Below, piece by piece: positions 1 through 64,000 of a stretch of 64,000 nt of DNA. The stretch comes from Pseudanabaena sp. FACHB-1998. GTDB lineage: Bacteria > Cyanobacteriota > Cyanobacteriia > Pseudanabaenales > Pseudanabaenaceae. A model generated the notes under the pieces. It saw only the letters and a list, made by a program, of their open reading frames with translations, was not told the origin of the DNA and searched no databases. Location of the stretch: contig NZ_JACJQA010000033.1 in the NCBI RefSeq assembly GCF_014696355.1, forward strand, positions 62,001-126,000. The letters are read 5' to 3'. Made by a program: the position numbers and the translations under genes. Numbering within the stretch: position 1 is the stretch's first letter; every line of letters starts with the position of its first letter.

Positions 1-788
1 AATTGGGTCAGTTTTTTATCAAGCTGCCAAATTTACTAGAACAAATTCAATTGCCCAAGGGCGGACTATTTAATCTAAATCAGGAACAGCTAAGCCGAGT
101 TCTGCAAACACAGCCGTTAATCGATCAAGCTCAAACCTTCGGCAAAGAAATTGTCAGTCAAACCTTTGGCTTCACTATCCAAATTTTTAATGCGATCGGG
201 ATTGGTGTTCTTAGCTTGTTAATTACCGCTTATATGGTCATTAACTCTAGTAGTTTGATGCGAAGGTTTCTAAATCTTTTTTCCAAAAAAATTCGCAAAG
301 AAATCGAGATCTTAATTCCCCCAATTACTAAATGCTTAGGTGCTTATGTTGTAGGTAGGGTTGGCACTTCGACTTTATTAGGCTTTTGTACATATTTGAC
401 CCTCTCTCTGTTTGGTATCCCCTACTCGGGTGCTTTAGGATTATTGGTGGCGATCGCCAACTTAGTACCGTATATAGGAGGCTTAGTTGCTTTAGCCGCG
501 ATTTTTATCGCCGCATGGGGTGTGGATTTTAATAGAGCGGCGATCGCTATGTTTATCTGCTTTAGTTTGCAACAAATCGAAGCCTTTATTCTTCAGCCTT
601 GGCTAGTTGCACCCTATCTAAACCTCGATCCCTTTGAACTTTTATTATCAATTATTGTTGGTGCAGAGCTTTTTGGCGTGCTAGGTGCAATCAGCGCTCC
701 ACCGATCGCTGGTACTTGCAGAATTTTGTTTAACCATTTTTCCCCCAACCCTAATATCCCAGATACAAATATCGACACTGAAATATAA
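1..788 (+). CDS. AI-2E family transporter (PerM/YdiK type), 5' truncated by window edge
   Basis: This is the C-terminal 260 or so residues of a polytopic membrane protein of the AI-2E/PerM permease family, whose members usually have about 340-370 residues. The frame is still open at base 1, so the true start lies outside the window. Hydrophobic segments are visible around visible residues 55-80, 110-165 and 175-235. Family hallmarks are an NLVPYIGG-type motif near residue 153 and the C-terminal pattern GAELFGVLGAISAPPIAG. Members are proposed exporters or permeases; the substrate in cyanobacteria is unknown to me. The stop codon lies inside a 29-bp palindrome that separates it from the convergent next gene. 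Confidence 0.85.
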   Translation, partial: LGQFFIKLPNLLEQIQLPKGGLFNLNQEQLSRVLQTQPLIDQAQTFGKEIVSQTFGFTIQIFNAIGIGVLSLLITAYMVINSSSLMRRFLNLFSKKIRKEIEILIPPITKCLGAYVVGRVGTSTLLGFCTYLTLSLFGIPYSGALGLLVAIANLVPYIGGLVALAAIFIAAWGVDFNRAAIAMFICFSLQQIEAFILQPWLVAPYLNLDPFELLLSIIVGAELFGVLGAISAPPIAGTCRILFNHFSPNPNIPDTNIDTEI

Positions 789-841
789 ATGAAAAAGATA
801 GTCGTGGCAAAATGCCACGACTATCTTTTTCATTTATATTT
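781..841. terminator. 29-bp perfect palindrome, 3-nt loop, between convergent genes
   Basis: Arms 781-809 and 813-841 are perfectly complementary around the loop AAA. The A- and T-rich outer ends give a U-run on either strand, so it can act as a bidirectional terminator. It fills the whole space between the two convergent genes and contains the stop codon of the left one. Confidence 0.85.
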
Positions 842-1123
842 TTAATAAACTTGAATCCACTCATGGATCTCGTAATCAGTCCAAATGCCATTTTGCCAAT
901 AGGGATCTGATTCAACAAGTTTTTTCGCAGTAGTCACATCGGGAGCCACATAAACAGCAAAAACTTTAGTTACATCCTGTGTGGGACCCACGGTTAGCAA
1001 ACTACCTGACTCATGTAAGGTTTTTAGATTATCAAGATGGGCTTGACGAAAGGGCGTGCGTTTTTCGAGGACATTTTCGCAATAGCTGCCCCACATGACA
1101 AATTTTTTTAAATCGGTACTCAA
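842..1123 (-). CDS. YciI-like domain protein
   Basis: This 93-residue protein matches the YCII-related fold, a small dimeric ferredoxin-like alpha-beta barrel of mostly unknown function. Visible family features are the N-terminal MWGSYC strand, the HLDNLKTLHESGSLLTVGPT helix-turn with its conserved His and Gly, a central FAVYVAP strand, and the DPYWQNGIWTDYEIHEW tail, where the Asp-Pro corresponds to the family's usual conserved DPF/DPY. The length is normal for the family. It is transcribed toward the AI-2E gene and shares the 781-841 hairpin as a terminator. Assignment rests on motif pattern; the reaction is unknown. Confidence 0.8.
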   Translation of the reverse strand: MSTDLKKFVMWGSYCENVLEKRTPFRQAHLDNLKTLHESGSLLTVGPTQDVTKVFAVYVAPDVTTAKKLVESDPYWQNGIWTDYEIHEWIQVY

Positions 1124-1155
1124 TTTCTAGCTATCCCACAAATATAAATTCATCA

Positions 1156-1210
1156 ATCAGACAAGATTTACTCAACCTCGCTAAGCAAGGTTGAGTAAAT
1201 CTTGTCTGAT
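1156..1210. repeat. Long inverted repeat, about 23-bp arms
   Basis: Nearly perfect arms begin ATCAGACAAGATTTACTC at 1156 and close at 1210, around a small inner GCT/AGC stem. It lies between the start of the YciI-like gene and the end of the small membrane protein gene on the same strand, so it can terminate or process the upstream transcript. Confidence 0.8.
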
Positions 1211-1233
1211 TTCGGAGTAAATTTTAATTCAAT

Positions 1234-1407
1234 TTAATTGAAAAACAAACGATCAATAATCAAAGCCACAGTGGTTGCAAAAGCAGTTACCCCGATCGCT
1301 ACTAAAATATTTTGACCTTGGCTAACACTAAAACAAGCAACTGCACCTGCGCCTAAACCTGCTGTTACTGCTGCAACTAAGGGATCTTTGGTTGAATTAT
1401 TATACAT
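1234..1407 (-). CDS. Small membrane protein, 57 aa, unrecognised
   Basis: A short reading frame (ATG at 1407, TAA at 1234-1236) encodes 57 residues beginning MYNNSTKDPLVAAVTAG. It has an Ala/Gly-rich hydrophobic stretch at residues 10-28 and a second at about 33-51, followed by DRLFFN, so it looks like a two-helix hairpin membrane protein. HIP1-type GCGATCG lies inside the frame. Nothing overlaps it on either strand in a 590-bp interval that would otherwise be empty. I do not recognise a family. The residue pattern (Gly-x-Gly-Ala helices, charged N-terminus) supports real coding, but homologue conservation would have to confirm it. Confidence 0.6.
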   Translation of the reverse strand: MYNNSTKDPLVAAVTAGLGAGAVACFSVSQGQNILVAIGVTAFATTVALIIDRLFFN

Positions 1408-1717
1408 TTTATAAAAATACCGACTTTTAGGAAGATGGCTGAAAATTTTTTAATGATTGCTAGCCTACAGCAGCCAACTATGAACACTCTTAATTCTCAA
1501 TAATTCTTCTTGCTAGCCAGTATTTTCGTAATATTCATTTACACAAACCTCATACCGATTTACAAAAGTGGAAGTAAAAGCTTGGCCCTACCATTCCTTT
1601 TACTCTTGATCTGTCTCTAGCCAGATATAGCGATCGCTAATAGCGCTTACCAAAAGATGTCACCAAATATCTGTTAGATTTATATATGTTTACAAAGTCC
1701 TTTTAATAAAAAATTTT
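1408..1717. other. Intergenic region with no gene seen; probable ycf39 leader
   Basis: I see no coding pattern. The stretch 1551-1580 (CATACCGATTTACAAAAGTGG) resembles the outer part of the ATACCAATT...AGTGTAG repeat family seen again near 38121 and 51031. The rest is AT-rich and probably carries the divergent promoters of the 57-aa gene and ycf39. Confidence 0.5.
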
Positions 1718-2671
1718 ATGAGCTTACTGATCGTTGGTGCGACAGGTACATTAGGTCGTCAAATCACCCGTCATGCACTAGATCGGGGGCTGAAAGTCAA
1801 ATGTCTAGTTCGTTATCCTAAAAAAGCAGGCTTTCTCAGAGAATGGGGCGCAGAATTAGTTGCAGGCAATCTCACCAATCCTGAAAGCTTAGATGACGCT
1901 TTAGAAGGTATCACCGAAGTTATTGACGCAGCCACAACTCGTGCAACCGATTCGTTAAGAATTAAAGAGGTTGATTGGCAGGGCAAAGTCTCTCTAATCC
2001 AAGCAGCCGAACGCGCCAATGTTCAGCGCTTTGTCTTTTTCTCCATTCTTAACGCTGAGAAATATCCCAATGTCCCCCTAATGGACATTAAATACTGCAC
2101 CGAAAAATTTCTCGCTTCTACCAATCTCAACTACACCATCCTCAAACCCTGTGGCTTTTTCCAAAACCTAATTGGGGAATATGCGATTCCTATTCTTGAA
2201 AATCAAACGATTTGGATTGGAGGTGAGTCTTCGCCGATCGCCTACATGAATACTCAAGACATCGCTAAATTTGCGATTAAAGCCTTAAGTGTCCCTGAAA
2301 CCGAGCGTCAAGCCTTTGCGATCGCAGGGCCAAAGGCATGGCAACCGAGCGAAATCATCAGACTTTGCGAAAGAATGTCTGGGCGCACCCGCAGAACCGC
2401 AAATATGCCCCTAGGGCTGCTACGGTTTGTTCGTAAAGTTGCTCTTGGGTTTGAATGGGGCTGGAGCTTTGCAGAGCGTATGACCTATGCCGAAGTTTTA
2501 GCCAGTGGTATTCCCCTTGACGCAGAGATGAAAGAAACCTATAAAGTTTTTGGTTTAGAAGAAGAAGACATGACTACTCTTGAATCCTACATGCAGGACT
2601 ACTTCAGCCGCATTCTCAAGAAACTAAAAGAACTTGATTATAAAGAACCTAAAATCAAAGCTCCCTTTTAA
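1718..2671 (+). CDS. ycf39: Ycf39-like photosystem II assembly factor (NmrA-like atypical SDR)
   Basis: This 317-residue protein is an NmrA-like atypical short-chain dehydrogenase. The N-terminal Rossmann motif GATGTLGRQ lies at residues 7-15, followed by LKVKCLVRYPKKAGFLREWGAELVAGNL, the signature order of cyanobacterial Ycf39 and plant HCF244. The Ycf39 family binds NADP(H) and works with high-light-inducible proteins to deliver chlorophyll to newly made D1 during PSII reaction-centre assembly at the thylakoid. Length and the C-terminal MTYAEVLASGIPLDAEM segment fit the family. The SDR catalytic YxxxK is replaced by YCTEK around residue 124, as is common in assembly-factor members. It is monocistronic, followed by two large palindromes. 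Confidence 0.9.
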   Translation: MSLLIVGATGTLGRQITRHALDRGLKVKCLVRYPKKAGFLREWGAELVAGNLTNPESLDDALEGITEVIDAATTRATDSLRIKEVDWQGKVSLIQAAERANVQRFVFFSILNAEKYPNVPLMDIKYCTEKFLASTNLNYTILKPCGFFQNLIGEYAIPILENQTIWIGGESSPIAYMNTQDIAKFAIKALSVPETERQAFAIAGPKAWQPSEIIRLCERMSGRTRRTANMPLGLLRFVRKVALGFEWGWSFAERMTYAEVLASGIPLDAEMKETYKVFGLEEEDMTTLESYMQDYFSRILKKLKELDYKEPKIKAPF

Positions 2672-2687
2672 TCTTTAATCTAGCTAA

Positions 2688-2770
2688 TTACTCCCTTTCC
2701 AGTGAATAATCAGGGGTGCGCGGCAAAGTCGCGCACCCCTGATTATTCATTACTTAATCTGGAAGAGTAA
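2688..2770. repeat. MITE-like element: TIR-flanked palindrome
   Basis: A 47-nt palindrome (2703-2749, core GGTGCGCG/CGCGCACC) is bracketed by TTACTCCCTTTCCAG on the left and CTGGAAGAGTAA on the right. These are degenerate copies of the TACTCCCTTCCCAG terminal inverted repeat found intact at 33117. Confidence 0.7.
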
Positions 2771-2790
2771 GTGCTTGTGCCAAATAAATT

Positions 2791-2843
2791 ACCAAAACCC
2801 GCAAAGTTGAGCCCCGTAGGGGCTCAACTTTGCGGGTTTTGGT
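2791..2843. repeat. 25-bp perfect palindrome, loop GTA
   Basis: Arms 2791-2815 and 2819-2843 are perfect, starting ACCAAAACCCGC. The outer sequence matches the (TAC)CAAAACC family seen at 13773, 20918 and 23087. Confidence 0.85.
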
Positions 2844-3088
2844 TTGTAATTAATTATGCCTAGCTACTTATATTTAAAGAGTATTCTCTTCCACTGAAGC
2901 TTTAGGATTGCTATAGTTGAGAAAGGTACATAACTTAATAACAATTCTCAGGAGCATCTTCCCTCTTGAGAGAATTTAAAAACTTACCCAGCATGGTTTT
3001 TAAATTCCAAAAATGGTAAACCCATTTTTAGAATTTCTATTGCTAGCCACATCAAATCGACGATCGCAAACTAATAATTTAGATATAT
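2844..3088. other. Intergenic region with element remnant
   Basis: No gene is seen. GTATTCTCTTCCACTGAA at 2881-2898 and TTAGGATTGCTA at 2902-2913 look like a decayed TIR end and the conserved flank motif of the MITE-like family. Confidence 0.5.
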
Positions 3089-3385
3089 ATGAGCAAATCA
3101 CCATTGGATGCTTTCTTTATTGGTAGAGCCACTGCTGAGGCTGTAATCGATCGCATTGAAGAAACCGTTACTGATGCCCTAAGTGCATTGGGCAAGTTTG
3201 ATGCTGAACAACGTGAGCAAATCCGTATATTTGTGGAAACAGTACTGGAAAAAGCTGACCAACAAAAGGGAACCGTCAGTCAGGAAGATAGCGATATTGC
3301 TCCTGATGAATTGCAAGAGACAATTGATAATCTGCGAGCAGAAATTGCTCAACTAAAATCCGAATTGCAACAATATCGCGATTAA
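3089..3385 (+). CDS. Small cyanobacterial conserved protein, DUF6825-like, C-terminal coiled coil
   Basis: The product has 98 residues. The N-terminus SPLDAFFIGRATAEAVIDRIEE is of the type conserved in a small cyanobacterial/plastid family that I believe is DUF6825; I cannot confirm the number without a search. Residues 74-97 (DELQETIDNLRAEIAQLKSEL) form a heptad-rich coiled coil, and there is no signal peptide or membrane helix, so it is probably a soluble or peripheral oligomeric protein. Function is unknown. The gene stands alone and is followed by two hairpins before the convergent transporter gene. Confidence 0.7.
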   Translation: MSKSPLDAFFIGRATAEAVIDRIEETVTDALSALGKFDAEQREQIRIFVETVLEKADQQKGTVSQEDSDIAPDELQETIDNLRAEIAQLKSELQQYRD

Positions 3386-3400
3386 TTACATCCCTTTTAA

Positions 3401-3477
3401 GAGAAAAACGGCGCTTCGCGCCGCCCTTCTCTCACTAAACATAGAAAGCCCTCGCATAGCGAGGGCTTTCTATGTTT
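3401..3477. terminator. Tandem hairpins between convergent genes
   Basis: A first imperfect stem at 3401-3432 has the recurrent GGCGC-TTC-GCGCC core. A second, perfect 19-bp stem at 3437-3455/3459-3477 has loop ATA and A/T-rich ends, suitable for bidirectional termination. Its right end overlaps the stop codon of the minus-strand transporter. Confidence 0.8.
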
Positions 3478-5051
3478 TAGCGTAACGAAGGTGATGCTTT
3501 TGGGGTCAAGCTAGGCGAGGGAGTTGCACTAGGCGATTTACTAGGCGTAGGAACTTCACTAGGCGAAGCGGTAGCCGTGGGCTTAGGCTGAGGAGGATCA
3601 ACCTTTTTCTTTTCGCCCAAAATACTAGGGCTACCATCATCAAATACTCCTGCAATGCAAGCAATCATCAGGGTTGCTAATGTGCCGACAAATAAAGCCT
3701 TCCAGCCTAAATCGGAAATATCACGACGACGCGATGGGATCAAGGCGATCGTGCCACCAACGAAAATACCGACCGACGCAAGATGAGCAAATCCAGACAA
3801 GGCATAGCTCACAATAATTACAGTGCGATCGCTAATTAAACCCTCTTTAGAAGCTTGAGCCAAGGCTTGATAGGGCGGGATCGCCGTCTCCAACAAGCGC
3901 CGCCCAATAATTACGGAAGCTGTCCAAGAGTCATCTAGCGATACTCCCGTTAGTAGAGTCAAGGGATAAAACAAAGCTCCTTGAATATTTGGCAAATTAA
4001 TAATCTTAAAAATATCGCTGACAGTGGCAAGCGAAGCAAAAATTTGATTGATCAAATCGACTAAGCCCACGATCAAAATCAAAATTGCGGCGATCGAAGC
4101 CGCCATCTTCAAGCCATCCAAAGCGCCAATGATGGTGGCATCCATCGGACTCATCCGCTTCATCGCCTCGCCGCCAGCATTTTCTAATTCCCCATCATCT
4201 TTAGGTTTCGCTGACTTATCTTCCTTAGGAATTCCACCCATAGTTAAGGGGACTTCCGTTTCTGGTACAAGGATTTTCGATAGTACAAAACAAGCGGGGA
4301 TCGCAATAATCGAAGCAGAAACTAAGTGTCCTAAAATATTTGGAAAAACTGGCTTTAGAAAACTTGTATAAATGGCCAAGGTCGAAGAAGCCGCCGTCCC
4401 AAAACAACAAGCTAAAATTGCACATAACTCACTGCGGGTCATTTTGGGTAAGTAAGGCTTAACCACGATCGCGGCTTCAATACCAACGAAAATATTTGCC
4501 GAACCACTTAGAGCCTCTGCACCACTCAAACGCATCGTCCAGAAAAACAGCTTTGCAAAAATATTCACAATGATCTGGATCACTCCAAGATTTTCCAGCA
4601 GAGCCATAAACCCTGAGAAAAAAATCACCGCAGGTAAAGCCCGAAAAGCAAATACATAGGACAAACGATTTGTCGTACAGTACTTCACCGCCGCATTGGC
4701 TGCACTGGTGAGATCATCGATTAAAACCTGTCCGGGGGCGCAAGTACCATCAGGCTTAACAGGCAGCAATGCATAAGGCTCCTGTCCCGTTGGTGGTACA
4801 AACAAGCGCCCAAACACAAACCTTGCCCCAGTATCTGCCGAGTCAAATAAAACATTCAGCAAATCACTAAATTTCTGTAACAACTCTCTAGTCGCAGGTA
4901 GCTGAAACACAAAAAATCCTAGAACTAATTGCAAGCCGATGCCCCAGATAATGACGCGCCAAGGGATGACCCGCCGATCCTCAGAAAAGATCCAAGCCAC
5001 AAAGCACAAGCCAAAAATGCCGAAAAAAGAAACAAAATTCAGATAGGTCAT
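3477..5051 (-). CDS. NupC/CNT family concentrative nucleoside transporter with Pro/Ser/Thr-rich tail
   Basis: This 524-residue inner-membrane protein belongs to the concentrative nucleoside transporter (CNT/NupC) family, which imports nucleosides with Na+ or H+. An N-terminal pair of helices is followed by the gate and core domains; GSANIFVGIEAAIVVKPYLPKMTRSEL, near residues 183-210, is the recognisable CNT substrate-binding region. The C-terminal GFAHLASVGIFVGGTIALIPSRRRDI stretch is also typical. Bacterial CNTs usually have about 400-430 residues. The excess comes from an external loop after helix 2-3 and a low-complexity tail, about residues 485-524, rich in Pro, Ser and Thr (repeated TPSPS/TPSKSPS). 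Confidence 0.9.
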   Translation of the reverse strand: MTYLNFVSFFGIFGLCFVAWIFSEDRRVIPWRVIIWGIGLQLVLGFFVFQLPATRELLQKFSDLLNVLFDSADTGARFVFGRLFVPPTGQEPYALLPVKPDGTCAPGQVLIDDLTSAANAAVKYCTTNRLSYVFAFRALPAVIFFSGFMALLENLGVIQIIVNIFAKLFFWTMRLSGAEALSGSANIFVGIEAAIVVKPYLPKMTRSELCAILACCFGTAASSTLAIYTSFLKPVFPNILGHLVSASIIAIPACFVLSKILVPETEVPLTMGGIPKEDKSAKPKDDGELENAGGEAMKRMSPMDATIIGALDGLKMAASIAAILILIVGLVDLINQIFASLATVSDIFKIINLPNIQGALFYPLTLLTGVSLDDSWTASVIIGRRLLETAIPPYQALAQASKEGLISDRTVIIVSYALSGFAHLASVGIFVGGTIALIPSRRRDISDLGWKALFVGTLATLMIACIAGVFDDGSPSILGEKKKVDPPQPKPTATASPSEVPTPSKSPSATPSPSLTPKASPSLR

Positions 5052-5104
5052 TGGCGTTTGAGGAAGAGATTAGTCAAAGATTAAAAAGTAAATTGGTTTT
5101 ATAC

Positions 5105-5132
5105 TTGCAAAATCTAATCAAAATGTTACGAT
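5105..5132 (+). promoter_or_regulatory. Putative sigma70-type promoter of rpsT
   Basis: TTGCAA (5105-5110) and TACGAT (5127-5132), preceded by TG two bases upstream as in an extended -10, are separated by 16 bp. They lie about 44 bp upstream of the rpsT start, between divergent genes. Confidence 0.5.
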
Positions 5133-5175
5133 GATAAATGCTTTAAACCATGTCATTTCGTTAAAGGAATAAACT

Positions 5176-5469
5176 GTGGCAAATATCAAGTCCGCAAAAA
5201 AGCGCATTCAGATCGCTGAGCGCAACCGTCTGCATAATAGATCATATAAGTCAGCCGTCAAGACCCTAATCAAAAGCTATTTAGAAGCGGTTGATTCTTA
5301 CAAAGCGAATCCTACCCCTGAAGCCCTAGAATCAGTTAATGCTAAGCAATCTCTTGCTTATAGCAAAATTGATCGAGCTGTTAAGCGGGGAGTTCTGCAC
5401 GGTAACACAGGTGCGCGCCGTAAAGCTAAGCTGGCAGTAGCTCTTAAAAGAGTTTCTGCTGCTAAGTAA
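5176..5469 (+). CDS. rpsT: 30S ribosomal protein S20
   Basis: This 97-residue basic protein is ribosomal protein S20, which binds 16S rRNA early in 30S assembly. The GTG start is followed by [22 protein letters not shown], the conserved S20 N-terminus; the C-terminal half contains [23 protein letters not shown], the family signature. Length is typical of cyanobacterial S20. A GGAATAAAC-type weak ribosome-binding site precedes the GTG. The gene is transcribed alone and divergently from the nucleoside transporter. Confidence 0.97.
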
Positions 5470-5780
5470 GCGTAAACTCGATTAAGGCGACATTGGTTTA
5501 TTTATTAAATTTTAATGTCTATAATCATTAGCAAGTATTCGTAAGTCATAAAAAGTTATTACTTAACAGCACTAGCCCAGATTACTAAGATTTTGTGTAA
5601 ACTAGCTATGGTTGGTTTGGTAATAATTTGAGATTGATCAATTTAGATTAGGGGTTAACAACACTTTGTTGATTACCTTCGTATTCGGGCAGGTTGCAGA
5701 ACTATCTCTTTTCCCTACAACTGCATCCATGTGCGATTTTGATATATTCTCAGCCTGTCCCGTTTACACCTATTGGCGAA
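5470..5780. other. Intergenic region, nothing clear
   Basis: AT-rich and without palindromes of the kind found elsewhere. Only a weak GACATT/AATGTC stem follows rpsT. An in-frame TTG at 5694 could extend the next gene, but the added residues do not look conserved. Confidence 0.5.
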
Positions 5781-6020
5781 ATGTCTATGTCTAACTCAGA
5801 CAAAGATCGATTTATAAACCCCATCTCTGGTTACAGGGGTGAATTTTCCCCAGAAAATTTAGCCTTTAATGCTAATTTGCAAGAGTTTACTAATCGCGTC
5901 TCGATTATATGTGCCTTAGAAACGGGTGGTAAGATTTCACCAAGCGAAGCTTACAAACGGATCAAAGATCTGTGGACTGAATTAGATCAATCCAAAAAAA
6001 ATCTTTTGGCTGATGACTAA
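5781..6020 (+). CDS. DUF7219-type small cyanobacterial protein
   Basis: Starting from the ATG at 5781, the product has 79 residues. The central segment YRGEFSPENLAFNANLQEFTNRVSII, followed by GGKISPSEAYKRIKDLWTELDQSKK, is the pattern of a short, highly conserved cyanobacterial family that I identify as DUF7219. It is soluble and helical, with no cysteines beyond one and no signal peptide. Function is unknown. The reading frame is open back to 5694, but the upstream residues (rich in Pro and hydrophobics) do not fit the family, so the internal ATG or the ATG two codons later is preferred. Confidence 0.7.
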   Translation: MSMSNSDKDRFINPISGYRGEFSPENLAFNANLQEFTNRVSIICALETGGKISPSEAYKRIKDLWTELDQSKKNLLADD

Positions 6021-6363
6021 AATCTAGATATTTCTAGTTTGAAACTCAATTGCTATCTAGATTATCGAATCCAATAAACCCATACCATAGGTATAAATCC
6101 TCGAAAAGTTTGTTTACAATCTTTAACATAGGTTTATACTAGGAATAATTAACTTCATTTTGCTGACTTCTCCCATTGCATGACTATCCAAAGCAATCTT
6201 AATCTTTGGAAGCTGAGGTTTTCATAAAAAAGCTCTTTTTAAACTGCTTAAAATCTAGGGCAGAGATGTCCTTCGGCTTTGTTAGTGATTGTTTATCGCG
6301 TGCGATTGGCAGAATAGGCGAACTGTTCGTAGAACAAATTTGCTGCAAATCTTAGGATCATCC
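6021..6363 (+). promoter_or_regulatory. Promoter and long 5' leader of the CrhR-like helicase
   Basis: TTTACA (6113-6118) and TATACT (6135-6140), with 16-bp spacing, form a good sigma70-type promoter. They imply an untranslated leader of about 215 nt before the ATG at 6364. Long cold-responsive leaders are known for cyanobacterial crhR genes; the regulatory role here is inference. Confidence 0.55.
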
Positions 6364-7881
6364 ATGCCCTCATCTTTTATTTCTCTCGGTATTTCAGAAG
6401 CACGAGTTGCTAAGCTTGAATCCATTGGCTTTACGGAGCCTACTGCTATTCAAGAGCAAGCAATTCCTCAATTACTGGCAGGAGCAGACGTACTTGGTCA
6501 AGCTCAGACAGGTACTGGCAAAACTGCCGCTTTCTCCTTGCCCATTTTAGAGCGTTTAGATCTCAGTAATGACTCTTTACAAGCGCTCATCTTGACTCCT
6601 ACTCGTGAGTTGGCAATTCAAGTCGGTCAGGCGATGCGAAGCTTTAATACAAAGCCTGGCGCAAAAATCTTGACTGTATATGGTGGATCCGCGATCGATC
6701 GCCAAATGATTCAACTCGATCGCGGTGTTCATGTTGTAGTTGGAACTCCCGGTCGAGTCATCGATTTGATGGAGCGTGGCAAACTAAAGTTAGATAATTT
6801 ATCTTGGTTTGTTTTGGATGAAGCGGATGAAATGCTCAATATGGGCTTCATCCAAGATGTCGAAAGAATCTTGGTAACTACTCCTTCGACCAAGCAAAGT
6901 ACTTTCTTCTCCGCAACGATGCCTCCTGCAGTCAAGCGCTTGGTGAAGAACTTCTTGAAATCTCCTGTAACCGTGAAGGTGGAGACTCAAGATTCTACGC
7001 CTACTCGTATTGATCAGCAGATTTATCTTGTTCCTTATCACTTGACTAAGGAAGAAGCTCTATTGCCTGTTTTGGAATATGAAGCTCCGACTTCGGCAAT
7101 TATCTTTGTGCGTACCAAGGATTCGGCGAGTCGCTTGACTGAAATTCTTCAAGCTTCAGGACATAGTGTTGACGAATATCACGGAAACCTTTCTCAGTCC
7201 CAACGTGAGGCTCTATTGCGTCGCTTCCGCAATCAACAAGTCCGTTGGGTTGTAGCCACTGATATTGCAGCGCGTGGATTGGATATTGATGGTTTAACTC
7301 ACGTATTTAACTTAGATATTCCTGATGATCCTGAGCGTTATGTTCACCGTATTGGTCGTACTGGACGAGCTGGTAAAAAAGGTATCGCCATTACCTTGAT
7401 TTCTGGTAAGGAACGCTACAAGCTACGCCAGTTGGAACAGCAAGTGGGTATGCCTTTACCTCCTCAGCCTCTTCCTAATGTGGCTCAGATTCAGGAACGT
7501 CGGATTGGGCGCTTTACTGAGCAAATGCATCAGGCTTTGACGGGTGAGCGTTTGGCTTCTTTCTTGCCTCTAGTTTCTCAATTGGTTGAGGAATACGATC
7601 CTCAAGCGATCGCTGCGGCAGCATTGCAACTTGCCTATACCCAATTGCAATCTGATAAAGCAGAGCAAGCGGCTCTTCAAGTCTTGGCGAAACAACCCCA
7701 TAGACCTGACAGTGGACGCGAGCGCGGTGATGGTAGTTCCTATGGTGGAAGACCAATTAAGCGTGGACAAAATGGAAACAGTTCTCGTGGTCGCGATGGT
7801 GGTCGTGATAGCCGTGATGGTGGTGGATATGATTCCCGTCGTCCTTCTCGCGATCGCTCTTCGGCTCCCGTTAAATACTAG
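6364..7881 (+). CDS. crhR: CrhR-like DEAD-box RNA helicase
   Basis: The 505-residue product is an ATP-dependent RNA helicase. The motifs appear in order: Q motif (GFTEPTAIQEQAIP), Walker [29 protein letters not shown] in LDEADEMLNMGF, SAT, and the C-terminal motif [10 protein letters not shown]. The downstream segment ALTGERLASFLPLVSQLVEEYDPQAIAAAALQL closely resembles that of Synechocystis CrhR, a redox- and cold-regulated helicase that unwinds and anneals RNA. The last 55 residues are Gly/Arg/Asp-rich (RGRDGGRDSRDGG), an RNA-binding low-complexity tail. ATG 6364 is chosen over an upstream TTG at 6289 because homology begins just after it. Confidence 0.88.
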   Translation: MPSSFISLGISEARVAKLESIGFTEPTAIQEQAIPQLLAGADVLGQAQTGTGKTAAFSLPILERLDLSNDSLQALILTPTRELAIQVGQAMRSFNTKPGAKILTVYGGSAIDRQMIQLDRGVHVVVGTPGRVIDLMERGKLKLDNLSWFVLDEADEMLNMGFIQDVERILVTTPSTKQSTFFSATMPPAVKRLVKNFLKSPVTVKVETQDSTPTRIDQQIYLVPYHLTKEEALLPVLEYEAPTSAIIFVRTKDSASRLTEILQASGHSVDEYHGNLSQSQREALLRRFRNQQVRWVVATDIAARGLDIDGLTHVFNLDIPDDPERYVHRIGRTGRAGKKGIAITLISGKERYKLRQLEQQVGMPLPPQPLPNVAQIQERRIGRFTEQMHQALTGERLASFLPLVSQLVEEYDPQAIAAAALQLAYTQLQSDKAEQAALQVLAKQPHRPDSGRERGDGSSYGGRPIKRGQNGNSSRGRDGGRDSRDGGGYDSRRPSRDRSSAPVKY

Positions 7882-7891
7882 AAATATCGAT

Positions 7892-7926
7892 CAATCAAGA
7901 TCTTTGCTTAGCAAAGATCTTGATTG
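7892..7926. terminator. 16-bp perfect hairpin, 3-nt loop
   Basis: Arms 7892-7907 and 7911-7926 enclose TTA. It lies just after the helicase stop codon but lacks a strong U-tract. Confidence 0.7.
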
Positions 7927-8125
7927 GGAAGGAATTCACCCGATCGCTTGATAGCATTAATCTGGAATTTACGAGATAATCCTAATTAATTATTACCAGC
8001 CCAAGTCATTTGTAAAAGAGTTTCGGAAGGAATTCTATCAAGTGGCTTGGGTTGTAATTTTTCGTAGCTTTTCGCAACTCAAAACAGAGAGAAACAGTTG
8101 ATCGTATAGTGATCACGTTGAGATC

Positions 8126-9388
8126 ATGCAGTCCCTAAATACTTTTAATACCCTTGATACACCTATTCGCAAAAATCTGACTGCGGTGTTTTGGTGTGGA
8201 CTGTTTTTTTGGTCAAGTCTAGCATCACAGTTACCGACTTTGCCTTTATATATCCGCAGCTTAACGCAGTCTTTTGATCAAATTGGAATTGTAATGGGTT
8301 CCTTTGCGATCGGGTTGTTAGTTTGTCGTTCCTATCTTGGCAGACTTTCTGATCGCAAGGGAAGACGTTACACCATGAGATTAGGATTGATTGTGGCGGC
8401 ACTAGTTCCTTTATGCTATGCCGTCATGCCCTCGATCCCGCTATTAATTTTCTTTCGAGCCATTCATGGCATTAGCATTGCGGCGTTTGCCTCAAGTTAT
8501 AGCGCGCTAATTACTGACCTTGCGCCTATTGAAAAACGCGGCGAAGTAATCGGTTATATGAGTTTAGTCAATCCTTTAGGATTGGCTTTTGGCCCTGCGC
8601 TGGGCGGATTAATGCAAGAAGCTTGGGGATATCAACCGCTCTTTATCACCTCTTCGTTGCTGGCTTTTGCGGGATTACTCATGACAACGCAGATCGCTGA
8701 CGAAAGGAAGATCGATTATCAAAAAGATACTCCTGCAAATGCTCACAAGACGGGCTTTTGGCAAACCTTTTTGCATCCTCGAGTTAGGGTTCCATCTACG
8801 GTCTTATTGCTAGTGGGGTTAGCTTTTGGGACGCTCAGCTCCTTTATGCCAATTCTCATGCAGCAAAAGAATATTACCCTCAATGCAGGCTTATTCTATA
8901 TGGCAGCCGCTTTATCAGGGTTTATTATTCGTTTTCCTGTGGGAAGACTGAGCGATGAATGGGGACGTGGAATTTTTATTTCTATGGGGATAGTTTTCTA
9001 TGCGCTATCGATGGGAATTATCTATTTTGCCAGTCACGACTATGAATTTTTGTTATCAGGCATTGCTGAAGGAATCGGTTCGGGAGTAGTGATTCCAGCG
9101 ATTGTGGCTTTACTTGCCGATCGCACTGTTCCTCAAGAAAGGGGCTATGTGTTTGGCATGACATGGATTGGCTTTGATGTGGGCATTGCGATCGCTGGGC
9201 CCACCATGGGCAAAATGATTGCTTGGGTCGGCATTACCAATATTTTTGGGATCGCCACGGGGCTTTGTCTACTGGGGTTAGTAATTTTTGCCACCCAATC
9301 TAACAAGACGGTAACTGAGTCCTTTAGGTTCGCGATCGGACAAACTCGCGATCGCTACGCTCTGAAAACTCAAATAAAACCAGCATAA
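8126..9388 (+). CDS. MFS transporter
   Basis: This 420-residue protein has twelve hydrophobic segments and the major facilitator loop 2-3 motif CRSYLGRLSDRKGRRYTMRLG near residues 69-89 (G-x-L-S-D-R-x-G-R). A related motif recurs between helices 8 and 9 (RFPVGRLSDEWGRGIF). It resembles the proton-driven drug/metabolite exporter group; the substrate cannot be told from sequence. It lies between the helicase and the convergent pmbA gene and shares a bidirectional terminator with pmbA that includes both stop codons. Confidence 0.88.
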   Translation: MQSLNTFNTLDTPIRKNLTAVFWCGLFFWSSLASQLPTLPLYIRSLTQSFDQIGIVMGSFAIGLLVCRSYLGRLSDRKGRRYTMRLGLIVAALVPLCYAVMPSIPLLIFFRAIHGISIAAFASSYSALITDLAPIEKRGEVIGYMSLVNPLGLAFGPALGGLMQEAWGYQPLFITSSLLAFAGLLMTTQIADERKIDYQKDTPANAHKTGFWQTFLHPRVRVPSTVLLLVGLAFGTLSSFMPILMQQKNITLNAGLFYMAAALSGFIIRFPVGRLSDEWGRGIFISMGIVFYALSMGIIYFASHDYEFLLSGIAEGIGSGVVIPAIVALLADRTVPQERGYVFGMTWIGFDVGIAIAGPTMGKMIAWVGITNIFGIATGLCLLGLVIFATQSNKTVTESFRFAIGQTRDRYALKTQIKPA

Positions 9389-9420
9389 AAAAAGCGGCGC
9401 AAAGCGCCGCTTTTTTTATG
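9384..9420. terminator. Bidirectional terminator, 17-bp perfect stem, loop AAA
   Basis: Arms 9384-9400 and 9404-9420 pair perfectly (GCGGCGC/GCGCCGC core with A7/T7 tracts). The stop codons of both flanking convergent genes lie in the arms. Confidence 0.92.
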
Positions 9421-10780
9421 CTTCCCCTGTAATTGAGAGACCTTCTACCCATATCTGAGGCGCAACACCTGAAGGCGTAATTTTTACGGTTGGTTCTACA
9501 TAAACTATGGACTTAAGCAAATCTAAGATATCGCCTGCAACAGTTGCCGACTCGATGCTTACCAGATTGCCTTTATTAATCATCCACCCATCAAAGGGCA
9601 ATGAGAATGAACCTTGGGAAGACTGAACACCTGCATGAAGAGCTTGAAGGTCATCAATCAAAAGAGCATTCTCAACGGTTGCCATGTCATAAACTTTTTC
9701 GTTGGAAGCATTAGCCGCACTACTCCGTTGAATATGGAAGAAATTGGGACTAACGGATACCTTAGCACCTACACTCCCATTTCCAGTAGGTTTAGCATTC
9801 AAGCGTCTTGCAGTTACAGAACTATGCAAAAAGTTAGTTAAAATCCCATTGCTAATTAAGGGGGTGAGACGAGTGGGCGTACCCTCCCCATCAAAGGTTG
9901 ATGCCCCAATATTACCAATATGTAATTCATCATCACTCACATCAAGGAGAGGCGAAGCAATTTGCGAGCCAATGGATTCAGGAGTGGAAAGACTGTTTTT
10001 ATCGAGAATGCTCTGAGCGTTAAATAGGCTAGAAAAAGCACTGATGAGACTTAAGAAGGCTTCAGGAGAAAAGACAACTAAGTATTTGCCAGACTTAATT
10101 TTTTCATAGTTCAAATGACTGATCGTTTTCTCCGCAGTTTCCGTAACGCAGCCCTTAACATCTAAATTCGCAAAGTCACGACTAACGCGATAGGCTCCCG
10201 CACTACGAGGTTTTCTATCCTCTTGATCAGTTTTGGTGTAGAGATAAATGGAGCTATAGGAGTTGCTCTCGTTTCGCATTGCGCCATCACTATTGAGATA
10301 GAAGCGGCTGAGATCGCGTTGAGAAAGTCCATTATAGGGAACTCCCACGATCGCAGGATGAGCCGATAGTAGTTCTTGTTCGGCTGTTAAAAGAGTCTCG
10401 ACTAATTGCTCGATTGCAGGTGCTGGTGCGGTTTGAGATTCCCGATCAGGAATATTGGCGATCGCTTCGGGACTAAAATCAGGAATATTTTCTTTAGCAC
10501 CAAAAAAACTGGCTTCATGGGCGCTTTGGAGAGCAAGTTCTAAGCCAACGCGATCAATGTTTGTGGTAGAAGTAACGCCGACAGTCCCTTCATTGTTCCA
10601 AACTCTTACCGTGATACTAGCCCGATTAGAAGCAGACACTTGTTTTGGTGCGCCACTATCGACTTCCGCACTGGTTTCATCAATGATTGCGCCATAAATA
10701 TCAAATTTTTTAATTCCTAATTTGCTGGCGGTCTCTTTGGCATCGGAGACTAACTTTTCCACACTGAGCGCTGATGACAT
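9416..10780 (-). CDS. pmbA: PmbA/TldE-type component of the TldD-TldE protease
   Basis: The 454-residue protein belongs to the TldD/PmbA (U62) family. It lacks the HExxxH zinc motif of TldD and has the PmbA-like order: N-terminal alpha-beta half with an ASNRASITVRVW strand, the central DRKPRSAGAYRVSRDFANLD region, and the C-terminal STFDGEGTPTRLTPLISNGILTNFLHSS block. In the heterodimer, PmbA/TldE accompanies the zinc subunit TldD to degrade unfolded or leader peptides. A TldD partner is not in this window. It is divergent from the UvrD-like gene. Confidence 0.88.
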   Translation of the reverse strand: MSSALSVEKLVSDAKETASKLGIKKFDIYGAIIDETSAEVDSGAPKQVSASNRASITVRVWNNEGTVGVTSTTNIDRVGLELALQSAHEASFFGAKENIPDFSPEAIANIPDRESQTAPAPAIEQLVETLLTAEQELLSAHPAIVGVPYNGLSQRDLSRFYLNSDGAMRNESNSYSSIYLYTKTDQEDRKPRSAGAYRVSRDFANLDVKGCVTETAEKTISHLNYEKIKSGKYLVVFSPEAFLSLISAFSSLFNAQSILDKNSLSTPESIGSQIASPLLDVSDDELHIGNIGASTFDGEGTPTRLTPLISNGILTNFLHSSVTARRLNAKPTGNGSVGAKVSVSPNFFHIQRSSAANASNEKVYDMATVENALLIDDLQALHAGVQSSQGSFSLPFDGWMINKGNLVSIESATVAGDILDLLKSIVYVEPTVKITPSGVAPQIWVEGLSITGEA

Positions 10781-10892
10781 AAACCCTTATTCGTTTTTAA
10801 TTTTTTGTTGCTTATTAATATCATCATAGCAATCTAAAATCCAGAAATTTGTAATCACCATATAATGTTGAAACCAAAACAAAACCCAAGGA

Positions 10893-10981
10893 AGAGTTGC
10901 AGCGCTTTGCGCCGTAACTCTCCTTTGCCTCTCAAGAATTAGTGGTGCAGCACAAAGCGTTACACCACTAATTCTTGAGAG
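10893..10981. repeat. Two adjacent inverted repeats upstream of the UvrD-like gene
   Basis: An imperfect stem at 10893-10921 has the GCAGCGC-TTT-GCGCCG core. A longer stem at 10929-10981 has 18 perfect base pairs (TCTCAAGAATTAGTGGTG) around a 15-nt centre. The AAGAATTAG block is shared with the elements at 24804 and 33132. Confidence 0.75.
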
Positions 10982-11042
10982 ACAGGGAGGATATGGTACT
11001 AATTTAGATAGCTGAGCCTAACAAATTCGTAATAAATCGTCT

Positions 11043-13352
11043 ATGGTTTCGACTGAAGCTCTCAATGAATTACGCAAGACCCTCCGCAAAGGTCAGCAGG
11101 CGATGGCGGACTGGCAAGGTGGTGAGTTAGCAGTCGCGGCTGTGCCGGGGGCAGGGAAGTCAACGGGGATGGCAGTCGCGGCGGCGATCGCGATCGCCAA
11201 GTTCCAACTGCATCGCCAAAAGCAATTAGTAATTGTCACCTTTACGCGATCGGCGGTAAGCAACATTCGCAAAAAAGTATCGGAACTTTTAAAAAATTTG
11301 CGATTGCCCCAGAGTGCCTTTACGGTGAGTACTTTGCATAGTTTGGCTTATACCATAGCGAGTCATCATCGCGAATTATCAGGATTTGGTGCAGGTGAAA
11401 CGATAATTGTTTCGGAATCTCAAAAGCAGCGCTTAATTCGCAATGCTACGAATCTCTGGGTAAAAGAGAATCCAAAGTTGTACGATCTCCTCCTTGAAGG
11501 TAGAAGCTTTGATGGAGAAGATACAGAACGCTTGCGGCGACAGACGGTATTACGCACCGATGTTTTGCCTAGCTTAGCAAGAGAAGCGATCGCTACGGCA
11601 AAAAGTTCAGGATTGAGTCCCGCCAATTTGCGCGAAGTGGAAGCTGCCGATGGTGGCTATATTCTAGACATTGCGGCAGGACTCTATGAAACCTATGAGC
11701 GACTATTGCGCCAAGAAGGAGCGATCGATTATGACGACATGATTTTAGGCGCTTTGAGAGTGTTGCAAAATGACAGCGTTCGCAAATATTGGCAAGAAAA
11801 AGTTTTTGCTGTATTTGAAGACGAAGCTCAAGACTCTTCGCCATTGCAGACCAAATTATTAGAAATTCTTGCCCTCACCCCTCAGATCCCTCTCCCTCTG
11901 AGAGAAGAAGAGCAAGTTCCCTTTCTCCCAAACTTCTCTGGGAGAATCAGTGAGAATGATGGACTAAAAAATTTAATGCGGGTGGGCGATCCTAATCAGG
12001 CAATTAATTCAACTTTTACGCCTGCCGATCCGCGCTTTTTTAATGAGTTTTGCGATCGCTGCCAAAAATTCTCGCAACTCTCAACCCTCGATCAAGCGGG
12101 GCGGAGCAACCGAAATATCATGCGGGCGGCAAACTTTGTCTTACATTGGGTCAATCATTCCCCCGAATATGCCAAAAACGAAAAACCCTTTCGCACTCAA
12201 AAAATCCGTCCTGTAGATGCGGACGATCCACAGGCAAATGCGAATCCTGAAGCAATTGGGAATGGAGTGGAGATCTATGCCCCCGATAGCATTGAGCAGG
12301 AAATTGAGATGATTGGGTTACGCATTAAAAAGCTGTATGAACAAGACCCCAAGCTAAGTATGGCGATTTTGGTGCGTCAGCATAATCAAGGGCGTTTTGT
12401 GGCGGAGTCTTTGGCATGGCTGACTAAGGAATATGACATTAAAATCTATGATGTCGAGCAGAGCGATCGGCGATCGCGTGTGCCGATGGATATGTTGGCG
12501 ATTTTGCAATTTATGGAACGTCCCCATTCGCCCGACAATCTCAAATCTGCCTTGGATGTTCTTAAGGAGCGTCAAAAAATCTCTTCCCAACAAGACCTCA
12601 ATTTCTTAGCTAGTAATCCCGAAAAGTTTCTCTATCCGACCTTACTAGATGCACCTCTAACTGCTCTGGCATTGGAAACCCAAGCAAAATGTGTCGGGCT
12701 TCTCCGTGCAAAAATAGAACTTCCTTTATATAATCTCATCCCATTTATTGCCTTTGCACTCTATGACGATGAAGCAGGACTTTTAGCCACGGCTGACAAA
12801 TTAGGCGATCGCCTCAATCAGCAACTAGTAGGCAATTATTCTATGCAAACGGTGATTGAAAGCCTGAAGGAAATCGTGGATTCAGAAAACTTTGAAGCGG
12901 TGGAAGATGAAAACCTCGAAGGGCGCTACATGACAGGAGGGCAGTTGACGATCATCAGTCTCCACAAAGCTAAAGGACTAGATTGGGATGTGGTCTTTAT
13001 GCCCTTTTTGCATAAACGTCTTTGTCCGGGGGAAGCCTATATTCCTGAAGCGGTCAAGTTTTTAGGAGATTTCGGTTTGCCCGATGTGACAAGAGCGCAA
13101 ATCCGAGCGATCATCCATGAGGATGTCATTCCTAACGCTGAAGAGGCTTGGAAACAATGTAGCTATCTCAAACAGGCGGAAGAGTTTCGGCTGCTCTATG
13201 TGGGTATGACTCGTGCCAAAAAGTTGTTATGGCTATCGGCGGCTCAATCTGCGCCCTTTAGTTGGAATACCCTTGAAAATCGCACTGAAAATGCTCCCAT
13301 TTGTCCTGCGATCGCTGAGTTAGCTCGCAAATTTCCTGAATTTCAAGAATAA
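11043..13352 (+). CDS. UvrD/Rep-like superfamily 1 helicase
   Basis: This 769-residue SF1A DNA helicase has Walker A VPGAGKST at about 34-41, motif II VFEDEAQD near 257, motif III GDPNQAINSTF near 314, motif V ISLHKAKGLDWDVVF near 640 and motif VI LLYVGMTRAKKLLW near 718. It probably unwinds or remodels DNA in repair or replication; it is a divergent cyanobacterial member and not clearly UvrD, Rep or PcrA. Odd feature: between motifs II and III, residues about 276-304 (LPLREEEQVPFLPNFSGRI) are encoded by repeat-like DNA (11868-11955) resembling the CCCTCACCCC...GAGAG intergenic palindrome. They look like an in-frame insertion. Confidence 0.87.
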   Translation: MVSTEALNELRKTLRKGQQAMADWQGGELAVAAVPGAGKSTGMAVAAAIAIAKFQLHRQKQLVIVTFTRSAVSNIRKKVSELLKNLRLPQSAFTVSTLHSLAYTIASHHRELSGFGAGETIIVSESQKQRLIRNATNLWVKENPKLYDLLLEGRSFDGEDTERLRRQTVLRTDVLPSLAREAIATAKSSGLSPANLREVEAADGGYILDIAAGLYETYERLLRQEGAIDYDDMILGALRVLQNDSVRKYWQEKVFAVFEDEAQDSSPLQTKLLEILALTPQIPLPLREEEQVPFLPNFSGRISENDGLKNLMRVGDPNQAINSTFTPADPRFFNEFCDRCQKFSQLSTLDQAGRSNRNIMRAANFVLHWVNHSPEYAKNEKPFRTQKIRPVDADDPQANANPEAIGNGVEIYAPDSIEQEIEMIGLRIKKLYEQDPKLSMAILVRQHNQGRFVAESLAWLTKEYDIKIYDVEQSDRRSRVPMDMLAILQFMERPHSPDNLKSALDVLKERQKISSQQDLNFLASNPEKFLYPTLLDAPLTALALETQAKCVGLLRAKIELPLYNLIPFIAFALYDDEAGLLATADKLGDRLNQQLVGNYSMQTVIESLKEIVDSENFEAVEDENLEGRYMTGGQLTIISLHKAKGLDWDVVFMPFLHKRLCPGEAYIPEAVKFLGDFGLPDVTRAQIRAIIHEDVIPNAEEAWKQCSYLKQAEEFRLLYVGMTRAKKLLWLSAAQSAPFSWNTLENRTENAPICPAIAELARKFPEFQE

Positions 13353-13396
13353 TTTCACAGGGTGAAATTATTCTACAGGCTGACCCGTGAGTAAGT

Positions 13397-13467
13397 ACTC
13401 TCTTCCCGATGAAAGATTAGTGGTGCGGCGCAAAGCGCCGCACCACTAATCCTTGGGTGAGAAAGTA
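13397..13467. repeat. MITE-like element with 17-bp perfect palindrome
   Basis: The inner palindrome 13415-13431/13435-13451 (GATTAGTGGTGCGGCGC, loop AAA) lies between TACTCTCTTCCCGATG and GGGTGAGAAAGTA, degenerate forms of the TACTCCCTTCCCAG ends. It separates the convergent helicase and 46-aa genes. Confidence 0.75.
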
Positions 13468-13476
13468 AGCTTCGTT

Positions 13477-13617
13477 TTAATAGTTGCTATCAGCGACACA
13501 AATCCCCTGACATTTAATTCCGTTAGTTGCAGTCCTCAAACAATGACTACAAAGTACTTCTTCAGTTTTATTTTTGTTAGTTGACTGATTTTTGTCTTGA
13601 GATTTATCAGTTTGCAT
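13477..13617 (-). CDS. Four-cysteine mini-protein, 46 aa
   Basis: From ATG 13617, 46 residues are encoded: a hydrophilic Lys/Asn/Gln-rich N-terminus, then VLCSHCLRTATNGIKCQGIC and the ending VADSNY. The Cys-x2-Cys-x9-Cys-x3-Cys spacing suggests a small zinc ribbon or knuckle. The Arg-Thr-x2-Asn-Gly-x2-Cys and CVADS patterns look like a conserved short cyanobacterial family that I believe exists but cannot name. The frame is open upstream to 13680, but the extra residues are hydrophobic and unlike the rest. Confidence 0.55.
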   Translation of the reverse strand: MQTDKSQDKNQSTNKNKTEEVLCSHCLRTATNGIKCQGICVADSNY

Positions 13618-14115
13618 AAGTCTTTTGAGAATTAGATTTGAGGATGAGATTGCTCTTACTAGTGTTACAGCAAAACACAAAATGACTTAGCCATTTTATG
13701 TTTTGCTATGGCTATTGCTAAGTGGATGAGCACAAATCAACCTCATGGGAAGGCGACGCTTTGGGCTGCTTCATCAAAACCCAAGAAGTGAGTGGCGGCG
13801 CTTCGCGTCGCTACTCACTTCTTGGGTTTTGATTTGTCATAAAGCAAGTGACCACAGCTATAAATGCCCAGAAACTAATTGAGTAATCTTTTAGGGAATT
13901 TATCGGAGATTTAAGAAAATGAAAAAAAAATGCAACCTTATTAAGAATTAAATTTTGCATCCAAAAATTTACAAAAATTAACTCGATATTAAATCCTCTT
14001 AATAATTTCTAAGGATTCGGTGTTCGCATTACTTGCAACGATCCCCGCAAAGATAGACAATGTTTGCATTCAGAAAAGTATGTAAATAAAAAAGCCAAGA
14101 TAATCCGAAGAATTT
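13618..14115. other. Intergenic region holding a palindrome and the glgC leader
   Basis: Apart from the palindrome at 13773-13833, no gene is visible. The 280 bp before glgC are strongly AT-rich (A9 run near 13921) and probably contain its promoter and leader. Confidence 0.5.
13773..13833. repeat. 28-bp palindrome, (TAC)CAAAACC family
   Basis: Arms ATCAAAACCCAAGAAGTGAG... pair almost perfectly around CTTCG, with the GTGGCGGCG core also found at 23099 and 50387. Confidence 0.85.
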
Positions 14116-15405
14116 ATGAAAAATGTACTGGCTATCATTCTGGGCGGTGGACAGGGAAGCCGACTATATCCCCTCACAAAGACAAGAGCCAAACCCGCAG
14201 TCCCCGTCGCAGGAAAATATCGACTCATCGACATTCCTGTAAGTAATTGCATCAACTCAGGAATCGAAAAAATCTATATCCTGACGCAGTTTAACTCCGC
14301 ATCTCTCAACCGCCACGTCAATCAAGCCTATCGTCCCGCCTCATATTCTGATGGATTTGTAGAAATTCTCGCCGCACAGCAAACACCCGACAGTCCTGAT
14401 TGGTTTCAAGGCACAGCCGACGCAGTCCGTCGCTATGCATGGCTTTTAGAATCATGGAATGTCAGCGAGTACTTGATCCTATCGGGCGATCATCTGTACA
14501 ACATGGATTATGAGAAATTTGTCAGACATCACCGTGAGACTGGTGCAGACATTACTCTCTCTGTGCTGCCCGTTGATCAGAAAAAAGCTTCAGCTTTTGG
14601 TTTACTGAAAACTGACAGCGAAGGCAAGGTAATCAAATTCCTTGAAAAGCCTAAAGGTGAAGCTCTAGAGGGGATGCGCGTTGATACAACTAAACTTGGT
14701 CTAGATGCGACTGAGGCGATCGCCAATCCTTTCATAGCATCTATGGGTATCTATGTATTCAATAAGCAAGCAATGCTGAAATTGCTTGGTGAAAATCCTG
14801 AATACACCGACTTTGGCAAAGAAATTATTCCAGCCGCTATTCAAAACTTGAATGTACAGGCTTATCTTTACTCTGGCTACTGGGAAGACATTGGAACTAT
14901 TGAGTCCTTTTACCAAGCAAATCTAGACTTAACTCGTCACCCAGCAACAGCCTTTAACTTCTACGAAACCAAAAAACCCATCTATACCCGCGCTCGCTAT
15001 CTACCACCTAGCAAGGTACATGACTGTAAAGTTAAAGACTCAGTTATTGGGGAGGGATGTTTGCTCAATCAAGCCACCATTACTAACTCAGTCGTGGGCA
15101 TTCGGATGCATATCGAAGCAAATTGCACCATTGAAGACACCTTACTAATGGGTTGTGACTTTTATCAACCTCAAGAGGAACGTGTAGTAGATCTCGCCAA
15201 TGATATAGTGCCGATGGGAATTGGGGAGAATACGACTATCCGTCGCGCCATTATTGATAAGAATGCCAGAATTGGCAAGAATGTGCAGATTATCAATAAA
15301 GACCGTATCCAAGATGCCAATCGCGAAGATCAAGGCTACTGTATTTGCAATGGTATTGTTGTGGTCGTCAAAAATGCTGTCATTCCTGATAACACGATTA
15401 TCTAA
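14116..15405 (+). CDS. glgC: Glucose-1-phosphate adenylyltransferase
   Basis: The 429-residue ADP-glucose pyrophosphorylase makes ADP-glucose from glucose-1-phosphate and ATP, the committed step of glycogen synthesis. The N-terminal nucleotidyltransferase motif [20 protein letters not shown] lies at about residues 10-29. The catalytic [10 protein letters not shown] and the substrate-binding FLEKPKG follow, and a C-terminal left-handed beta-helix ([28 protein letters not shown]-like hexapeptides) carries the 3-phosphoglycerate regulatory region. Length matches the cyanobacterial homotetramer enzyme. It is monocistronic, ended by the hairpins at 15436-15537. Confidence 0.97.
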
Positions 15406-15435
15406 ACAAAGTCTGCCCAAAGTGTAGCCTTTGCC

Positions 15436-15494
15436 TAGCAATCTAATGAGAGAAGGGCGGCGCTTTGCGCCGCCCTTCTCTCATTAGATTGCTA
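15436..15494. repeat. 28-bp perfect palindrome, loop TTT
   Basis: Arms 15436-15463 and 15467-15494 match perfectly (TAGCAATCTAATGAGAGAAG... with core GGGCGGCGC). It is one of the longest perfect stems in the window and sits after glgC. Confidence 0.92.
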
Positions 15495-15537
15495 TAAACA
15501 CAAAAGCCTTGCGCTGCAAGGCTTTTGTGTTTATAGC
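15491..15537. terminator. 22-bp perfect palindrome overlapping the end of gatA
   Basis: Arms GCTATAAACACAAAAGCCTT.../...GGCTTTTGTGTTTATAGC pair around GCT. The right arm includes the gatA stop codon and last codons, and the left arm shares four bases (GCTA) with the preceding palindrome. Confidence 0.85.
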
Positions 15538-16991
15538 GAAGGTTGGCGTTTGTGCCATTCCGTTGACTGCTCATAGCCATAGGCAACTTGCAGCAAAACA
15601 TCCTCACGCAAAACATTAGAAATCAATTGCAAACCAATAGGCATCCCCTTAGAGTCAAAACCGCAAGGAATGCTAATTCCCGGTAAACCTGCAAGGTTAA
15701 CAGGAATGGTCATCAAGTCGGACAAATACATTCCTAGAGGATCTTCGGTTTTACTGCCAGACTTAAAGGCTGTCGTAGGAGCAGTGGGGCAAACTAAAAC
15801 ATCAACTTGCTCAAAAGCTTTTTGGAAATCTTGAACAATTAAAGTTCTAACTTTTTGAGCCTTGAGGTAGTAGGCATCGTAATAGCCCGCCGACAGTACA
15901 TAAGTACCAATCATGATCCGTCGCTTTACCTCAGCACCAAAGCCCAGCTCTCGCGTATTTTCATACATACTCAAGAGGTTTTCCGCATTCTCATCGCGCA
16001 AGCCATACTTTACGCCGTCATAACGAGCGAGGTTGGCTGATGCCTCAGAGGGCGCAATGATGTAGTAGGTGGGCAAGCCATAGCGGAAACGCGGACAGGA
16101 AATTTCGTAGACCTCTGCACCCATGCTCTCGAAGTGGGCGATCGCCTTTCTGACAGTAGCTTCTACTTCGCTATCTAAACCTTCGCCGAAGGTTTCGGTA
16201 ATTACACCAATTTTTTTGCCCTTAAGGGATTGGGTTAAATCAGGGGTTAATAAAGCGGCATAGTCAGGAACTTCCGCCTTGATGCTGGTGGAGTCCTTGG
16301 GGTCATAACCTGCGATCGCCCCTAAGAAAATCGCTGCATCTTCAACAGTATTGGCAAAAGGTCCAATCTGATCGAGGGAGGAAGCAAAGGCAACTAATCC
16401 AAATCTGGAGACTAGTCCGTAAGTTGGCTTGAGTCCGACCACACCACAATAGGAAGCAGGTTGGCGGATCGAGCCGCCCGTATCCGAGCCTGTGGCAATT
16501 ACACATTCACCACTAGAAACTGCTGCTGCCGAACCACCTGATGATCCCCCCGGGACATAGTCCGTGTTCCAAGGATTCGTAGTTTTCGCGATCGCTGAGT
16601 TTTCTGTTGAGCTACCCATCGCAAATTCATCAAGATTAGTCTTACCCACCATCACGGCTCCAGCTTCGCGCAGTTTTGCCGTAATCGTCGCCTCATAGGG
16701 CGGCACAAAATTTCTGAGCATATTGGAGCCACAGGTAGTCGGCATTCCCTTGACACACATATTGTCTTTCATGCCAAGAGGGATACCTGCCAGCACTGGT
16801 AGATTTTCGCCTGCGGCGATCGCCGCATCAATAACTTTGGCTTGAGCGATCGCCACTTCAGGCGTAATGGTCACAAAACTATGTAATTTCGGTTCTAAGC
16901 GATCAATCCGATCTAAAAACTCTTGAGCAATTTCAGTTGCTGATCGCTCTTTATTGATTAAGGTTTGGCGAATTTGGGCGATCGATGACAT
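15531..16991 (-). CDS. gatA: Glutamyl/aspartyl-tRNA(Gln/Asn) amidotransferase subunit A
   Basis: The 486-residue amidase subunit of GatCAB releases ammonia from glutamine to convert Glu-tRNA(Gln) to Gln-tRNA(Gln). The catalytic Ser-cisSer-Lys triad is carried by GMKDNM (Lys about 76) and the amidase signature [14 protein letters not shown]...[16 protein letters not shown] near 150-187. The ATG at 16991 is preferred over an in-frame TTG two codons upstream, as [11 protein letters not shown] matches the family start. GatB and GatC are not nearby, so the complex is encoded at scattered loci, as is usual in cyanobacteria. Confidence 0.95.
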
Positions 16992-17064
16992 AAACAATCT
17001 GATGGGTTATTGGGCAGAATCCCAATTATAAAACCAAACTAGCTAATGCTAAGGAAGACGCAGT

Positions 17065-17117
17065 AAAATCATATTTTTTGTAGCGCGGCTTCGCCGCGCT
17101 ACAAAAAATATGATTTT
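17065..17117. repeat. 25-bp perfect palindrome, loop TTC
   Basis: Arms 17065-17089 and 17093-17117 are perfect (AAAATCATATTTTTTGTAGC..., core GCGCGGC-TTC-GCCGCGC). It lies between the gatA start and the Uma2 remnant. Confidence 0.9.
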
Positions 17118-17129
17118 GATTTAACGATT

Positions 17130-17404
17130 TCATTCACTGAGCCAGCTAAAAATAGTTTCTACGGTTAATTGCAAATCACTGGCAAAGTCTGGCATGGGTA
17201 AAACTTGTTCAAGGCGATCGTATATTTGCAAAGCTTGATTAGCGCGATAAATAAAAATCACCTCTTCATCAGGATCGAGTAGCTATGCTACTTCAGTTGC
17301 ATTTTCAAGGACAAACAATATTTTTTTGACTAACTTAGTTTGACTTTGATCTGGCGAAAGAATCTCAATCATCCAATCGGGTGCAAGGCTAATTCTAATA
17401 TTTT
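17130..17404 (-). pseudogene. Uma2-family (DUF820) endonuclease remnant with in-frame TAG
   Basis: Reading the minus strand, the frame gives LAPDWMIEILSPDQSQTKLV, then KKILFVLENATEVA-stop-LLDPDEEVIFIYRANQ and a tail ending IFSWLSE. This is the C-terminal half of a Uma2 restriction-like fold protein (PD-x(n)-EIxSP core). Two defects are visible: the N-terminal half (about 100 residues) is missing, with a stop codon at the 5' boundary, and a TAG occupies the position where family members have Trp before LLDPD (TGG to TAG would explain it). Uma2 genes are numerous and fast-decaying in cyanobacteria. Confidence 0.85.
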
Positions 17405-17454
17405 AAGCTACAAATTTAACTATTTTCTGGACAAGTACGAACAAAGCAAATACA

Positions 17455-17871
17455 ATGTATCCGCAAATTAAGGTACGTTCGCACCGCTTGGAGGTCATTA
17501 TTCCTGAACCGCTAACCCTGACTGTGAGTTTAAGAGGCAGCCGCGAAGTCAAGGACACCTATCAATTGATCCGCCTCACAGGTCTTCTCGACGCTTTTTC
17601 TGAGCCAGCCTTCAAAAAGGTCATTGGCAAGTGCGTTGAGGATGGCCCCTTTAATGTGATTTTAGATCTGTCAACCATTGATTTTATCGATAGTTCTGGG
17701 CTTGGGGTCTTAGTGCAAATGGCAAAGAAAACTCAGGGTTTGAATGGTACTCTCCAGATTATTACCAATCCCCGAGTTACCCAAACCGTCAAACTAGTCA
17801 GACTTGATCAATTTTTGTCACTTCAGACCTCCATTGATGAAGCTCTAGCAAAGCTAGGTCAGACTAAGTAG
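17455..17871 (+). CDS. STAS-domain anti-anti-sigma factor
   Basis: The 138-residue protein carries a STAS domain from about residue 25 to 130. The strand-loop-helix NVILDLSTIDFIDSSGLGVLVQMAKK contains the DSSGLG motif, whose serine (about 82) is the phospho-switch site in SpoIIAA/RsbV-type antagonists. The N-terminal 25 residues are an extension. Such proteins release sigma factors by binding anti-sigma kinases when dephosphorylated by SpoIIE-type phosphatases; one such phosphatase is encoded at 47011-48399, but a link between the two is only inference. Upstream lies the Uma2 remnant in divergent orientation. Confidence 0.88.
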   Translation: MYPQIKVRSHRLEVIIPEPLTLTVSLRGSREVKDTYQLIRLTGLLDAFSEPAFKKVIGKCVEDGPFNVILDLSTIDFIDSSGLGVLVQMAKKTQGLNGTLQIITNPRVTQTVKLVRLDQFLSLQTSIDEALAKLGQTK

Positions 17872-18391
17872 CCAATAACCGATTGATCGTCAATTAGCCC
17901 AGTCAATATCAGTTACTAAATATAAATATTTAGTCTTATATGTAAAGCTATGTAGACAGACATTCCAAGCTCAGTCCATGTCAAGTATTCAGAAAAATAA
18001 ATCGGGGCAACACTTCTAAATCCTCCTAAATTCAAAGGTTGCAATAGCATTGCAGCCTTTAGCTACTTGAATATCAATTGAATACCAACATAAATATCAA
18101 CTTTGATATTGCCAAAATTAGTCTTAATCGACTTATGATGTAAATGAGATAAAATTTATTGACATGAATGGGCAGGGATGACCTGCCCATTCATGTCTAA
18201 AACAAATGTGAATGTCAAGCGTCTAAATATTTTGTCTCCAATCAAAATATAGAAAATTTGCAACTAACTCGAACTGTCATAATTCTCTTGAAAGTATTGT
18301 TATACAAAGTTTTTAAGCAAATTATGAGTTCCTATCGCAGCGCAAATCGCTGTGAGCAACCTAACTTATTGAGCAATGGCATTATCTTGTA
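17872..18391. other. 520-bp intergenic region with two hairpins
   Basis: No gene seen. A 12-bp hairpin at 18034-18060 (AAAGGTTGCAAT/ATTGCAGCCTTT, loop AGC) and a 16-bp perfect hairpin at 18161-18197 lie here. The spacing leaves room for a small RNA, but I see no defined promoter-terminator pair. Confidence 0.5.
18161..18197. repeat. 16-bp perfect hairpin, 5-nt loop
   Basis: Arms 18161-18176 and 18182-18197 (GACATGAATGGGCAGG) enclose GATGA. Confidence 0.8.
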
Positions 18392-18787
18392 ATGTCTCTT
18401 AGTCCAAGAATTGAAAATATCACTGAGATACCAGTCTCTGCTCTAGCCTATATAGGAGATGCTGTTTATGAAATGCAAATGCGGCTGCATTATTTACTAC
18501 CGCCCCGCACTGCTAAGCAATATCATCAACTTGTAGTGAGCCAAGTTAGAGCAGAACAGCAAGCAAACCTTTTAGAAAAATTGGATCTTACTGATTTTGA
18601 GTCTGATCTGGTCAGACGCGGACGCAATGCCGCAGGATCAATCTCACGCAAAGTCGATCCCCATATTTATCAAAAAGCCACAGGATTTGAGGCTTTGATT
18701 GGTTATCTTTACTTAGCCGATCGCGATCGCCTCGACCAAATTTTTACTCAGCTACTTAGCCACATCGATACCCCCTCGCCGCCATGA
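18392..18787 (+). CDS. mrnC: Mini-ribonuclease III
   Basis: The 131-residue protein consists of an RNase III catalytic domain without the double-stranded-RNA-binding domain, as in Mini-III enzymes that mature 23S rRNA ends. The signature [15 protein letters not shown] (Asp about residue 23) replaces the usual ERLEFLGD, and the second acidic cluster [13 protein letters not shown] (Glu about 102) completes the metal site. The stop overlaps the start of rlmB by ATGA, implying translational coupling, and both products act on 23S rRNA. Confidence 0.93.
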
Positions 18788-20289
18788 CATCGCAACCTAG
18801 ACTGAAATCCAAGAAGAAACCATCTGACAGAAACACTGATAGAGATGTAGACAGAAATTTCGAGAAACGCTCCGACAAGACTTTTGATAAATATTCAGAC
18901 CGACGCTCTGATAACCGTTCCGACAAGTATTCCGATAAGCGATCAGAAAAGCGCCCCGATCGCAATGCTGACAAATCCTTTGACAAGCCCTACAAAGCGG
19001 TAGATAAGGGGTACGACAAGCGCTCAGACAGCCGTTCTGACTCTAAGTATTCAGCTAAACCTGATAAATATTCAGATAAATATTCAGATCGTCGTCCTGA
19101 AAAGAGTTATCAAAGACCATCTGAAGATGACTCAGCACCTAGATTTGATCGCAAATTTGACAAGCCCATTGCCAAAAAAATCGGTGAAAAGTTTGGCGAT
19201 AAAAAGTTTGGGGACAAAAAGTTCAGCGATAAAAAGTTCGGGGACAAGAAATTTGGCGACAAAAAGTTCGGCGATAAAAAGTTCGGCGACAAGAAATTTG
19301 AACGTACTGATCGCCCTGAACGGTTTGAACGTAACGATCGCTCGGAACGTAATTTTAGCGATCGCCCTGAACGTAATTTTGAAGATCGCAACTTTAGTGA
19401 TCGTAAGTTTGATCGTGAACGTACATCGGTTCCCAATTTTGAGAGACGATCGCTACCACCAGTCTCGCGGAACATCGATCCAGATGGTGAATTAGGCATT
19501 GTTCCCCCCAGCCAAGCTCCCGAAAATCCTGATATTGTTTATGGTCGCCATGCTGTTGAAGCTGTTTTAACGGGCGATCGCAGCATTAATCGGATTTGGG
19601 TCACTACAAGACTTCGCTACTCTCCCGATTTCTTACCCTTAATTGATGAAGCCAAAGCATCAGGTGCAGTCGTTGACGAAGTAGACTCAACTCGTCTTGA
19701 TCGCATCACCGATAATGGAAGGCATCAAGGTATAGCTGTTCAAGTCTCAGCCTATGAATATGCAGATCTCGACCTCTTGATTGCTTCCGCTAAAGAGAAA
19801 TCCACTCAACCAGTGATAGTAATTGCTGATGGAATTACTGATCCCCATAACTTAGGAGCGATCATTCGGAGTGCGGCAGCTCTCGGAGCACAGGCTCTGG
19901 TCATTCCTCAACGACGTGCTGTAGGCATCACAGCCACCGTTGCCAAGGTCGCCGCAGGCACGTTAGAAATCTTACCCGTTGCTAGAGTCGTCAATCTCAA
20001 TCGCGCTCTTGAGAAGATTAAAGAAGCTGGATTTTGGGTATATGGAACTGTGGCAAGTTCAGGTGATCCCATACATAAAGCTAAGTTTTCGGGTGCGATC
20101 GCCTTAGTGATTGGGGCCGAAGGAGAAGGTTTGAGTCTTTCTGTTCAGAAGAATTGTGACTTCCTAGTTTCTATTCCTTTAGATGGAAAAGTAGAAAGTC
20201 TAAATGCTTCGGTTGCGACTGGAATGGCTCTATATGAGATTTTCAGACAACGTTGGGTAAATACGTTAAACCTGAACAATTTGTCTTGA
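18784..20289 (+). CDS. rlmB: RlmB-type 23S rRNA (guanosine-2'-O-)-methyltransferase with long repetitive N-terminus
   Basis: Residues about 245-500 form a SpoU (SPOUT) methyltransferase: N-terminal L30e-like substrate-binding part ([11 protein letters not shown]), motif with [17 protein letters not shown] near 354-370, GAEGEGL near 444 and [19 protein letters not shown] near 471. RlmB methylates G2251 of 23S rRNA in E. coli. The first 240 residues are a low-complexity Asp/Lys/Arg/Ser extension of SDKRSD-like units, then about eight KFGDK pentapeptides, then RPERFERND-type units. Similar extensions occur in some cyanobacterial RlmB proteins, but this one is long. Translationally coupled to mrnC. 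Confidence 0.9.
19189..19304 (+). repeat. 15-bp tandem repeats coding KFGDK
   Basis: About eight imperfect copies of AAAAAGTTCGGCGAT within rlmB encode tandem KFGDK (one copy KFSDK). Third-position variation among copies shows they are not all recent, but copy number could vary between strains. Confidence 0.85.
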
Positions 20290-20384
20290 AGCCATGTTTT
20301 AAGTTATATAAACGTATGGAAGAAACCTTTAAATTTAAAGGCTTTATAATTCATCTAAACCATTCACTTTAGCTATGTAAAATC

Positions 20385-20681
20385 ATGGGTGGTAACTTGT
20401 TTAAGAACATTTTTACTTCAATTCTCGAAACGTTTGGTTTGGCTGTATGGGTCGAAATTGTAACCGATTCACCACGCTGCACTTATTACTTTGGACCTTT
20501 CACTAGTACATCAGAAGCTGAAGCAGCTAAGACTGGCTACATTGAAGATTTAGAATCGGAAGGTTCTAAGGGGCTATCGGTAGCTGTTAGGCGTTGCAAA
20601 CCTGATAAGCTCACAGTCTATGATGAATCACTGGATTTTAAGTTCGACCGCTTTCCTGCATTTAGCGGTCAGACTCTTTAA
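20385..20681 (+). CDS. DUF1816 domain protein
   Basis: The 98-residue protein matches DUF1816: AVWVEIVTDSPRCTYYFGPFTSTSEAEAAKTGYIEDLESEGS is the typical core, with the conserved Trp, CTYYFGPF and the Gly-Tyr-x-Glu-Asp-Leu pattern. The family is almost confined to cyanobacteria, and some members lie near phycobilisome or carotenoid genes; its role is not established. No signal peptide. It is downstream of rlmB by about 95 bp, with its own likely ribosome-binding region. Confidence 0.88.
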   Translation: MGGNLFKNIFTSILETFGLAVWVEIVTDSPRCTYYFGPFTSTSEAEAAKTGYIEDLESEGSKGLSVAVRRCKPDKLTVYDESLDFKFDRFPAFSGQTL

Positions 20682-20802
20682 TTTAATAACTAGTAAATGA
20701 ATTGAGGGACAAATGTCCCAAGTTTTTTATGAGATAAATGCATAAAGAGAATCTTTTAGGGATTTTCGCCTGTGCCTATCAGCGATCGCTGAATGTCAGT
20801 AT

Positions 20803-20857
20803 CAAAGCTCACAGTAGATTTTAAGTGATAATCATTTAAAATCTACTGTGAGCTTTG
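20803..20857. repeat. 21-bp inverted repeat
   Basis: Arms 20803-20823 and 20837-20857 (CAAAGCTCACAGTAGATTTT...) pair perfectly with a 13-nt centre that itself folds partly (TGATAATCA). Confidence 0.8.
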
Positions 20858-20917
20858 TATTCTGGCAGAAAAGGGATGATTTCGGAAGCTATTACTTCCA
20901 TTACTAACGATTTATAG

Positions 20918-20974
20918 CCAAAACCGAAGAGAGAGTTGCAGCGCTTCTTGCTGCAACTCTCTCTTCGGTTTTGG
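20918..20974. repeat. 25-bp palindrome, (TAC)CAAAACC family
   Basis: Arms 20918-20942 and 20950-20974 are perfect (CCAAAACCGAAGAGAGAGTT...), with core GCAGC-GCTTCTT-GCTGC. Confidence 0.88.
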
Positions 20975-21049
20975 TATATTGCTATAAATGAGAAAGAGTT
21001 AAGCTTCGTAAGCATCTCTTAAAAAACACTTTTATTTTTGGTAAGCATT

Positions 21050-21703
21050 ATGTTATTTGGACTTGGAAAAAAATTAACCCTTCCAACTGCGGCGGATGCT
21101 CTACCTGGTAGACCCACAGCAATTCCTACCGCATCACAGCATTTCGTTAATGGGAATGCGCTTAAACCGCCTTTCCCTGAAGGCATGGAAACAGCTGTGT
21201 TTGGTTTAGGATGTTTTTGGGGAGCAGAGCGTCGTTTTTGGCAACAAAAGGGAGTTTATGTTACGGCTGTAGGCTATGCCGCAGGCTTAACCCCTAATCC
21301 TACCTATGAAGAAGTCTGTTCGGGGAAGACTGGACATAATGAAGTTGTGCTAGTTGTTTATGATCCCAAGGTAATTAGCTACTCAGATTTGCTAAAGGTT
21401 TTTTGGGAATCCCATAACCCTACTCAAGGAATGCAACAAGGTAACGATAAAGGTACTCAATATCGTTCAGGGATTTATGTTTACAACGATGTCCAACGCC
21501 AACTAGCCGAAGAGGCGCGGGAAGTGTATCAAGAGGCTTTGAAGGCTTCAGGCATGAAGCAGGGCATTACAACCGAGATCCGTGATGCTGGTGAATTTTA
21601 TTATGCTGAAGGCTATCATCAGCAATACCTAGCTAAAAATCCTGGTGGATACTGTGGTTTAGGTGGTACAAACGTTTGTTATCCTGCTGCCACAGTTGCT
21701 TAA
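21050..21703 (+). CDS. msrA: Peptide methionine sulfoxide reductase MsrA
   Basis: The 217-residue protein repairs oxidised methionine (S-sulfoxide). The catalytic motif [11 protein letters not shown] lies near residues 53-63 with the nucleophilic Cys at about 54. The family segments [25 protein letters not shown] and GTQYRSGIY are present, and the C-terminal Cys in [13 protein letters not shown] supplies resolving cysteines. The N-terminal 45 residues are an extension of the cyanobacterial form. ATG 21050 is preferred to the in-frame GTG at 21038. Followed by a classical terminator. Confidence 0.96.
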
Positions 21704-21711
21704 AATTCCTT

Positions 21712-21776
21712 AAAAGTCAGCCCAAGCGACTGACTTTTTTTAAAAAGAGTTGTGGTGCTTTGCACCGCAACTCTTT
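21712..21776. terminator. Intrinsic terminator of msrA plus second hairpin
   Basis: AAAAGTCAG/CTGACTTTT (21712-21738) followed by a T-run is a classical terminator. A second 15-bp stem with loop TTT at 21744-21776 (AAAGAGTTGTGGTGC) serves the convergent gene. Confidence 0.85.
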
Positions 21777-21781
21777 CGGTT

Positions 21782-23044
21782 TTATGGAGCGATCGCGTTA
21801 ACAACCATCTCGGCAAGTTTACTGGCGGCTCCTGACGCGCCACATACTCGCTTGAGGCGATCGCGCATTTTGATCAACTCGTCGGGATGATCAAAATAAA
21901 ATATAATTCGCTCCGCGACTTGAGTGGGCGTAATTTCTCCTAAAATTTCTGGCACGATCGCCTCTCCAGCCCAAATATTCGGCCATGATAGTAATTGCCC
22001 CTTGTTTTTAATTTGAGAAATTAAAGCGGCATTAATGACTTTCGATAGAAACTTGCCCAATATTGGTGCGGTTGCCATTAGCCCCAGCAAGCCATCCCAA
22101 CCCACCTTCATATCAGAGAAATTAGTGGGCAATAACACAATCATCGGTAGATTTAGGGAAGCAAGCTCGGCAGTGTTTGCCCCAACGGTAGTTACACAGA
22201 TTTGACTACTGTTTAAAAGCGCATGGGCAGGAAATTCTTGATGAATTTTGATGATTGATCCTTTAGCGGTTAACAAATTACCATCAACTAAAGTGGCAGT
22301 CGAGCCAGCGCTATCAGGAGTCGGGAAAGGATATTGAGCATAATTTGCTAAATTTTCGGGACTGGTGGTTGGCGCTAGGGCAATGACTAAATCGAGTTCA
22401 GGATTTTTTTGCTGGAGAATGTCGGCGATCGCCACCATCAAAGGCACACCAATTTTTAATTTATGCCCCTTAGACCCCGGCATAAAACAAACTCTAAATG
22501 GCTGGGGCTGTGTAGGTGAAGAGTTAGCATCTAGGCGATCGACCATAAGATCACCGATGATCGAGGCTTTATGTCGTAAGGATTGCGGAATTTTGGTGGC
22601 GATCGACTCATTACGCACCGCAAATAAATCTGCCCAGCGATACCACCGTGCCTCCCATTCCGCATAGATTAAAGTTTTGTAGCCTAGCCGCTTAGCGATC
22701 GCCACCGCAAAAAATTGATCTCCCCCCAAAAAAATTACGATTCCCTGTTTAGCCCATTGCCAATTAGGAGTTCGACCCCAGAGCAAAAAATCAAAAAACT
22801 GTTCCTGTGGCAATACGCGATCCACCTTGGGAAAACTTTTGGCAAGGTTTGCTTCCTGTCCACTGGCATTTTGACAAGGAGATAAGGCGATCGAAATCCG
22901 TGTTGTGGCGCATTCATCAGGCGATCGCCACGCATTTTCCAAAGCTTTCAGAAAAGGATATACCCACGTACTCAACTCTCCCGGTCCATTAGACAGGATC
23001 AGAATATCCGTAGAAATATCTGTGACGGGAGGAGTGGAGAGCAT
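21782..23044 (-). CDS. Lipid-A-disaccharide synthase-related protein (LpxB-like)
   Basis: The 420-residue protein resembles LpxB-like GT-B glycosyltransferases conserved in cyanobacteria (TIGR03492-type). The N-terminal ILILSNGPGELSTWVYPFLKAL replaces the LpxB glycine-rich loop (GExSGD), and the C-terminal half carries FMPGSKGHKLKIGVPLMVAIAD and TVGANTAELASLNLPMIVLLPTNF, typical of nucleotide-sugar binding in this fold. Real LpxB makes the lipid A disaccharide; the substrate of this related family is not established. Start: ATG at 23044. GGAG is visible just upstream on the minus strand. Confidence 0.82.
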   Translation of the reverse strand: MLSTPPVTDISTDILILSNGPGELSTWVYPFLKALENAWRSPDECATTRISIALSPCQNASGQEANLAKSFPKVDRVLPQEQFFDFLLWGRTPNWQWAKQGIVIFLGGDQFFAVAIAKRLGYKTLIYAEWEARWYRWADLFAVRNESIATKIPQSLRHKASIIGDLMVDRLDANSSPTQPQPFRVCFMPGSKGHKLKIGVPLMVAIADILQQKNPELDLVIALAPTTSPENLANYAQYPFPTPDSAGSTATLVDGNLLTAKGSIIKIHQEFPAHALLNSSQICVTTVGANTAELASLNLPMIVLLPTNFSDMKVGWDGLLGLMATAPILGKFLSKVINAALISQIKNKGQLLSWPNIWAGEAIVPEILGEITPTQVAERIIFYFDHPDELIKMRDRLKRVCGASGAASKLAEMVVNAIAP

Positions 23045-23098
23045 GAATAATTACCGATTTTTCTTACCAATCATACGATCGCTTAATACCAAAACCCT

Positions 23099-23137
23099 AA
23101 AGATAAGTGGCGGCGCTTCGCGCCGCCACTTATCTTT
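23099..23137. repeat. 18-bp perfect palindrome, loop TTC
   Basis: Arms AAAGATAAGTGGCGGCGC/GCGCCGCCACTTATCTTT enclose TTC. Upstream ATACCAAAACCC links it to the same family as 13773 and 50387, although here the outer arm is not matched on the right. Confidence 0.88.
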
Positions 23138-23194
23138 TTACTCAAAGGATGTAGCCTATGCTGCGTGTGCGCTATAGAGTTGAACGCATAATAG

Positions 23195-23647
23195 TTACTC
23201 CCAAAAATCAGCATTGAGCATTGTGTCGATATCATGCCCAAATTGCCATGTATCAGGGAATTTGTAATCAGGATATTCAATCTTGATCCGCTTTAAAGAA
23301 GTTTCAAAGCAATCATCAAACATTTTCAAAAAGTGACGCTTAAGGCTAGGCGACTGTCTAAGAAGCTTATTAATATCTCTACGTTGATCGAATATTGTGA
23401 GCAACCAACCTCTATAACATTCAGGCATATTGACATAGCACCGCTTGAGAATATGCTCGATCAATCGCTCTAGCCGATGTTCTATCTCACGTTTGTTACT
23501 GCCAGACAAGCCCTCTAACTCCTCTATTAAATTTTCGACATCAAGATTGTGAAAGTCTCCCGCTTTCAGTTGGATGATCACAGTCTCTAACCACAGATCC
23601 AGATCGCGATCGTATAAGGTCAATGGTGGTGCAATTGCTTGAGTCAT
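23195..23647 (-). CDS. DUF29 family protein
   Basis: The 150-residue protein shows the DUF29 pattern: LYDRDLDLWLETVIIQLKAGDFHNLDVENLIEELEGL, SNKREIEHRLERLIEHILK, then a segment ending YPDYKFPDTW. DUF29 proteins are small, helical, often multi-copy in cyanobacteria and sometimes near toxin-antitoxin or nuclease genes; function is unknown. No membrane segment or signal peptide is seen. Single gene, divergent from btpA. Confidence 0.9.
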   Translation of the reverse strand: MTQAIAPPLTLYDRDLDLWLETVIIQLKAGDFHNLDVENLIEELEGLSGSNKREIEHRLERLIEHILKRCYVNMPECYRGWLLTIFDQRRDINKLLRQSPSLKRHFLKMFDDCFETSLKRIKIEYPDYKFPDTWQFGHDIDTMLNADFWE

Positions 23648-23817
23648 TTATCTTGCTCCTTTGCTATTGGCGCGATCGCTAAAACTCATTTTTTGTATTA
23701 TCGCCAGAAATTGAAATGACGGGATCGAATTCACGATAAAATTATGCACTCATAATCGAGTTAAATTAAAGGCTAGTAACTGAGCTTTTTACCCAAATTT
23801 TTATAAACATCACGCAT

Positions 23818-24684
23818 GTGGATTTAAGTAGTTTATTTGATACACCAAAACCCGTAATTGGGGTCATTCACCTTTTGCCATTGCCGACTTCGCCTCGTTG
23901 GGGGAGTAGCCTTAAAGAGGTCATTGATCGTGCCGAACAGGAAGCTACAGCGCTTGCCGCAGGCGGAGTGAATGGGATTATCGTTGAAAATTTTTTTGAT
24001 GCTCCGTTTACAAAAGATCGCGTTGATCCTGCGGTAGTCAGTGCCATGAGTCTGGTTGTCCATCGGGTCAAGCAGATGGTTGGGATTCCCGTGGGCATCA
24101 ATGTTCTGAGAAATGATGGTCATAGTGCAATGGCGATCGCTTCCTGTGTGGGCGCGAAATTTATTCGCGTTAACGTGCTTATGGGCGTAATGGCAACCGA
24201 TCAAGGCATTATCGAAGGTGATGCTTACAAACTGCTGCGCTATCGTCGGGAACTAGGCTCCGATGTCAAAATTTTTGCCGATGTGCTAGTTAAACACGCA
24301 CAACCGATCTCAGTGCCACAAATTACGGCGGCTGTCTATGACACGATCCATCGTGGGCTAGCCGATGCGGTAATTTTGTCAGGCTGGGCAACGGGAAATC
24401 CGCCAACCTCAGAGGATCTCAGGGAAGCCAAGCTTGCCTGTGGTGACACGCCTCTCTTTGTTGGCTCGGGCGCAACTTGGGAGAATGTTCCTCAACTCAT
24501 GGAATATGCTGATGGCGTAATTGTCTCTAGTTCGCTGAAGCGCAATGGTCAAATTCAACAATCGATCGATCCGATCAGGGTTAGTCGATTTGTGGATGCT
24601 GTGCGTTTAGATATTGCCAATAAGAAGAACAAGCATATAGCTGAATCCCAAATCCTGCGATCGCCCACCATACCGATTGGGTAA
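23818..24684 (+). CDS. btpA: BtpA family photosystem I biogenesis protein
   Basis: The 288-residue protein has the BtpA/SgcQ TIM-barrel pattern: VIGVIHLLPLPTSPRWG at residues 9-25, GGVNGIIVENFFDAPF near 49-64, GINVLRNDG, and the phosphate-binding LFVGSGATWENVPQLMEYADGVIVSSSLK near the end. In Synechocystis BtpA is a peripheral thylakoid protein that stabilises PSI reaction-centre proteins, especially at low temperature. It starts at GTG 23818. Other PSI genes (psaF, psaJ) are 6 kb downstream but separately transcribed. Confidence 0.93.
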   Translation: MDLSSLFDTPKPVIGVIHLLPLPTSPRWGSSLKEVIDRAEQEATALAAGGVNGIIVENFFDAPFTKDRVDPAVVSAMSLVVHRVKQMVGIPVGINVLRNDGHSAMAIASCVGAKFIRVNVLMGVMATDQGIIEGDAYKLLRYRRELGSDVKIFADVLVKHAQPISVPQITAAVYDTIHRGLADAVILSGWATGNPPTSEDLREAKLACGDTPLFVGSGATWENVPQLMEYADGVIVSSSLKRNGQIQQSIDPIRVSRFVDAVRLDIANKKNKHIAESQILRSPTIPIG

Positions 24685-24788
24685 AATCTTAATATATGGT
24701 TATGGCAATTCTAAATGATTGGTATAAGCGCAACTCCTTCGGGAGTGTGTTTATACAAGACTGAAAAATACAGATGATTGAGATTGCT

Positions 24789-24861
24789 ACTCCCTTCCCA
24801 GTGAAGAATTAGACGTTGCGGCGCGAAGCGCCGCAACGTCTAATTCTTGGTTTTAGGAGTA
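24789..24861. repeat. MITE-like element with 21-bp perfect palindrome, loop GAA
   Basis: Left end TACTCCCTTCCCAG (24788-24801) is the intact TIR. The inner palindrome 24804-24824/24828-24848 (AAGAATTAGACGTTGCGGCGC) is perfect. The right TIR is reduced to TTTTAGGAGTA. It is preceded by GATTGCTAC, as at 33111. Confidence 0.85.
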
Positions 24862-24882
24862 TATATAGCTTTTTAATTTCGC

Positions 24883-25809
24883 TTGGGACTATTAGCACTA
24901 TTAGCAGGTAGGTATAAATTGTCAGGAACAGCTACGCGCAAACGATCTGAGCCATGGTTGCATCGGTGGTCGCGCCCTGCGATCGCGGCAATATCACTAT
25001 TTGGCTTTTCTTTAACAACTTATTTAACTGTTACTCACTTTCTAGGACAACAGGTAGCCCTTTGCAATGTTGAAGGCAGTGGTTGTGACCTAGTCCTTAG
25101 TAGTGAATACGCCAAAATTTTTGGAATTCCTCTCCCAATTTTTGGAGCCTTGGGCTATCTCACACTAGGGCTATTAGCGACTACACCCTATATTTTAAAA
25201 AAAGACGACCCTAAATCCCAAAACCAAATCAAGGAAGTATCAGCTTTCTTGATGTTTATGGTGTCGTCAGCCACCTTTGTATTTAGTGGCTACCTCATGT
25301 ATTTGTTGGCTTCAGGGAGTATTGGCGGCAAACCTCAGTTTTGTATTTACTGCATCACTTCAGCCCTCAATATGACCTTGATCTGGCTGCTGACCGTGTT
25401 TGGCAATGCTTGGAAAGATATTGGTCAGTTATTTTTTACGGGTGCGATCATTGCGATCGTCACCCTGACAGGTACGCTAGGGGTTTATGCCAGTCAGGGC
25501 AAACTAGCGGCTCAGAGAAATACCTTTGCGGGGCGCTTGGCAGTACATCTAACGGAAACCAATGCCAAGATGTATGGAGCCTATTGGTGTCCGCACTGTA
25601 TGGATCAGAAGAAAAAATTTGGCGAAGCTCAAAAGTTGATCCCCTATGTGGAGTGTGATGCTAAGGGTGAGAAGCCTCAACCTGAACTCTGCGCTCAAAA
25701 GGGGATTAAAGGTTATCCAACTTGGGAAATCAATGGCAAAATGCTCTCTGGTGAGCGATCTTTAGATGAATTAGCCGATGCCTCTGGCTATACAGGCGAT
25801 CGCAATTAA
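24883..25809 (+). CDS. VKOR-thioredoxin fusion protein
   Basis: Residues about 25-190 hold four or five membrane helices of bacterial vitamin K epoxide reductase, with the loop cysteines CNVEGSGC (about 57-64) and the quinone-side CIYC (about 153-156). Residues about 220-308 hold a thioredoxin-like domain with active site CPHC (about 238-241). Such fusions oxidise cysteines of secreted or lumenal proteins and pass electrons to quinone; cyanobacterial and plant LTO1 homologues support PSII assembly. The frame starts at TTG 24883, immediately after an in-frame stop, with no good ribosome-binding site, so the start is uncertain. Confidence 0.92.
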   Translation: MGLLALLAGRYKLSGTATRKRSEPWLHRWSRPAIAAISLFGFSLTTYLTVTHFLGQQVALCNVEGSGCDLVLSSEYAKIFGIPLPIFGALGYLTLGLLATTPYILKKDDPKSQNQIKEVSAFLMFMVSSATFVFSGYLMYLLASGSIGGKPQFCIYCITSALNMTLIWLLTVFGNAWKDIGQLFFTGAIIAIVTLTGTLGVYASQGKLAAQRNTFAGRLAVHLTETNAKMYGAYWCPHCMDQKKKFGEAQKLIPYVECDAKGEKPQPELCAQKGIKGYPTWEINGKMLSGERSLDELADASGYTGDRN

Positions 25810-25817
25810 TACCCACA

Positions 25818-25901
25818 GATAAAAGTGCATAGCATTTTTATCTATGAAAAATCACACTAAAAAAAGTCCGTGCTTTGCACGGACTTTTTTTAGTGTGATT
25901 T
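25818..25901. terminator. Hairpin pair between convergent genes
   Basis: A 12-bp stem (25818-25843, one mismatch) is followed by a perfect 25-bp palindrome 25849-25873/25877-25901, loop TTT, with internal A7/T7 tracts. The right arm includes the stop codon of the minus-strand gene. Confidence 0.85.
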
Positions 25902-26757
25902 AGAAAAATACAACCCTTGTATCAAAACCTTGGCGGCGAATTGTGCCATTTAGGGTCTCGGCACTAGGGCGATCGGGAAAACCCTGCACCTCAATATAAG
26001 TACCGCGATAGGAGGAGCGTAATTGAGCATTGGGGGCGATCGCCTGCACTCTTTGCAATTCCGACACTGAGCCTGTAGGAATAATCACAAAATAGCGTAA
26101 TTGGGCATTATTCACATTGCCCTGATTAGCGCTAGAAATAGTCTGTGGTGGGCTTTGAATGGGTATAGACTGGCTAGGCTGGGGAATTGGCTGAGGCGAT
26201 CGGACAATTTCGATCGCATTATTATTGGTATTATTCGGAAAATCCGAATTAGGAACTCCCGGCAAAGCATCATTAGTCCTAGATGTAGGAATAGGAATTG
26301 ATTCCACAGGAATCGGTACAGAACTTTGCGGCAAAGGATTAGAACTTGGAATATTAGGGACTGGATTTACAGGGGATGGGCTAGGAATAGAAGGGATTGT
26401 CGCAAATTTACTCTGCACGGTGCGTATTTGGGGCGCAAGCCCCGCCTGACTAAATTGAGAAGCCCGCCGCTGCGCTAAATTTAAATTATTAAAACGACCT
26501 AACTGCACTACCTGTTCGCCCGTATCGAGACGGCTTACAAAAGCATCTGGGGCTAAAATTTTGGCTTGTTTAATATTTGCCGCATTAGGCAAATAGACAA
26601 GGTATTGAGTAGGGCCAGTATTTGCTTGATTAACTGGTGAAGAATCATTAGGAAAAGATTGAGCCTTTGCAGGGGCGCTAAAATTGGCGCTAATACTCAC
26701 CAGAGATATTAGTCCAAAGGCAAAACTACGAAGATGTGTGGATGTGTGGGGTCTCAT
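25900..26757 (-). CDS. Secreted protein with two SPOR-like domains
   Basis: From ATG 26757 the product has 285 residues. An N-terminal signal peptide (LRSFAFGLISLVSISANFSAPAKA, cut near AKA) is followed by a first SPOR-like unit (QYLVYLPN...QLGRFNNLNLAQRRASQFSQAGLAPQIRTV), a Pro/Ser/Asn-rich linker of about 100 residues with NTNNNA, and a second unit (RYFVIIP...VQGFPDRPSAETLNGTIRRQGFDTRVVFF). SPOR domains bind denuded peptidoglycan at division sites; whether this one does is inference. An upstream in-frame start at 26853 would bury the signal peptide, so the later ATG is chosen. Confidence 0.7.
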   Translation of the reverse strand: MRPHTSTHLRSFAFGLISLVSISANFSAPAKAQSFPNDSSPVNQANTGPTQYLVYLPNAANIKQAKILAPDAFVSRLDTGEQVVQLGRFNNLNLAQRRASQFSQAGLAPQIRTVQSKFATIPSIPSPSPVNPVPNIPSSNPLPQSSVPIPVESIPIPTSRTNDALPGVPNSDFPNNTNNNAIEIVRSPQPIPQPSQSIPIQSPPQTISSANQGNVNNAQLRYFVIIPTGSVSELQRVQAIAPNAQLRSSYRGTYIEVQGFPDRPSAETLNGTIRRQGFDTRVVFF

Positions 26758-26911
26758 ATGCTTGCCCGCCAAGGGGAGCGAAAAACAAAATTGGGCGAGA
26801 ACGAAATTGGGCGCGATTGTACCATACTCTAATTGTAAAGACTTACTTTGCATGTTTTAATCATCAAGACTATTTTTGGTATTTTTTGGCAAGAGTTCTG
26901 CAATTTAATAG

Positions 26912-26964
26912 AGAAACAGATTTTTGATAGCGCAGCTTCGCTGCGCTATCAAAAATCTGTTTCT
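26912..26964. repeat. 25-bp perfect palindrome, loop TTC
   Basis: Arms 26912-26936 and 26940-26964 (AGAAACAGATTTTTGATAGC..., core GCGCAGC-TTC-GCTGCGC) lie between two divergent genes, where a terminator would not be expected. Confidence 0.92.
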
Positions 26965-27062
26965 AGTTTTACTGCGAAGTCCTAATTGCAACTTGAAGCA
27001 AGATTTGCAATTAGTTTAGCCAACGTCATTTTCATCCTTTTCATACGCATATTTAGGTAATC

Positions 27063-28448
27063 ATGGCAGTAGATCTGACCCGCGTCCAACCACCCCTCAA
27101 AGTCTATCCGCCCAAAGTTAATCAGTTGATTTTGAAGGCTATCCGCTTCGTAACGCCCTTTTGGCTGCGGTGGCAATGTGGCATTAAGCAGATTGAAACT
27201 CGCTATGTCGATCGCCTTGTCGAAGCGACCAAACAATTTCAAGAGGGCAAAGCGCGTTATATCATCGCCTTTCGTCACCCGACCACTGATGATCCCTTTG
27301 GGATGTTGTATTTACTAGTCTATGCAGTCCCCGAGCAAGCAAGGGCTATGGGGATTAAGCTCAAACATACACCCCATAGTGCTTTTGTGTACGATCGCGG
27401 GATTTCTCTATGGGCAGGAGACTACATCAATTCGCTATTTCCCGCTTTAGGCGGAATTTCGATCTTTCGGGGCAAGCTGGATCGTCCAGCCCTAAATTTG
27501 ATGCGAAAGCAAATTACCAATGGTGATGAACCCCTCTCCATGGCTCCAGAGGGTGGTACTAACGGTAAGAGTGAAATGGTAGCTGAATTAGAACCAGGAG
27601 TAGCTCAGATCGGCTTTTGGGCGGCCGAAGATTTGCTCAAGGAAGGACGGAATGAGGAAATGTTAATCATTCCTGTGGGAATTCAGTACGAATATTCCTT
27701 GGCATCTTGGGCGGCGATTGACGAGGCGATCATGGCGATCGAAAAAGAATGTGGCTTAACTAAGTCCGCCATTAGCACTGAAACTCGCTATCAAAGACTC
27801 TATGAACTAGGTAGTTATTTAGTGCAATGGGTCAGCAATTATTACAAAACTTTTTATCGTAATTACGCGCCGAGGGAATCTGAATTTACGGATAGCGATG
27901 ATATTGCTATTCGCATTGATGATCTCACCGATCGCATCCTTAGTGTTGCCGAAATGAATTTTGGCATAAAGGCAAAAGGAACCGCCATTGATCGCTGTCG
28001 TCGTCTGGAGCAAGCGGCTTGGGATCGCATTTTTCGTAATGACATTAAAGATATTGAGCAGTTGTCGCAGATTGAGCGGAGCTTTGCTGACCAGCTTGCC
28101 CTCGAAGCAAATTACAGCAATTGGCACATGAAAATTGCCGAAAGTATTATCGGGGTCACCAGTGATTATGTGCGCCAACATCCCAGCCCCAGTCGCTACA
28201 TTGAAGTGATTAAACTCATGTGGAGTGTCCTCAGTCGGGTGACCGAACGCGATCCGAAATCTACTTTTAAACAATCTCCTAACTTTGGCGATCGCAAGTT
28301 GTATCTTTCAATTGCAGAGCCTCTTTCTGTATCCTCAAGGCTTGCCGAATATCAATCTAGCCGCAACGCCGCCAAAGAATGCACCCGCAAACTCACGGAA
28401 GAAATTTCCAAATCCCTCAATGACCTCCTTGTAAAATCAATAATTTAA
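27063..28448 (+). CDS. PlsC-like 1-acyl-glycerol-3-phosphate acyltransferase domain protein
   Basis: The 461-residue protein has a PlsC-type acyltransferase domain: FRHPTTDDPFG (H-x4-D motif) near residues 71-81, GGISIFRGKLDRPALNLM corresponding to the glycerol-phosphate binding block, and MAPEGGTNGK near 160 for the EGT motif. Family members transfer acyl groups to glycerolipids in membranes. The C-terminal 250 residues are a charged helical extension, without obvious membrane helices, of a kind found in cyanobacterial homologues of about 450 residues. The substrate is not determined. Confidence 0.8.
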   Translation: MAVDLTRVQPPLKVYPPKVNQLILKAIRFVTPFWLRWQCGIKQIETRYVDRLVEATKQFQEGKARYIIAFRHPTTDDPFGMLYLLVYAVPEQARAMGIKLKHTPHSAFVYDRGISLWAGDYINSLFPALGGISIFRGKLDRPALNLMRKQITNGDEPLSMAPEGGTNGKSEMVAELEPGVAQIGFWAAEDLLKEGRNEEMLIIPVGIQYEYSLASWAAIDEAIMAIEKECGLTKSAISTETRYQRLYELGSYLVQWVSNYYKTFYRNYAPRESEFTDSDDIAIRIDDLTDRILSVAEMNFGIKAKGTAIDRCRRLEQAAWDRIFRNDIKDIEQLSQIERSFADQLALEANYSNWHMKIAESIIGVTSDYVRQHPSPSRYIEVIKLMWSVLSRVTERDPKSTFKQSPNFGDRKLYLSIAEPLSVSSRLAEYQSSRNAAKECTRKLTEEISKSLNDLLVKSII

Positions 28449-28476
28449 CCAAAAGATATGCTTTGAGTCTATTTTG

Positions 28477-28509
28477 CAGAGAAAGGCGGCAAAATGCGCC
28501 GCCTTTCTC
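28477..28509. terminator. 13-bp perfect hairpin after convergent genes
   Basis: Arms AGAGAAAGGCGGC/GCCGCCTTTCTCT (28477-28489, 28497-28509). The last base overlaps the tsaD stop codon. Confidence 0.8.
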
Positions 28510-29534
28510 TATATATATAAGCTTTGGCAATCTTCGAGATTAAGCCGCGATCGCGTAGCAATACTCATTGATGAAGTCTCGCCTCTGGCAAGGTGAATCG
28601 CCCCAGCACAACCAATCATCGCCGCATTATCCGTACATAAACTTAAGGGTGGAAACACTGCCTTAATCTGGTTTTCCGCCGCCAACGTCACCAGCCGCGA
28701 TCGCAAAGCACTATTTGCTGCCACCCCACCAACTGCCACAATGGTCGATAAATTATGCTCGATCGCGCATTTAATCGTGCGCGTCACCAAAGCCGCCGCC
28801 ACCGTTTCTTGGAAACTCGCCGCAATATCGGCGATCGGCAATGGCTCACCATTGGGGCTGAGCTTTTGAGTTAGCCTCAAAACTGCGGTTTTCAGCCCGC
28901 TAAAACTCGAATCATAGGGCGCTTCAGGAATTCGTCCCTGTGGTAATTTGTACGCCTTGGGATTACCCGCGATCGCCATCTTGTCAATAACGGGTCCTCC
29001 GGGGTAGCCTAAACCCAGCAGACGCGCCACCTTATCAAAGGCTTCACCTGCGGCATCGTCACGGGTTTTACCCATCACTTGATAATCGGTGTAATCCTTC
29101 ACCAGAATAATGCTGCTATGTCCGCCAGAAACTAATAGACATAAAAAAGGCGGCTCTAAGGTGGAATCGGCAAGTAAAGCCGAGCAAATATGCCCCTCAA
29201 GGTGATGCACCGCAATCAAAGGCTTTTTGTGTAACATTGCCAAGGTTTTTGCCGCAGTCACCCCAATCATCAGCGAACCAATCAATCCCGGAGCCGTTGT
29301 CACCGCAATTCCATCGATCTCATCCCAAGTTTTGCCTGATTCTTGATATGCTTGGGCGATCGCAGGATTAATCGTCTCCACATGCTGACGGGCGGCAATT
29401 TCAGGCACAACCCCACCATACAGAGCATGGGTTTGAATTTGCGAAGAAACTACACTACTGAGAATTTGGCGATCGCATACCACTGCCGCCGCAGTTTCAT
29501 CGCAGCTAGATTCGATCGCAAGAATAGTTGGCAT
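28509..29534 (-). CDS. tsaD: tRNA N6-adenosine threonylcarbamoyltransferase TsaD
   Basis: The 341-residue ASKHA-fold enzyme transfers threonylcarbamoyl to A37 of ANN-decoding tRNAs (t6A). The N-terminal [16 protein letters not shown], the metal-binding HHLEGHICS (His pair near residues 110-114), VSGGHSSI and [11 protein letters not shown] motifs are all present, and length is standard. A Sua5/YciO family protein that could supply or relate to the threonylcarbamoyl-AMP step lies at 59791-60462, unlinked. TsaB and TsaE are not seen. Confidence 0.96.
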
Positions 29535-29544
29535 TTTTAATCAA

Positions 29545-29593
29545 AATTAAGATGATGTAACGTGAACTTCGTTCACGTTACATCATCTTAATT
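29545..29593. repeat. 23-bp perfect palindrome, loop TTC
   Basis: Arms 29545-29567 and 29571-29593 (AATTAAGATGATGTAACGTG...) lie upstream of both divergent genes tsaD and psaF, so they are not positioned as a 3' terminator. Confidence 0.9.
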
Positions 29594-29727
29594 AATAAAT
29601 TACTTTACAGGTTGTGAAGATTGCTTTACCAAGGCGCGATCGCTGATATAGGATCTGAACTTAGGTTCCCAAACTAAAATATCGTTATTTTTGCCTATCT
29701 TAAACCAAGGTAAATCAAGGTCAGTCT

Positions 29728-30303
29728 ATGAAAAGACTTTTTGCTCTCATTCTAGTTATTAGCTTGTGGTTTGGCATTAGCCTTGCTGCAACCCCTGCCG
29801 CATACGCAGACTTCTCTTTCAACGCATTGACTCCCTGTGCTACTTCTTCTGCTTACCAAGATCGCTTGCAATCAGAAGTTGATGGCTACACCGCACGTCT
29901 CGCTAACTTCAAAGCGGGTAGCGCTCCTGCGGAATACCTCAACGGTAAAATCGCTCAAACCAAAGCTCGCTTTGCCAAGTATGCTGATTCTGGCTTGCTT
30001 TGCGGTGAAGATGGCTTACCTCACTTGATCAGTGATGGTCGTTGGGATCGCGCAGGCGAATTCACCATTCCTGCATTGTTGTTCCTCTATATTGCAGGTT
30101 GGATCGGCTGGGTTGGTCGTGCTTACCTTATTGCCATTCATAAGGATGTTGCAACCGCCACTCAAAAGGAAATCATTATCGATCTTCCTCTTGCCGTACA
30201 GTGTATGCTCACTGGTTTCGTTTGGCCTCTTGCTGCTCTCAAAGAATTTGGCTCTGGCGAATTGTTAGTTCCTGAAAACGAAGTTACTGTTTCGCCTCGC
30301 TAG
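29728..30303 (+). CDS. psaF: Photosystem I subunit III PsaF
   Basis: The 191-residue precursor has a lumenal signal peptide ([24 protein letters not shown]) cut before [10 protein letters not shown], the conserved mature start of PsaF. The two cysteines (LTPC..., [12 protein letters not shown]) and [21 protein letters not shown] transmembrane segment are hallmarks. PsaF is peripheral to the PSI core, contacts PsaJ and, in some organisms, helps donor docking. It is followed 33 bp later by psaJ, in the usual psaFJ operon. It is about 25 residues longer than most cyanobacterial PsaF, partly in a charged lumenal helix region and at the C-terminus. Confidence 0.96.
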
Positions 30304-30336
30304 TCAACATCCCTCACATCTAAAAGGAGAACTCCC

Positions 30337-30453
30337 TTGAAAGACTTTTTATCATCTGCCCCTGTATTGGCTGCTGTATGGATGACCATTACTGCTGGTG
30401 TACTAATCGAAGCTAATCGCTTATTCCCAGACATGCTAACCTTCCCTCTCTAA
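30337..30453 (+). CDS. psaJ: Photosystem I subunit IX PsaJ
   Basis: A 38-residue frame starting at TTG 30337 reads [20 protein letters not shown] and continues [18 protein letters not shown]. This is PsaJ, a single-helix PSI subunit that binds chlorophyll (via Glu in IEANR) and supports PsaF. A strong ribosome-binding site AAGGAGA (30324-30330) six bases upstream supports the TTG start. Co-transcribed with psaF. Confidence 0.95.
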
Positions 30454-30519
30454 ACTAAATCAACTTGATTGAGTAAATTACGTTTTTAAAGATTGTAGTT
30501 TTTTGATGAGACTGTAAAC

Positions 30520-30646
30520 AAAATAAGAGTGGCGACACAAAGTATCGCCACTCTTATTTTTAGGATTACTTTAGAAAATAAAAAAGCCCCAATGCAATGC
30601 ATTGGAGCTTTTTTATAGCGAGTTGCGACATGAAGTGTCGCAACTC
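30520..30646. terminator. Cluster of three hairpins after psaFJ
   Basis: Three successive stems lie between the convergent psaJ and glnN: 30520-30560 (16 bp, core GTGGCGA), 30578-30616 (about 18 bp, with A6 and T6 ends, loop AAT, a good bidirectional terminator) and 30620-30646 (11 bp, GAGTTGCGACA). Confidence 0.85.
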
Positions 30647-30704
30647 ATTTTCTGCTTTTTGTGTCTTAACAAGAATAGCAATAGCTATAGATTGAAATTA
30701 GAAA

Positions 30705-32879
30705 TTACTTGATGAAAAGCATTTCTTGATAGGTAGGCAATGGCCATAGATCGTCAGCAATTTCGCCTTCAAGGGTATCTACAAAGCCACGAGTAGTATC
30801 CATCAGAGGACGAACAGTATGGGCAATAAACTGCATATGCTCTTCAGGAGACGCAAAATCGTGATTACTGAGGGCTGCACTCAACTTACTGACACTATCT
30901 AACATTGACTTGGTAAGAGAAGCAATTTTCTCAATGCTTTCCTTATCAAAATCAACACCAACCTCTTTAAGGCTTAGAGAAGTGTTAGACAGATCCGCCA
31001 AATAACGAGTAGCCGCAGGGTAAATCAAGGTTTTTACCATACTAATTACCAGCTTAGCTTCCACTTCGATGGAGAGGATATACTGCTCAGAATAGGTCTC
31101 AAAGCGGCTAGCCAACTCAACAGGAGAGAGGACTCCCAGCTTGCTAAATAGTTCTTCAATTTCAGGTTCTTTGAGAACTGGTAAAGCATCGGCAGTTGTG
31201 CGGAGGTTGCGGAGACCACGCTCTTCGACAGCCGCTTTATGCCATTCTTCGGAGTAACCGTTACCATTGAAGATAATTGCGCCATGCAATTCCATTACTT
31301 TCTTAAGAATGGTGGTGATGGCAGCATTTAAATCAACACCCTTAGACAATTCGGCTTCTAGTTCGTCTGCCATCCAGTTTAGGGAGTCTGCCAAGACGGT
31401 ATTCATGGCAACTAGAGGTCCAGCAACGGACTGACCCGAACCAACTGCACGGAACTCGAAACGATTACCTGTGAAAGCAAAAGGAGAAGTACGGTTGCGA
31501 TCGCCAGGGTCAGTGGGCAAAATCGGCAAGGTATCAACACCAATATTCATCTGACCTTTGCCAGTAGAACTCTTGAGGTCGCCTTGACGGAGCTGCTCGA
31601 ATACATCCTCAAGTTGAGAACCTAAATAAACCGAGATAATCGCAGGAGGTGCTTCGTTTGCACCTAAGCGGTGATCGTTGCTGGCAGTCGCCACAACGGA
31701 GCGCAATAAAGGTCCGTACTTATGAACGCCACGAATAACTGCACCACAAAAGACCAAGAATTGAGCGTTGGAGTGAGGAGTATCTCCGGGGTCAAGCAAG
31801 TTGCCTTGAGTTGCGTTGCCAACTGACCAGTTAACGTGTTTACCCGATCCATTGATACCTGCAAAGGGCTTTTCATGAAGTAAACAGACAAATCCATGCT
31901 TCTTAGCGGTGAAGCGGAGGATGGTCATGATCATTTGCTGGTGATCGGTGGCGACGTTAGCCGCTTCAAATACGGGTGCAATTTCAAATTGTCCGGGAGC
32001 TACTTCGTTGTGACGAGTTTTCGCAGGAATGCCGAGGCGATACAACCGCTCCTCAACGTCTTGCATGAAAACTTGAACACGCTCAGGAATTGCCCCAAAG
32101 TAGTGATCGTCAAATTGTTGACCTTTTGCCGAAGGCTTGCCAAATAGAGTGCGACCCGCTAGCAATAGGTCAGGACGAGCATTAGCAAAGTTGGAATCTA
32201 TCAAGAAATATTCTTGCTCAGCGCCACAGCTAGAGTTAACAGGCGCAATGTCTTTTTCACCTAAGAGTTTTAAGACTTTAGTTGCAGCTTTATTCATCGC
32301 TGCATTGGAGCGCAAGAGAGGCGTTTTCTTGTCTAAAGCTTCGCCAGTCCAAGAAACAAAAACCGTAGGAATACAAAGGGTGGAACCGTTGTCGGTTTCC
32401 ATGATGTAAGCAGGGCTAGTGACATCCCATGCTGTGTAGCCCCTTGCTTCAAAGGTGGAGCGAATACCACCGTTGGGGAAGGAAGAACCGTCAGGTTCGC
32501 CTTGAACTAGTAATTTGCCCGCAAATTCTGAGATTGCCGAACCATCGCTTTGGACGGAGATAAAGCCATCATGCTTTTCAGCAGTTGCGTTGGTCAAAGG
32601 ATAAAAGACGTGGGCGTAGTATAAAGCGCCTTTGGAGATTGCCCAATCTTTCATTGCCAATGCGATCGCATCTGCTACGGAACTATCGAGGGGTTCACCA
32701 GTTTGAATGGTTTTTTTGATTGATTTGAAGACTGTCTTAGGGAGACATTCTTGCATTTTGCTTAGAGTAAACACATCAGTTGCCCAAACCTCTTCCAATC
32801 GTTTTGGCGCTTTCTTCGGGAGTGGCTCGCGATTGGTGATTTGATAAATGGCTTGAATGCGCGACTCGTTTCCGCTCAT
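30705..32879 (-). CDS. glnN: Glutamine synthetase type III
   Basis: The 724-residue enzyme is GSIII (GlnN), which condenses ammonia and glutamate. The long length and the GSIII-specific N-terminus ([21 protein letters not shown]), then catalytic blocks [48 protein letters not shown] and [14 protein letters not shown], identify it. In cyanobacteria glnN is usually induced by nitrogen starvation through NtcA and supplements or replaces GlnA; I see no clean GTA-N8-TAC site upstream. A dyad at 32951-32979 lies 72 bp upstream of the start. Confidence 0.96.
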
Positions 32880-32950
32880 GGTTGTTTTTAGGAAATACTT
32901 TTGAATTTAGTAATCATACTCAAGATAGATCTTGTAAATGGATAAAAAAG

Positions 32951-32979
32951 ATACCAAACTAATTGCAATTCATTGGTAT
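32951..32979. promoter_or_regulatory. Dyad ATACCAA-N15-TTGGTAT upstream of glnN
   Basis: Seven-base arms (32951-32957, 32973-32979) surround the inner palindrome AATTGCAATT (32961-32970), which shares almost the same centre. It could be an operator for glnN, or a remnant of the ATACCAATT repeat family. Confidence 0.4.
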
Positions 32980-33116
32980 ATCGAACCCGTCTGTCCAATA
33001 AATCCATCAAATAAAGAAAAAATAGCTAAATTCCAGTGAAAAAGCTCTATAAGAAAAACAAAAAGCTTAAGCCTCTTGTTATAAGCTTCTGTTTCTCATA
33101 ACTCCTTTAGGATTGC

Positions 33117-33278
33117 TACTCCCTTCCCAGCCAAGAATTAGCTATACGGCGCTTCGCGCCGTATAGCTAATTCTTGGCTTTTAATGTCTATTTTTAGACT
33201 GGGAAGGGAGTATAAAACCAAGAAATAGCGGTGCGTGGCTTTGCCACGCACCGCTATTTCTTGACTGGGAAAGGAGTA
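33117..33278. mobile_element. Compound MITE-like element: three TIR copies and two palindromes
   Basis: TACTCCCTTCCCAG (33117-33130) and its exact complement CTGGGAAGGGAGTA (33199-33212) enclose a 24-bp perfect palindrome (33129-33152/33156-33179, loop TTC). A second 21-bp perfect palindrome (33219-33239/33243-33263, loop TTT) follows and is closed by CTGGGAAAGGAGTA (33265-33278). There is no coding capacity. TTAGGATTGCTA (33107-33118) precedes it. No target-site duplication is obvious. Confidence 0.8.
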
Positions 33279-33311
33279 TATATATGTTGATGTTAGGAAA
33301 TAGAGAAAAGC

Positions 33312-34943
33312 ATGAAAGCGATCGCTATTGATTTTGGTAGCAGTAATACAGTGGTAGCCCGATGGAATATTGTGACTAATCAGCCTGAAACCATAATTTT
33401 TGACGATCTTAGCCGTCCTAAACCTTTAAATGCTTTGGTTCCTTCGTTAGCATTCGTACATGATGCTCAAAATGAAGTCGTAGAAATTGGTCAAAGAGTG
33501 ATTGACCGAGGCAACGATCGCCCCCAGCCAAGATTATTTAGTCAAATCAAACGCCGACTGGTCAACAATGTCAGGTACATCCCCAGAATTGACGGGATCA
33601 AAGTGACACCTGAATGGGTCGGCAATCAATTTCTGCGCGAACTCTTGCTTAAACTGCGATCGCAACAAATTTTCCCGTCAGAAATAATTTTGACTGCCCC
33701 CGTCCAAGCCTACGAAAAATATTTGCGTTGGCTAGAAGAATGTAGTGCTGAGATATGCATATCTAACTTACCCACCCTAGAGCCTCCGATGATTCGGTTG
33801 CTAGATGAACCCACAGCCGCCGCTTTAGGCTATGAAGCGATCGCCCCTAGTGTCTTAGTTTTAGTAATTGATTTTGGCGGAGGGACTTTAGATTTGTCTT
33901 TAGTACGCTTGCCTAAGAGTGAAAATGTAACCAAATGGGGCGATCGCCTTGGCATCAATCAAAGCGAATGGTCAGAACATAAAGCCGAGGCGATCGCTAA
34001 AACTGGCTATACGCTCGGCGGCGAAGATATCGATCAATGGTTGATCCAAGATTATTCCGAAAATTGTGAGGATGTAGAAAATATAACCATCATCCAAGGT
34101 TCCAGCATCCTCAAATTTCTGATGGAACGGATTAAGATCAAGCTCTCAGACCACGAAACTGCTTCAGAAATATTTTTTGATGTAACTACGCAATCAACCA
34201 CAGAGATTACCTATACTCGCGAGCAACTCCAGAAATTATTAGATCGCAAAGGTTTTTATCGAATTCTCAAGTCTGCCATTGATGAGTTGATCAACCGAGC
34301 TTTTAATAAAGGTGTTCTCAAGGGCGATATCAAAAATATTTTATTAGTAGGCGGCTGCACACTCATTCCATCGGTACGCCAGTTTATCGAAGACTATTTC
34401 ACCATGGGGAAGGTATACAGTCATAAACCCTTTGAGGCGATCGCCCATGGGGCTTTGATGCTTAGTCAGGGGATGAATGTCCAAGACTATCTGTTTCACT
34501 CCTACGCGATCCAACATTGGGATCGTTTGACCGAACAATGGAAATATCAACCCTTATTTCGGCGAGGGCAAGTCTACCCAACTCGTCGTCCCTTAGAGCT
34601 AATACTGCGAGCCACTCAACCTGATCAATCCGAAATTTCCTTAACTATCGGCGAACTTACTAGTCCCTCGAAAGGGAGTGCGGAAATTAGCTTTGAGGGA
34701 GATTGCCTTGTGATGAATTTTGAGCATCAGCCAAAGGATATTTTTCAACCGTTACAAGCAGATGGTCAGGGTGAAGGTATCCCACAGGCGATCGCCCTGC
34801 TTGAACCGCTAGGACAGCCTGATTGCGATCGCCTCAAAGTTTTATTTAGTATCAGTAACAATCGTGAGTTATTAATAACGGCGATCGATCTTCTAACCCA
34901 CAAGCAATTATTAACTAATTATCCTGCCGCAAAATTAAGATAA
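33312..34943 (+). CDS. Hsp70-family (DnaK-like) ATPase with non-canonical C-terminus
   Basis: The 543-residue protein has the actin-like ATPase fold of Hsp70: phosphate-1 AIDFGSSNTVVA (residues 4-15), connect-1 LLDEPTAAALGY near 171, phosphate-2 VIDFGGGTLDLSLV near 190 and adenosine motif ILLVGGCTLIPSVRQFIEDYF near 344. The GIDLGTT of true DnaK is replaced by AIDFGSSNT. After about residue 370 the canonical substrate-binding and lid domains are not recognisable; instead there is a beta-rich region and no EEVD-like end. Probably a specialised cyanobacterial Hsp70 relative; clients unknown. Confidence 0.82.
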   Translation: MKAIAIDFGSSNTVVARWNIVTNQPETIIFDDLSRPKPLNALVPSLAFVHDAQNEVVEIGQRVIDRGNDRPQPRLFSQIKRRLVNNVRYIPRIDGIKVTPEWVGNQFLRELLLKLRSQQIFPSEIILTAPVQAYEKYLRWLEECSAEICISNLPTLEPPMIRLLDEPTAAALGYEAIAPSVLVLVIDFGGGTLDLSLVRLPKSENVTKWGDRLGINQSEWSEHKAEAIAKTGYTLGGEDIDQWLIQDYSENCEDVENITIIQGSSILKFLMERIKIKLSDHETASEIFFDVTTQSTTEITYTREQLQKLLDRKGFYRILKSAIDELINRAFNKGVLKGDIKNILLVGGCTLIPSVRQFIEDYFTMGKVYSHKPFEAIAHGALMLSQGMNVQDYLFHSYAIQHWDRLTEQWKYQPLFRRGQVYPTRRPLELILRATQPDQSEISLTIGELTSPSKGSAEISFEGDCLVMNFEHQPKDIFQPLQADGQGEGIPQAIALLEPLGQPDCDRLKVLFSISNNRELLITAIDLLTHKQLLTNYPAAKLR

Positions 34944-34963
34944 AACCTGAAGCCTTCAGGTTT
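34943..34963. terminator. Short hairpin between convergent genes
   Basis: AAACCTGAA/TTCAGGTTT with loop GCC occupies 34943-34963, the whole space between the two convergent genes. Confidence 0.75.
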
Positions 34964-35643
34964 CATAGAGCCAACTCCAGCAAAAATCCCACACGGCTAT
35001 CGTAGATTAAAGGCGATCGCCGCCATTCAATTTTTGTCCCCAACCTGAAATTATTAGTAATGGCGTAACTAGTCGAAAGAACAGTCGTACTCATCTCCAA
35101 ATTGCCGTTAGGAGAAGTAAAAGTATGGCTCAAGCGTAAATCCGAACTATGGGGCGACAAAACCAAAATTCCTAGCAAACCTACATCTAAACCAGAAGTT
35201 TGGGGACGCTCCCATTGATTAAATTGGCGGTATCCCACAATTGGCGAAATATTCCAATAGGAACCCAAAGGCAAGAGGTAATAACGAAAGTTTGCCTGAA
35301 TTTCACTCTCGCGACCACTAAACTCAGTTTGATAGCTGCCGCTCACCGCCCAAGAAGACTGCCCCACAAACAAATCTTCAAATCCTGCTTCAAGCCCCAA
35401 AGAGTTATTACGCGATGTAATCCCAATCCTGAATTTTTTATCAAAGCTTGGCGTATTGTGGATATCTTCTAAAAGATCGGGAGGCTTTTCCAGCCAACGT
35501 CTTAATACGGGGCTACGTTCAATAATTTGGCGATCTATTTCTAACTCATCGGCTTGACGAGAGGCTCTAGGGTTGCTATGAGCCGCACTACTGAGACTAA
35601 AGTAAGCAATTATCGCTACGGCGATCGCCCATTTCTTTGTCAT
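34963..35643 (-). CDS. Putative outer-membrane beta-barrel protein
   Basis: From ATG 35643 the 226-residue product begins with a signal peptide (KKWAIAVAIIAYFSLSSAAHS). The mature part has a charged helical segment (ADELEIDRQIIERSPVLRRWL) and then alternating amphipathic strands (FRIGITSRNNSLGLEAGFEDLFVGQ, WAVSGSYQTEF, SEIQANFRYYLLP, NISPIVGYRQF, VGLLGILVLSP, DLRLSHTFTSP), ending GFLLELAL. This strand periodicity suggests an outer-membrane beta-barrel. No named family is recognised. An upstream in-frame start at 35700 would precede the signal peptide and is not preferred. Confidence 0.65.
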   Translation of the reverse strand: MTKKWAIAVAIIAYFSLSSAAHSNPRASRQADELEIDRQIIERSPVLRRWLEKPPDLLEDIHNTPSFDKKFRIGITSRNNSLGLEAGFEDLFVGQSSWAVSGSYQTEFSGRESEIQANFRYYLLPLGSYWNISPIVGYRQFNQWERPQTSGLDVGLLGILVLSPHSSDLRLSHTFTSPNGNLEMSTTVLSTSYAITNNFRLGTKIEWRRSPLIYDSRVGFLLELAL

Positions 35644-35847
35644 AAATTTCCGCAATTTCCGTGAGTTTGTGCCAAATAATTCAAAAGAAAGAAAGTACAC
35701 ACCACTAAGTTATGCACTCTAGCGCATGTTTAAGGAGGGCATACTCATTGAACAAACCGCTATGGCAAAGAACTATCAAGAGCGTATTTATAATTATCCT
35801 AGTAAATGTACATAGCAAAGTCCTATAAACAGCAAACGGAAAGAAAA

Positions 35848-37524
35848 ATGCGTAAGTTAGGTGGGATTGTCGGGTGGATTTTGCTAGTCATATCTATGGA
35901 CTTACTCCAAGTGCCTACTGGGTGGGCTTTGGATAAATCTGGCGATCGCCAAGGTATTAATGCCCGTATTTTACAAAAGCCGCCTTATAACCTAACTGGT
36001 CGAAATATCTTTGTCGGACAGGTAGAACTGAGCCGTCCTAGCCGTTTTGCCATAGACAAAATATCCAATAAGTTATTGCAACTTGATCGCGCGATCGTGC
36101 AGCCCTACGAAGTATTTTTTCGTGATGGCAAAGCTATCCCCAATCGCAATGTGGACGATCATTCAGCCCAAGTTGCAGCCGTCATCATTAGCCAACATAA
36201 AATTCGGCGCGGCATTGCCCCTGATGCAAAACTCCTTTCGTCTGCCTATTCCCAACGTCGCCAAGATGGGCAGCCTGAAGCTTGTCTGGCGGCTCAACAT
36301 GTAGCTCGACAATATAACGGTAGCGTTCGCGCCATCAATTTTAGTTTTGGTGAACTTCTCAGCGAAGACCCACGCCCCAAACCCATCCTCGATGGTAATG
36401 CCCTACTCACTCTTTGTATTGATTGGCTAGCCACCACCTATAACACCGTCCCCATCGTGGCAGGTAATCAAGGCAAAGGTGGCATCCCGATTCCAACCGA
36501 TCTATACAACGGCTTCACCGTTGGATTTACCCGCGAGTTTGATGGCATCTATCGCCAACTCGATCGAGGTAATTTAATAGATGAACCATTTCTGGATCGC
36601 AATAATAATGGCAAGTACGATCAGGGTGAAGTCTTTAGTGACCTTAATAAAGATGGCAAATGGACATCGGGCGTAGAAAGTCCCGTCGATGGTAGGCGAT
36701 CGCTTGCCCTCCTAGCCCCCGGCAATAACCTAAACCTGCCCACTCTCCAAAGCAAATTTAAGAATGCTAATGGCTCTAGTTTTGCGGCTCCCCATGTAGT
36801 TGGCGCGATCGCTCTCTTACACGAATATGCCAATCGCCAAATCGAAAGTGGACAATGGACATTAGATGCCCGTCGCCATGAACTAATCAAAGCTGTACTT
36901 ATTAATTCTGCTGACAAAATTCAAGATCGGGGCGATGGCAAAGTTTTAGGTATGTCTAAAACTATTTTGGATGCCTTTGGAAAAACATGGATTGATACCG
37001 AAGCCTATACTAATCGGGCGATTCCCCTGAGCCAGCAGCTAGGAGCAGGACAACTAAACGCCTATCGAGCTTTTCAGCAATATCAAGCAGGACAGCAATC
37101 AGCACTTAATGGGCTAGGTAATATTCAAGCGATCGGCTGGGACACAAACATAGTCGAGGTCAATCAATATCAAGACTATATATTTTCAGAGTCGCTATCT
37201 GCCGACAGTTTTATTTCTTCTACCCTAACTTGGGATCGTCAAGTCAAGTTAAATGATAAAAATGGCAATAATTTATATGACATTGGCGAAAGTTTCCGTA
37301 ATGATGGATTCAACCATCTGGAATTGTACTTAATGCGATCGCAAGATAATGACATTAACCAAAGTGTTTGGTCATCCATTAGTCAAGTAGATAACTTGCA
37401 ACACATATTTATCAAAATTCCAACTACAGGTAAATACAAACTTAGAGTTTTATTTAAATCCTCTGAGAATAATGTAATAAGTCAACGCTACGGCATGGCA
37501 TGGTGGGCAAAATATGAAAAATGA
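35848..37524 (+). CDS. Secreted subtilisin-like (S8 family) serine protease
   Basis: From ATG 35848 the product has 558 residues with a signal peptide (LGGIVGWILLVISMDLLQVPTGWA). The catalytic Ser block NGSSFAAPHVVGAIALL and the His block DDHSAQVAAVII are clear, and INFSFG and PIVAGNQG fit the oxyanion region. The usual catalytic Asp motif (DTG) is not obvious; the aligned strand reads VGQVELSRPSRF, with Glu where Asp is expected. Two DxNxDG-type calcium loops are visible (DRNNNGKYDQGEVFSDLNKDGKW and NDKNGNNLYDIGE). A C-terminal beta domain (IFIKIPTTGKYKLRVLF) resembles a pre-peptidase or P-domain. Start at 35806 is possible but less consistent with export. Confidence 0.82.
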   Translation: MRKLGGIVGWILLVISMDLLQVPTGWALDKSGDRQGINARILQKPPYNLTGRNIFVGQVELSRPSRFAIDKISNKLLQLDRAIVQPYEVFFRDGKAIPNRNVDDHSAQVAAVIISQHKIRRGIAPDAKLLSSAYSQRRQDGQPEACLAAQHVARQYNGSVRAINFSFGELLSEDPRPKPILDGNALLTLCIDWLATTYNTVPIVAGNQGKGGIPIPTDLYNGFTVGFTREFDGIYRQLDRGNLIDEPFLDRNNNGKYDQGEVFSDLNKDGKWTSGVESPVDGRRSLALLAPGNNLNLPTLQSKFKNANGSSFAAPHVVGAIALLHEYANRQIESGQWTLDARRHELIKAVLINSADKIQDRGDGKVLGMSKTILDAFGKTWIDTEAYTNRAIPLSQQLGAGQLNAYRAFQQYQAGQQSALNGLGNIQAIGWDTNIVEVNQYQDYIFSESLSADSFISSTLTWDRQVKLNDKNGNNLYDIGESFRNDGFNHLELYLMRSQDNDINQSVWSSISQVDNLQHIFIKIPTTGKYKLRVLFKSSENNVISQRYGMAWWAKYEK

Positions 37525-37569
37525 GCCATAAAAAAGCGATGCTAGGCATCGCTTTTTTATGGCTCATTT
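37519..37569. terminator. 24-bp perfect palindrome, loop TAG
   Basis: Arms 37519-37542 and 37546-37569 include the subtilase stop codon and contain A6/T6 tracts suited to bidirectional termination before the convergent DUF1036 gene. Confidence 0.9.
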
Positions 37570-37575
37570 AAGTAG

Positions 37576-38043
37576 CTAGTTAGTTAAATTCATAGTGTAG
37601 TCACTACTATCCACTTTCACTTCAAAAAATGGTCGTAACTCAGAACCATTGCGACCACACCCATCTCCCTTAGCAACATAGTTAAACTTATCGGTAGGAT
37701 GAATACAGAAATTTTGGTTAGTTGTACCTTCCCATACCCAACTATCCCCGCGATCGCCTCCATAGAGATAGTAATAGTCCCCAGCATTTAGAGCCTCTTC
37801 AACCACCACCTCACATTTCTTAGGATTAATCTCATACCATCCCTCAGAACGCCATCGATTATCCCCAAGCCCATAGGCAACCGCAATATAAGCCGTCTTA
37901 TTAGAGCGATTACACACCTTCAATTCGGCTTGGGCTGGCTCAGCTAAAGACATTGTACCGAAAGCCGCCACCACTGCACCTAAACAACCAGCCACATTTG
38001 ATAACAAAGAATGTAGCAAAAAATTAGTTTGTAGAAATTTCAT
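37576..38043 (-). CDS. DUF1036 family secreted protein
   Basis: The 155-residue protein has an N-terminal hydrophobic signal region (VAGCLGAVVAAFGTMSLAEPAQA, cut near AQA) followed by DUF1036: LKVCNRSNKTAYIAVAYGLGDNRWRSEGWYEINPKKCEVV, ...YYYLYGGDRGDSWVWEG, and paired cysteines (FCIHP, GCG). DUF1036 proteins are small secreted beta-sandwich-like proteins of unknown role. Nothing suggests an operon with its neighbours. Confidence 0.88.
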   Translation of the reverse strand: MKFLQTNFLLHSLLSNVAGCLGAVVAAFGTMSLAEPAQAELKVCNRSNKTAYIAVAYGLGDNRWRSEGWYEINPKKCEVVVEEALNAGDYYYLYGGDRGDSWVWEGTTNQNFCIHPTDKFNYVAKGDGCGRNGSELRPFFEVKVDSSDYTMNLTN

Positions 38044-38120
38044 GTTTACTCTATGACTTTAGCTAAATAAACGAGAGAACTAAACAAAATGTATGGAGTC
38101 CCCTATTTCTCTAATCAATA

Positions 38121-38158
38121 CCAATTTACTAAAGTGTAGTCACTCTTCTGTAAATTTA
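38121..38158. repeat. ATACCAATT...AGTGTAGTCAC repeat
   Basis: The sequence ATACCAATTTACTAAAGTGT followed by AGTCACTCTTCTGTAAATTT is an imperfect inverted repeat centred on AGTC. A closer palindrome of the same type is at 51031-51064, and partial copies are near 1551 and 56407. Confidence 0.6.
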
Positions 38159-38316
38159 GGAACAAACACATTGCTTTCCCAAAATAATGGGGCATCAAGA
38201 TTTTTAGATTCAAAAGATTAAAAGGCAACCTTGTAAATTGGTATTAACAATATCTAAGTAAAAATTATCCCCAAAAAATCCAATTTTTCTAAACAGGAGT
38301 ACACAGAATTTAATCC

Positions 38317-38353
38317 AATAAAAAAGGTGACGTAAAGCGCCACCTTTTTTATT
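38317..38353. repeat. 13-bp hairpin with A6/T6 ends
   Basis: AATAAAAAAGGTG/CACCTTTTTTATT around an 11-nt loop; terminator-like on both strands. Confidence 0.7.
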
Positions 38354-38359
38354 TATTGC

Positions 38360-38434
38360 TACTCCCTTCTCAGCCAAGAAATAGCAGTGTGGGGCAAAGC
38401 CCCGCACTGCTATTTCTTGGCTGAGAAGGGAGTA
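38360..38434. mobile_element. 36-bp near-perfect palindrome with TIR ends, loop AAA
   Basis: The full stem runs from TACTCCCTTCTCAGCCAAGA to its complement, so TIR and inner palindrome are fused into one 36-bp arm (38360-38395/38399-38434) with a single mismatch. It is the longest stem in the window, and also carries the CCAAGAAATAGC block of the 33219 copy. Confidence 0.88.
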
Positions 38435-38463
38435 TAGCTGTCGAGTATAAACCTCAAGAGTAG

Positions 38464-38490
38464 AGGGTGCGGCGCTTCGCGCCGCACCCT
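38464..38490. repeat. 12-bp perfect hairpin, loop TTC
   Basis: AGGGTGCGGCGC-TTC-GCGCCGCACCCT; the bare core of the palindrome family, just after the 38497 gene end on the minus strand. Confidence 0.85.
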
Positions 38491-38496
38491 AATTCC

Positions 38497-39105
38497 CTAC
38501 TTAGCGGCATTTGGACGCACAAACTGAGCGTCCACAAAACCTAACTCAAATAATTGTTGATAAGCCTGTTGACCTAAATCACGAGTTGGAGCCTGACTGC
38601 GAATCAACTGAATTAATAGAGGTACAGCTAATTCAGGCTGATTTTTAGCCCGATAAACTACCGCAAGCTGATAAGTTGCCTCATCTCGCAACTGTGCAGA
38701 TTGCAAAGCCTTACGACGATGGCTATCGGAGATCCGATTATCAATTCCCGAAAAGCTTGTCGTTAATTCCTGATAGAAATTTGATAATTGGTTAAATACC
38801 TGACGGGCATCTTGCAACTTAGTTACAGCTTGATCGTAATTTTGCTGACTAATTGCAGTCATCGACTCCGCCATCAATCGCTGACCACCCGAAATACTAA
38901 ACACACTATTCTCAAGAGAATTAGGCTTAGTTGGCTCCACAGGCTGAGCTTGGGAAGTACTTGGCTGTGATTGTACGGGCTTCTCGGTTGAAGCATTTTG
39001 AGCGATCGCTCCTAAAGGCAGCCAAGCAGCAGCGGAGATGATGGACAAAACTGCAACTTGGAAAGCAGATTGAAATGGGCGAAGCTTCACGAAAGATGTG
39101 GACAT
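38497..39105 (-). CDS. Secreted cyanobacterial protein with TPR-like helices
   Basis: From ATG 39105 the 202-residue product has a signal peptide (VAVLSIISAAAWLPLGAIAQ), a Pro/Ser/Gln-rich linker of about 40 residues, and then helices with TPR-like spacing: LMAESMTAISQQNYDQAVTKLQDA and YQLAVVYRAKNQPELAVPLLIQLI. It is probably periplasmic and involved in protein contacts. I do not recognise a named family. A GTG eight codons upstream is an alternative start. Confidence 0.65.
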   Translation of the reverse strand: MSTSFVKLRPFQSAFQVAVLSIISAAAWLPLGAIAQNASTEKPVQSQPSTSQAQPVEPTKPNSLENSVFSISGGQRLMAESMTAISQQNYDQAVTKLQDARQVFNQLSNFYQELTTSFSGIDNRISDSHRRKALQSAQLRDEATYQLAVVYRAKNQPELAVPLLIQLIRSQAPTRDLGQQAYQQLFELGFVDAQFVRPNAAK

Positions 39106-39330
39106 AGGTTGCAAATTCTGGATGCTCACAAAAAATAATGGCTATTTGATATAAACTTTGCAAGTTTTTTAGGATTTTAAAAATAACTTCTTAAAAAGCA
39201 GCAAAGTCTATAACTAAAACCTTTGGTTATGGTAACACTCCAAGCATAGACGAAACATCTACTAAAAGTTTCCAAACATAGACATTCTCAGCAATTATCA
39301 TTACTACCGTTTTTTCCTTAAATTAACGAA

Positions 39331-39422
39331 TACTCCCTTCCCAGGTATAAAAATAGGCATTAAAACCCAAGGATTAGTGGTGCGGCGCGAAGCGCCACTA
39401 ATCCTTAGGTGGGAAAAGAGTA
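39331..39422. mobile_element. MITE-like element with asymmetric palindrome
   Basis: TACTCCCTTCCCAG (39331-39344) and TGGGAAAAGAGTA (39410-39422) enclose AAGGATTAGTGG (39369-39380) and its complement (39395-39406). The left arm carries TGCGG with no counterpart on the right, so one arm lost about five bases: a rare broken copy. Confidence 0.75.
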
Positions 39423-39475
39423 GTGGGACACGGCAAAACCTTACCCCACTATTTCTTAACTAGGCACAGCAATAT

Positions 39476-39532
39476 AAATAATCTGATTTTTTTGGGTCTA
39501 AAAAAGCAATCTCTCAAAAAATCAGATTATTT
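39476..39532. repeat. 17-bp inverted repeat with 23-nt loop
   Basis: AAATAATCTGATTTTTT (39476-39492) and AAAAAATCAGATTATTT (39516-39532) are perfect complements. Confidence 0.75.
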
Positions 39533-39791
39533 ACAAAATCCCAGAGTTCTAGGATTTTATGGTTTAGCAAAAATCGTCCTTTGGGGCGCTCTTCGATCAC
39601 CTATTTAGAATTGCTATAGGAACGAATAAATTGATTGCATAGCAGACTCGTAAAAAAATGTGACATCTTGCGTGATATGCTTAGCAACGGTGTAGGCAGC
39701 TACATCCAAGTTTTTGGACACCCATTTTGAGTACTATCTCAAGTACTAGTTCTTCACTCAAATAGTCAGCAATTTTCGCTAAAAGTCAACA

Positions 39792-40226
39792 GTGAAGATT
39801 ATTCCCGCAAAAAGCAGTACAGCGCCCCAGACGATTGTAAAAAACTCATCCACATCGGTAATCGATGACATGGAAGAGTACAATCGCCTGAAGTTTAAGC
39901 TGTTAATACTAACCCTCACCTGTGGAATCATTATTGGTCTTGCGGTGTGGGCTTGGTATGGATGGAACATTGCGCTCAGTTATGCTGTAGGTGCATTAGT
40001 CGGCACGGTTTATTTCAGAATGCTCACCAAGAGCGTAGACCGCTTGGGTGGTGAATCAAACCGCCTTGGTTTTTCTCGCCTTGGTTTGTTTGTACTTCTG
40101 ATCGCGATCGCTGCCAAATCGGATCAACTGGAAATTTTGCCTGCGTTCCTCGGCTTTATGACCTATAAAGTAGCTGTTTTAGTGATTCTTGCTCAAGATT
40201 TGACAAGTGGGTTCCATTCTCGCTGA
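39792..40226 (+). CDS. atpI: ATP synthase subunit I (Atp1)
   Basis: The 144-residue membrane protein has four hydrophobic segments (LILTLTCGIIIGLAVWAW, ALSYAVGALVGTVYF, LGLFVLLIAIAA, PAFLGFMTYKVAVLVIL), typical of the AtpI/Atp1 protein that heads cyanobacterial atp operons and assists c-ring assembly or Mg2+ uptake. The frame starts at GTG 39792; an internal ATG at 39870 (MEEYNRLKF) may be the real start. Followed 32 bp later by atpB. Confidence 0.88.
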   Translation: MKIIPAKSSTAPQTIVKNSSTSVIDDMEEYNRLKFKLLILTLTCGIIIGLAVWAWYGWNIALSYAVGALVGTVYFRMLTKSVDRLGGESNRLGFSRLGLFVLLIAIAAKSDQLEILPAFLGFMTYKVAVLVILAQDLTSGFHSR

Positions 40227-40258
40227 TTTGACCTCCTACAGGTTGTAACATATCGAAC

Positions 40259-41032
40259 ATGATCGATCCAATAACTTTTAGCTATTCAATTGGCTCTCAA
40301 GCCAGTTTTGCCGCGCTAGAAGTGGGCAAACACTTTTATTGGGAGTTCGGTAACTTCACGGTACATGGTCAGGTATTAATCGTGAGCTGGGTTGTAATGG
40401 GTGCAGTACTAGTTGCTGGACTCATCGGAGCTAGCACCGCTAAAGCTGACCAGCGTGTTCCCGCAGGGTTTCAAAATTTCATGGAATATGCTCTGGAGTA
40501 TGTTCAGAGCATCGCGAAAGATCAGATTGGCGAAAAGCACTACAGAGAATGGGTACCATTTGTTGGTAGTCTATTCTTGTTTATCTTCGTATCGAACTGG
40601 TTAGGAGCTTTAGTTCCTTGGAAATTAATCGAACTGCCAGAGGGTGAACTTGCTGCCCCGACAAGCGACATTAATACCACGATCGCCCTAGCATTATTAG
40701 TCTCCCTAGCCTATTTCTATGCTGGATTGAGCAAGCGTGGTTTGGAATACTTCACCAGATATATCCAAGCCTCTCCCTTTCTCCTTCCTTTGTGGGTTCT
40801 TGAAGATTTCACAAAGCCCCTGTCACTAAGCTTCCGTCTTTTCGGAAACATCCTCGCTGATGAGCTAGTAGTGGGGGTCATGGTTCTCCTTGTGCCTTTG
40901 TTTGTGCCTCTGCCATTGATGATTTTGGGACTGTTTACCAGTGCCATTCAAGCATTAATTTTCTCGACATTGGCAGCGTCATACATTGGTGAAGCAATGG
41001 AGGGACATGGTGATGAAGGACATGAGCATTAA
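40259..41032 (+). CDS. atpB: ATP synthase F0 subunit a
   Basis: The 257-residue subunit a forms the proton half-channels beside the c-ring. [28 protein letters not shown] carries the essential Arg of the stator helix. The C-terminal segment [21 protein letters not shown] is standard. Six hydrophobic segments and length match the cyanobacterial subunit. Second gene of the operon. Confidence 0.97.
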
Positions 41033-41092
41033 GCTCAGTTAATTCGGGAAGCCTGCTTCCTAAATATGTAAAGTTAGTTAACAATAATCTAA

Positions 41093-41356
<264 letters not shown>

Positions 41357-41369
41357 TAGCATAGTGTAA

Positions 41370-41421
41370 CAAAGAAGCTAAGTGGGGAAGCTTAACTTTC
41401 CCTTAATTCTTAGCTTCTTTG
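41370..41421 (+). promoter_or_regulatory. Stem-loop after atpE inside the atp operon
   Basis: CAAAGAAGCTAAG (41370-41382) pairs with CTTAGCTTCTTTG (41409-41421), with an inner GGGGAA/TTTCCC stem. No U-tract follows. It could stabilise the atpE end of the mRNA or partly stop transcription, raising c-subunit output. Confidence 0.6.
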
Positions 41422-41464
41422 TCCATCTAGAGCATTGCCCTAGAAATCACCCTAGAAATTGCCT

Positions 41465-41540
41465 TTAGTAATCGCACTAGTGCGATGAGACTGCAAAACT
41501 TTATGTTTTCAGTTATTGCGCTAGTTAGTAATCGCACTGT
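41465..41540. repeat. Direct repeat TAGTAATCGCACT with palindrome, atpE-atpG spacer
   Basis: TAGTAATCGCACT occurs at 41466 and again near 41526. The first copy continues into the 16-bp palindrome ATCGCACTAGTGCGAT (41471-41486). Meaning unknown. Confidence 0.5.
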
Positions 41541-41567
41541 TAAAAGTGCTGTTTCGACAACATACCT

Positions 41568-42065
41568 ATGACACTTTGGAACCTTTTTTCAACTGTTCTT
41601 ATTGCTGCGGAAGCGGCTGAACATAAAGGCGGCTTGTTTGATATCAATGCCACGCTTCCAATTATGGCGGTGCAGTTTGTCGTTTTCGTAGCGCTTCTCA
41701 ACGTTATTTTCTTTAAGCCTCTAACCAAAGCGATCGACGATCGCGATGACTATGTTAGAGAGCAAATTGTCGGAGCTAAAGAGCGTCTAGAAAAGGCTGA
41801 GCTAGTTGTAAAGCAATATGAGCAAGAACTAGCTACTGCACGCAAGGCAACTCAAAGCATTTTGACCACCGCTCAGGCTGAAGCAAATAAGATTCGCAAC
41901 GAACGTATTGCTGCGGCTATGGCTGAAGCGCAAGCAAAGGTTGCTAGTGCTAAAGCTGAAATCGAAAAGCAAAAGCAAGATGCTACTGCATCTTTGGATG
42001 CTGAAGTAGAGTCACTCAGTCGCCAAGTTCTCGAAAAATTACTAGGTAACTTAGTAGGCTCCTAG
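41568..42065 (+). CDS. atpG: ATP synthase F0 subunit b'
   Basis: The 165-residue protein has an N-terminal membrane helix (ATLPIMAVQFVVFVALLNVIFFKPL) preceded by a short cytosolic segment, then a long charged coiled coil. The start FDINATLPIM and lack of the longer signal of subunit b identify the b' form, found in photosynthetic bacteria as a second stator stalk. Gene name follows cyanobacterial use (atpG; also called atpF2). Codes directly upstream of atpF. Confidence 0.93.
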   Translation: MTLWNLFSTVLIAAEAAEHKGGLFDINATLPIMAVQFVVFVALLNVIFFKPLTKAIDDRDDYVREQIVGAKERLEKAELVVKQYEQELATARKATQSILTTAQAEANKIRNERIAAAMAEAQAKVASAKAEIEKQKQDATASLDAEVESLSRQVLEKLLGNLVGS

Positions 42066-42119
42066 TTTTCATAATCTTAGAGATCTTTTGGCTGATATTG
42101 AGTAATAGAAATAACGTTT

Positions 42120-42653
42120 ATGATTAGAAATTTCGTCTTACTTGCAAGTGAAGCAGGCGAACATTCGGGTTTCGGGATTAACTCCGATATTCTGGAAACT
42201 AACCTGATTAACTTAGTGATCGTTATCGGTCTTTTAATCTATGCAGGTCGCGGTTTCTTAGGCAAAATTCTCTCAGCGCGTTTGGAGTCAATCCAATCAG
42301 CGATCGCTGATGCAGAAAAGCGCCAAAAAGAAGCCTCAGCCAAGCTAGCAGTACAGCAAGAAAAATTAGCTCAAGCAAAAACTGAGTCTGATAACTTGCG
42401 GAAGCAAGCAGAAGCTGATGCAAAACATGCGGCTGATGCCATATTAGCAACGGTAGAAGCAGATATTGCTCGTTTGAGAGAATCTGCCGATCAAGAGATT
42501 GCGACAGAACAAGATCGCGTCATTGTGCAATTGCGTCAACAAGTTGCTGAAAAAGCCCTTGCCAGTGTGCAGTCTTATTTTGATCGTGGTTTAAGTGAGT
42601 CCACTCAAATTGAGTTGATCGACCGTAGCATTGCCCTTTTGAGTTCTGACTAG
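42120..42653 (+). CDS. atpF: ATP synthase F0 subunit b
   Basis: The 177-residue stator subunit has one membrane helix (NLINLVIVIGLLIYAGRGFLGKIL) and then a long right-handed coiled coil rich in Ala, Glu and Lys, ending near the delta-binding region. The sequence GFGINSDILETNLINL is the typical cyanobacterial b start. Paired with b' to form the peripheral stalk. Confidence 0.95.
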   Translation: MIRNFVLLASEAGEHSGFGINSDILETNLINLVIVIGLLIYAGRGFLGKILSARLESIQSAIADAEKRQKEASAKLAVQQEKLAQAKTESDNLRKQAEADAKHAADAILATVEADIARLRESADQEIATEQDRVIVQLRQQVAEKALASVQSYFDRGLSESTQIELIDRSIALLSSD

Positions 42654-42661
42654 GAGAAAAC

Positions 42662-43219
42662 ATGAAATCTAATTCTGTTAGTCAAGCAGTCGTCGCTCCC
42701 TATGCTGAAGCCTTGATGTCTTTAGCTCAAGAGCAAAATAGCCTCGATGCGATCGCTAAAGATATTCGCTTAATTGGAAATACTCTCGCTGATTCGGCTG
42801 AGTTAAAGCAGCTTTTTGCTAGTCCTTTGATTGGAGCTAATGTCAAAAAAGGCGTAGTTGAAAGCGTATTTAGTTCACAGGTTCATTCTGTGACTAAGAG
42901 CTTTTTACTCCTATTAGTGGATCGCAAGCGAATTGCTTTCTTAAACGAAATCGTTAGTGAATTCAAGACACTATTGCGTGTAATCGATCAAGTAGCACTT
43001 GCTGAAGTTACCTCGGCTTTGAAATTGAGCAGAGCGCAAGAAGATACTATTTGCGATCGTGTAAAGGCGATGACTAAAGCGAAGAGTGTCGAACTTGACG
43101 TGACTATTAACCCCGATTTAATTGGTGGTGTAATCATTAAAGTTGGTTCTCAAGTTGTAGATGCCAGCATTCGTGGTCAATTACGTCGCCTAAAAAGTAG
43201 CCTCACCACAGGCGTTTAA
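42662..43219 (+). CDS. atpH: ATP synthase F1 subunit delta
   Basis: The 185-residue delta subunit caps the F1 head and connects it to the b/b' stalk. PYAEALMSLAQEQ at the start, LLLVDRKRIAFLNEIVSEF, and the C-terminal signature LIGGVIIKVGSQVVDASIRGQLRRLKS are family features. It starts 8 bases after the atpF stop, preceded by TAGGAGAAAAC, a strong ribosome-binding site. Called atpD in some cyanobacterial annotations. Confidence 0.96.
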   Translation: MKSNSVSQAVVAPYAEALMSLAQEQNSLDAIAKDIRLIGNTLADSAELKQLFASPLIGANVKKGVVESVFSSQVHSVTKSFLLLLVDRKRIAFLNEIVSEFKTLLRVIDQVALAEVTSALKLSRAQEDTICDRVKAMTKAKSVELDVTINPDLIGGVIIKVGSQVVDASIRGQLRRLKSSLTTGV

Positions 43220-43223
43220 ATGA

Positions 43224-43256
43224 GAATAAAAATTAATCTACGATTAATTTTTATTC
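43224..43256. repeat. 15-bp hairpin, loop TAC, between atpH and atpA
   Basis: GAATAAAAATTAATC/GATTAATTTTTATTC, perfect. It is followed by a direct repeat GCTAACAGC (twice). The only 3-nt-loop palindrome inside an operon here; it has no GC core. Confidence 0.7.
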
Positions 43257-43335
43257 ATAACCCAAAAGCTAACAGCTAATCGCTAACAGCAAAACCCCAA
43301 ATATTAAAAACAAATCGATCGCTGATAACTGGTAA

Positions 43336-44862
<1,527 letters not shown>

Positions 44863-44869
44863 TCTAAAA

Positions 44870-44919
44870 ATAAGCTAATAAAAAGAGAGGGCATAAGCCC
44901 TCTCTTTTTATTAGCTTAT
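44870..44919 (+). terminator. Terminator of the atp operon, 23-bp perfect stem
   Basis: ATAAGCTAATAAAAAGAGAGGGC (44870-44892) pairs perfectly with 44897-44919 around ATAA. The T5 tract of the right arm supports termination directly after atpA. Confidence 0.9.
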
Positions 44920-45436
44920 GGCGGTTTTCAAGATAATGAAGACCAGATCACATAAGAATAGGCATAACATTGCCATAGACTCTCAGAATTTTGAAGACTT
45001 TAAAATGACCATAATGAGTCATTAGAAACAGAATCTTATAACAAGGGGCTTAAGCGCCTTGCCTCTCTCACCAATGAAATAGGATTGCTACATTAGCAGA
45101 GAGATGGGGAAGGGAGATTTTGTTTTGCAAACTTTCAGGCTCAGGGCGGAAGTGTACCCCAGAAACGGGAAAAAGATTAAAATTAAGCTAGCAACTCTTG
45201 CCAAAAAATAAGAAGACTAACTTCTAGTGCGCTGATTGACGATAACTTGACATTTGCAAGTATGGCGCTTTTTCTTAACAGAATAAAACTGCTTTTGCCC
45301 TTGTTAACGACTTTCACATTATTTAGGAGAGTGCAAACCTTTGGATCGCACTCTCTTAAATAATTTAGAGTAGCTATATAAAAACAATAATTAGCTAAAA
45401 ACATATGATATTCAGAAAAATAATAAGCCTAACTAA
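44920..45436. other. Intergenic region with decayed element and one hairpin
   Basis: No convincing gene. TAGGATTGCTACATTAG (45080-45096) and GGGGAAGGGAGA (45106-45117) look like decayed ends of the TACTCCCTTCCCAG element. An inverted repeat with 14-bp arms (ATTTAGGAGAGTGC...GCACTCTCTTAAAT, one mismatch, 13-nt loop) lies at about 45322-45362. A possible reading frame on the minus strand (45183-45404) has no family features. Confidence 0.5.
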
Positions 45437-46177
45437 ATGCTAGATTTTTGGACAAAAACCAGTGGTACTTGGATCAATGTTTTGGCGATCGCTTTTGGTA
45501 CAAGCTTGGGGCTAATTTTACGGGGGAGATTTTTGTCCCAAGTTTTACCCATTCTCAAACAAGCGATCGGGCTAATCACTGTCTTTGTTAGTATCAATAT
45601 GGCAAATAGCCTCTTAAGAGTCAAAGTCGGTGATTTAGATGGAGTGATCCTGTCCCTGCTGTCTTTGATTTTGGGTGGCGTAATTGGTGAGTTGAGTCAA
45701 CTCGAAAAGCGCCTAGAAGGGATCGGCGATTGGCTAAAGGCAAAATTTAAAGGGAGGGGGAAATTTACGGAAGGTTTTGTGGCGGCGAGCCTCCTTTTTT
45801 GCATTGGACCCATGGCAATTATTGGTAGCTTAAACAATGGATTACGCGGAGATGACAATCTGCTAGTTTTGAAATCTGCTCTGGATGGATTTATTTCGAT
45901 AGTATTTGCTAGTTCCTATGGGATTGGTGTGGGCTTTTCCGCCTTACCCGTAGCTCTTTATCAAGGCAGTCTGTCTCTATTAGCGGGAAATTTGGCTCAA
46001 AGTCTGCCCGACCCTGCTAATGCGCCATCAGTTTTAGTGATTACGGGGGTGGGGGGGCTAATGCTGTTGGGTTTAGGCTTGAATTTACTGGAATTAGCGA
46101 AAGTGCGAGTTGCCTCTTTTTTACCTGCATTAGCGATCGCCCCCTTAGTATATTGGCTAGCAGAAACCATTAAGTAA
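45437..46177 (+). CDS. DUF554 family membrane protein
   Basis: The 246-residue protein has six or seven hydrophobic segments and the DUF554 pattern: GTWINVLAIAFGTSLGLILRG at the start, GEL(S)QLEKRLEGIGDWLK near 80-95, then FVAASLLFCIGPMAIIGSLNNGLRGD and LLVLKSALDGFISIVFASSYGIGVGFSALPV. Family function is unknown (possible transporter). Alone in its transcription unit. A possible gene remnant overlaps its 3' end on the other strand. Confidence 0.9.
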   Translation: MLDFWTKTSGTWINVLAIAFGTSLGLILRGRFLSQVLPILKQAIGLITVFVSINMANSLLRVKVGDLDGVILSLLSLILGGVIGELSQLEKRLEGIGDWLKAKFKGRGKFTEGFVAASLLFCIGPMAIIGSLNNGLRGDDNLLVLKSALDGFISIVFASSYGIGVGFSALPVALYQGSLSLLAGNLAQSLPDPANAPSVLVITGVGGLMLLGLGLNLLELAKVRVASFLPALAIAPLVYWLAETIK

Positions 46178-46331
46178 GGAAAGCGATCGCCTTCTGCACT
46201 TGAGGTATACTTTTACTAAGCTCCTCTGTGGCGTGCGTGACTACCAATAATGTGTCTTGATCGATAATTGTTTCTAAGGAGTCTTCGCAGTCTTCGCCGC
46301 AGTAAACCAGACTTGATCTGGGAACTTTAAG
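46170..46331 (-). other. Short coding-like stretch, possible gene remnant
   Basis: An open minus-strand frame without ATG, GTG or TTG at a suitable place reads ...SLVYCGEDCEDSLETIIDQD and TLLVVTHATEELSKSIPQVQKAIAFLT before a stop at 46170-46172. LLVVTHA..EL resembles the late part of ABC-type ATPases, but the stretch is too short to assign. A second short frame just upstream (ending GGAEALRLT at 46327) suggests a broken gene or a translated repeat. Confidence 0.3.
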
Positions 46332-46409
46332 TTAGGCGAAGCGCTTCGGCTCCACCTGGTTTTACCGGGTCAAACAACTGAGGTAAGACGGCGTTGCGGA
46401 GGGGTGCCT

Positions 46410-46463
46410 CCCAGATTTAGAAAGAAATATTTTTTGCAAAAAATATTTCTTTCTAAATCTGGG
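46410..46463. repeat. 27-bp perfect palindrome with no loop
   Basis: CCCAGATTTAGAAAGAAATA... reads identically on both strands over 54 bases (46410-46463). It lies only 10 bp upstream of the tRNA promoter. Confidence 0.9.
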
Positions 46464-46472
46464 AAAAAATGC

Positions 46473-46500
46473 TTGCATTTAACTTAAATCATGTTATATT
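46473..46500 (+). promoter_or_regulatory. Promoter of the initiator tRNA gene
   Basis: TTGCAT (46473-46478) and TATATT (46495-46500) with 16-bp spacing. Transcription would start near 46507, about 10 bases before the mature tRNA end. Confidence 0.65.
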
Positions 46501-46516
46501 AGCTAAGCGATAGCAA

Positions 46517-46590
<74 letters not shown>

Positions 46591-46600
46591 TTTCTAAAAA

Positions 46601-46646
46601 GTAAAAAAAGGTTGACTTAGTAAATGCTAAATCAACCTTTTTTTAC
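46601..46646 (+). terminator. Terminator of the tRNA gene
   Basis: GTAAAAAAAGGTTGACTTAG (46601-46620) pairs with 46627-46646 with one mismatch and ends in a T7 tract. Confidence 0.85.
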
Positions 46647-46651
46647 ATGAA

Positions 46652-46700
46652 AAAGAGATTTTTGATGGCAAGGCTTCGCCTTGCCATCAAAAATCTCTTT
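46652..46700. repeat. 23-bp perfect palindrome, loop TTC
   Basis: AAAGAGATTTTTGATGGCAA... (46652-46674) and its exact complement 46678-46700, which overlaps the stop codon of the next minus-strand gene. Confidence 0.9.
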
Positions 46701-46971
46701 ATGCGTTAGTAATGCTACGGAATAGATAACCAACTACTACACCAATGATTAGCGCCCAAATTTGACCAGATTTAACAAAGCCATTCCAGCCCTTCATGAT
46801 ATCTCCCATAACATCCTGTTGAAATTGTTGGGCTAGCAAATCCATAGATAAGTGGGAGTGAAGATCAGTAATATTGAAAGCAGAGAAATGTGTATTTGCT
46901 AAATCAACGACAGAAGAACTAAGAACTGATAGGTCAGAGCTAATTACCAAGTTTTGAGCAATATCAAGCAT
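46699..46971 (-). CDS. Small single-helix membrane protein, unrecognised
   Basis: The 90-residue protein has a Ser/Leu/His-rich N-terminal half and one C-terminal membrane helix (GQIWALIIGVVVGYLFRSITNA). The segment MDLLAQQFQQDVMGDIMKGWNGFVKSGQIW is amphipathic and helical. It is tail-anchored in design. I do not recognise a family. It is 40 bp downstream of the SpoIIE-type phosphatase on the same strand and could be co-transcribed with it, making a regulator-adaptor pair conceivable. Confidence 0.6.
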   Translation of the reverse strand: MLDIAQNLVISSDLSVLSSSVVDLANTHFSAFNITDLHSHLSMDLLAQQFQQDVMGDIMKGWNGFVKSGQIWALIIGVVVGYLFRSITNA

Positions 46972-47010
46972 AGTATTTCAGGTTTTGTGGTTTAAAGAAG
47001 TGAGATTAAT

Positions 47011-48399
47011 TTAGGGTTCTGCAATCTTATCGTTAATGTACAAAACAACTAGGGTCATGTCATCTGTATGAGTATGCCCTTCTCCGATAAAGTTTTGCAC
47101 TTCTTGGAAAATGTAGTCAAGAATCATCTGGGGGCGAGTTACGTCGTCAGATAGAGGAAAGCAATGCTGACAAGCCCAATCTAGCGCTTTACGAAGATTT
47201 TCCTCATCAAAGCGATCGCCTTCAGGACTTGCCGCCTCAGTGAAGCCATCGGTGTAATAAATAACGACATCGCCATTATTTAATCTGGTACTGCGTTCTT
47301 CATATTTAGAGCCAGCCTCTAACCCAATTAAGGCTCCCATCGTATCTAGAGCATGAACTGAGCGCGTCTTAGCTCGCCAATGTAGCGCAGGGGTATGGGC
47401 GGCATTACTAAAAGAAAGCATTTGAGTGGCGGGATCATACTCAGAATAGAACATGGTCACGAAGCGATGGGATTTTTCCAGATCCTCATACATCACTTCG
47501 TTGAGATGTTCCAAAATTTTGCTAGGGGAATGATTATTTAAGACTTCGGCGCGTAACATTCCCCGTGTCATCGTCATGATCAAACCTGCGGGGACACCTT
47601 TGCCCATAACATCGCCAACTACCAAACTCCAGCGATCGCCCTTTTGCATCGGAATAAAGTCGTAATAGTCACCACCAACTCGACTGGCGGTTGAGCATTT
47701 AGCAGCAATTTCAATACCATGAATTTTTGGGCAATTACGAGGCAAAAGCTGTCTTTGGATTTCTGCGCCAATCTCCATTTCTCGTTCTTGGCGCTCTTTT
47801 TTGATTAATTCTGTGGTGAGTTCGTGATTTTCTAGCCCCACCGAAGTTTGATCGGCAACTAGGCGCATCAAAGTCCGCTTGTTATCTGTCCAGACATAAT
47901 CAGGCTTGCGACTAAATATATAAAGCCGACCCCGCACGGAATTTTTAACTAATACTGATGTCCCGAATAAATGTACGTCAGCCCCCAAATAACGACTAAC
48001 CATCTCATCAAGAGCCGTGGGACTACCTGTTAAGACTTGCTGAATGGCTCGTTCGATCGCCGTTCTAACTTGTTGGGCTTTCATCCCCCCTTGATTGCGC
48101 TCAGGACAATGCAATGACTCCAGACGCATTTGCCCACTAGCCTTGAATAAAATCAGCGCCCCCCCATCGGAGTCAGTAACACGGCTAGCAATCAGGGGAA
48201 TTAATTCTAAAAACTGGTTGAGGTTACTAAAGCTGCGGAGAGCGTAACCCAAAAAGCTAAGTAGCTCATGGATTTTATTTTGATCCTGACTCATGCGCCT
48301 GAGCAGGTCTTTGAGATCTTTCATCACCATCACAGACGCATTATCTATATCTGGCTGTGGTGGGAGCGATCTATTTCTAGGTGGCAATGATAGAGACAT
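47011..48399 (-). CDS. GAF-SpoIIE (PP2C-type) serine phosphatase
   Basis: The 462-residue protein has a GAF-like sensor domain (about residues 55-200) and a C-terminal SpoIIE/RsbU phosphatase domain (about 220-455). Metal-binding residues are seen in VGGDYYDF and VVGDVMGKGVPAGLIMTMTRGML, then NAAHTPALHW, DGFTEA and DDMTLVVLYI. The linker coiled coil (LIKKERQEREMEIGAEIQRQLLP) is the standard transmission helix. Family role: dephosphorylate a STAS antagonist to free a sigma factor or other partner. A STAS protein lies at 17455, unlinked. Confidence 0.9.
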   Translation of the reverse strand: MSLSLPPRNRSLPPQPDIDNASVMVMKDLKDLLRRMSQDQNKIHELLSFLGYALRSFSNLNQFLELIPLIASRVTDSDGGALILFKASGQMRLESLHCPERNQGGMKAQQVRTAIERAIQQVLTGSPTALDEMVSRYLGADVHLFGTSVLVKNSVRGRLYIFSRKPDYVWTDNKRTLMRLVADQTSVGLENHELTTELIKKERQEREMEIGAEIQRQLLPRNCPKIHGIEIAAKCSTASRVGGDYYDFIPMQKGDRWSLVVGDVMGKGVPAGLIMTMTRGMLRAEVLNNHSPSKILEHLNEVMYEDLEKSHRFVTMFYSEYDPATQMLSFSNAAHTPALHWRAKTRSVHALDTMGALIGLEAGSKYEERSTRLNNGDVVIYYTDGFTEAASPEGDRFDEENLRKALDWACQHCFPLSDDVTRPQMILDYIFQEVQNFIGEGHTHTDDMTLVVLYINDKIAEP

Positions 48400-48502
48400 A
48401 CCAATGCGGCAACGCTACGTGGGTTGTACGAAAGCGAATTTAGTCAAACAGTGTAGCCTTAGTTGGACAAAAAGTGCGACAAATTTTTTGATGATTTTTT
48501 TT

Positions 48503-48531
48503 ATTTGATAGGTGCAAAGCACCTATCAAAT
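48503..48531. repeat. 13-bp perfect hairpin, loop AAA
   Basis: ATTTGATAGGTGC/GCACCTATCAAAT lies just after ftsY (minus strand) and before the phosphatase start. Confidence 0.8.
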
Positions 48532-48533
48532 TA

Positions 48534-50132
48534 TTAGTTACTCAATAAAGCTTCCACAAATTCATAGCTAGAGAATGGGCGCAAATCTTCAATACCTTCA
48601 CCAGCACCGATAAACCGAATCGGTAAGCCGAGTTGCTGCACTACTGCGATCGCTACACCACCCTTTGCCGTGCCATCAAGCTTGGTGAGAATTACACCAG
48701 TAATGCCTGCGGATTGAGCAAAGACTTCGGCTTGCTTCAGTCCATTTTGACCGAGGGTAGAATCTAGAACTAGCAAAGATTCGATTTTGGCATCGGCGGA
48801 TTTTTTATCGACAATGCGGCGAATTTTGCTGAGTTCTTCCATCAGATTTTTCTTGTTTTGCAAGCGTCCTGCGGTATCGACGAGTAATAGCTCCGTGCCT
48901 CTAGCTTGAGCCGCCGAGATTGCGTCAAACACCACAGCCGCAGGATCAGCATTTTGGGCAGGATTGCAGATTACCTCTACATTTGAGCGCTGTCCCCAAC
49001 TCTTAACTTGCTCCACGGCTGCTGCACGGAAAGTGTCGGCGGCGGCAATCAGGGTTTTGTAGCCAGATTTAACGCTAAGGTGAGAGAGTTTACCGATAGT
49101 TGTCGTTTTACCCGCACCATTAACTCCCGTAATCAACCAGATATTTAATTGATTTTTTTCTGGAATGAGCATGGGAATTGGCTCACCACCTTTTTGAGTG
49201 GTGACATCTAGCATCTCGCGCAAAATTTGTTTGAGATAGGCGATCGCCTCTTCAGGTGGCAATACTTCCTTACGCAATTTATCTTGCAGCTTCGCAATAA
49301 TTTGATCGGTTGCCTTTACGCCCACATCCGCTTGCAACAGCAAAGCTTCAATATCATCAACAGAATCAGCGCTAAGGGGACCCTGTCCAACGATCGCTTT
49401 TAATTGATTAACTAGGGATAAACGAGTTTTATCTAAACCTTGGCGAAGACGATTGAGCCAAGTAATTTCCTCGACAGAGATCTCCTCGGGACGACGACCT
49501 TGGGAGGCGAGAACTTCGGCTGACCAGATGAAATCATCGTCAAATTTAATTGTGGCTTTGCGGCGCGACTGAACGTTAGGCTTAACTTCTGGCTCAGGCT
49601 CAATAATTGCGGTGGCTTCGAGGGCTGCAATACGGGCTTGGCGATCGCTTTCGGACTGCATCCAAAAAGGTACTGCCCCAGTTTCTGTTACTTCAGTTTC
49701 TACGGAATCAATTATTTCTGGAGCGGTTTCCGTAGTCTTGGGTTCAAAAATTTCAACTTCAGCTACTGGTTCAATGATTTCTGAAGTAATTGCAGGAGTG
49801 ACTTCCGTTGTAGGATCAGTAATTTGTGGCTCAGGATCTACGGATTCTGGGCTTGCAGAGTCACGAATTTCAGGCTCCGATTCTGTTAGAGCAGGCTCAG
49901 TTGACTCTACAACAGATTCAATAATTTCAGGTTCATCAGTCTGTTGCTGGACATTGGCATAGGCAGCCTTTGCCCAATTTAATAAATCTTGAGAGGCGGG
50001 TGTGGCGACTGGGCTAGATTCTACGGGTGTAGATTCAGGTAATTTTTCTTCAGTTTGTGCTGGCTCTACAGGTTGATTGGTTGCATCTTTATCATCATCA
50101 TCAAACTTTCGCCGAAACCAGTTAAACACCAT
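48534..50132 (-). CDS. ftsY: Signal recognition particle receptor FtsY
   Basis: The 532-residue GTPase receives SRP-ribosome complexes at the membrane. The C-terminal NG domain (about 225-530) has G1 GVNGAGKTTTIGKL, DTFRAAAVEQVKSW, DTAGRLQNKKNLMEEL and TKLDGTAKGG. The N-terminal 200 residues are acidic low complexity (Glu/Thr/Pro/Val; TEPALTESEPEIRDS-like units), a long A-domain. ATG 50132 (MVFNWFRRKF) is preferred because the amphipathic membrane-targeting start is standard; an upstream GTG or ATG at 50150 is possible. Confidence 0.95.
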   Translation of the reverse strand: MVFNWFRRKFDDDDKDATNQPVEPAQTEEKLPESTPVESSPVATPASQDLLNWAKAAYANVQQQTDEPEIIESVVESTEPALTESEPEIRDSASPESVDPEPQITDPTTEVTPAITSEIIEPVAEVEIFEPKTTETAPEIIDSVETEVTETGAVPFWMQSESDRQARIAALEATAIIEPEPEVKPNVQSRRKATIKFDDDFIWSAEVLASQGRRPEEISVEEITWLNRLRQGLDKTRLSLVNQLKAIVGQGPLSADSVDDIEALLLQADVGVKATDQIIAKLQDKLRKEVLPPEEAIAYLKQILREMLDVTTQKGGEPIPMLIPEKNQLNIWLITGVNGAGKTTTIGKLSHLSVKSGYKTLIAAADTFRAAAVEQVKSWGQRSNVEVICNPAQNADPAAVVFDAISAAQARGTELLLVDTAGRLQNKKNLMEELSKIRRIVDKKSADAKIESLLVLDSTLGQNGLKQAEVFAQSAGITGVILTKLDGTAKGGVAIAVVQQLGLPIRFIGAGEGIEDLRPFSSYEFVEALLSN

Positions 50133-50171
50133 ACTAATACCCTCGCGCAATGCCTCAATCTACATCAGCTT

Positions 50172-50210
50172 CAATAGTTATTATCAAGATGATCTTGATG
50201 ATAACTATTG
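50172..50210. repeat. Inverted repeat, about 18-bp arms with one mismatch
   Basis: CAATAGTTATTATCAAGAT and ATCTTGATGATAACTATTG surround the ftsY upstream region; the centre GATGATC has no loop of note. Confidence 0.7.
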
Positions 50211-50289
50211 AGTTACCGTCAGTTTACTAGGATAGTTTAAGTCGGATAGGGGATTAGCATTAAGTATAATTTTGGCGGTTTTCCGATCA

Positions 50290-50346
50290 AAACCTAATAG
50301 CAGAAAACCAAATGGCTACGCCATTTGGTTTTCTGCTATTAGGTTT
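50290..50346. repeat. 27-bp perfect palindrome, loop TAC
   Basis: AAACCTAATAGCAGAAAACC... (50290-50316) with exact complement 50320-50346. Confidence 0.92.
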
Positions 50347-50386
50347 GAATAACTATAAATATGGTCACTTGTATTAAGACAAATCG

Positions 50387-50437
50387 AAACCAGAAGACGA
50401 GTGGCGGCGCTTCGCGCCGCCACTCGTCTTCTGGTTT
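50387..50437. repeat. 24-bp perfect palindrome, loop TTC
   Basis: AAACCAGAAGACGAGTGGCG..., 50387-50410 with exact complement 50414-50437. The core GTGGCGGCGC-TTC is shared with 13791 and 23106, while outer arms differ. Confidence 0.92.
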
Positions 50438-50473
50438 GTTGTCCTAACAAGAATGGCAACAGCTATAGGGCTA

Positions 50474-50514
50474 AAAACAAGAGAGGGTTCGCTTAGCGAA
50501 CCCTCTCTTGTTTT
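50474..50514. terminator. 19-bp perfect palindrome, loop TTA
   Basis: AAAACAAGAGAGGGTTCGC/GCGAACCCTCTCTTGTTTT. Located just after the 50524 gene end on the minus strand. The GGTTCGC core recurs at 55255. Confidence 0.88.
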
Positions 50515-50523
50515 GGAGAAAAC

Positions 50524-50874
50524 TTATTTCTTTTTGATGTCCTTTGCCATATTTAAGAAGATGTCCATGCTGGAATCCACGCGGGTATTCTTCTTAGGCT
50601 CAAAAGTTGGTTGAGGGGCGGGGGGATTAGAAGTGCTGTTGGAAACCTCGATTTCCTTACCTTCGATTTTTTCCGTAGCAGAGATAATTTCCACAATTTC
50701 TGCGCCCTCTACACCATTTACAGTAGGGAAAGTCTTTCTGACAGCTTTGGGTGTACGCATGTAGTCAATATTGCCAAAGGTTTTAGCCGAATCTTGATCG
50801 AGGAAATATGAAGATTCTTTTTTATCAGAGTCCTTACTATTATCTTTTTTGCCAAATAAGCCGAAAAGTGCCAT
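50524..50874 (-). CDS. Cyanobacterial conserved small protein, function unknown
   Basis: The 116-residue hydrophilic protein starts MALFGLFGKKD, has the conserved-looking block SSYFLDQDSAKTFGNIDYMRTPKAVRKTFPTV (residues 22-53), a Pro/Ser-rich spacer, and ends with a helical DSSMDIFLNMAKDIKKK. The basic-hydrophobic N-terminus could associate with a membrane. The DYMRTPKxVRxTFP motif looks conserved across cyanobacteria in my memory, but I know no function. Single gene. Confidence 0.7.
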   Translation of the reverse strand: MALFGLFGKKDNSKDSDKKESSYFLDQDSAKTFGNIDYMRTPKAVRKTFPTVNGVEGAEIVEIISATEKIEGKEIEVSNSTSNPPAPQPTFEPKKNTRVDSSMDIFLNMAKDIKKK

Positions 50875-51030
50875 TTATCTATACCTTTGTCTTAAATTTG
50901 AAGGAAATTAGTCTTTGTATTGCAATGTGTAACATTTTAGCAATATAAGTCTACAAAAATAAATAGATAAATCATGCGAGATATAACTTCAGATAGTTGC
51001 TATACCAAATATTCGCTGGGTTTGGTTTTT

Positions 51031-51064
51031 AATTCACAAAAGTGTAGTCACACTTTTGTGAATT
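51031..51064. repeat. 15-bp perfect palindrome, AGTGTAGTCACACTT type
   Basis: AATTCACAAAAGTGT-AGTC-ACACTTTTGTGAATT, then TGG. Best copy of the family also seen at 38121. Confidence 0.85.
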
Positions 51065-51065
51065 G

Positions 51066-51158
51066 GAATAAGTAAGTGTGCGTGGCTTCGCACACCTACT
51101 TATTCACAGGTAAGAAATTGAGCTTTACATTTTGCTGACGGCAAAATGTAAAGCTCAA
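51066..51158. repeat. Two further hairpins before the nadB end
   Basis: 51066-51105 (GAATAAGTAAGTGTGCG, one mismatch) and 51118-51158 (TTGAGCTTTACATTTTGC, perfect 18 bp). Confidence 0.85.
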
Positions 51159-51162
51159 TGGT

Positions 51163-52824
51163 CTACTGAGCAGAGATATTCTGACCTTGAAAAACCGTAT
51201 GGACTTGCCAAGATATTTCGGTATTAGGAAAGTCGAGACGGAAATGCGCTCCTCGACTTTCCGTACGGAATAGCGCCGATCGCACTAATAAATAAGCAAA
51301 GTCGATGAGGTTTCGGGTTTCAATCCAAAGCCTTGTTTTGCTCCGAAGCTTGATAATTTCTTGCTGTAAGTTTTGGATTTGAGCGATCGCTGCTTCTAGC
51401 GCCTCCGCATTACGACAAATTCCCGCCGATCGCCATGTTAGTTCTCGCAATTCTTGACGGATCGTAGCGACACGATTTTGAATATCGGGACTTGAGTTTG
51501 CTTCTAGAAAGTCGAAATTATAAATATTAGGGTCAAAGCAAGGAGATTCAGGAAGATTGATTAAATCCTGAGCTACTTTTTCGGCAAGTCTTACACCAAA
51601 CACAAAACATTCTAAAAGCGAATTGCTGGCTAGACGGTTCGCGCCATGCACTCCTGTACTAGAGCTTTCACCGACAGCATAAAGCCCTGCGATCGAGCTA
51701 GCGCCCCATGTGTCGGTAATAATCCCGCCCATACAGTAATGCGCCGCAGGGGTGACGGGAATCGGTTGAGAGAACAGATCAATATGCCATTTTTGACAAA
51801 TTTTGATGATATTCGGGAAACGGTAGGCGATGTGATCGCGATCTATTGGTGACAAGTCGAGAAATACTGTGGGTTCACCTGTTTTTTGTAAATGTTGAAA
51901 TACGGCACGGCTGACCACGTCACGGGGAGCGAGTTCGCCCTGTGGATGATATTCAAAGGCAAAGCGATCGCCATGGTGGTCAATTAGATGTGCGCCCTCG
52001 CCGCGCACTGCTTCGCTAATTAAAAATCTGGGTGCGCCTTCGATCGCCAAAGCGGTCGGATGAAACTGCACAAATTCGAGATCGCGTACCTTGGCTCCCG
52101 CCCGCCATGCGATCGCCACACCATCCCCCGTACTGGCGGGTGGATTAGTAGTTTGGGAAAAAACTTGAGAGCCACCACCTGTCGCCAAAACAGTTACTGG
52201 GGCAAGTAAAGCAAAAACTTCGTGGGTTGTCTCCAGAGATGTCTCAGTAAACTTGAGACAGGATATGCCCACACAGCGATCGACTTGTTCGTCATTTGGC
52301 TCTAACAATAAATCTAAAACTAAAACCCCTTCCAAAACTTGAATATTCGGGCGATCCATCACTCGCCGCGCAAGGGTACTGACTAACTCCCGCCCCGTTG
52401 CATCCGCCGCATGGAGAACGCGCCGCCGTGAATGGGCTGCTTCTAAAGTCAGCGCAAGGGATTTGTCCTCTAAGCGATCAAAATCCACCCCAAATTCTAA
52501 GAGCCGATGGATTTGGGGCTTTGCCTTGCTGACTAGCACCTCCACCGCTTCGGTATCACAAAGCCCTGCACCAGCCTTCAAAGTATCATCTATGTGTAAG
52601 GCGATCGAATCATTGCGATCGATCACCGCCGCAATCCCACCCTGCGCCCAATCACTTGCGGAAATGGTCAAATTATCTTTGGTGATTAGGGCAATTTTCC
52701 ATTCACGTTGTTGATTTCCCCTACCCGCACTATGTTCAGATAAGTTATCAGACAAAGAAAGAGCCGTGTATAAACCTGCGGCTCCTCCTCCAATTACAAT
52801 TGCATCAAATTTTTGAAAATCCAC
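51163..52824 (-). CDS. nadB: L-aspartate oxidase
   Basis: The 553-residue FAD enzyme oxidises aspartate to iminoaspartate in de novo NAD synthesis. The Rossmann motif AIVIGGGAAGLYTALSL lies at residues 9-25, followed by SDWAQGGIAAV, the active-site region HSRRRVLHAADATGREL, VRGEGAHLIDHHGDRF and TPAAHYCMGGI, and the C-terminal helical domain with ESRGAHFRLDFP. All fit NadB rather than succinate dehydrogenase. A separate NadA gene is not in the window. Confidence 0.95.
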   Translation of the reverse strand: MDFQKFDAIVIGGGAAGLYTALSLSDNLSEHSAGRGNQQREWKIALITKDNLTISASDWAQGGIAAVIDRNDSIALHIDDTLKAGAGLCDTEAVEVLVSKAKPQIHRLLEFGVDFDRLEDKSLALTLEAAHSRRRVLHAADATGRELVSTLARRVMDRPNIQVLEGVLVLDLLLEPNDEQVDRCVGISCLKFTETSLETTHEVFALLAPVTVLATGGGSQVFSQTTNPPASTGDGVAIAWRAGAKVRDLEFVQFHPTALAIEGAPRFLISEAVRGEGAHLIDHHGDRFAFEYHPQGELAPRDVVSRAVFQHLQKTGEPTVFLDLSPIDRDHIAYRFPNIIKICQKWHIDLFSQPIPVTPAAHYCMGGIITDTWGASSIAGLYAVGESSSTGVHGANRLASNSLLECFVFGVRLAEKVAQDLINLPESPCFDPNIYNFDFLEANSSPDIQNRVATIRQELRELTWRSAGICRNAEALEAAIAQIQNLQQEIIKLRSKTRLWIETRNLIDFAYLLVRSALFRTESRGAHFRLDFPNTEISWQVHTVFQGQNISAQ

Positions 52825-52899
52825 GCTTCATCGCCCTTCTGAAAATGCATGGTAAAGACAGTTGGCTTAAAAACCTTGCTTACCATGTATAGCAAACCC

Positions 52900-52942
52900 A
52901 ATTTGAGAAAGTGCGCCCCAAAGGGGCGCACTTTCTCAAATT
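52900..52942. terminator. 20-bp perfect palindrome, loop AAA
   Basis: AATTTGAGAAAGTGCGCCCC/GGGGCGCACTTTCTCAAATT. Located after psbU (minus strand) and upstream of nadB. Confidence 0.9.
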
Positions 52943-52953
52943 ATTTAGGATAA

Positions 52954-53337
52954 CTATAGTCTGTAGTTAGCGTTATTAATCCGCTCACGTCCCAAGGACT
53001 CGTCAGGCTTTTTGAGGGAAAACATGTCAGCATTTGCCTTGAGCAATTCTTTTTGGGCTTCTGTCAATCCTGCGATGTTTAAAACTTCGTCAAAGGATTT
53101 ATAGGGTGCATTTTCGATAATAATGCGACCTAAGGTTGGGTAAACTCCACGTACTTGCCGAAAAGCGTTGATATTAGCGTTATTTAAATCAATCTTGCTG
53201 TTATCTTGCGTATAAAAATTGGTGGGGGCTAAGTCTTCGGCAAATGCAGCGTTACTGCCAAAAGAACCTAAAAAGCCAGTTGTCCAAATTGACGCGATCG
53301 CCACTAATAAAACAGAAAAGCGTATAAGTGCTTTCAT
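52954..53337 (-). CDS. psbU: Photosystem II extrinsic protein PsbU
   Basis: The 127-residue precursor has a lumenal signal peptide (RFSVLLVAIASIWTTGFLGSFGSNAAFA) followed by the mature 12-kDa protein: KIDLNNANINAFRQVRGVYPTLGRIIIENAPYKSFDEVLNIAGLTEAQKELL, a helix-hairpin-helix pair. PsbU stabilises the oxygen-evolving cluster with PsbO and PsbV. Length and motifs are standard. Single gene; promoter not resolved. Confidence 0.96.
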   Translation of the reverse strand: MKALIRFSVLLVAIASIWTTGFLGSFGSNAAFAEDLAPTNFYTQDNSKIDLNNANINAFRQVRGVYPTLGRIIIENAPYKSFDEVLNIAGLTEAQKELLKANADMFSLKKPDESLGRERINNANYRL

Positions 53338-53663
53338 GCCTAAAATCTCTCAATTAAAAAAATAATTTATTCACTTTCGAGATTAGCAGAAAATTGGAAA
53401 CCCCTAGCCACACGTTCTACAAATCGATAATATGTAAACAATTATCTCTATTTGTTAACTTCTCTTTACAAATCTTCAAAGAGATTCAAAGCGGCTCAAA
53501 TTAGCTGAATACCCGACTCTCTAATGATCCCAGTCATAAGTGGGAGATTTTTAGCGATCGCCTAGGTTTAATTAACTATTAATAACTGCAAACTCTCTAA
53601 GAGACGGTAGGTACAATGACTGTCTAGAAAATGGGTGGGTAATTACAACGGTTACTTTTGAAT
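53338..53663. other. Divergent intergenic region psbU-ndhD
   Basis: No gene or large palindrome; one of the few palindrome-free gaps. TACAAT at 53612-53617 is a possible -10 element for ndhD, without a good -35. A small TCCCA/TGGGA stem lies near 53527. Confidence 0.5.
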
Positions 53664-55256
53664 ATGTTAAGTCTCGAAAACTTCCCTTGGCTCACGTTTA
53701 TCATTGCCTTTCCCATACTTATGTCTCTTGTAGTTGCCTTTGTGCCAGACAAAGGAGATGGTAAAACCATTCGCTGGTTTGCCTTAGTAGTGGGACTGAT
53801 TGACTTTGCGGCGATCGCCTATGCCTTCTGCACAAAGTATGACTACAATAACCCCGGTCTCCAACTCGTCGAAAAATACGCATGGGTTCCTGCCTTGGGG
53901 CTAAATTGGTCAGTAGGCGTTGATGGACTTTCGATGCCCTTGGTTTTGCTGACTGGATTTATCACCACATTAGCAATCTTGGCATCCTGGCCCGTCACCC
54001 TGAAGCCACGCTTATTTTATTTTTTACTGCTATCGATGTATGGCGCACAGATTGCCGTCTTTGCAGTACAAGATATGTTGCTGTTTTTCTTGACATGGGA
54101 ATTGGAGCTAATTCCTGTATACCTCTTGCTATCGATCTGGGGGGGCTACAAGCGTCTCTATGCCGCTACCAAGTTTATTCTTTACACAGCGATCGGCTCT
54201 CTATTTATCCTTGTGGCAGGGCTTGCCATGGCTTTTTATGGCGATACTGTCTCCTTTGATATGCAGACCCTCGCCAACAAAGACTATCCGCTTACCTTCC
54301 AGCTATTAGCCTATGGTGCATTTTTGATTTCCTACGGGGTCAAGTTGCCCATCTTCCCTCTGCATACTTGGCTACCTGACGCTCACGGAGAAGCTACCGC
54401 TCCCGTGCATATGCTCCTTGCAGGGATTCTCTTAAAAATGGGTGGTTATGCCCTAATGCGGATGAATGCAGGGATGTTACCTGAAGCTCATGCTTACTTT
54501 GCGCCGATCTTGGTGATTTTGGGGATCGTGAATATTATCTATGCGGCTCTCACCTCTTTTGCTCAAAGAAGCCTGAAACGCAAAATTGCTTATTCATCAA
54601 TTTCCCACATGGGCTTTGTGCTGATCGGTTTAGCTTCATTTACCGACCTCGGTACAAGTGGCGCAATGTTGCAAATGATTTCCCACGGACTAATCGGCGC
54701 AAGCTTATTCTTTCTGGTGGGCGCAACCTACGATCGCACTCATACTCTCATTCTTGATGAGATGGGTGGCGTGGGTCAAAAGATGCCGAAAATCTTTGCG
54801 ATGTTTACAACCTGTTCGCTTGCGTCCCTTGCACTTCCGGGAATGAGCGGCTTTGTTGCGGAAGTCATGATTTTTGTCGGATTTGCGACTAGCGATGCCT
54901 ATAGCGGTACGTTTAAAGTGATTGCCCTCTTATTGATGGCTGTGGGTGTGATTTTAACGCCCGTTTATCTGTTGTCGATGCTGCGCGAAATTTTCTATGG
55001 CAAGGAGAATACTGAGCTTACTTCTCATCAAGAGCTAATTGATGCGGAACCTCGCGAAGTATTCATCATCGCTTGTCTGTTGATTCCCATCATCGGTATT
55101 GGCTTCTATCCGAAGATCGTTACGCAAATGTACGATGCGACTACGACTAAGTTGGCAGGTGTGTTGCGGGATGCAGTGCCTGTCTTAGCCAATAAGCGCG
55201 ATAACAAGCGCTTAGCTTCTATCCAAGCTCAAGCAGCACCAAGTCTAACTAAATAA
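53664..55256 (+). CDS. ndhD: NAD(P)H-quinone oxidoreductase subunit 4 (NdhD)
   Basis: The 530-residue membrane subunit belongs to the proton-pumping antiporter-like module of cyanobacterial NDH-1. Fourteen hydrophobic segments and conserved charged residues are seen: [29 protein letters not shown] (Glu and Lys lines), [39 protein letters not shown] and [25 protein letters not shown]. NdhD1-type features (respiratory and cyclic flow) are likely, but assignment to NdhD1 versus NdhD2 needs phylogeny. ATG 53664 is chosen over TTG 53658. Confidence 0.94.
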
Positions 55257-55321
55257 AAAAAGAAGGTTCGCTAAGCGAACCTTCTTTTTTTGAGAAATTG
55301 CGGTGCTTTACACCGCAATTT
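55255..55321. terminator. Two hairpins between convergent ndhD and M48 genes
   Basis: A perfect 17-bp stem 55255-55271/55275-55291 (loop TAA, A6/T7 ends) and an 11-bp stem 55295-55321 (AAATTGCGGTG/CACCGCAATTT) with a T-run. Confidence 0.88.
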
Positions 55322-55329
55322 TTTTGTTT

Positions 55330-56208
55330 TTATCTGAAGCGCGATCGCCAAATTCTTTGATATTCAGTATCGTTTAAGCCGCCAGAAGTATTGAAATTAT
55401 TAGCTTGAATCGTTTGATTAATAGCATTAATGCGATCGCCTGTAGCAGGGTGGGTACTTAAAAAGGCGGGAGCATTACCACTATTAGAACTACTTGCCAA
55501 CTTTTGCATAAACGCAGGCATTGCTCTCGCCGCAAAACCTGCTCTGGTGATATTTACTAAGCCTCGGCGATCGGCATCAAATTCAGCCTCGCGGCTATTG
55601 GGTAAACGCAAAGCCAAATTTACGCCAATATTCACTAATTGGTCATCCGCAACCCCAGCAATGGTAGCGACTCCTTGGGCGATCGCCATTTGTTTCATCT
55701 GCTCAAGGGCATGACGACCTGCAATATGTCCCATCTCATGACCGATTACACTTGCTAACTGTGCCACATTATCGGAAGCGGCGATCGTGCCAGTATTAAT
55801 GTAAACAAAGCCCCCCATGGTAGCGAAAGCGTTCAGATTATTATCATCTACAACTTGAAAAGTATAGGGAATATTAGGGCGATCGCTACTTGCTACTAGC
55901 ATTTGTCCTAAACGCTTTACGAGAGCATTTGCCGACCGATCTTGACTAATCCTCACTTCTTGCTTAATTTGGGCATCAATTTGCCTGCCTAATTGAATTT
56001 CATCATCGTCACCAATACTTGAAAGTTGGATAATTTGCACTGCTGAGGGCAAAATCCGAAATAGATCAGACAAATCTAGAGCTTTCGCAATATAAGGATT
56101 GAGGAAAAGGGCAAGTGATAAAGACATCAATAACACAAGGGCAAATTTCCCATAATGACGAAATTTTTGTCTGATTAAGCTTGATAATTTTGCGATCGAT
56201 ACTTTCAT
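55330..56208 (-). CDS. M48 family zinc metalloprotease
   Basis: From ATG 56208 the product has 292 residues, with an N-terminal membrane anchor or signal (FALVLLMSLSLALFLNPYIAKA) and the catalytic zinc motif VIGHEMGHIAGRHALEQ (HExxH) near residue 152. SREAEFDADRRGLVNITRAG supplies the third zinc ligand (Glu). The C-terminal FLSTHPATGDRINAI is typical of BepA/LoiP-like M48 proteases, which degrade or repair outer-membrane proteins in periplasm. Single gene. Confidence 0.92.
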   Translation of the reverse strand: MKVSIAKLSSLIRQKFRHYGKFALVLLMSLSLALFLNPYIAKALDLSDLFRILPSAVQIIQLSSIGDDDEIQLGRQIDAQIKQEVRISQDRSANALVKRLGQMLVASSDRPNIPYTFQVVDDNNLNAFATMGGFVYINTGTIAASDNVAQLASVIGHEMGHIAGRHALEQMKQMAIAQGVATIAGVADDQLVNIGVNLALRLPNSREAEFDADRRGLVNITRAGFAARAMPAFMQKLASSSNSGNAPAFLSTHPATGDRINAINQTIQANNFNTSGGLNDTEYQRIWRSRFR

Positions 56209-56313
56209 AATTAACAATGACCTCAACCCTTACTTAACTTATTTTATCGTGGCTTTCCTACCATCCTTAGTAGACGAAAAAAACAAGCAAAAGTTGCCGA
56301 CTCCTTTCCTAAG

Positions 56314-56385
56314 TGATGTTAAGTAGAAGTTTGTAAAGCCCTCACTCCTCTCCTGCGGGAGAGGGGTGAGGGCTTTACTTAACAT
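56314..56385. repeat. Long interrupted palindrome, CCCTCAC/GTGAGGG type
   Basis: Outer arms GATGTTAAGT/ACTTAACATC and inner arms GTAAAGCCCTCAC-CCTCTCC/GGAGAGG-GTGAGGGCTTTAC around TGCG, with an unmatched GAAGTTT bulge on the left. The CCCTCAC...CTC part resembles the insertion inside the UvrD-like gene at 11868-11955. Confidence 0.8.
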
Positions 56386-56439
56386 CAGTTCCTAACTCTA
56401 AATAATACTAATTTACGAAAGCGTAGCCATTTCTTTGCT

Positions 56440-56490
56440 CAGCGAAAAGAGAAAGTCGATGCTTCGCCTCGACCTTCTCTTTTCGCTGAT
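56440..56490. repeat. 21-bp palindrome with one mismatch
   Basis: TCAGCGAAAAGAGAA-A-GTCGA and TCGAC-C-TTCTCTTTTCGCTGA around TGCTTCGCC. Confidence 0.8.
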
Positions 56491-56981
56491 CTGGGTAAAT
56501 AGATGGAAGGGAGGAAAAGAATCTGAAACCATCAAAATTGGGGAGACCACTAAAAACAGATTTTTGGGAAGTGCTGAATGGAATTTTTACATGACCAAGA
56601 GTAGTGGAGAGAACTGTTTCGTTGCACTTGGAAGGAGAAAACCCCGACGATTTTGGTTTATAGTCCATCAATTTTTGTCATTTCCTAGCCACAGTGACTC
56701 GTCAAGCACTTTTTCGGCAAGCAACTATAAATCGCAAACCTCTGCTAAGATCTAAACCTGATAGTATCTGCTCCCAGTTTTTGATACTGTTGCTAATTTA
56801 TTTTTTCTGTCTCTGATCCGTCTGACACCAATTTCAATAAAGGCAATGCCATTATTGAAGCTTTAAAATCCCACTGGGTAAGGTTTTAGATTCTTAGAAA
56901 TATTGTGAAATGTCTAGGAATTGGTATGACTACAAACTGCTTCGCTAACAGCGACAGACCGAACCAAAAATTTGGAGTTTT

Positions 56982-58286
56982 ATGTCTTTTTCTGCTCTAG
57001 GCTTGTCCGATCAAATTGTCCGCGCCGTCACGGCACGCGGCTACACCAAGCCCACTCCCATTCAATCGCAAGCGATTCCCGTTGTGCTTTCAGGTCAAGA
57101 CCTCTTAGCAGGCGCTCAAACAGGCACTGGCAAAACCGCAGGATTTACCTTGCCAATTTTGCATTTGCTTTCTAATAAAGTAGTCAAGCGATCGCCTACA
57201 GGCAAAATCCCCATTCGTGCCTTAATCCTCACCCCCACTCGCGAACTAGCTGCCCAAGTCGAAGAAAGTGTACGGATGTATGGCAGACATTTACCACTGC
57301 AATCGATGGTGATCTATGGCGGCGTGAATATCAATCCCCAAATTAATCGTCTGAGAGGTGGTGTGGAAATCTTGGTCGCCACCCCCGGACGCTTGCTCGA
57401 CCATGTACAGCAAGGCAGATTAGATTTAAGCAAGGTGGAAATCTTGGTATTAGATGAAGCCGATCGCATGTTAGATATGGGCTTCATCCGCGATATTAGA
57501 AAAATCTTGGCGCTCTTACCAAAGCAACGCCAAAATCTTCTCTTCTCCGCGACTTTCTCCAATGAGATCAAATCCTTTGCGAGTACCTTGCTTAATCAGC
57601 CCGTATTAGTCGAAGTTGCTAGCCAAAATGCCACTTCTGATTTGGTAACTCAAAGAATTTTCCCTGTCGATCGCGATCGCAAGCGTGACTTACTCACGCA
57701 TTTGATCAAAACCCATAACTGGTATCAGGTCTTGGTATTTACTCGTACTAAGCATGGAGCTGATCGCTTAGTTAAGCAACTCCATCAAGATGACATCGTA
57801 GCGATGGCAATTCATGGCAATAAAAGCCAAGCGGCAAGGACTCGCGCCCTCGGTAAGTTCAAAGATGGCAGTTTGCAAGTCCTCGTGGCGACCGATATCG
57901 CAGCAAGGGGCTTAGACATTAGCGAACTTCCCCATGTGGTGAACTACGAGTTACCAAATGTGCCAGAGGACTATGTGCATCGCATTGGGCGGACGGGGCG
58001 TGCTGGCTCTGTGGGTGAAGCAATTTCATTGGTATGTGTGGATGAGCGTAAGTTCCTCTCTGACATCGAGAAGCTAATCAAGCGATCGCTGCCACAGGAA
58101 ATTATTGAAGGATTTGAGCCAGATCCTCGAGCAAAGCCTGAACCCATCCAAGTAGGAAGGCAAGCCAAGCATCAGCCTCGCCGAGGTCAAAGAGATAATG
58201 CGATCGCCAAACCATCATCGCCATCTCCTAGCAAGTCCCCTGCTAAACCCCAGAGAAGGCAATCTGTAGCGATAGCCCATTCCTAA
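56982..58286 (+). CDS. DEAD-box RNA helicase, RhlE-like
   Basis: The 434-residue helicase has the Q motif [14 protein letters not shown] near 20, Walker [13 protein letters not shown] near 44, [29 protein letters not shown] (DEAD), FSATFS and [10 protein letters not shown]. The C-terminal tail is short, basic and Pro/Ser-rich ([16 protein letters not shown]). Architecture (RhlE-type MDMGF, no extra domain) fits RhlE proteins that act in rRNA and mRNA processing. TTGGAG lies just upstream of the ATG. It is distinct from the CrhR-like helicase at 6364. Confidence 0.92.
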
Positions 58287-58290
58287 AGTT

Positions 58291-58341
58291 AAAGCAATTT
58301 TTTAAAAGTGTTGCTTGGCAACACTTTTAAAAAATTGCTTT
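58291..58341. repeat. 24-bp perfect palindrome, loop TTG
   Basis: AAAGCAATTTTTTAAAAGTG... 58291-58314 with exact complement 58318-58341. Confidence 0.9.
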
Positions 58342-58354
58342 CTTAATTCTCGAT

Positions 58355-58413
58355 CAAACCCAGAAAATTTTGAAAGCGTTGCTTTGCAACGCTTTCAAAA
58401 TTTTCTGGGTTTG
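58355..58413. repeat. 28-bp perfect palindrome, loop TTT
   Basis: CAAACCCAGAAAATTTTGAA... 58355-58382 with exact complement 58386-58413; inner core AGCGTTGC-TTT-GCAACGCT. It sits in the serS upstream region. Confidence 0.92.
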
Positions 58414-58471
58414 GGTTTGAGCGCAAAGCGCTGTATGATGCTCAGAGTGCGTTTAGGTTAAAGAAAAGTCC

Positions 58472-59746
58472 GTGTTAGACATTAAGCTCGTACGATCGCA
58501 GCCCGAACAGGTACAAGCTCGCCTCAACAGTCGAGGTAAAGGTTACGACATTAGTAGATTAGTCGAACTAGAGCAAGAAGTTCGTGCATTAGAAACTCAG
58601 CGATCGCATTTACAAGCCGAAAGCAATGACATCGGCAAGCAAGTGGGTATCAAAATGAAAGCGGGTGCGCCTGCCGCCGAAATTGAAGCACTCAAAGCGC
58701 GATCGCCCGAAATCAAACAACAACTCGCCGAGCTAGAACCCAAGGAAAAAGCATTGCGTGAAGAAAGCAATGCCATCTTGATGACCTTGCCCAATTTGCC
58801 CAGTGAAACCACCCCCATCGGCACCAATGAAGATGAAAATGTGGAAGTGCGTCGCTGGGGTGATGAATATAAAACTAGCCGTACGGACATCTTGCCCCAT
58901 TGGGAAATTGGCGAAAAGCTAGGCATTCTCAATTTTGAACGCGCTGTTAAAATTGCCCAAACTCGCTTTGTCAATCTCATTGGTGCAGGAGCCGCCCTCG
59001 AACGCGCTTTGATTCAGTTCATGCTGAATACTCACACCGCCAATGGCTACACCGAAATTGCGCCACCATTGCTTGTCAATACCGCCAGCCTGACAGGCAC
59101 AGGTCAGTTACCCAAGTTTGCTGAAGATCTCTTCAAATGCGCTGAAGATGATCTATGGTTGATTCCCACTGCGGAAGTTCCCGTTACAAACCTCTATCGC
59201 GATGAGATTTTAGATAGCGAAAATCTGCCTATTCATCACTGTGCCTATACTCCGTGCTTCCGTCGCGAAGCAGGAAGCTATGGACGCGATACGAGGGGCT
59301 TAATTCGGTTACACCAGTTCAACAAAGTGGAACTAGTCAAATTTGTACTTCCCGAAAACTCCGCCGAGGAGCATGAAAAATTAGTCCGTAATGCCGAATC
59401 GATTCTCCAAGCCTTAAAGCTTCCCTATCGAGTAATGGAGCTTTGCACAGGCGATATCGGCTTCAGTGCCGCGAAATGCTATGACCTCGAAGTATGGCTA
59501 CCAGCGGCAAATACCTATCGCGAAATTTCTAGCTGTTCTAATTTCCTCGATTTCCAAGCTCGACGTGCCAATATTCGCTTTAAAAGCAAAGGCAAAAAGG
59601 GAACAGAATTTTTGCATACTCTCAATGGGTCAGGGCTAGCGGTAGGGCGGACAATGACTGCAATTCTAGAGAATTATCAGCAACCTGACGGACGTATCTT
59701 AATTCCTGAAGTGTTACAACCTCTACTCAATCGAGAATACCTCTAG
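58472..59746 (+). CDS. serS: Seryl-tRNA synthetase
   Basis: The 424-residue class II synthetase has the N-terminal antiparallel coiled-coil arm (about residues 25-105; [29 protein letters not shown]) that contacts the variable arm of tRNA(Ser). Motif 2 ([29 protein letters not shown]) lies near 260-288, and motif 3 ([23 protein letters not shown]) near 385-407. The GTG start (58472) reads [14 protein letters not shown], the conserved beginning. TAAAGAAAAG upstream is a weak ribosome-binding site. Confidence 0.97.
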
Positions 59747-59790
59747 AAGAATTACGTGCTTCTTCTAGAAAACTAATACGAGACACCACT

Positions 59791-60462
59791 ATGGCAACGA
59801 TCCACCGACTGCATCCCGAAAATCCTCAAGCACGCACGATCGCTCAAATTGTGAATGCTTTACGCGGTGGCGCGATCATGCTCTATCCGACGGATACAGT
59901 CTATGCGATCGGTTGCGATTTAATGTCCAAGTCAGCCGTGGAGCGCGTTCGTAAACTCAAACAGATGTCGAACGATAAGCCCCTGACATTTTTATGTTCC
60001 TCGCTTTCCAATATTGCCGAATATGCGATCGTCTCTAATGCCAACTATCGCACCATGAAAAGTCTGGTTCCTGGCCCCTATACCTTCATTTTGCCAGCCA
60101 CAAAACTTGTGCCTAAATTGGTGTTAAATCCTAAACGTAAAACCACAGGGATTCGGATTCCTGATCATGGTGTATCTCAAACTATTATCGAAGCATTGGG
60201 GAATCCAATTATTTCTACATCCGCCAACTTAACCGAAGATGATATCGATGAAGAGGATTTTGCTCATCAATCCAAAAATACGAAGCAGGGGAATGTGTGC
60301 GAACTGCCAAAGATAGAACTATTCGATCGCTTTTCTAAGTTAGTAGATTTCATAGTGGATGATGGCTCTGATCATAGTTACAAAGTCTCCACAATTCTCG
60401 ATTTAACCGATGATTTAAATCCAATAGTCTTACGTCAAGGTTTAGGTGTAGCTCCTTTTTAA
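59791..60462 (+). CDS. Sua5/YciO/YrdC family protein
   Basis: The 223-residue protein has the YrdC fold: GGAIMLYPTDTVYAIGCDLM near 28-47, RKLKQMSNDKPLTFLCSSLS near 54-74, and KTTGIRIPDH with NPIISTSANLTEDD. These are the nucleotide and threonine-binding residues of threonylcarbamoyl-AMP synthases; the sequence is closer to YciO than to TsaC, so activity is uncertain. It follows serS by 44 bp on the same strand, and may be co-transcribed with it. TsaD, the later t6A enzyme, is at 28509. Confidence 0.9.
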   Translation: MATIHRLHPENPQARTIAQIVNALRGGAIMLYPTDTVYAIGCDLMSKSAVERVRKLKQMSNDKPLTFLCSSLSNIAEYAIVSNANYRTMKSLVPGPYTFILPATKLVPKLVLNPKRKTTGIRIPDHGVSQTIIEALGNPIISTSANLTEDDIDEEDFAHQSKNTKQGNVCELPKIELFDRFSKLVDFIVDDGSDHSYKVSTILDLTDDLNPIVLRQGLGVAPF

Positions 60463-60464
60463 AA

Positions 60465-60515
60465 AGATATAAAGATGTTGATTTTGCCTATGGCAAAATC
60501 AACATCTTTATATCT
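60465..60515. terminator. 24-bp perfect palindrome, loop TAT
   Basis: AGATATAAAGATGTTGATTT... 60465-60488 with exact complement 60492-60515, just after the YciO-like gene. Confidence 0.88.
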
Positions 60516-60647
60516 CAAAGCTTTAAGCATTTTGTCTATCTCAGGCGGAAGTAAAAGTTTGCTATGCTCAAATAGGTCATGCCCTAAAACTTTTTAGGCA
60601 AATTTCATATATTATATTAAAATATTTTTGATAAACATAAATTCGAT

Positions 60648-61190
60648 ATGACTCATTTTCCGATTGTTGAATATGACCAAGTGACTGATCCTAAAGTCAA
60701 AGAGGTCTATGATCAAATTTTGTCAGAACTAGGATTTGGCATTATTCCTAATATCTTCAAGTCAATGGCAATTAATCCTGATATCCTCGAAGCGAACTGG
60801 AAAAAATTTCGATCAACGATCCTCCAAGGTGATGTGCCGCGTACCCTTAAAGAAATGGTGGGGGTTGCCATTTCTCAGGCTAATAATAGCGTCTATGCGC
60901 TCAAAGTCCATTTACACGGACTATCAGCCTTAGGTATGAGTGAAGAAATTTTATCTACTTTAGTCTCTAACTTTGATGCTTGCCCATTACCAGAGCGAGA
61001 GAAGGCAGTAATTCAGTTTGGTCTATTAGCAGGGACAAATCCTCTTGCCCTTAATGAATCCCATTACCAAAAATTACAATCCTTTGGATTAGACGACTCA
61101 GAGATTTTTGAGATTGTGGCGGCCGCCGATTTATTCTCTAGCGTAAATCGCTATACCGATGCGATCGCCCTTGAAATTGACGCTTTATAG
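60648..61190 (+). CDS. AhpD/carboxymuconolactone decarboxylase-like protein lacking catalytic cysteines
   Basis: The 180-residue all-helical protein fits the AhpD-like (CMD, peroxidase-related) fold: LGFGIIPNIFKSMAINPDILEANWKKFRSTIL, then KEMVGVAISQANNSVYALKVHLHGLSALGMSEEIL and a second CMD-like half ending EIVAAADLFSSVNRYTDAI. In AhpD-like enzymes the pattern N-x-C-x-x-C-x3-H holds the redox pair; here the site reads NNSVYALKVH, with Ser and Ala instead of Cys. It therefore cannot act as a standard disulfide peroxidase reductase. Single gene; function unknown. Confidence 0.75.
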   Translation: MTHFPIVEYDQVTDPKVKEVYDQILSELGFGIIPNIFKSMAINPDILEANWKKFRSTILQGDVPRTLKEMVGVAISQANNSVYALKVHLHGLSALGMSEEILSTLVSNFDACPLPEREKAVIQFGLLAGTNPLALNESHYQKLQSFGLDDSEIFEIVAAADLFSSVNRYTDAIALEIDAL

Positions 61191-61208
61191 CGATTTTCAA
61201 ACAAGTAC

Positions 61209-61243
61209 ATAGATAAGGTGGCGCTTTGCGCCACCTTATCTAT
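61209..61243. repeat. 16-bp perfect hairpin, loop TTT
   Basis: ATAGATAAGGTGGCGC/GCGCCACCTTATCTAT between the CMD-like gene and the cyclase gene. Confidence 0.9.
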
Positions 61244-61278
61244 CTCAACAGGTAGCACAAAGGAAAACATCTTTGGCA

Positions 61279-62517
61279 ATGGATTCTTCGCCGAATTTCT
61301 CAAATGGAAAAGAACTTGAAAACTTAGATCGAGAAGAACTTCTAGTAACAGCCCGTAGTCTTCTGGCCGAAGCTCAAGCCCTTTCCGTGCGAATTGCTGC
61401 TGTTAATGAAGTCGCAACAGCGATTAATCGTTCGCTTAACCTTGACGAAATATTGCGTGTTGTCGGTAAACAAGCGAAGTGGTTACTCGACTTTGAACAT
61501 TTAAGTGTTTATCTTCTCAGAGCCAATTCGGGTAGATTTATTAAACTAATTGGAAGTTCAGTCGAGTTTAATGAATTACTCATTGCTAACAATAATAGTT
61601 TTCATAAAGCTCTAACAACTGGTCAAGCCCAGCTAGTCAAACAGACTTCTCCCAGCGATTTTTTAAGTCAATATACCTCTCAAATTATTTTACCGCTCGA
61701 GAGTTCCAAAAAAATTCTGGGAGTTATTCTTTTTGGCTCTACTCAGTCACAGGCTTACAATCAAGAAGATCTTCGTATTGGCTATTTACTAGCTTTACAG
61801 CTATCATCAGCAATTCGTAATGCTAATTCTTTTGAAGATTTAAACTTGCTCTATTCAGAAATCGAGAAAGAGAAAATCAAGTCCGATAATCTTTTGCTGA
61901 ATATTTTGCCTGCCCAAATTGCCAATGAACTAAAGTCTACGGGTAGAGTCAAGCCTGTTTATCATCCTTCTGCAACTATTCTATTTACTGATTTTAAGAA
62001 TTTTTCTAGAATATCCAAATCAATGACTCCTGAGCGTTTAGTGGCGGAGCTAGATTATTGCTTTTCGTACTTCGATCGCATTATCGAACGCTATGGCTTA
62101 GAGAAGCTCAAAACGATTGGAGATAGCTATATGTGCTGTGGTGGCATTCCTAAGCCTAATCTTACCCATCCTCTAGATGTAGTTCTGGCGGCGTTGCAAA
62201 TTCAAAAGTTTATGGAATTACGCAAACAAAAAAAACTCCAGCAAAATCTTCCCTATTGGGATACTCGGATTGGTATTCATTCTGGGGAGTTGCTAAGTGG
62301 AGTGATTGGCAAAAAAAAGTTTGTCTATGATGTGTGGGGAGATACAGTTAATCTCGCCTCAAGAATCGAATCGTCGGGGGTGGCTGGTCGGATTAATATT
62401 TCCCAAGCCACCTATGAGTTAATTCGAGATTCCTTTGATGTGGAACATCGAGGCAAGATTTTAGTGAAAAATATGGGATCAGTCGATATGTATTTAATTA
62501 AAGGGATAAAGGAATAA
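61279..62517 (+). CDS. GAF-domain class III adenylate cyclase
   Basis: From ATG 61279 the product has 412 residues: an N-terminal coiled region, a GAF domain (about 35-180), a signalling helix (LYSEIEKEKIKSDNLLLNILP) and a class III cyclase domain (about 210-410). Metal-binding Asp residues are in ILFTDFKNFS and TIGDSYM; adenine-selecting Lys (EKLKTIGDSYM) and Asp (VYDVWGDTVNLASR) indicate ATP rather than GTP use, so cAMP is the likely product. The GAF ligand is unknown. TTG 61273 is an alternative start. The small membrane protein downstream may be co-transcribed. Confidence 0.93.
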   Translation: MDSSPNFSNGKELENLDREELLVTARSLLAEAQALSVRIAAVNEVATAINRSLNLDEILRVVGKQAKWLLDFEHLSVYLLRANSGRFIKLIGSSVEFNELLIANNNSFHKALTTGQAQLVKQTSPSDFLSQYTSQIILPLESSKKILGVILFGSTQSQAYNQEDLRIGYLLALQLSSAIRNANSFEDLNLLYSEIEKEKIKSDNLLLNILPAQIANELKSTGRVKPVYHPSATILFTDFKNFSRISKSMTPERLVAELDYCFSYFDRIIERYGLEKLKTIGDSYMCCGGIPKPNLTHPLDVVLAALQIQKFMELRKQKKLQQNLPYWDTRIGIHSGELLSGVIGKKKFVYDVWGDTVNLASRIESSGVAGRINISQATYELIRDSFDVEHRGKILVKNMGSVDMYLIKGIKE

Positions 62518-62571
62518 AATAGGCAAGCGTTCATTGCACAAACGCTGGCTTCTAGCTTTGGAAATAGAAAT

Positions 62572-62973
62572 ATGCGTACTCTCCGAAAATTACCGATATT
62601 GTCACTAGCTCTAGTATTAATTGGATTCATTGCCTATGGATGGCTATTGTCTATCCATAAAGCTGATTGGCGCATCTGGATTCCTGCGGGCGCGATCGCC
62701 TTTGGGATAGATTGGATTTTTTCGTTGGGATGGGTAGTTGCGGCTATAGCCTTTGTGTTCTTTTCTAAGGAACAGTTTGTCTTGTCGTTGGGAATTAGCG
62801 TGATTTGGGCGATGCTTATGTATGTTGCCAGAAATGAGCTTCGTGCTTTTATGAACAACAAGGGTTGGAATTTTTTTGTACTCGCTTTAATTGCAGGAAC
62901 AGGCTTAGGTTTAGGCTGGTTTACAGATACATTGCCTGCTATTCGTAGTTTTGGAGCATCTTTAATTAAATAA
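62572..62973 (+). CDS. Small membrane protein, four or five helices, unrecognised
   Basis: The 133-residue protein starts MRTLRKLPILSLALVLIGF and has hydrophobic segments near 8-28, 37-52, 53-66, 68-86 and 99-117 (FFVLALIAGTGLGLGWFT). I do not recognise a family. It lies 54 bp downstream of the adenylate cyclase on the same strand, so a membrane partner of that enzyme is conceivable but unsupported. Codon pattern and hydrophobic rhythm support real coding. Confidence 0.65.
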   Translation: MRTLRKLPILSLALVLIGFIAYGWLLSIHKADWRIWIPAGAIAFGIDWIFSLGWVVAAIAFVFFSKEQFVLSLGISVIWAMLMYVARNELRAFMNNKGWNFFVLALIAGTGLGLGWFTDTLPAIRSFGASLIK

Positions 62974-63010
62974 AAGAAAAGGGATTGCAATGCAATCCCT
63001 TTTCTTTTAT
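62970..63010. terminator. 19-bp perfect palindrome, loop AAT
   Basis: ATAAAAGAAAAGGGATTGC/GCAATCCCTTTTCTTTTAT; its left end overlaps the stop codon of the preceding gene. Confidence 0.88.
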
Positions 63011-63019
63011 GGCTTTAGT

Positions 63020-63068
63020 CCAGATAAATACCTAAAAAATCTTAGCGATTTTTTAGGTATTTATCTGG
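63020..63068. repeat. 22-bp perfect palindrome, 5-nt loop
   Basis: CCAGATAAATACCTAAAAAA... 63020-63041 with complement 63047-63068, before the end of the minus-strand TPR gene. Confidence 0.85.
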
Positions 63069-63080
63069 GTTGAAGAAAGC

Positions 63081-64000
63081 TTAGCTAGCACAGTCAAATA
63101 ACTTGCTTAACTGCGCTTTTTCGCTAGGGTTCTCAATTCCTGCGGCTATTTCCTTAGCGGTGTCAGGCTGACCGATCGCCCAATAGGTGCTGCTAATATC
63201 CGAAAAAGCTCTTGAGCGAATATTTACATCGGTAAGATTTTTGGCTAGCGCCAGACTATCGGTCAAAATGGCAGTAACTTTGTCCGTAAAGCCAAACTCG
63301 CCATAGACACTTGCCATATTATTTAAAGCAAACAAGCGATCGATAGGTTGAGGTAAATTTTGAGCCAGAGTCAAAGCCTGATCCCACACCTTACTAGCCT
63401 GTTCCGAAGCTTTGATGTTTTGGTATTGACGACCAATTTCGAGCAATAAGGTAAACACATCAATTGAAGGCGGCACATTGGTTAAACCCGCTAAGCTTTG
63501 GTCAAATAATTTAAGAGCTTCATCAGCTTTTTTAGCCTTAGCATAGGCAATGCCTACATTAGCAGTACCCACACTCTTCTCCACTGAGTCATCCTTCAAG
63601 TTGCCAATCACTTCGATCGCTTTGTCATATTGCTTAGACACAATATATTGATTGGCTACGAGAAAGAGCGATCGCGTTTTCAGGGATTCCCCATTCACAT
63701 TTGCGGCTTGCTCGACTAACTTGGGATCTGGTGCAGATTTTTTCGCTTTTTCATCTTTAGGTTCAATTGCTTTACCTACTTTAGCCTTCGCGACTTTAGG
63801 ATCTTTTTTAGCTGCTTCCTTTGCGCTGGCGATCGCATTATCGCGAATTGCATCAAATTCTTGGAAAACTGCGGCGAGAGAGGCAACGGATTTGGAATGA
63901 TTTCCCGCTTGGGCATAGCTACCCGCAATCTCCACTCTAGCCCGAGCCTTGGTATTAGGATCTTCAATCATGGGTAGTAATTCCGAAGCAGCCGAAATGG
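63081..64000 (-). CDS. TPR-repeat protein, 5' truncated by window edge
   Basis: The frame is open past the first internal Met (63971) to the window edge, so the real start is outside. The visible 305 residues hold a run of helical repeats with TPR character: KARARVEIAGSYAQAGNHSKSVASL, a charged low-complexity insert (AKAKVGKAIEPKDEKAKKSAP), ANQYIVSKQYDKAIEVIGNL, GIAYAKAKKADEALKLFDQSL, EIGRQYQNIKASEQASKVWDQAL and NMASVYGEFGFTDKVTAIL. Probably a scaffold for protein interactions; function cannot be told. Signal peptide or membrane anchor may lie upstream. Confidence 0.85.
   Translation of the reverse strand, partial: ISAASELLPMIEDPNTKARARVEIAGSYAQAGNHSKSVASLAAVFQEFDAIRDNAIASAKEAAKKDPKVAKAKVGKAIEPKDEKAKKSAPDPKLVEQAANVNGESLKTRSLFLVANQYIVSKQYDKAIEVIGNLKDDSVEKSVGTANVGIAYAKAKKADEALKLFDQSLAGLTNVPPSIDVFTLLLEIGRQYQNIKASEQASKVWDQALTLAQNLPQPIDRLFALNNMASVYGEFGFTDKVTAILTDSLALAKNLTDVNIRSRAFSDISSTYWAIGQPDTAKEIAAGIENPSEKAQLSKLFDCAS

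Follow-up and report, generated by a model that had tools for sequence, protein, structure and literature searches.

The window, i.e. the whole stretch of 64,000 nucleotides of Pseudanabaena sp. FACHB-1998 that was analysed, contains dispersed copies of a short inverted-repeat element (MITE). As the first-pass annotation of this DNA had stated, there is no gene inside the copies. The following features were assigned, with coordinates referring to the window and copies without an assigned orientation given as unstranded:

33117-33212, minus strand: full 96-bp MITE copy with TA-ended 14-bp inverted ends, a hairpin and an IS-left-end-like spacer TTTTAATGTCTATTTTTAGA preceding the second end
33129-33179, unstranded: perfect hairpin of the 33117 copy, with 24-bp arms (33129-33152 and 33156-33179) and the loop TTC
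33211-33278, plus strand: second MITE copy without left end, in which the hairpin (33219-33263) and the right end (33265-33278) are kept; L043 type
38360-38434, unstranded: 75-bp copy forming a single palindrome over its entire length, with 36-bp arms that are 97% complementary
39331-39422, plus strand: 92-bp copy of the spacer form, right end slightly decayed
24788-24861, unstranded: copy resembling an IS630 end, right end shortened, missing from 6/6 aligned relatives
2689-2769, unstranded: copy with one good and one decayed end
13396-13467, unstranded: decayed copy with degraded ends and an intact hairpin

The stretch 33117-33278 had been described as one element, in which exact 14-bp inverted ends enclose a perfect palindrome at 33117-33212 and a second palindrome with a third end follows. 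Comparison of 33117-33130 with 33199-33212 showed exact reverse complements over 14 bp, and the coordinates of the ends and of the 24-bp arms were verified. The second palindrome (33219-33239 and 33243-33263, perfect 21-bp arms) and the further end (33265-33278, 1 mismatch to the 14-mer) exist as well; however, in comparison with the complete copy L043 the stretch reads as a full 96-bp copy plus a second copy without left end, rather than as one element with a third end. The related copies reported elsewhere in the window are present at 2689, 13396, 24788, 38360 and 39331 (some of them 1 base off), whereas the decayed ends reported near 2881 and 45106 are weak as judged by eye.

Another repeat, GCTTAAGC ... 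GGATTGCTA, adjoins copies at 33040-33116 and 45030-45090 of the window, and a similar one was seen at locus L018. The loci L179 and L180 and the window at 2777-2866 contain members of a second repeat family, whose ends resemble AAGTAGCTA...TAGCTACTT; the IS630-type locus L094, with inverted ends TAAGTAGTTAGACAAAATTAATTACA, may be its partner.

A search of the window with the 14-mer at up to 2 mismatches revealed 8 matches; 100 shuffles gave 0.24 on average and never reached 8. In the host genome (64 contigs, 4.78 Mb), 77 sites match with no more than 1 mismatch and 21 of these match exactly; the reversed control has 0 matches. Searching this genome for inverted pairs, a check that had been proposed with the original description, yielded 14 forward matches with a reverse partner within 200 bp, corresponding to elements of 75-98 bp, and no inverted pairs spaced 200-8000 bp. 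For the remaining ends of the host genome, inspected in part, the partner is more decayed or missing. The exact end is present in all 26 Pseudanabaena genomes searched, the reversed control in none of the genus. Outside the genus the 14-mer was detected in 33 of 312 other genomes of the class versus 13 of 312 for the reversed control; because the control matches as well and some matches read as coding, these scattered single matches are partly due to chance. A 36-base pattern derived from complete copies matched exactly in 11 stretches (10 from Pseudanabaena biceps O153 and 1 from P. frigida). In a genome of another family (G020), ends of this kind enclose a different interior; of these elements, L075 and L078 are complete at 106 bp.

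Complete copies were compiled from the retrieved loci, with up to 3 mismatches per end and 4 in all, a length of 55-140 bp and TA required. In this set of 61 copies, which is no census, 34 are 96 or 97 bp long and 4 are 75 bp long. The 97-bp form combines an IS-left-like end TCTAAAAATAGACATTAAAA with an IS-right-like end AATTAGAC, and the 75- and 60-bp forms are palindromic throughout or nearly so. Short length, multiple copies, terminal inverted repeats and the lack of a transposase gene agree with what defines a MITE. At L119 (G029:C9:8000-20300) the contig reads as a fold-back around a 117-bp fully palindromic MITE, which is either an assembly artefact or a real inverted duplication.

Autonomous elements with matching ends were found in other species (L162, L141 and L146), but none in the host genome. 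L162, from another Pseudanabaena (G009), is an intact element of 1167 bp at 899-2065 with TACTCCCTTCCCAG at both ends and TA on both sides. Its single ORF of 368 aa contains the DDE residues D185, D269 and E313 (assigned by eye), reaches 179 bits with NCBIfam NF033545 (IS630; cut-off 100) and matches Pfam DDE_3 and HTH_33/HTH_28 above cut-off. With a DDE transposase, a TA target and inverted ends, L162 has the characteristics of the IS630 family. Of 30 end bases, 27 are alike in a count by eye. L141 (1501-2666, 1166 bp) and L146 (1501-2664, 1164 bp), from two genomes outside the genus, possess such ends and an IS630 transposase split over two overlapping frames; in L146, position 13 of the right end is G. 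A plasmid search with the L162 protein gave as its best two matches a Brasilonema IS630 transposase (55.5%) and an Acaryochloris ISAcma32-family transposase (47.6% identity), and the respective elements (L262, 296-1761, and L261, 356-1520) both end in TACTCCCTTCCCG. The MITE thus has its ends in common with L162, L141, L146, L261 and L262, all from other genomes.

The HTH half of L141 has matches in 7 of the 26 genus genomes, several of them partial and one of them the intact L162, and 0 matches in the host genome, a 64-contig draft. The 11 DDE_3 matches of the host genome show weak likeness to the DDE half of L141, the best being 35% over 48 aa. None of 39 DDE_3 loci inspected (11 from the host, 28 from the genus), which are a part of the matches listed, owns such ends; L091 merely adjoins L162, and L054 adjoins a MITE copy. 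As searches of the host genome revealed no partner transposase, the copies there may be stranded and are probably immobile at present, unless a partner is reacquired; a partner can also be hidden by the draft assembly. Longer inverted pairs considered as autonomous elements were rejected. The 1.2-kb pair at L072 (G014) consists of two MITE copies or ends flanking an ORF which, judged by eye, does not look like a transposase, the 1.4-kb pair at L114 (G029) is a MITE split by an ISAs1 element, and the pairs 5.6 kb apart at L116-L119 (G029) bound repeated stretches with the same ORFs.

To analyse the borders, we used an 11-mer omitting TA on all sequence retrieved. TA was present on both sides in 63 of 64 distinct inverted pairs at up to 2 mismatches and in 71 of 96 pairs at up to 4 mismatches, with register-shifted duplicates making up many of the 25 exceptions; most loci had been fetched by a pattern containing TA, which biases these counts toward TA at one end. 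The target duplication appears to be TA alone, since the two bases beyond TA agree in 11 of the 96 pairs. For L162, the left border reads GGACAGC-TA-CTCCC, compared with GGACAGC-TA-TCATT in 6 uninterrupted copies of the host sequence (L196-L201); the right flank has no match to these copies, so that the left border alone is confirmed thereby. This border and the TA borders of the MITEs, the latter at loci mostly fetched with the TA-containing pattern, are as expected for a target-site duplication. Three of the 61 complete copies (L035, L072 and L180) occupy the central TA of a perfect palindrome. A preference for palindromic targets was rejected, as the excess over the 61 copies is not significant (518 of 2000 permutations were as high), and the site of L180 may be explained by the second repeat family.

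Comparison of orthologous loci revealed polymorphic presence of the element. The relatives in which the copy at 24788 is missing also lack ~100 bp of neighbouring DNA. At the locus of the 33117 copy, 10 of 13 relatives have no end in the orthologous stretch retrieved, and G035, G014 and G003 have a copy there at other positions. The G035 copy is missing in G034, G016 and G009, and in G007 this place is taken by another repeat, whose ends are AAGTAGCTA/TAGCTACTT; this close pair of filled and empty sites is complicated by the presence of the second repeat (AAGTAGCTA...) at that spot. At another locus of the close pair G014/G003 the copy is complete in one genome and represented by 22 bp of its left end in the other. 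Sites without the element, another check that had been proposed, therefore exist for window copies, but not at the precision of a single base: no TA-precise empty site was found for them, their intergenic flanks being diverged and adjoined by other repeats, and for the copy L020 the relatives are too diverged to show an empty site.

The relation of MITE ends and IS ends was analysed at positions 14-27, of which position 14 alone belonged to the search words, in 100 ends out of the 122 that the 61 copies provide; 8 copies found outside Pseudanabaena were excluded, as were 3 from Pseudanabaena that belong to later loci. Five IS ends (L162L, L162R, L141L, L141R and L151) showed on average 8.5-9.3 of 14 identical positions versus 3.7-4.2 after shuffling, which exceeds the largest of 300 shuffles in every case. 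L146L reached 6.6 of 14, inside the shuffle range (largest 7.2), and L146R 7.7, just over its largest shuffle of 7.5; beyond the 13-mer, the likeness is weaker to these more distant IS ends. Of the first 30 bases, 28 are equal between the window copy at 24788 and the IS end L151 (counted by eye).

The family very probably represents MITEs, mostly of 75-98 bp, that derive from an ISAcma32-like insertion sequence of the IS630 family and would be mobilised by an autonomous relative. The copy-free orthologous loci and the autonomous elements with the same ends support, on sequence grounds, the small non-autonomous mobile element that the first-pass annotation had proposed. A complete copy carries ~30 bp of the transposon ends (TACTCCCTTCCCA and ~14 further related bases) on either side of a hairpin, which takes the place of the transposase gene. 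The transposase of the autonomous relative would act on the MITE, excise it and join it to a TA dinucleotide, which becomes duplicated; this movement would be of the cut-and-paste type. Either arm-to-arm copying or selection would preserve the palindrome of the hairpin, and the former would turn the left-end/right-end form into the fully palindromic forms.

The hairpin itself would be the recognised part if the elements were REP-like palindromes moved by RAYT, a single-strand Y1 transposase, which had been suggested as a candidate. Hairpins with short loops are common (the window has 53 inverted repeats), and the host genome contains two Y1_Tnp matches. However, no copies flank these matches within 1.5 kb, where one 13-mer end with 1 mismatch was detected, alone and ~0.8 kb off, in L259. 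TA-bordered inverted ends are common to the element and DDE transposons, and the hairpin is more variable than the ends across copies. We consider movement by RAYT highly improbable. A non-mobile host element (a bidirectional terminator or a protein site) that was spread by recombination and has ends conserved for function would be in line with terminator-like scores at the window copies (24805, 33131 and 33263), with 40 terminator rows versus 15.4 in shuffles for 24600-39600, a count in which overlapping variants of one hairpin appear separately, and with compensatory changes that indicate upkeep of the hairpin. It is very unlikely in view of ends that match those of autonomous transposons beyond the search word, of the presence and absence of copies among orthologous loci, of TA at both borders in the close pairs (63/64) and of the 106-bp elements L075 and L078 of the other family, which combine the same kind of ends with a different interior.

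The interior of the elements had been proposed to be replaceable, which is partly right: the hairpins vary among copies, arm matching arm, and other elements insert into copies. At L073 (501-809) the hairpin of a MITE copy bears a second small inverted-repeat element with ends GGGCTTCCTGAAAAAG, and at L114 (525-1937) the interrupting ISAs1 element has a 19-nt flanking repeat CTATTTTTAGACTGGGAAG.

The comparison of arms covered 48 copies whose loop is 3 nt long, 3 of them from other genera; over 22 positions the arms agree to 82% within a copy versus 63% between copies, in a set in which automatic centring misplaced at least 2 copies (L007 and L015:1501). At positions 9-11 from the loop, agreement is 90-96% within and 40-56% between copies. 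Covariation was analysed in 12 hairpins of the host genome (14 minus L007 and L015:1501), 10 of them distinct. In these, 97.5% of cells pair, versus 30-48% with a sliding partner; the hairpins were chosen by a complementarity-seeking script, which inflates the share of paired cells but does not on its own generate different pair types. Changes on both sides were observed in 11 of 20 pairs, a value reached by 0 of 500 shuffles; for further pair types, 1 of 500 shuffles reached the observed value. Read in the same element orientation, the loops of 37 oriented copies are GAA in 18, TTC in 7 and others in 4, with 8 unread. The near-identical copies L017/L019, L067/L068 and L124/L126 show 4 differences each, chiefly in the loop.

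Hairpins also occur outside the MITEs. A free-standing hairpin in G014 and G003 (L072, ~1013-1087, and L234) has 74% arm identity, changed arm with arm, between flanks that are 97-98% identical. The window (1-64000) contains 53 inverted repeats of at least 16 bp at short distances, and the 25 listed include several perfect hairpins that stand free and have a loop of 3 nt, a MITE-like GC core being present in some of them.

Tentatively, and with somewhat more doubt than conviction, we propose that the interiors of MITEs and free-standing hairpins are rewritten continually by strand switching in the palindrome, in which one arm would serve as the template for the other and the loop of 3 nt would flip. 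The sequence would diverge fast, but pairing would stay near-perfect and, in the MITE, the ends bound by the transposase would be preserved; a 97-bp left-end/right-end deletion derivative could drift to the fully palindromic forms of 75 and 60 bp. Such copying would account for the arm covariation, the loop variants and the hairpin of G014 and G003; selection on the hairpin is the alternative.

The hairpin might also be a captured host terminator palindrome, which would make the MITE a portable transcription terminator, selectively retained after insertion; this is compatible with an origin from IS630 and not opposed to it. Some free-standing hairpins (L004 and window 13773) have a GCGGCGC-type core with AAACCCAAG...CTTGGGTTTT borders, and copies have terminator-like scores. 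The outer stem of many copies is, however, already accounted for by the IS right end itself, TGAAGAATTAGAC, and the copies at 38360 and 39331 are missing from the terminator list. We regard capture of a terminator as rather unlikely.

MITEs of an IS630 element, as which we read the Pseudanabaena family, are a kind already known. The ISAcma32-family IS630 element of Acaryochloris marina (annotated in NZ_AP026078.1), whose transposase was found in the plasmid search, is 1165 bp from end to end and carries ends of the same type; in contrast to the gene-less window elements with A at end position 13, it is autonomous and has G at this position. Nezha is a cyanobacterial MITE which is likewise small, multi-copy, mostly intergenic and hairpin-forming, with inverted repeats. 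The Stowaway MITEs of plants, powered by Tc1/mariner, resemble the Pseudanabaena MITE in their TA-flanked ends starting with CTCCCT. ISY100 of Synechocystis (IS630/Tc1/mariner) is described in PMC2170065 as having a TA target with duplication and short imperfect inverted ends of 24 bp, and 30 bp of each end works in cis. By analogy, ~30 bp of each end would be enough for transposition of the MITE. ISY100 is alike in its TA target and short inverted ends and differs in its transposase of 282 aa, compared with 368 aa for L162. For Anabaena sp. 90, 147 complete or partial MITEs have been reported (PMC3542288), for which the genome contained no evident IS sharing their ends (type II). They are small, multi-copy, mostly intergenic and hairpin-forming elements with inverted repeats, similar to the Pseudanabaena MITE; in contrast to them, the latter has a matching IS in the same genus. 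A limited collection of literature did not contain the exact 13-mer, and none of the titles listed from it on cyanobacterial MITEs, IS630 MITEs and Pseudanabaena insertion sequences concerned the Pseudanabaena family.

With an IS630 element of the ISAcma32 kind, a likely engine can now be named for a multi-copy cyanobacterial MITE family, and the intact L162 transposase is at hand for testing it. The concerted change of arms and the apparent loop inversions provide many natural replicates for the study of palindrome upkeep in bacteria.
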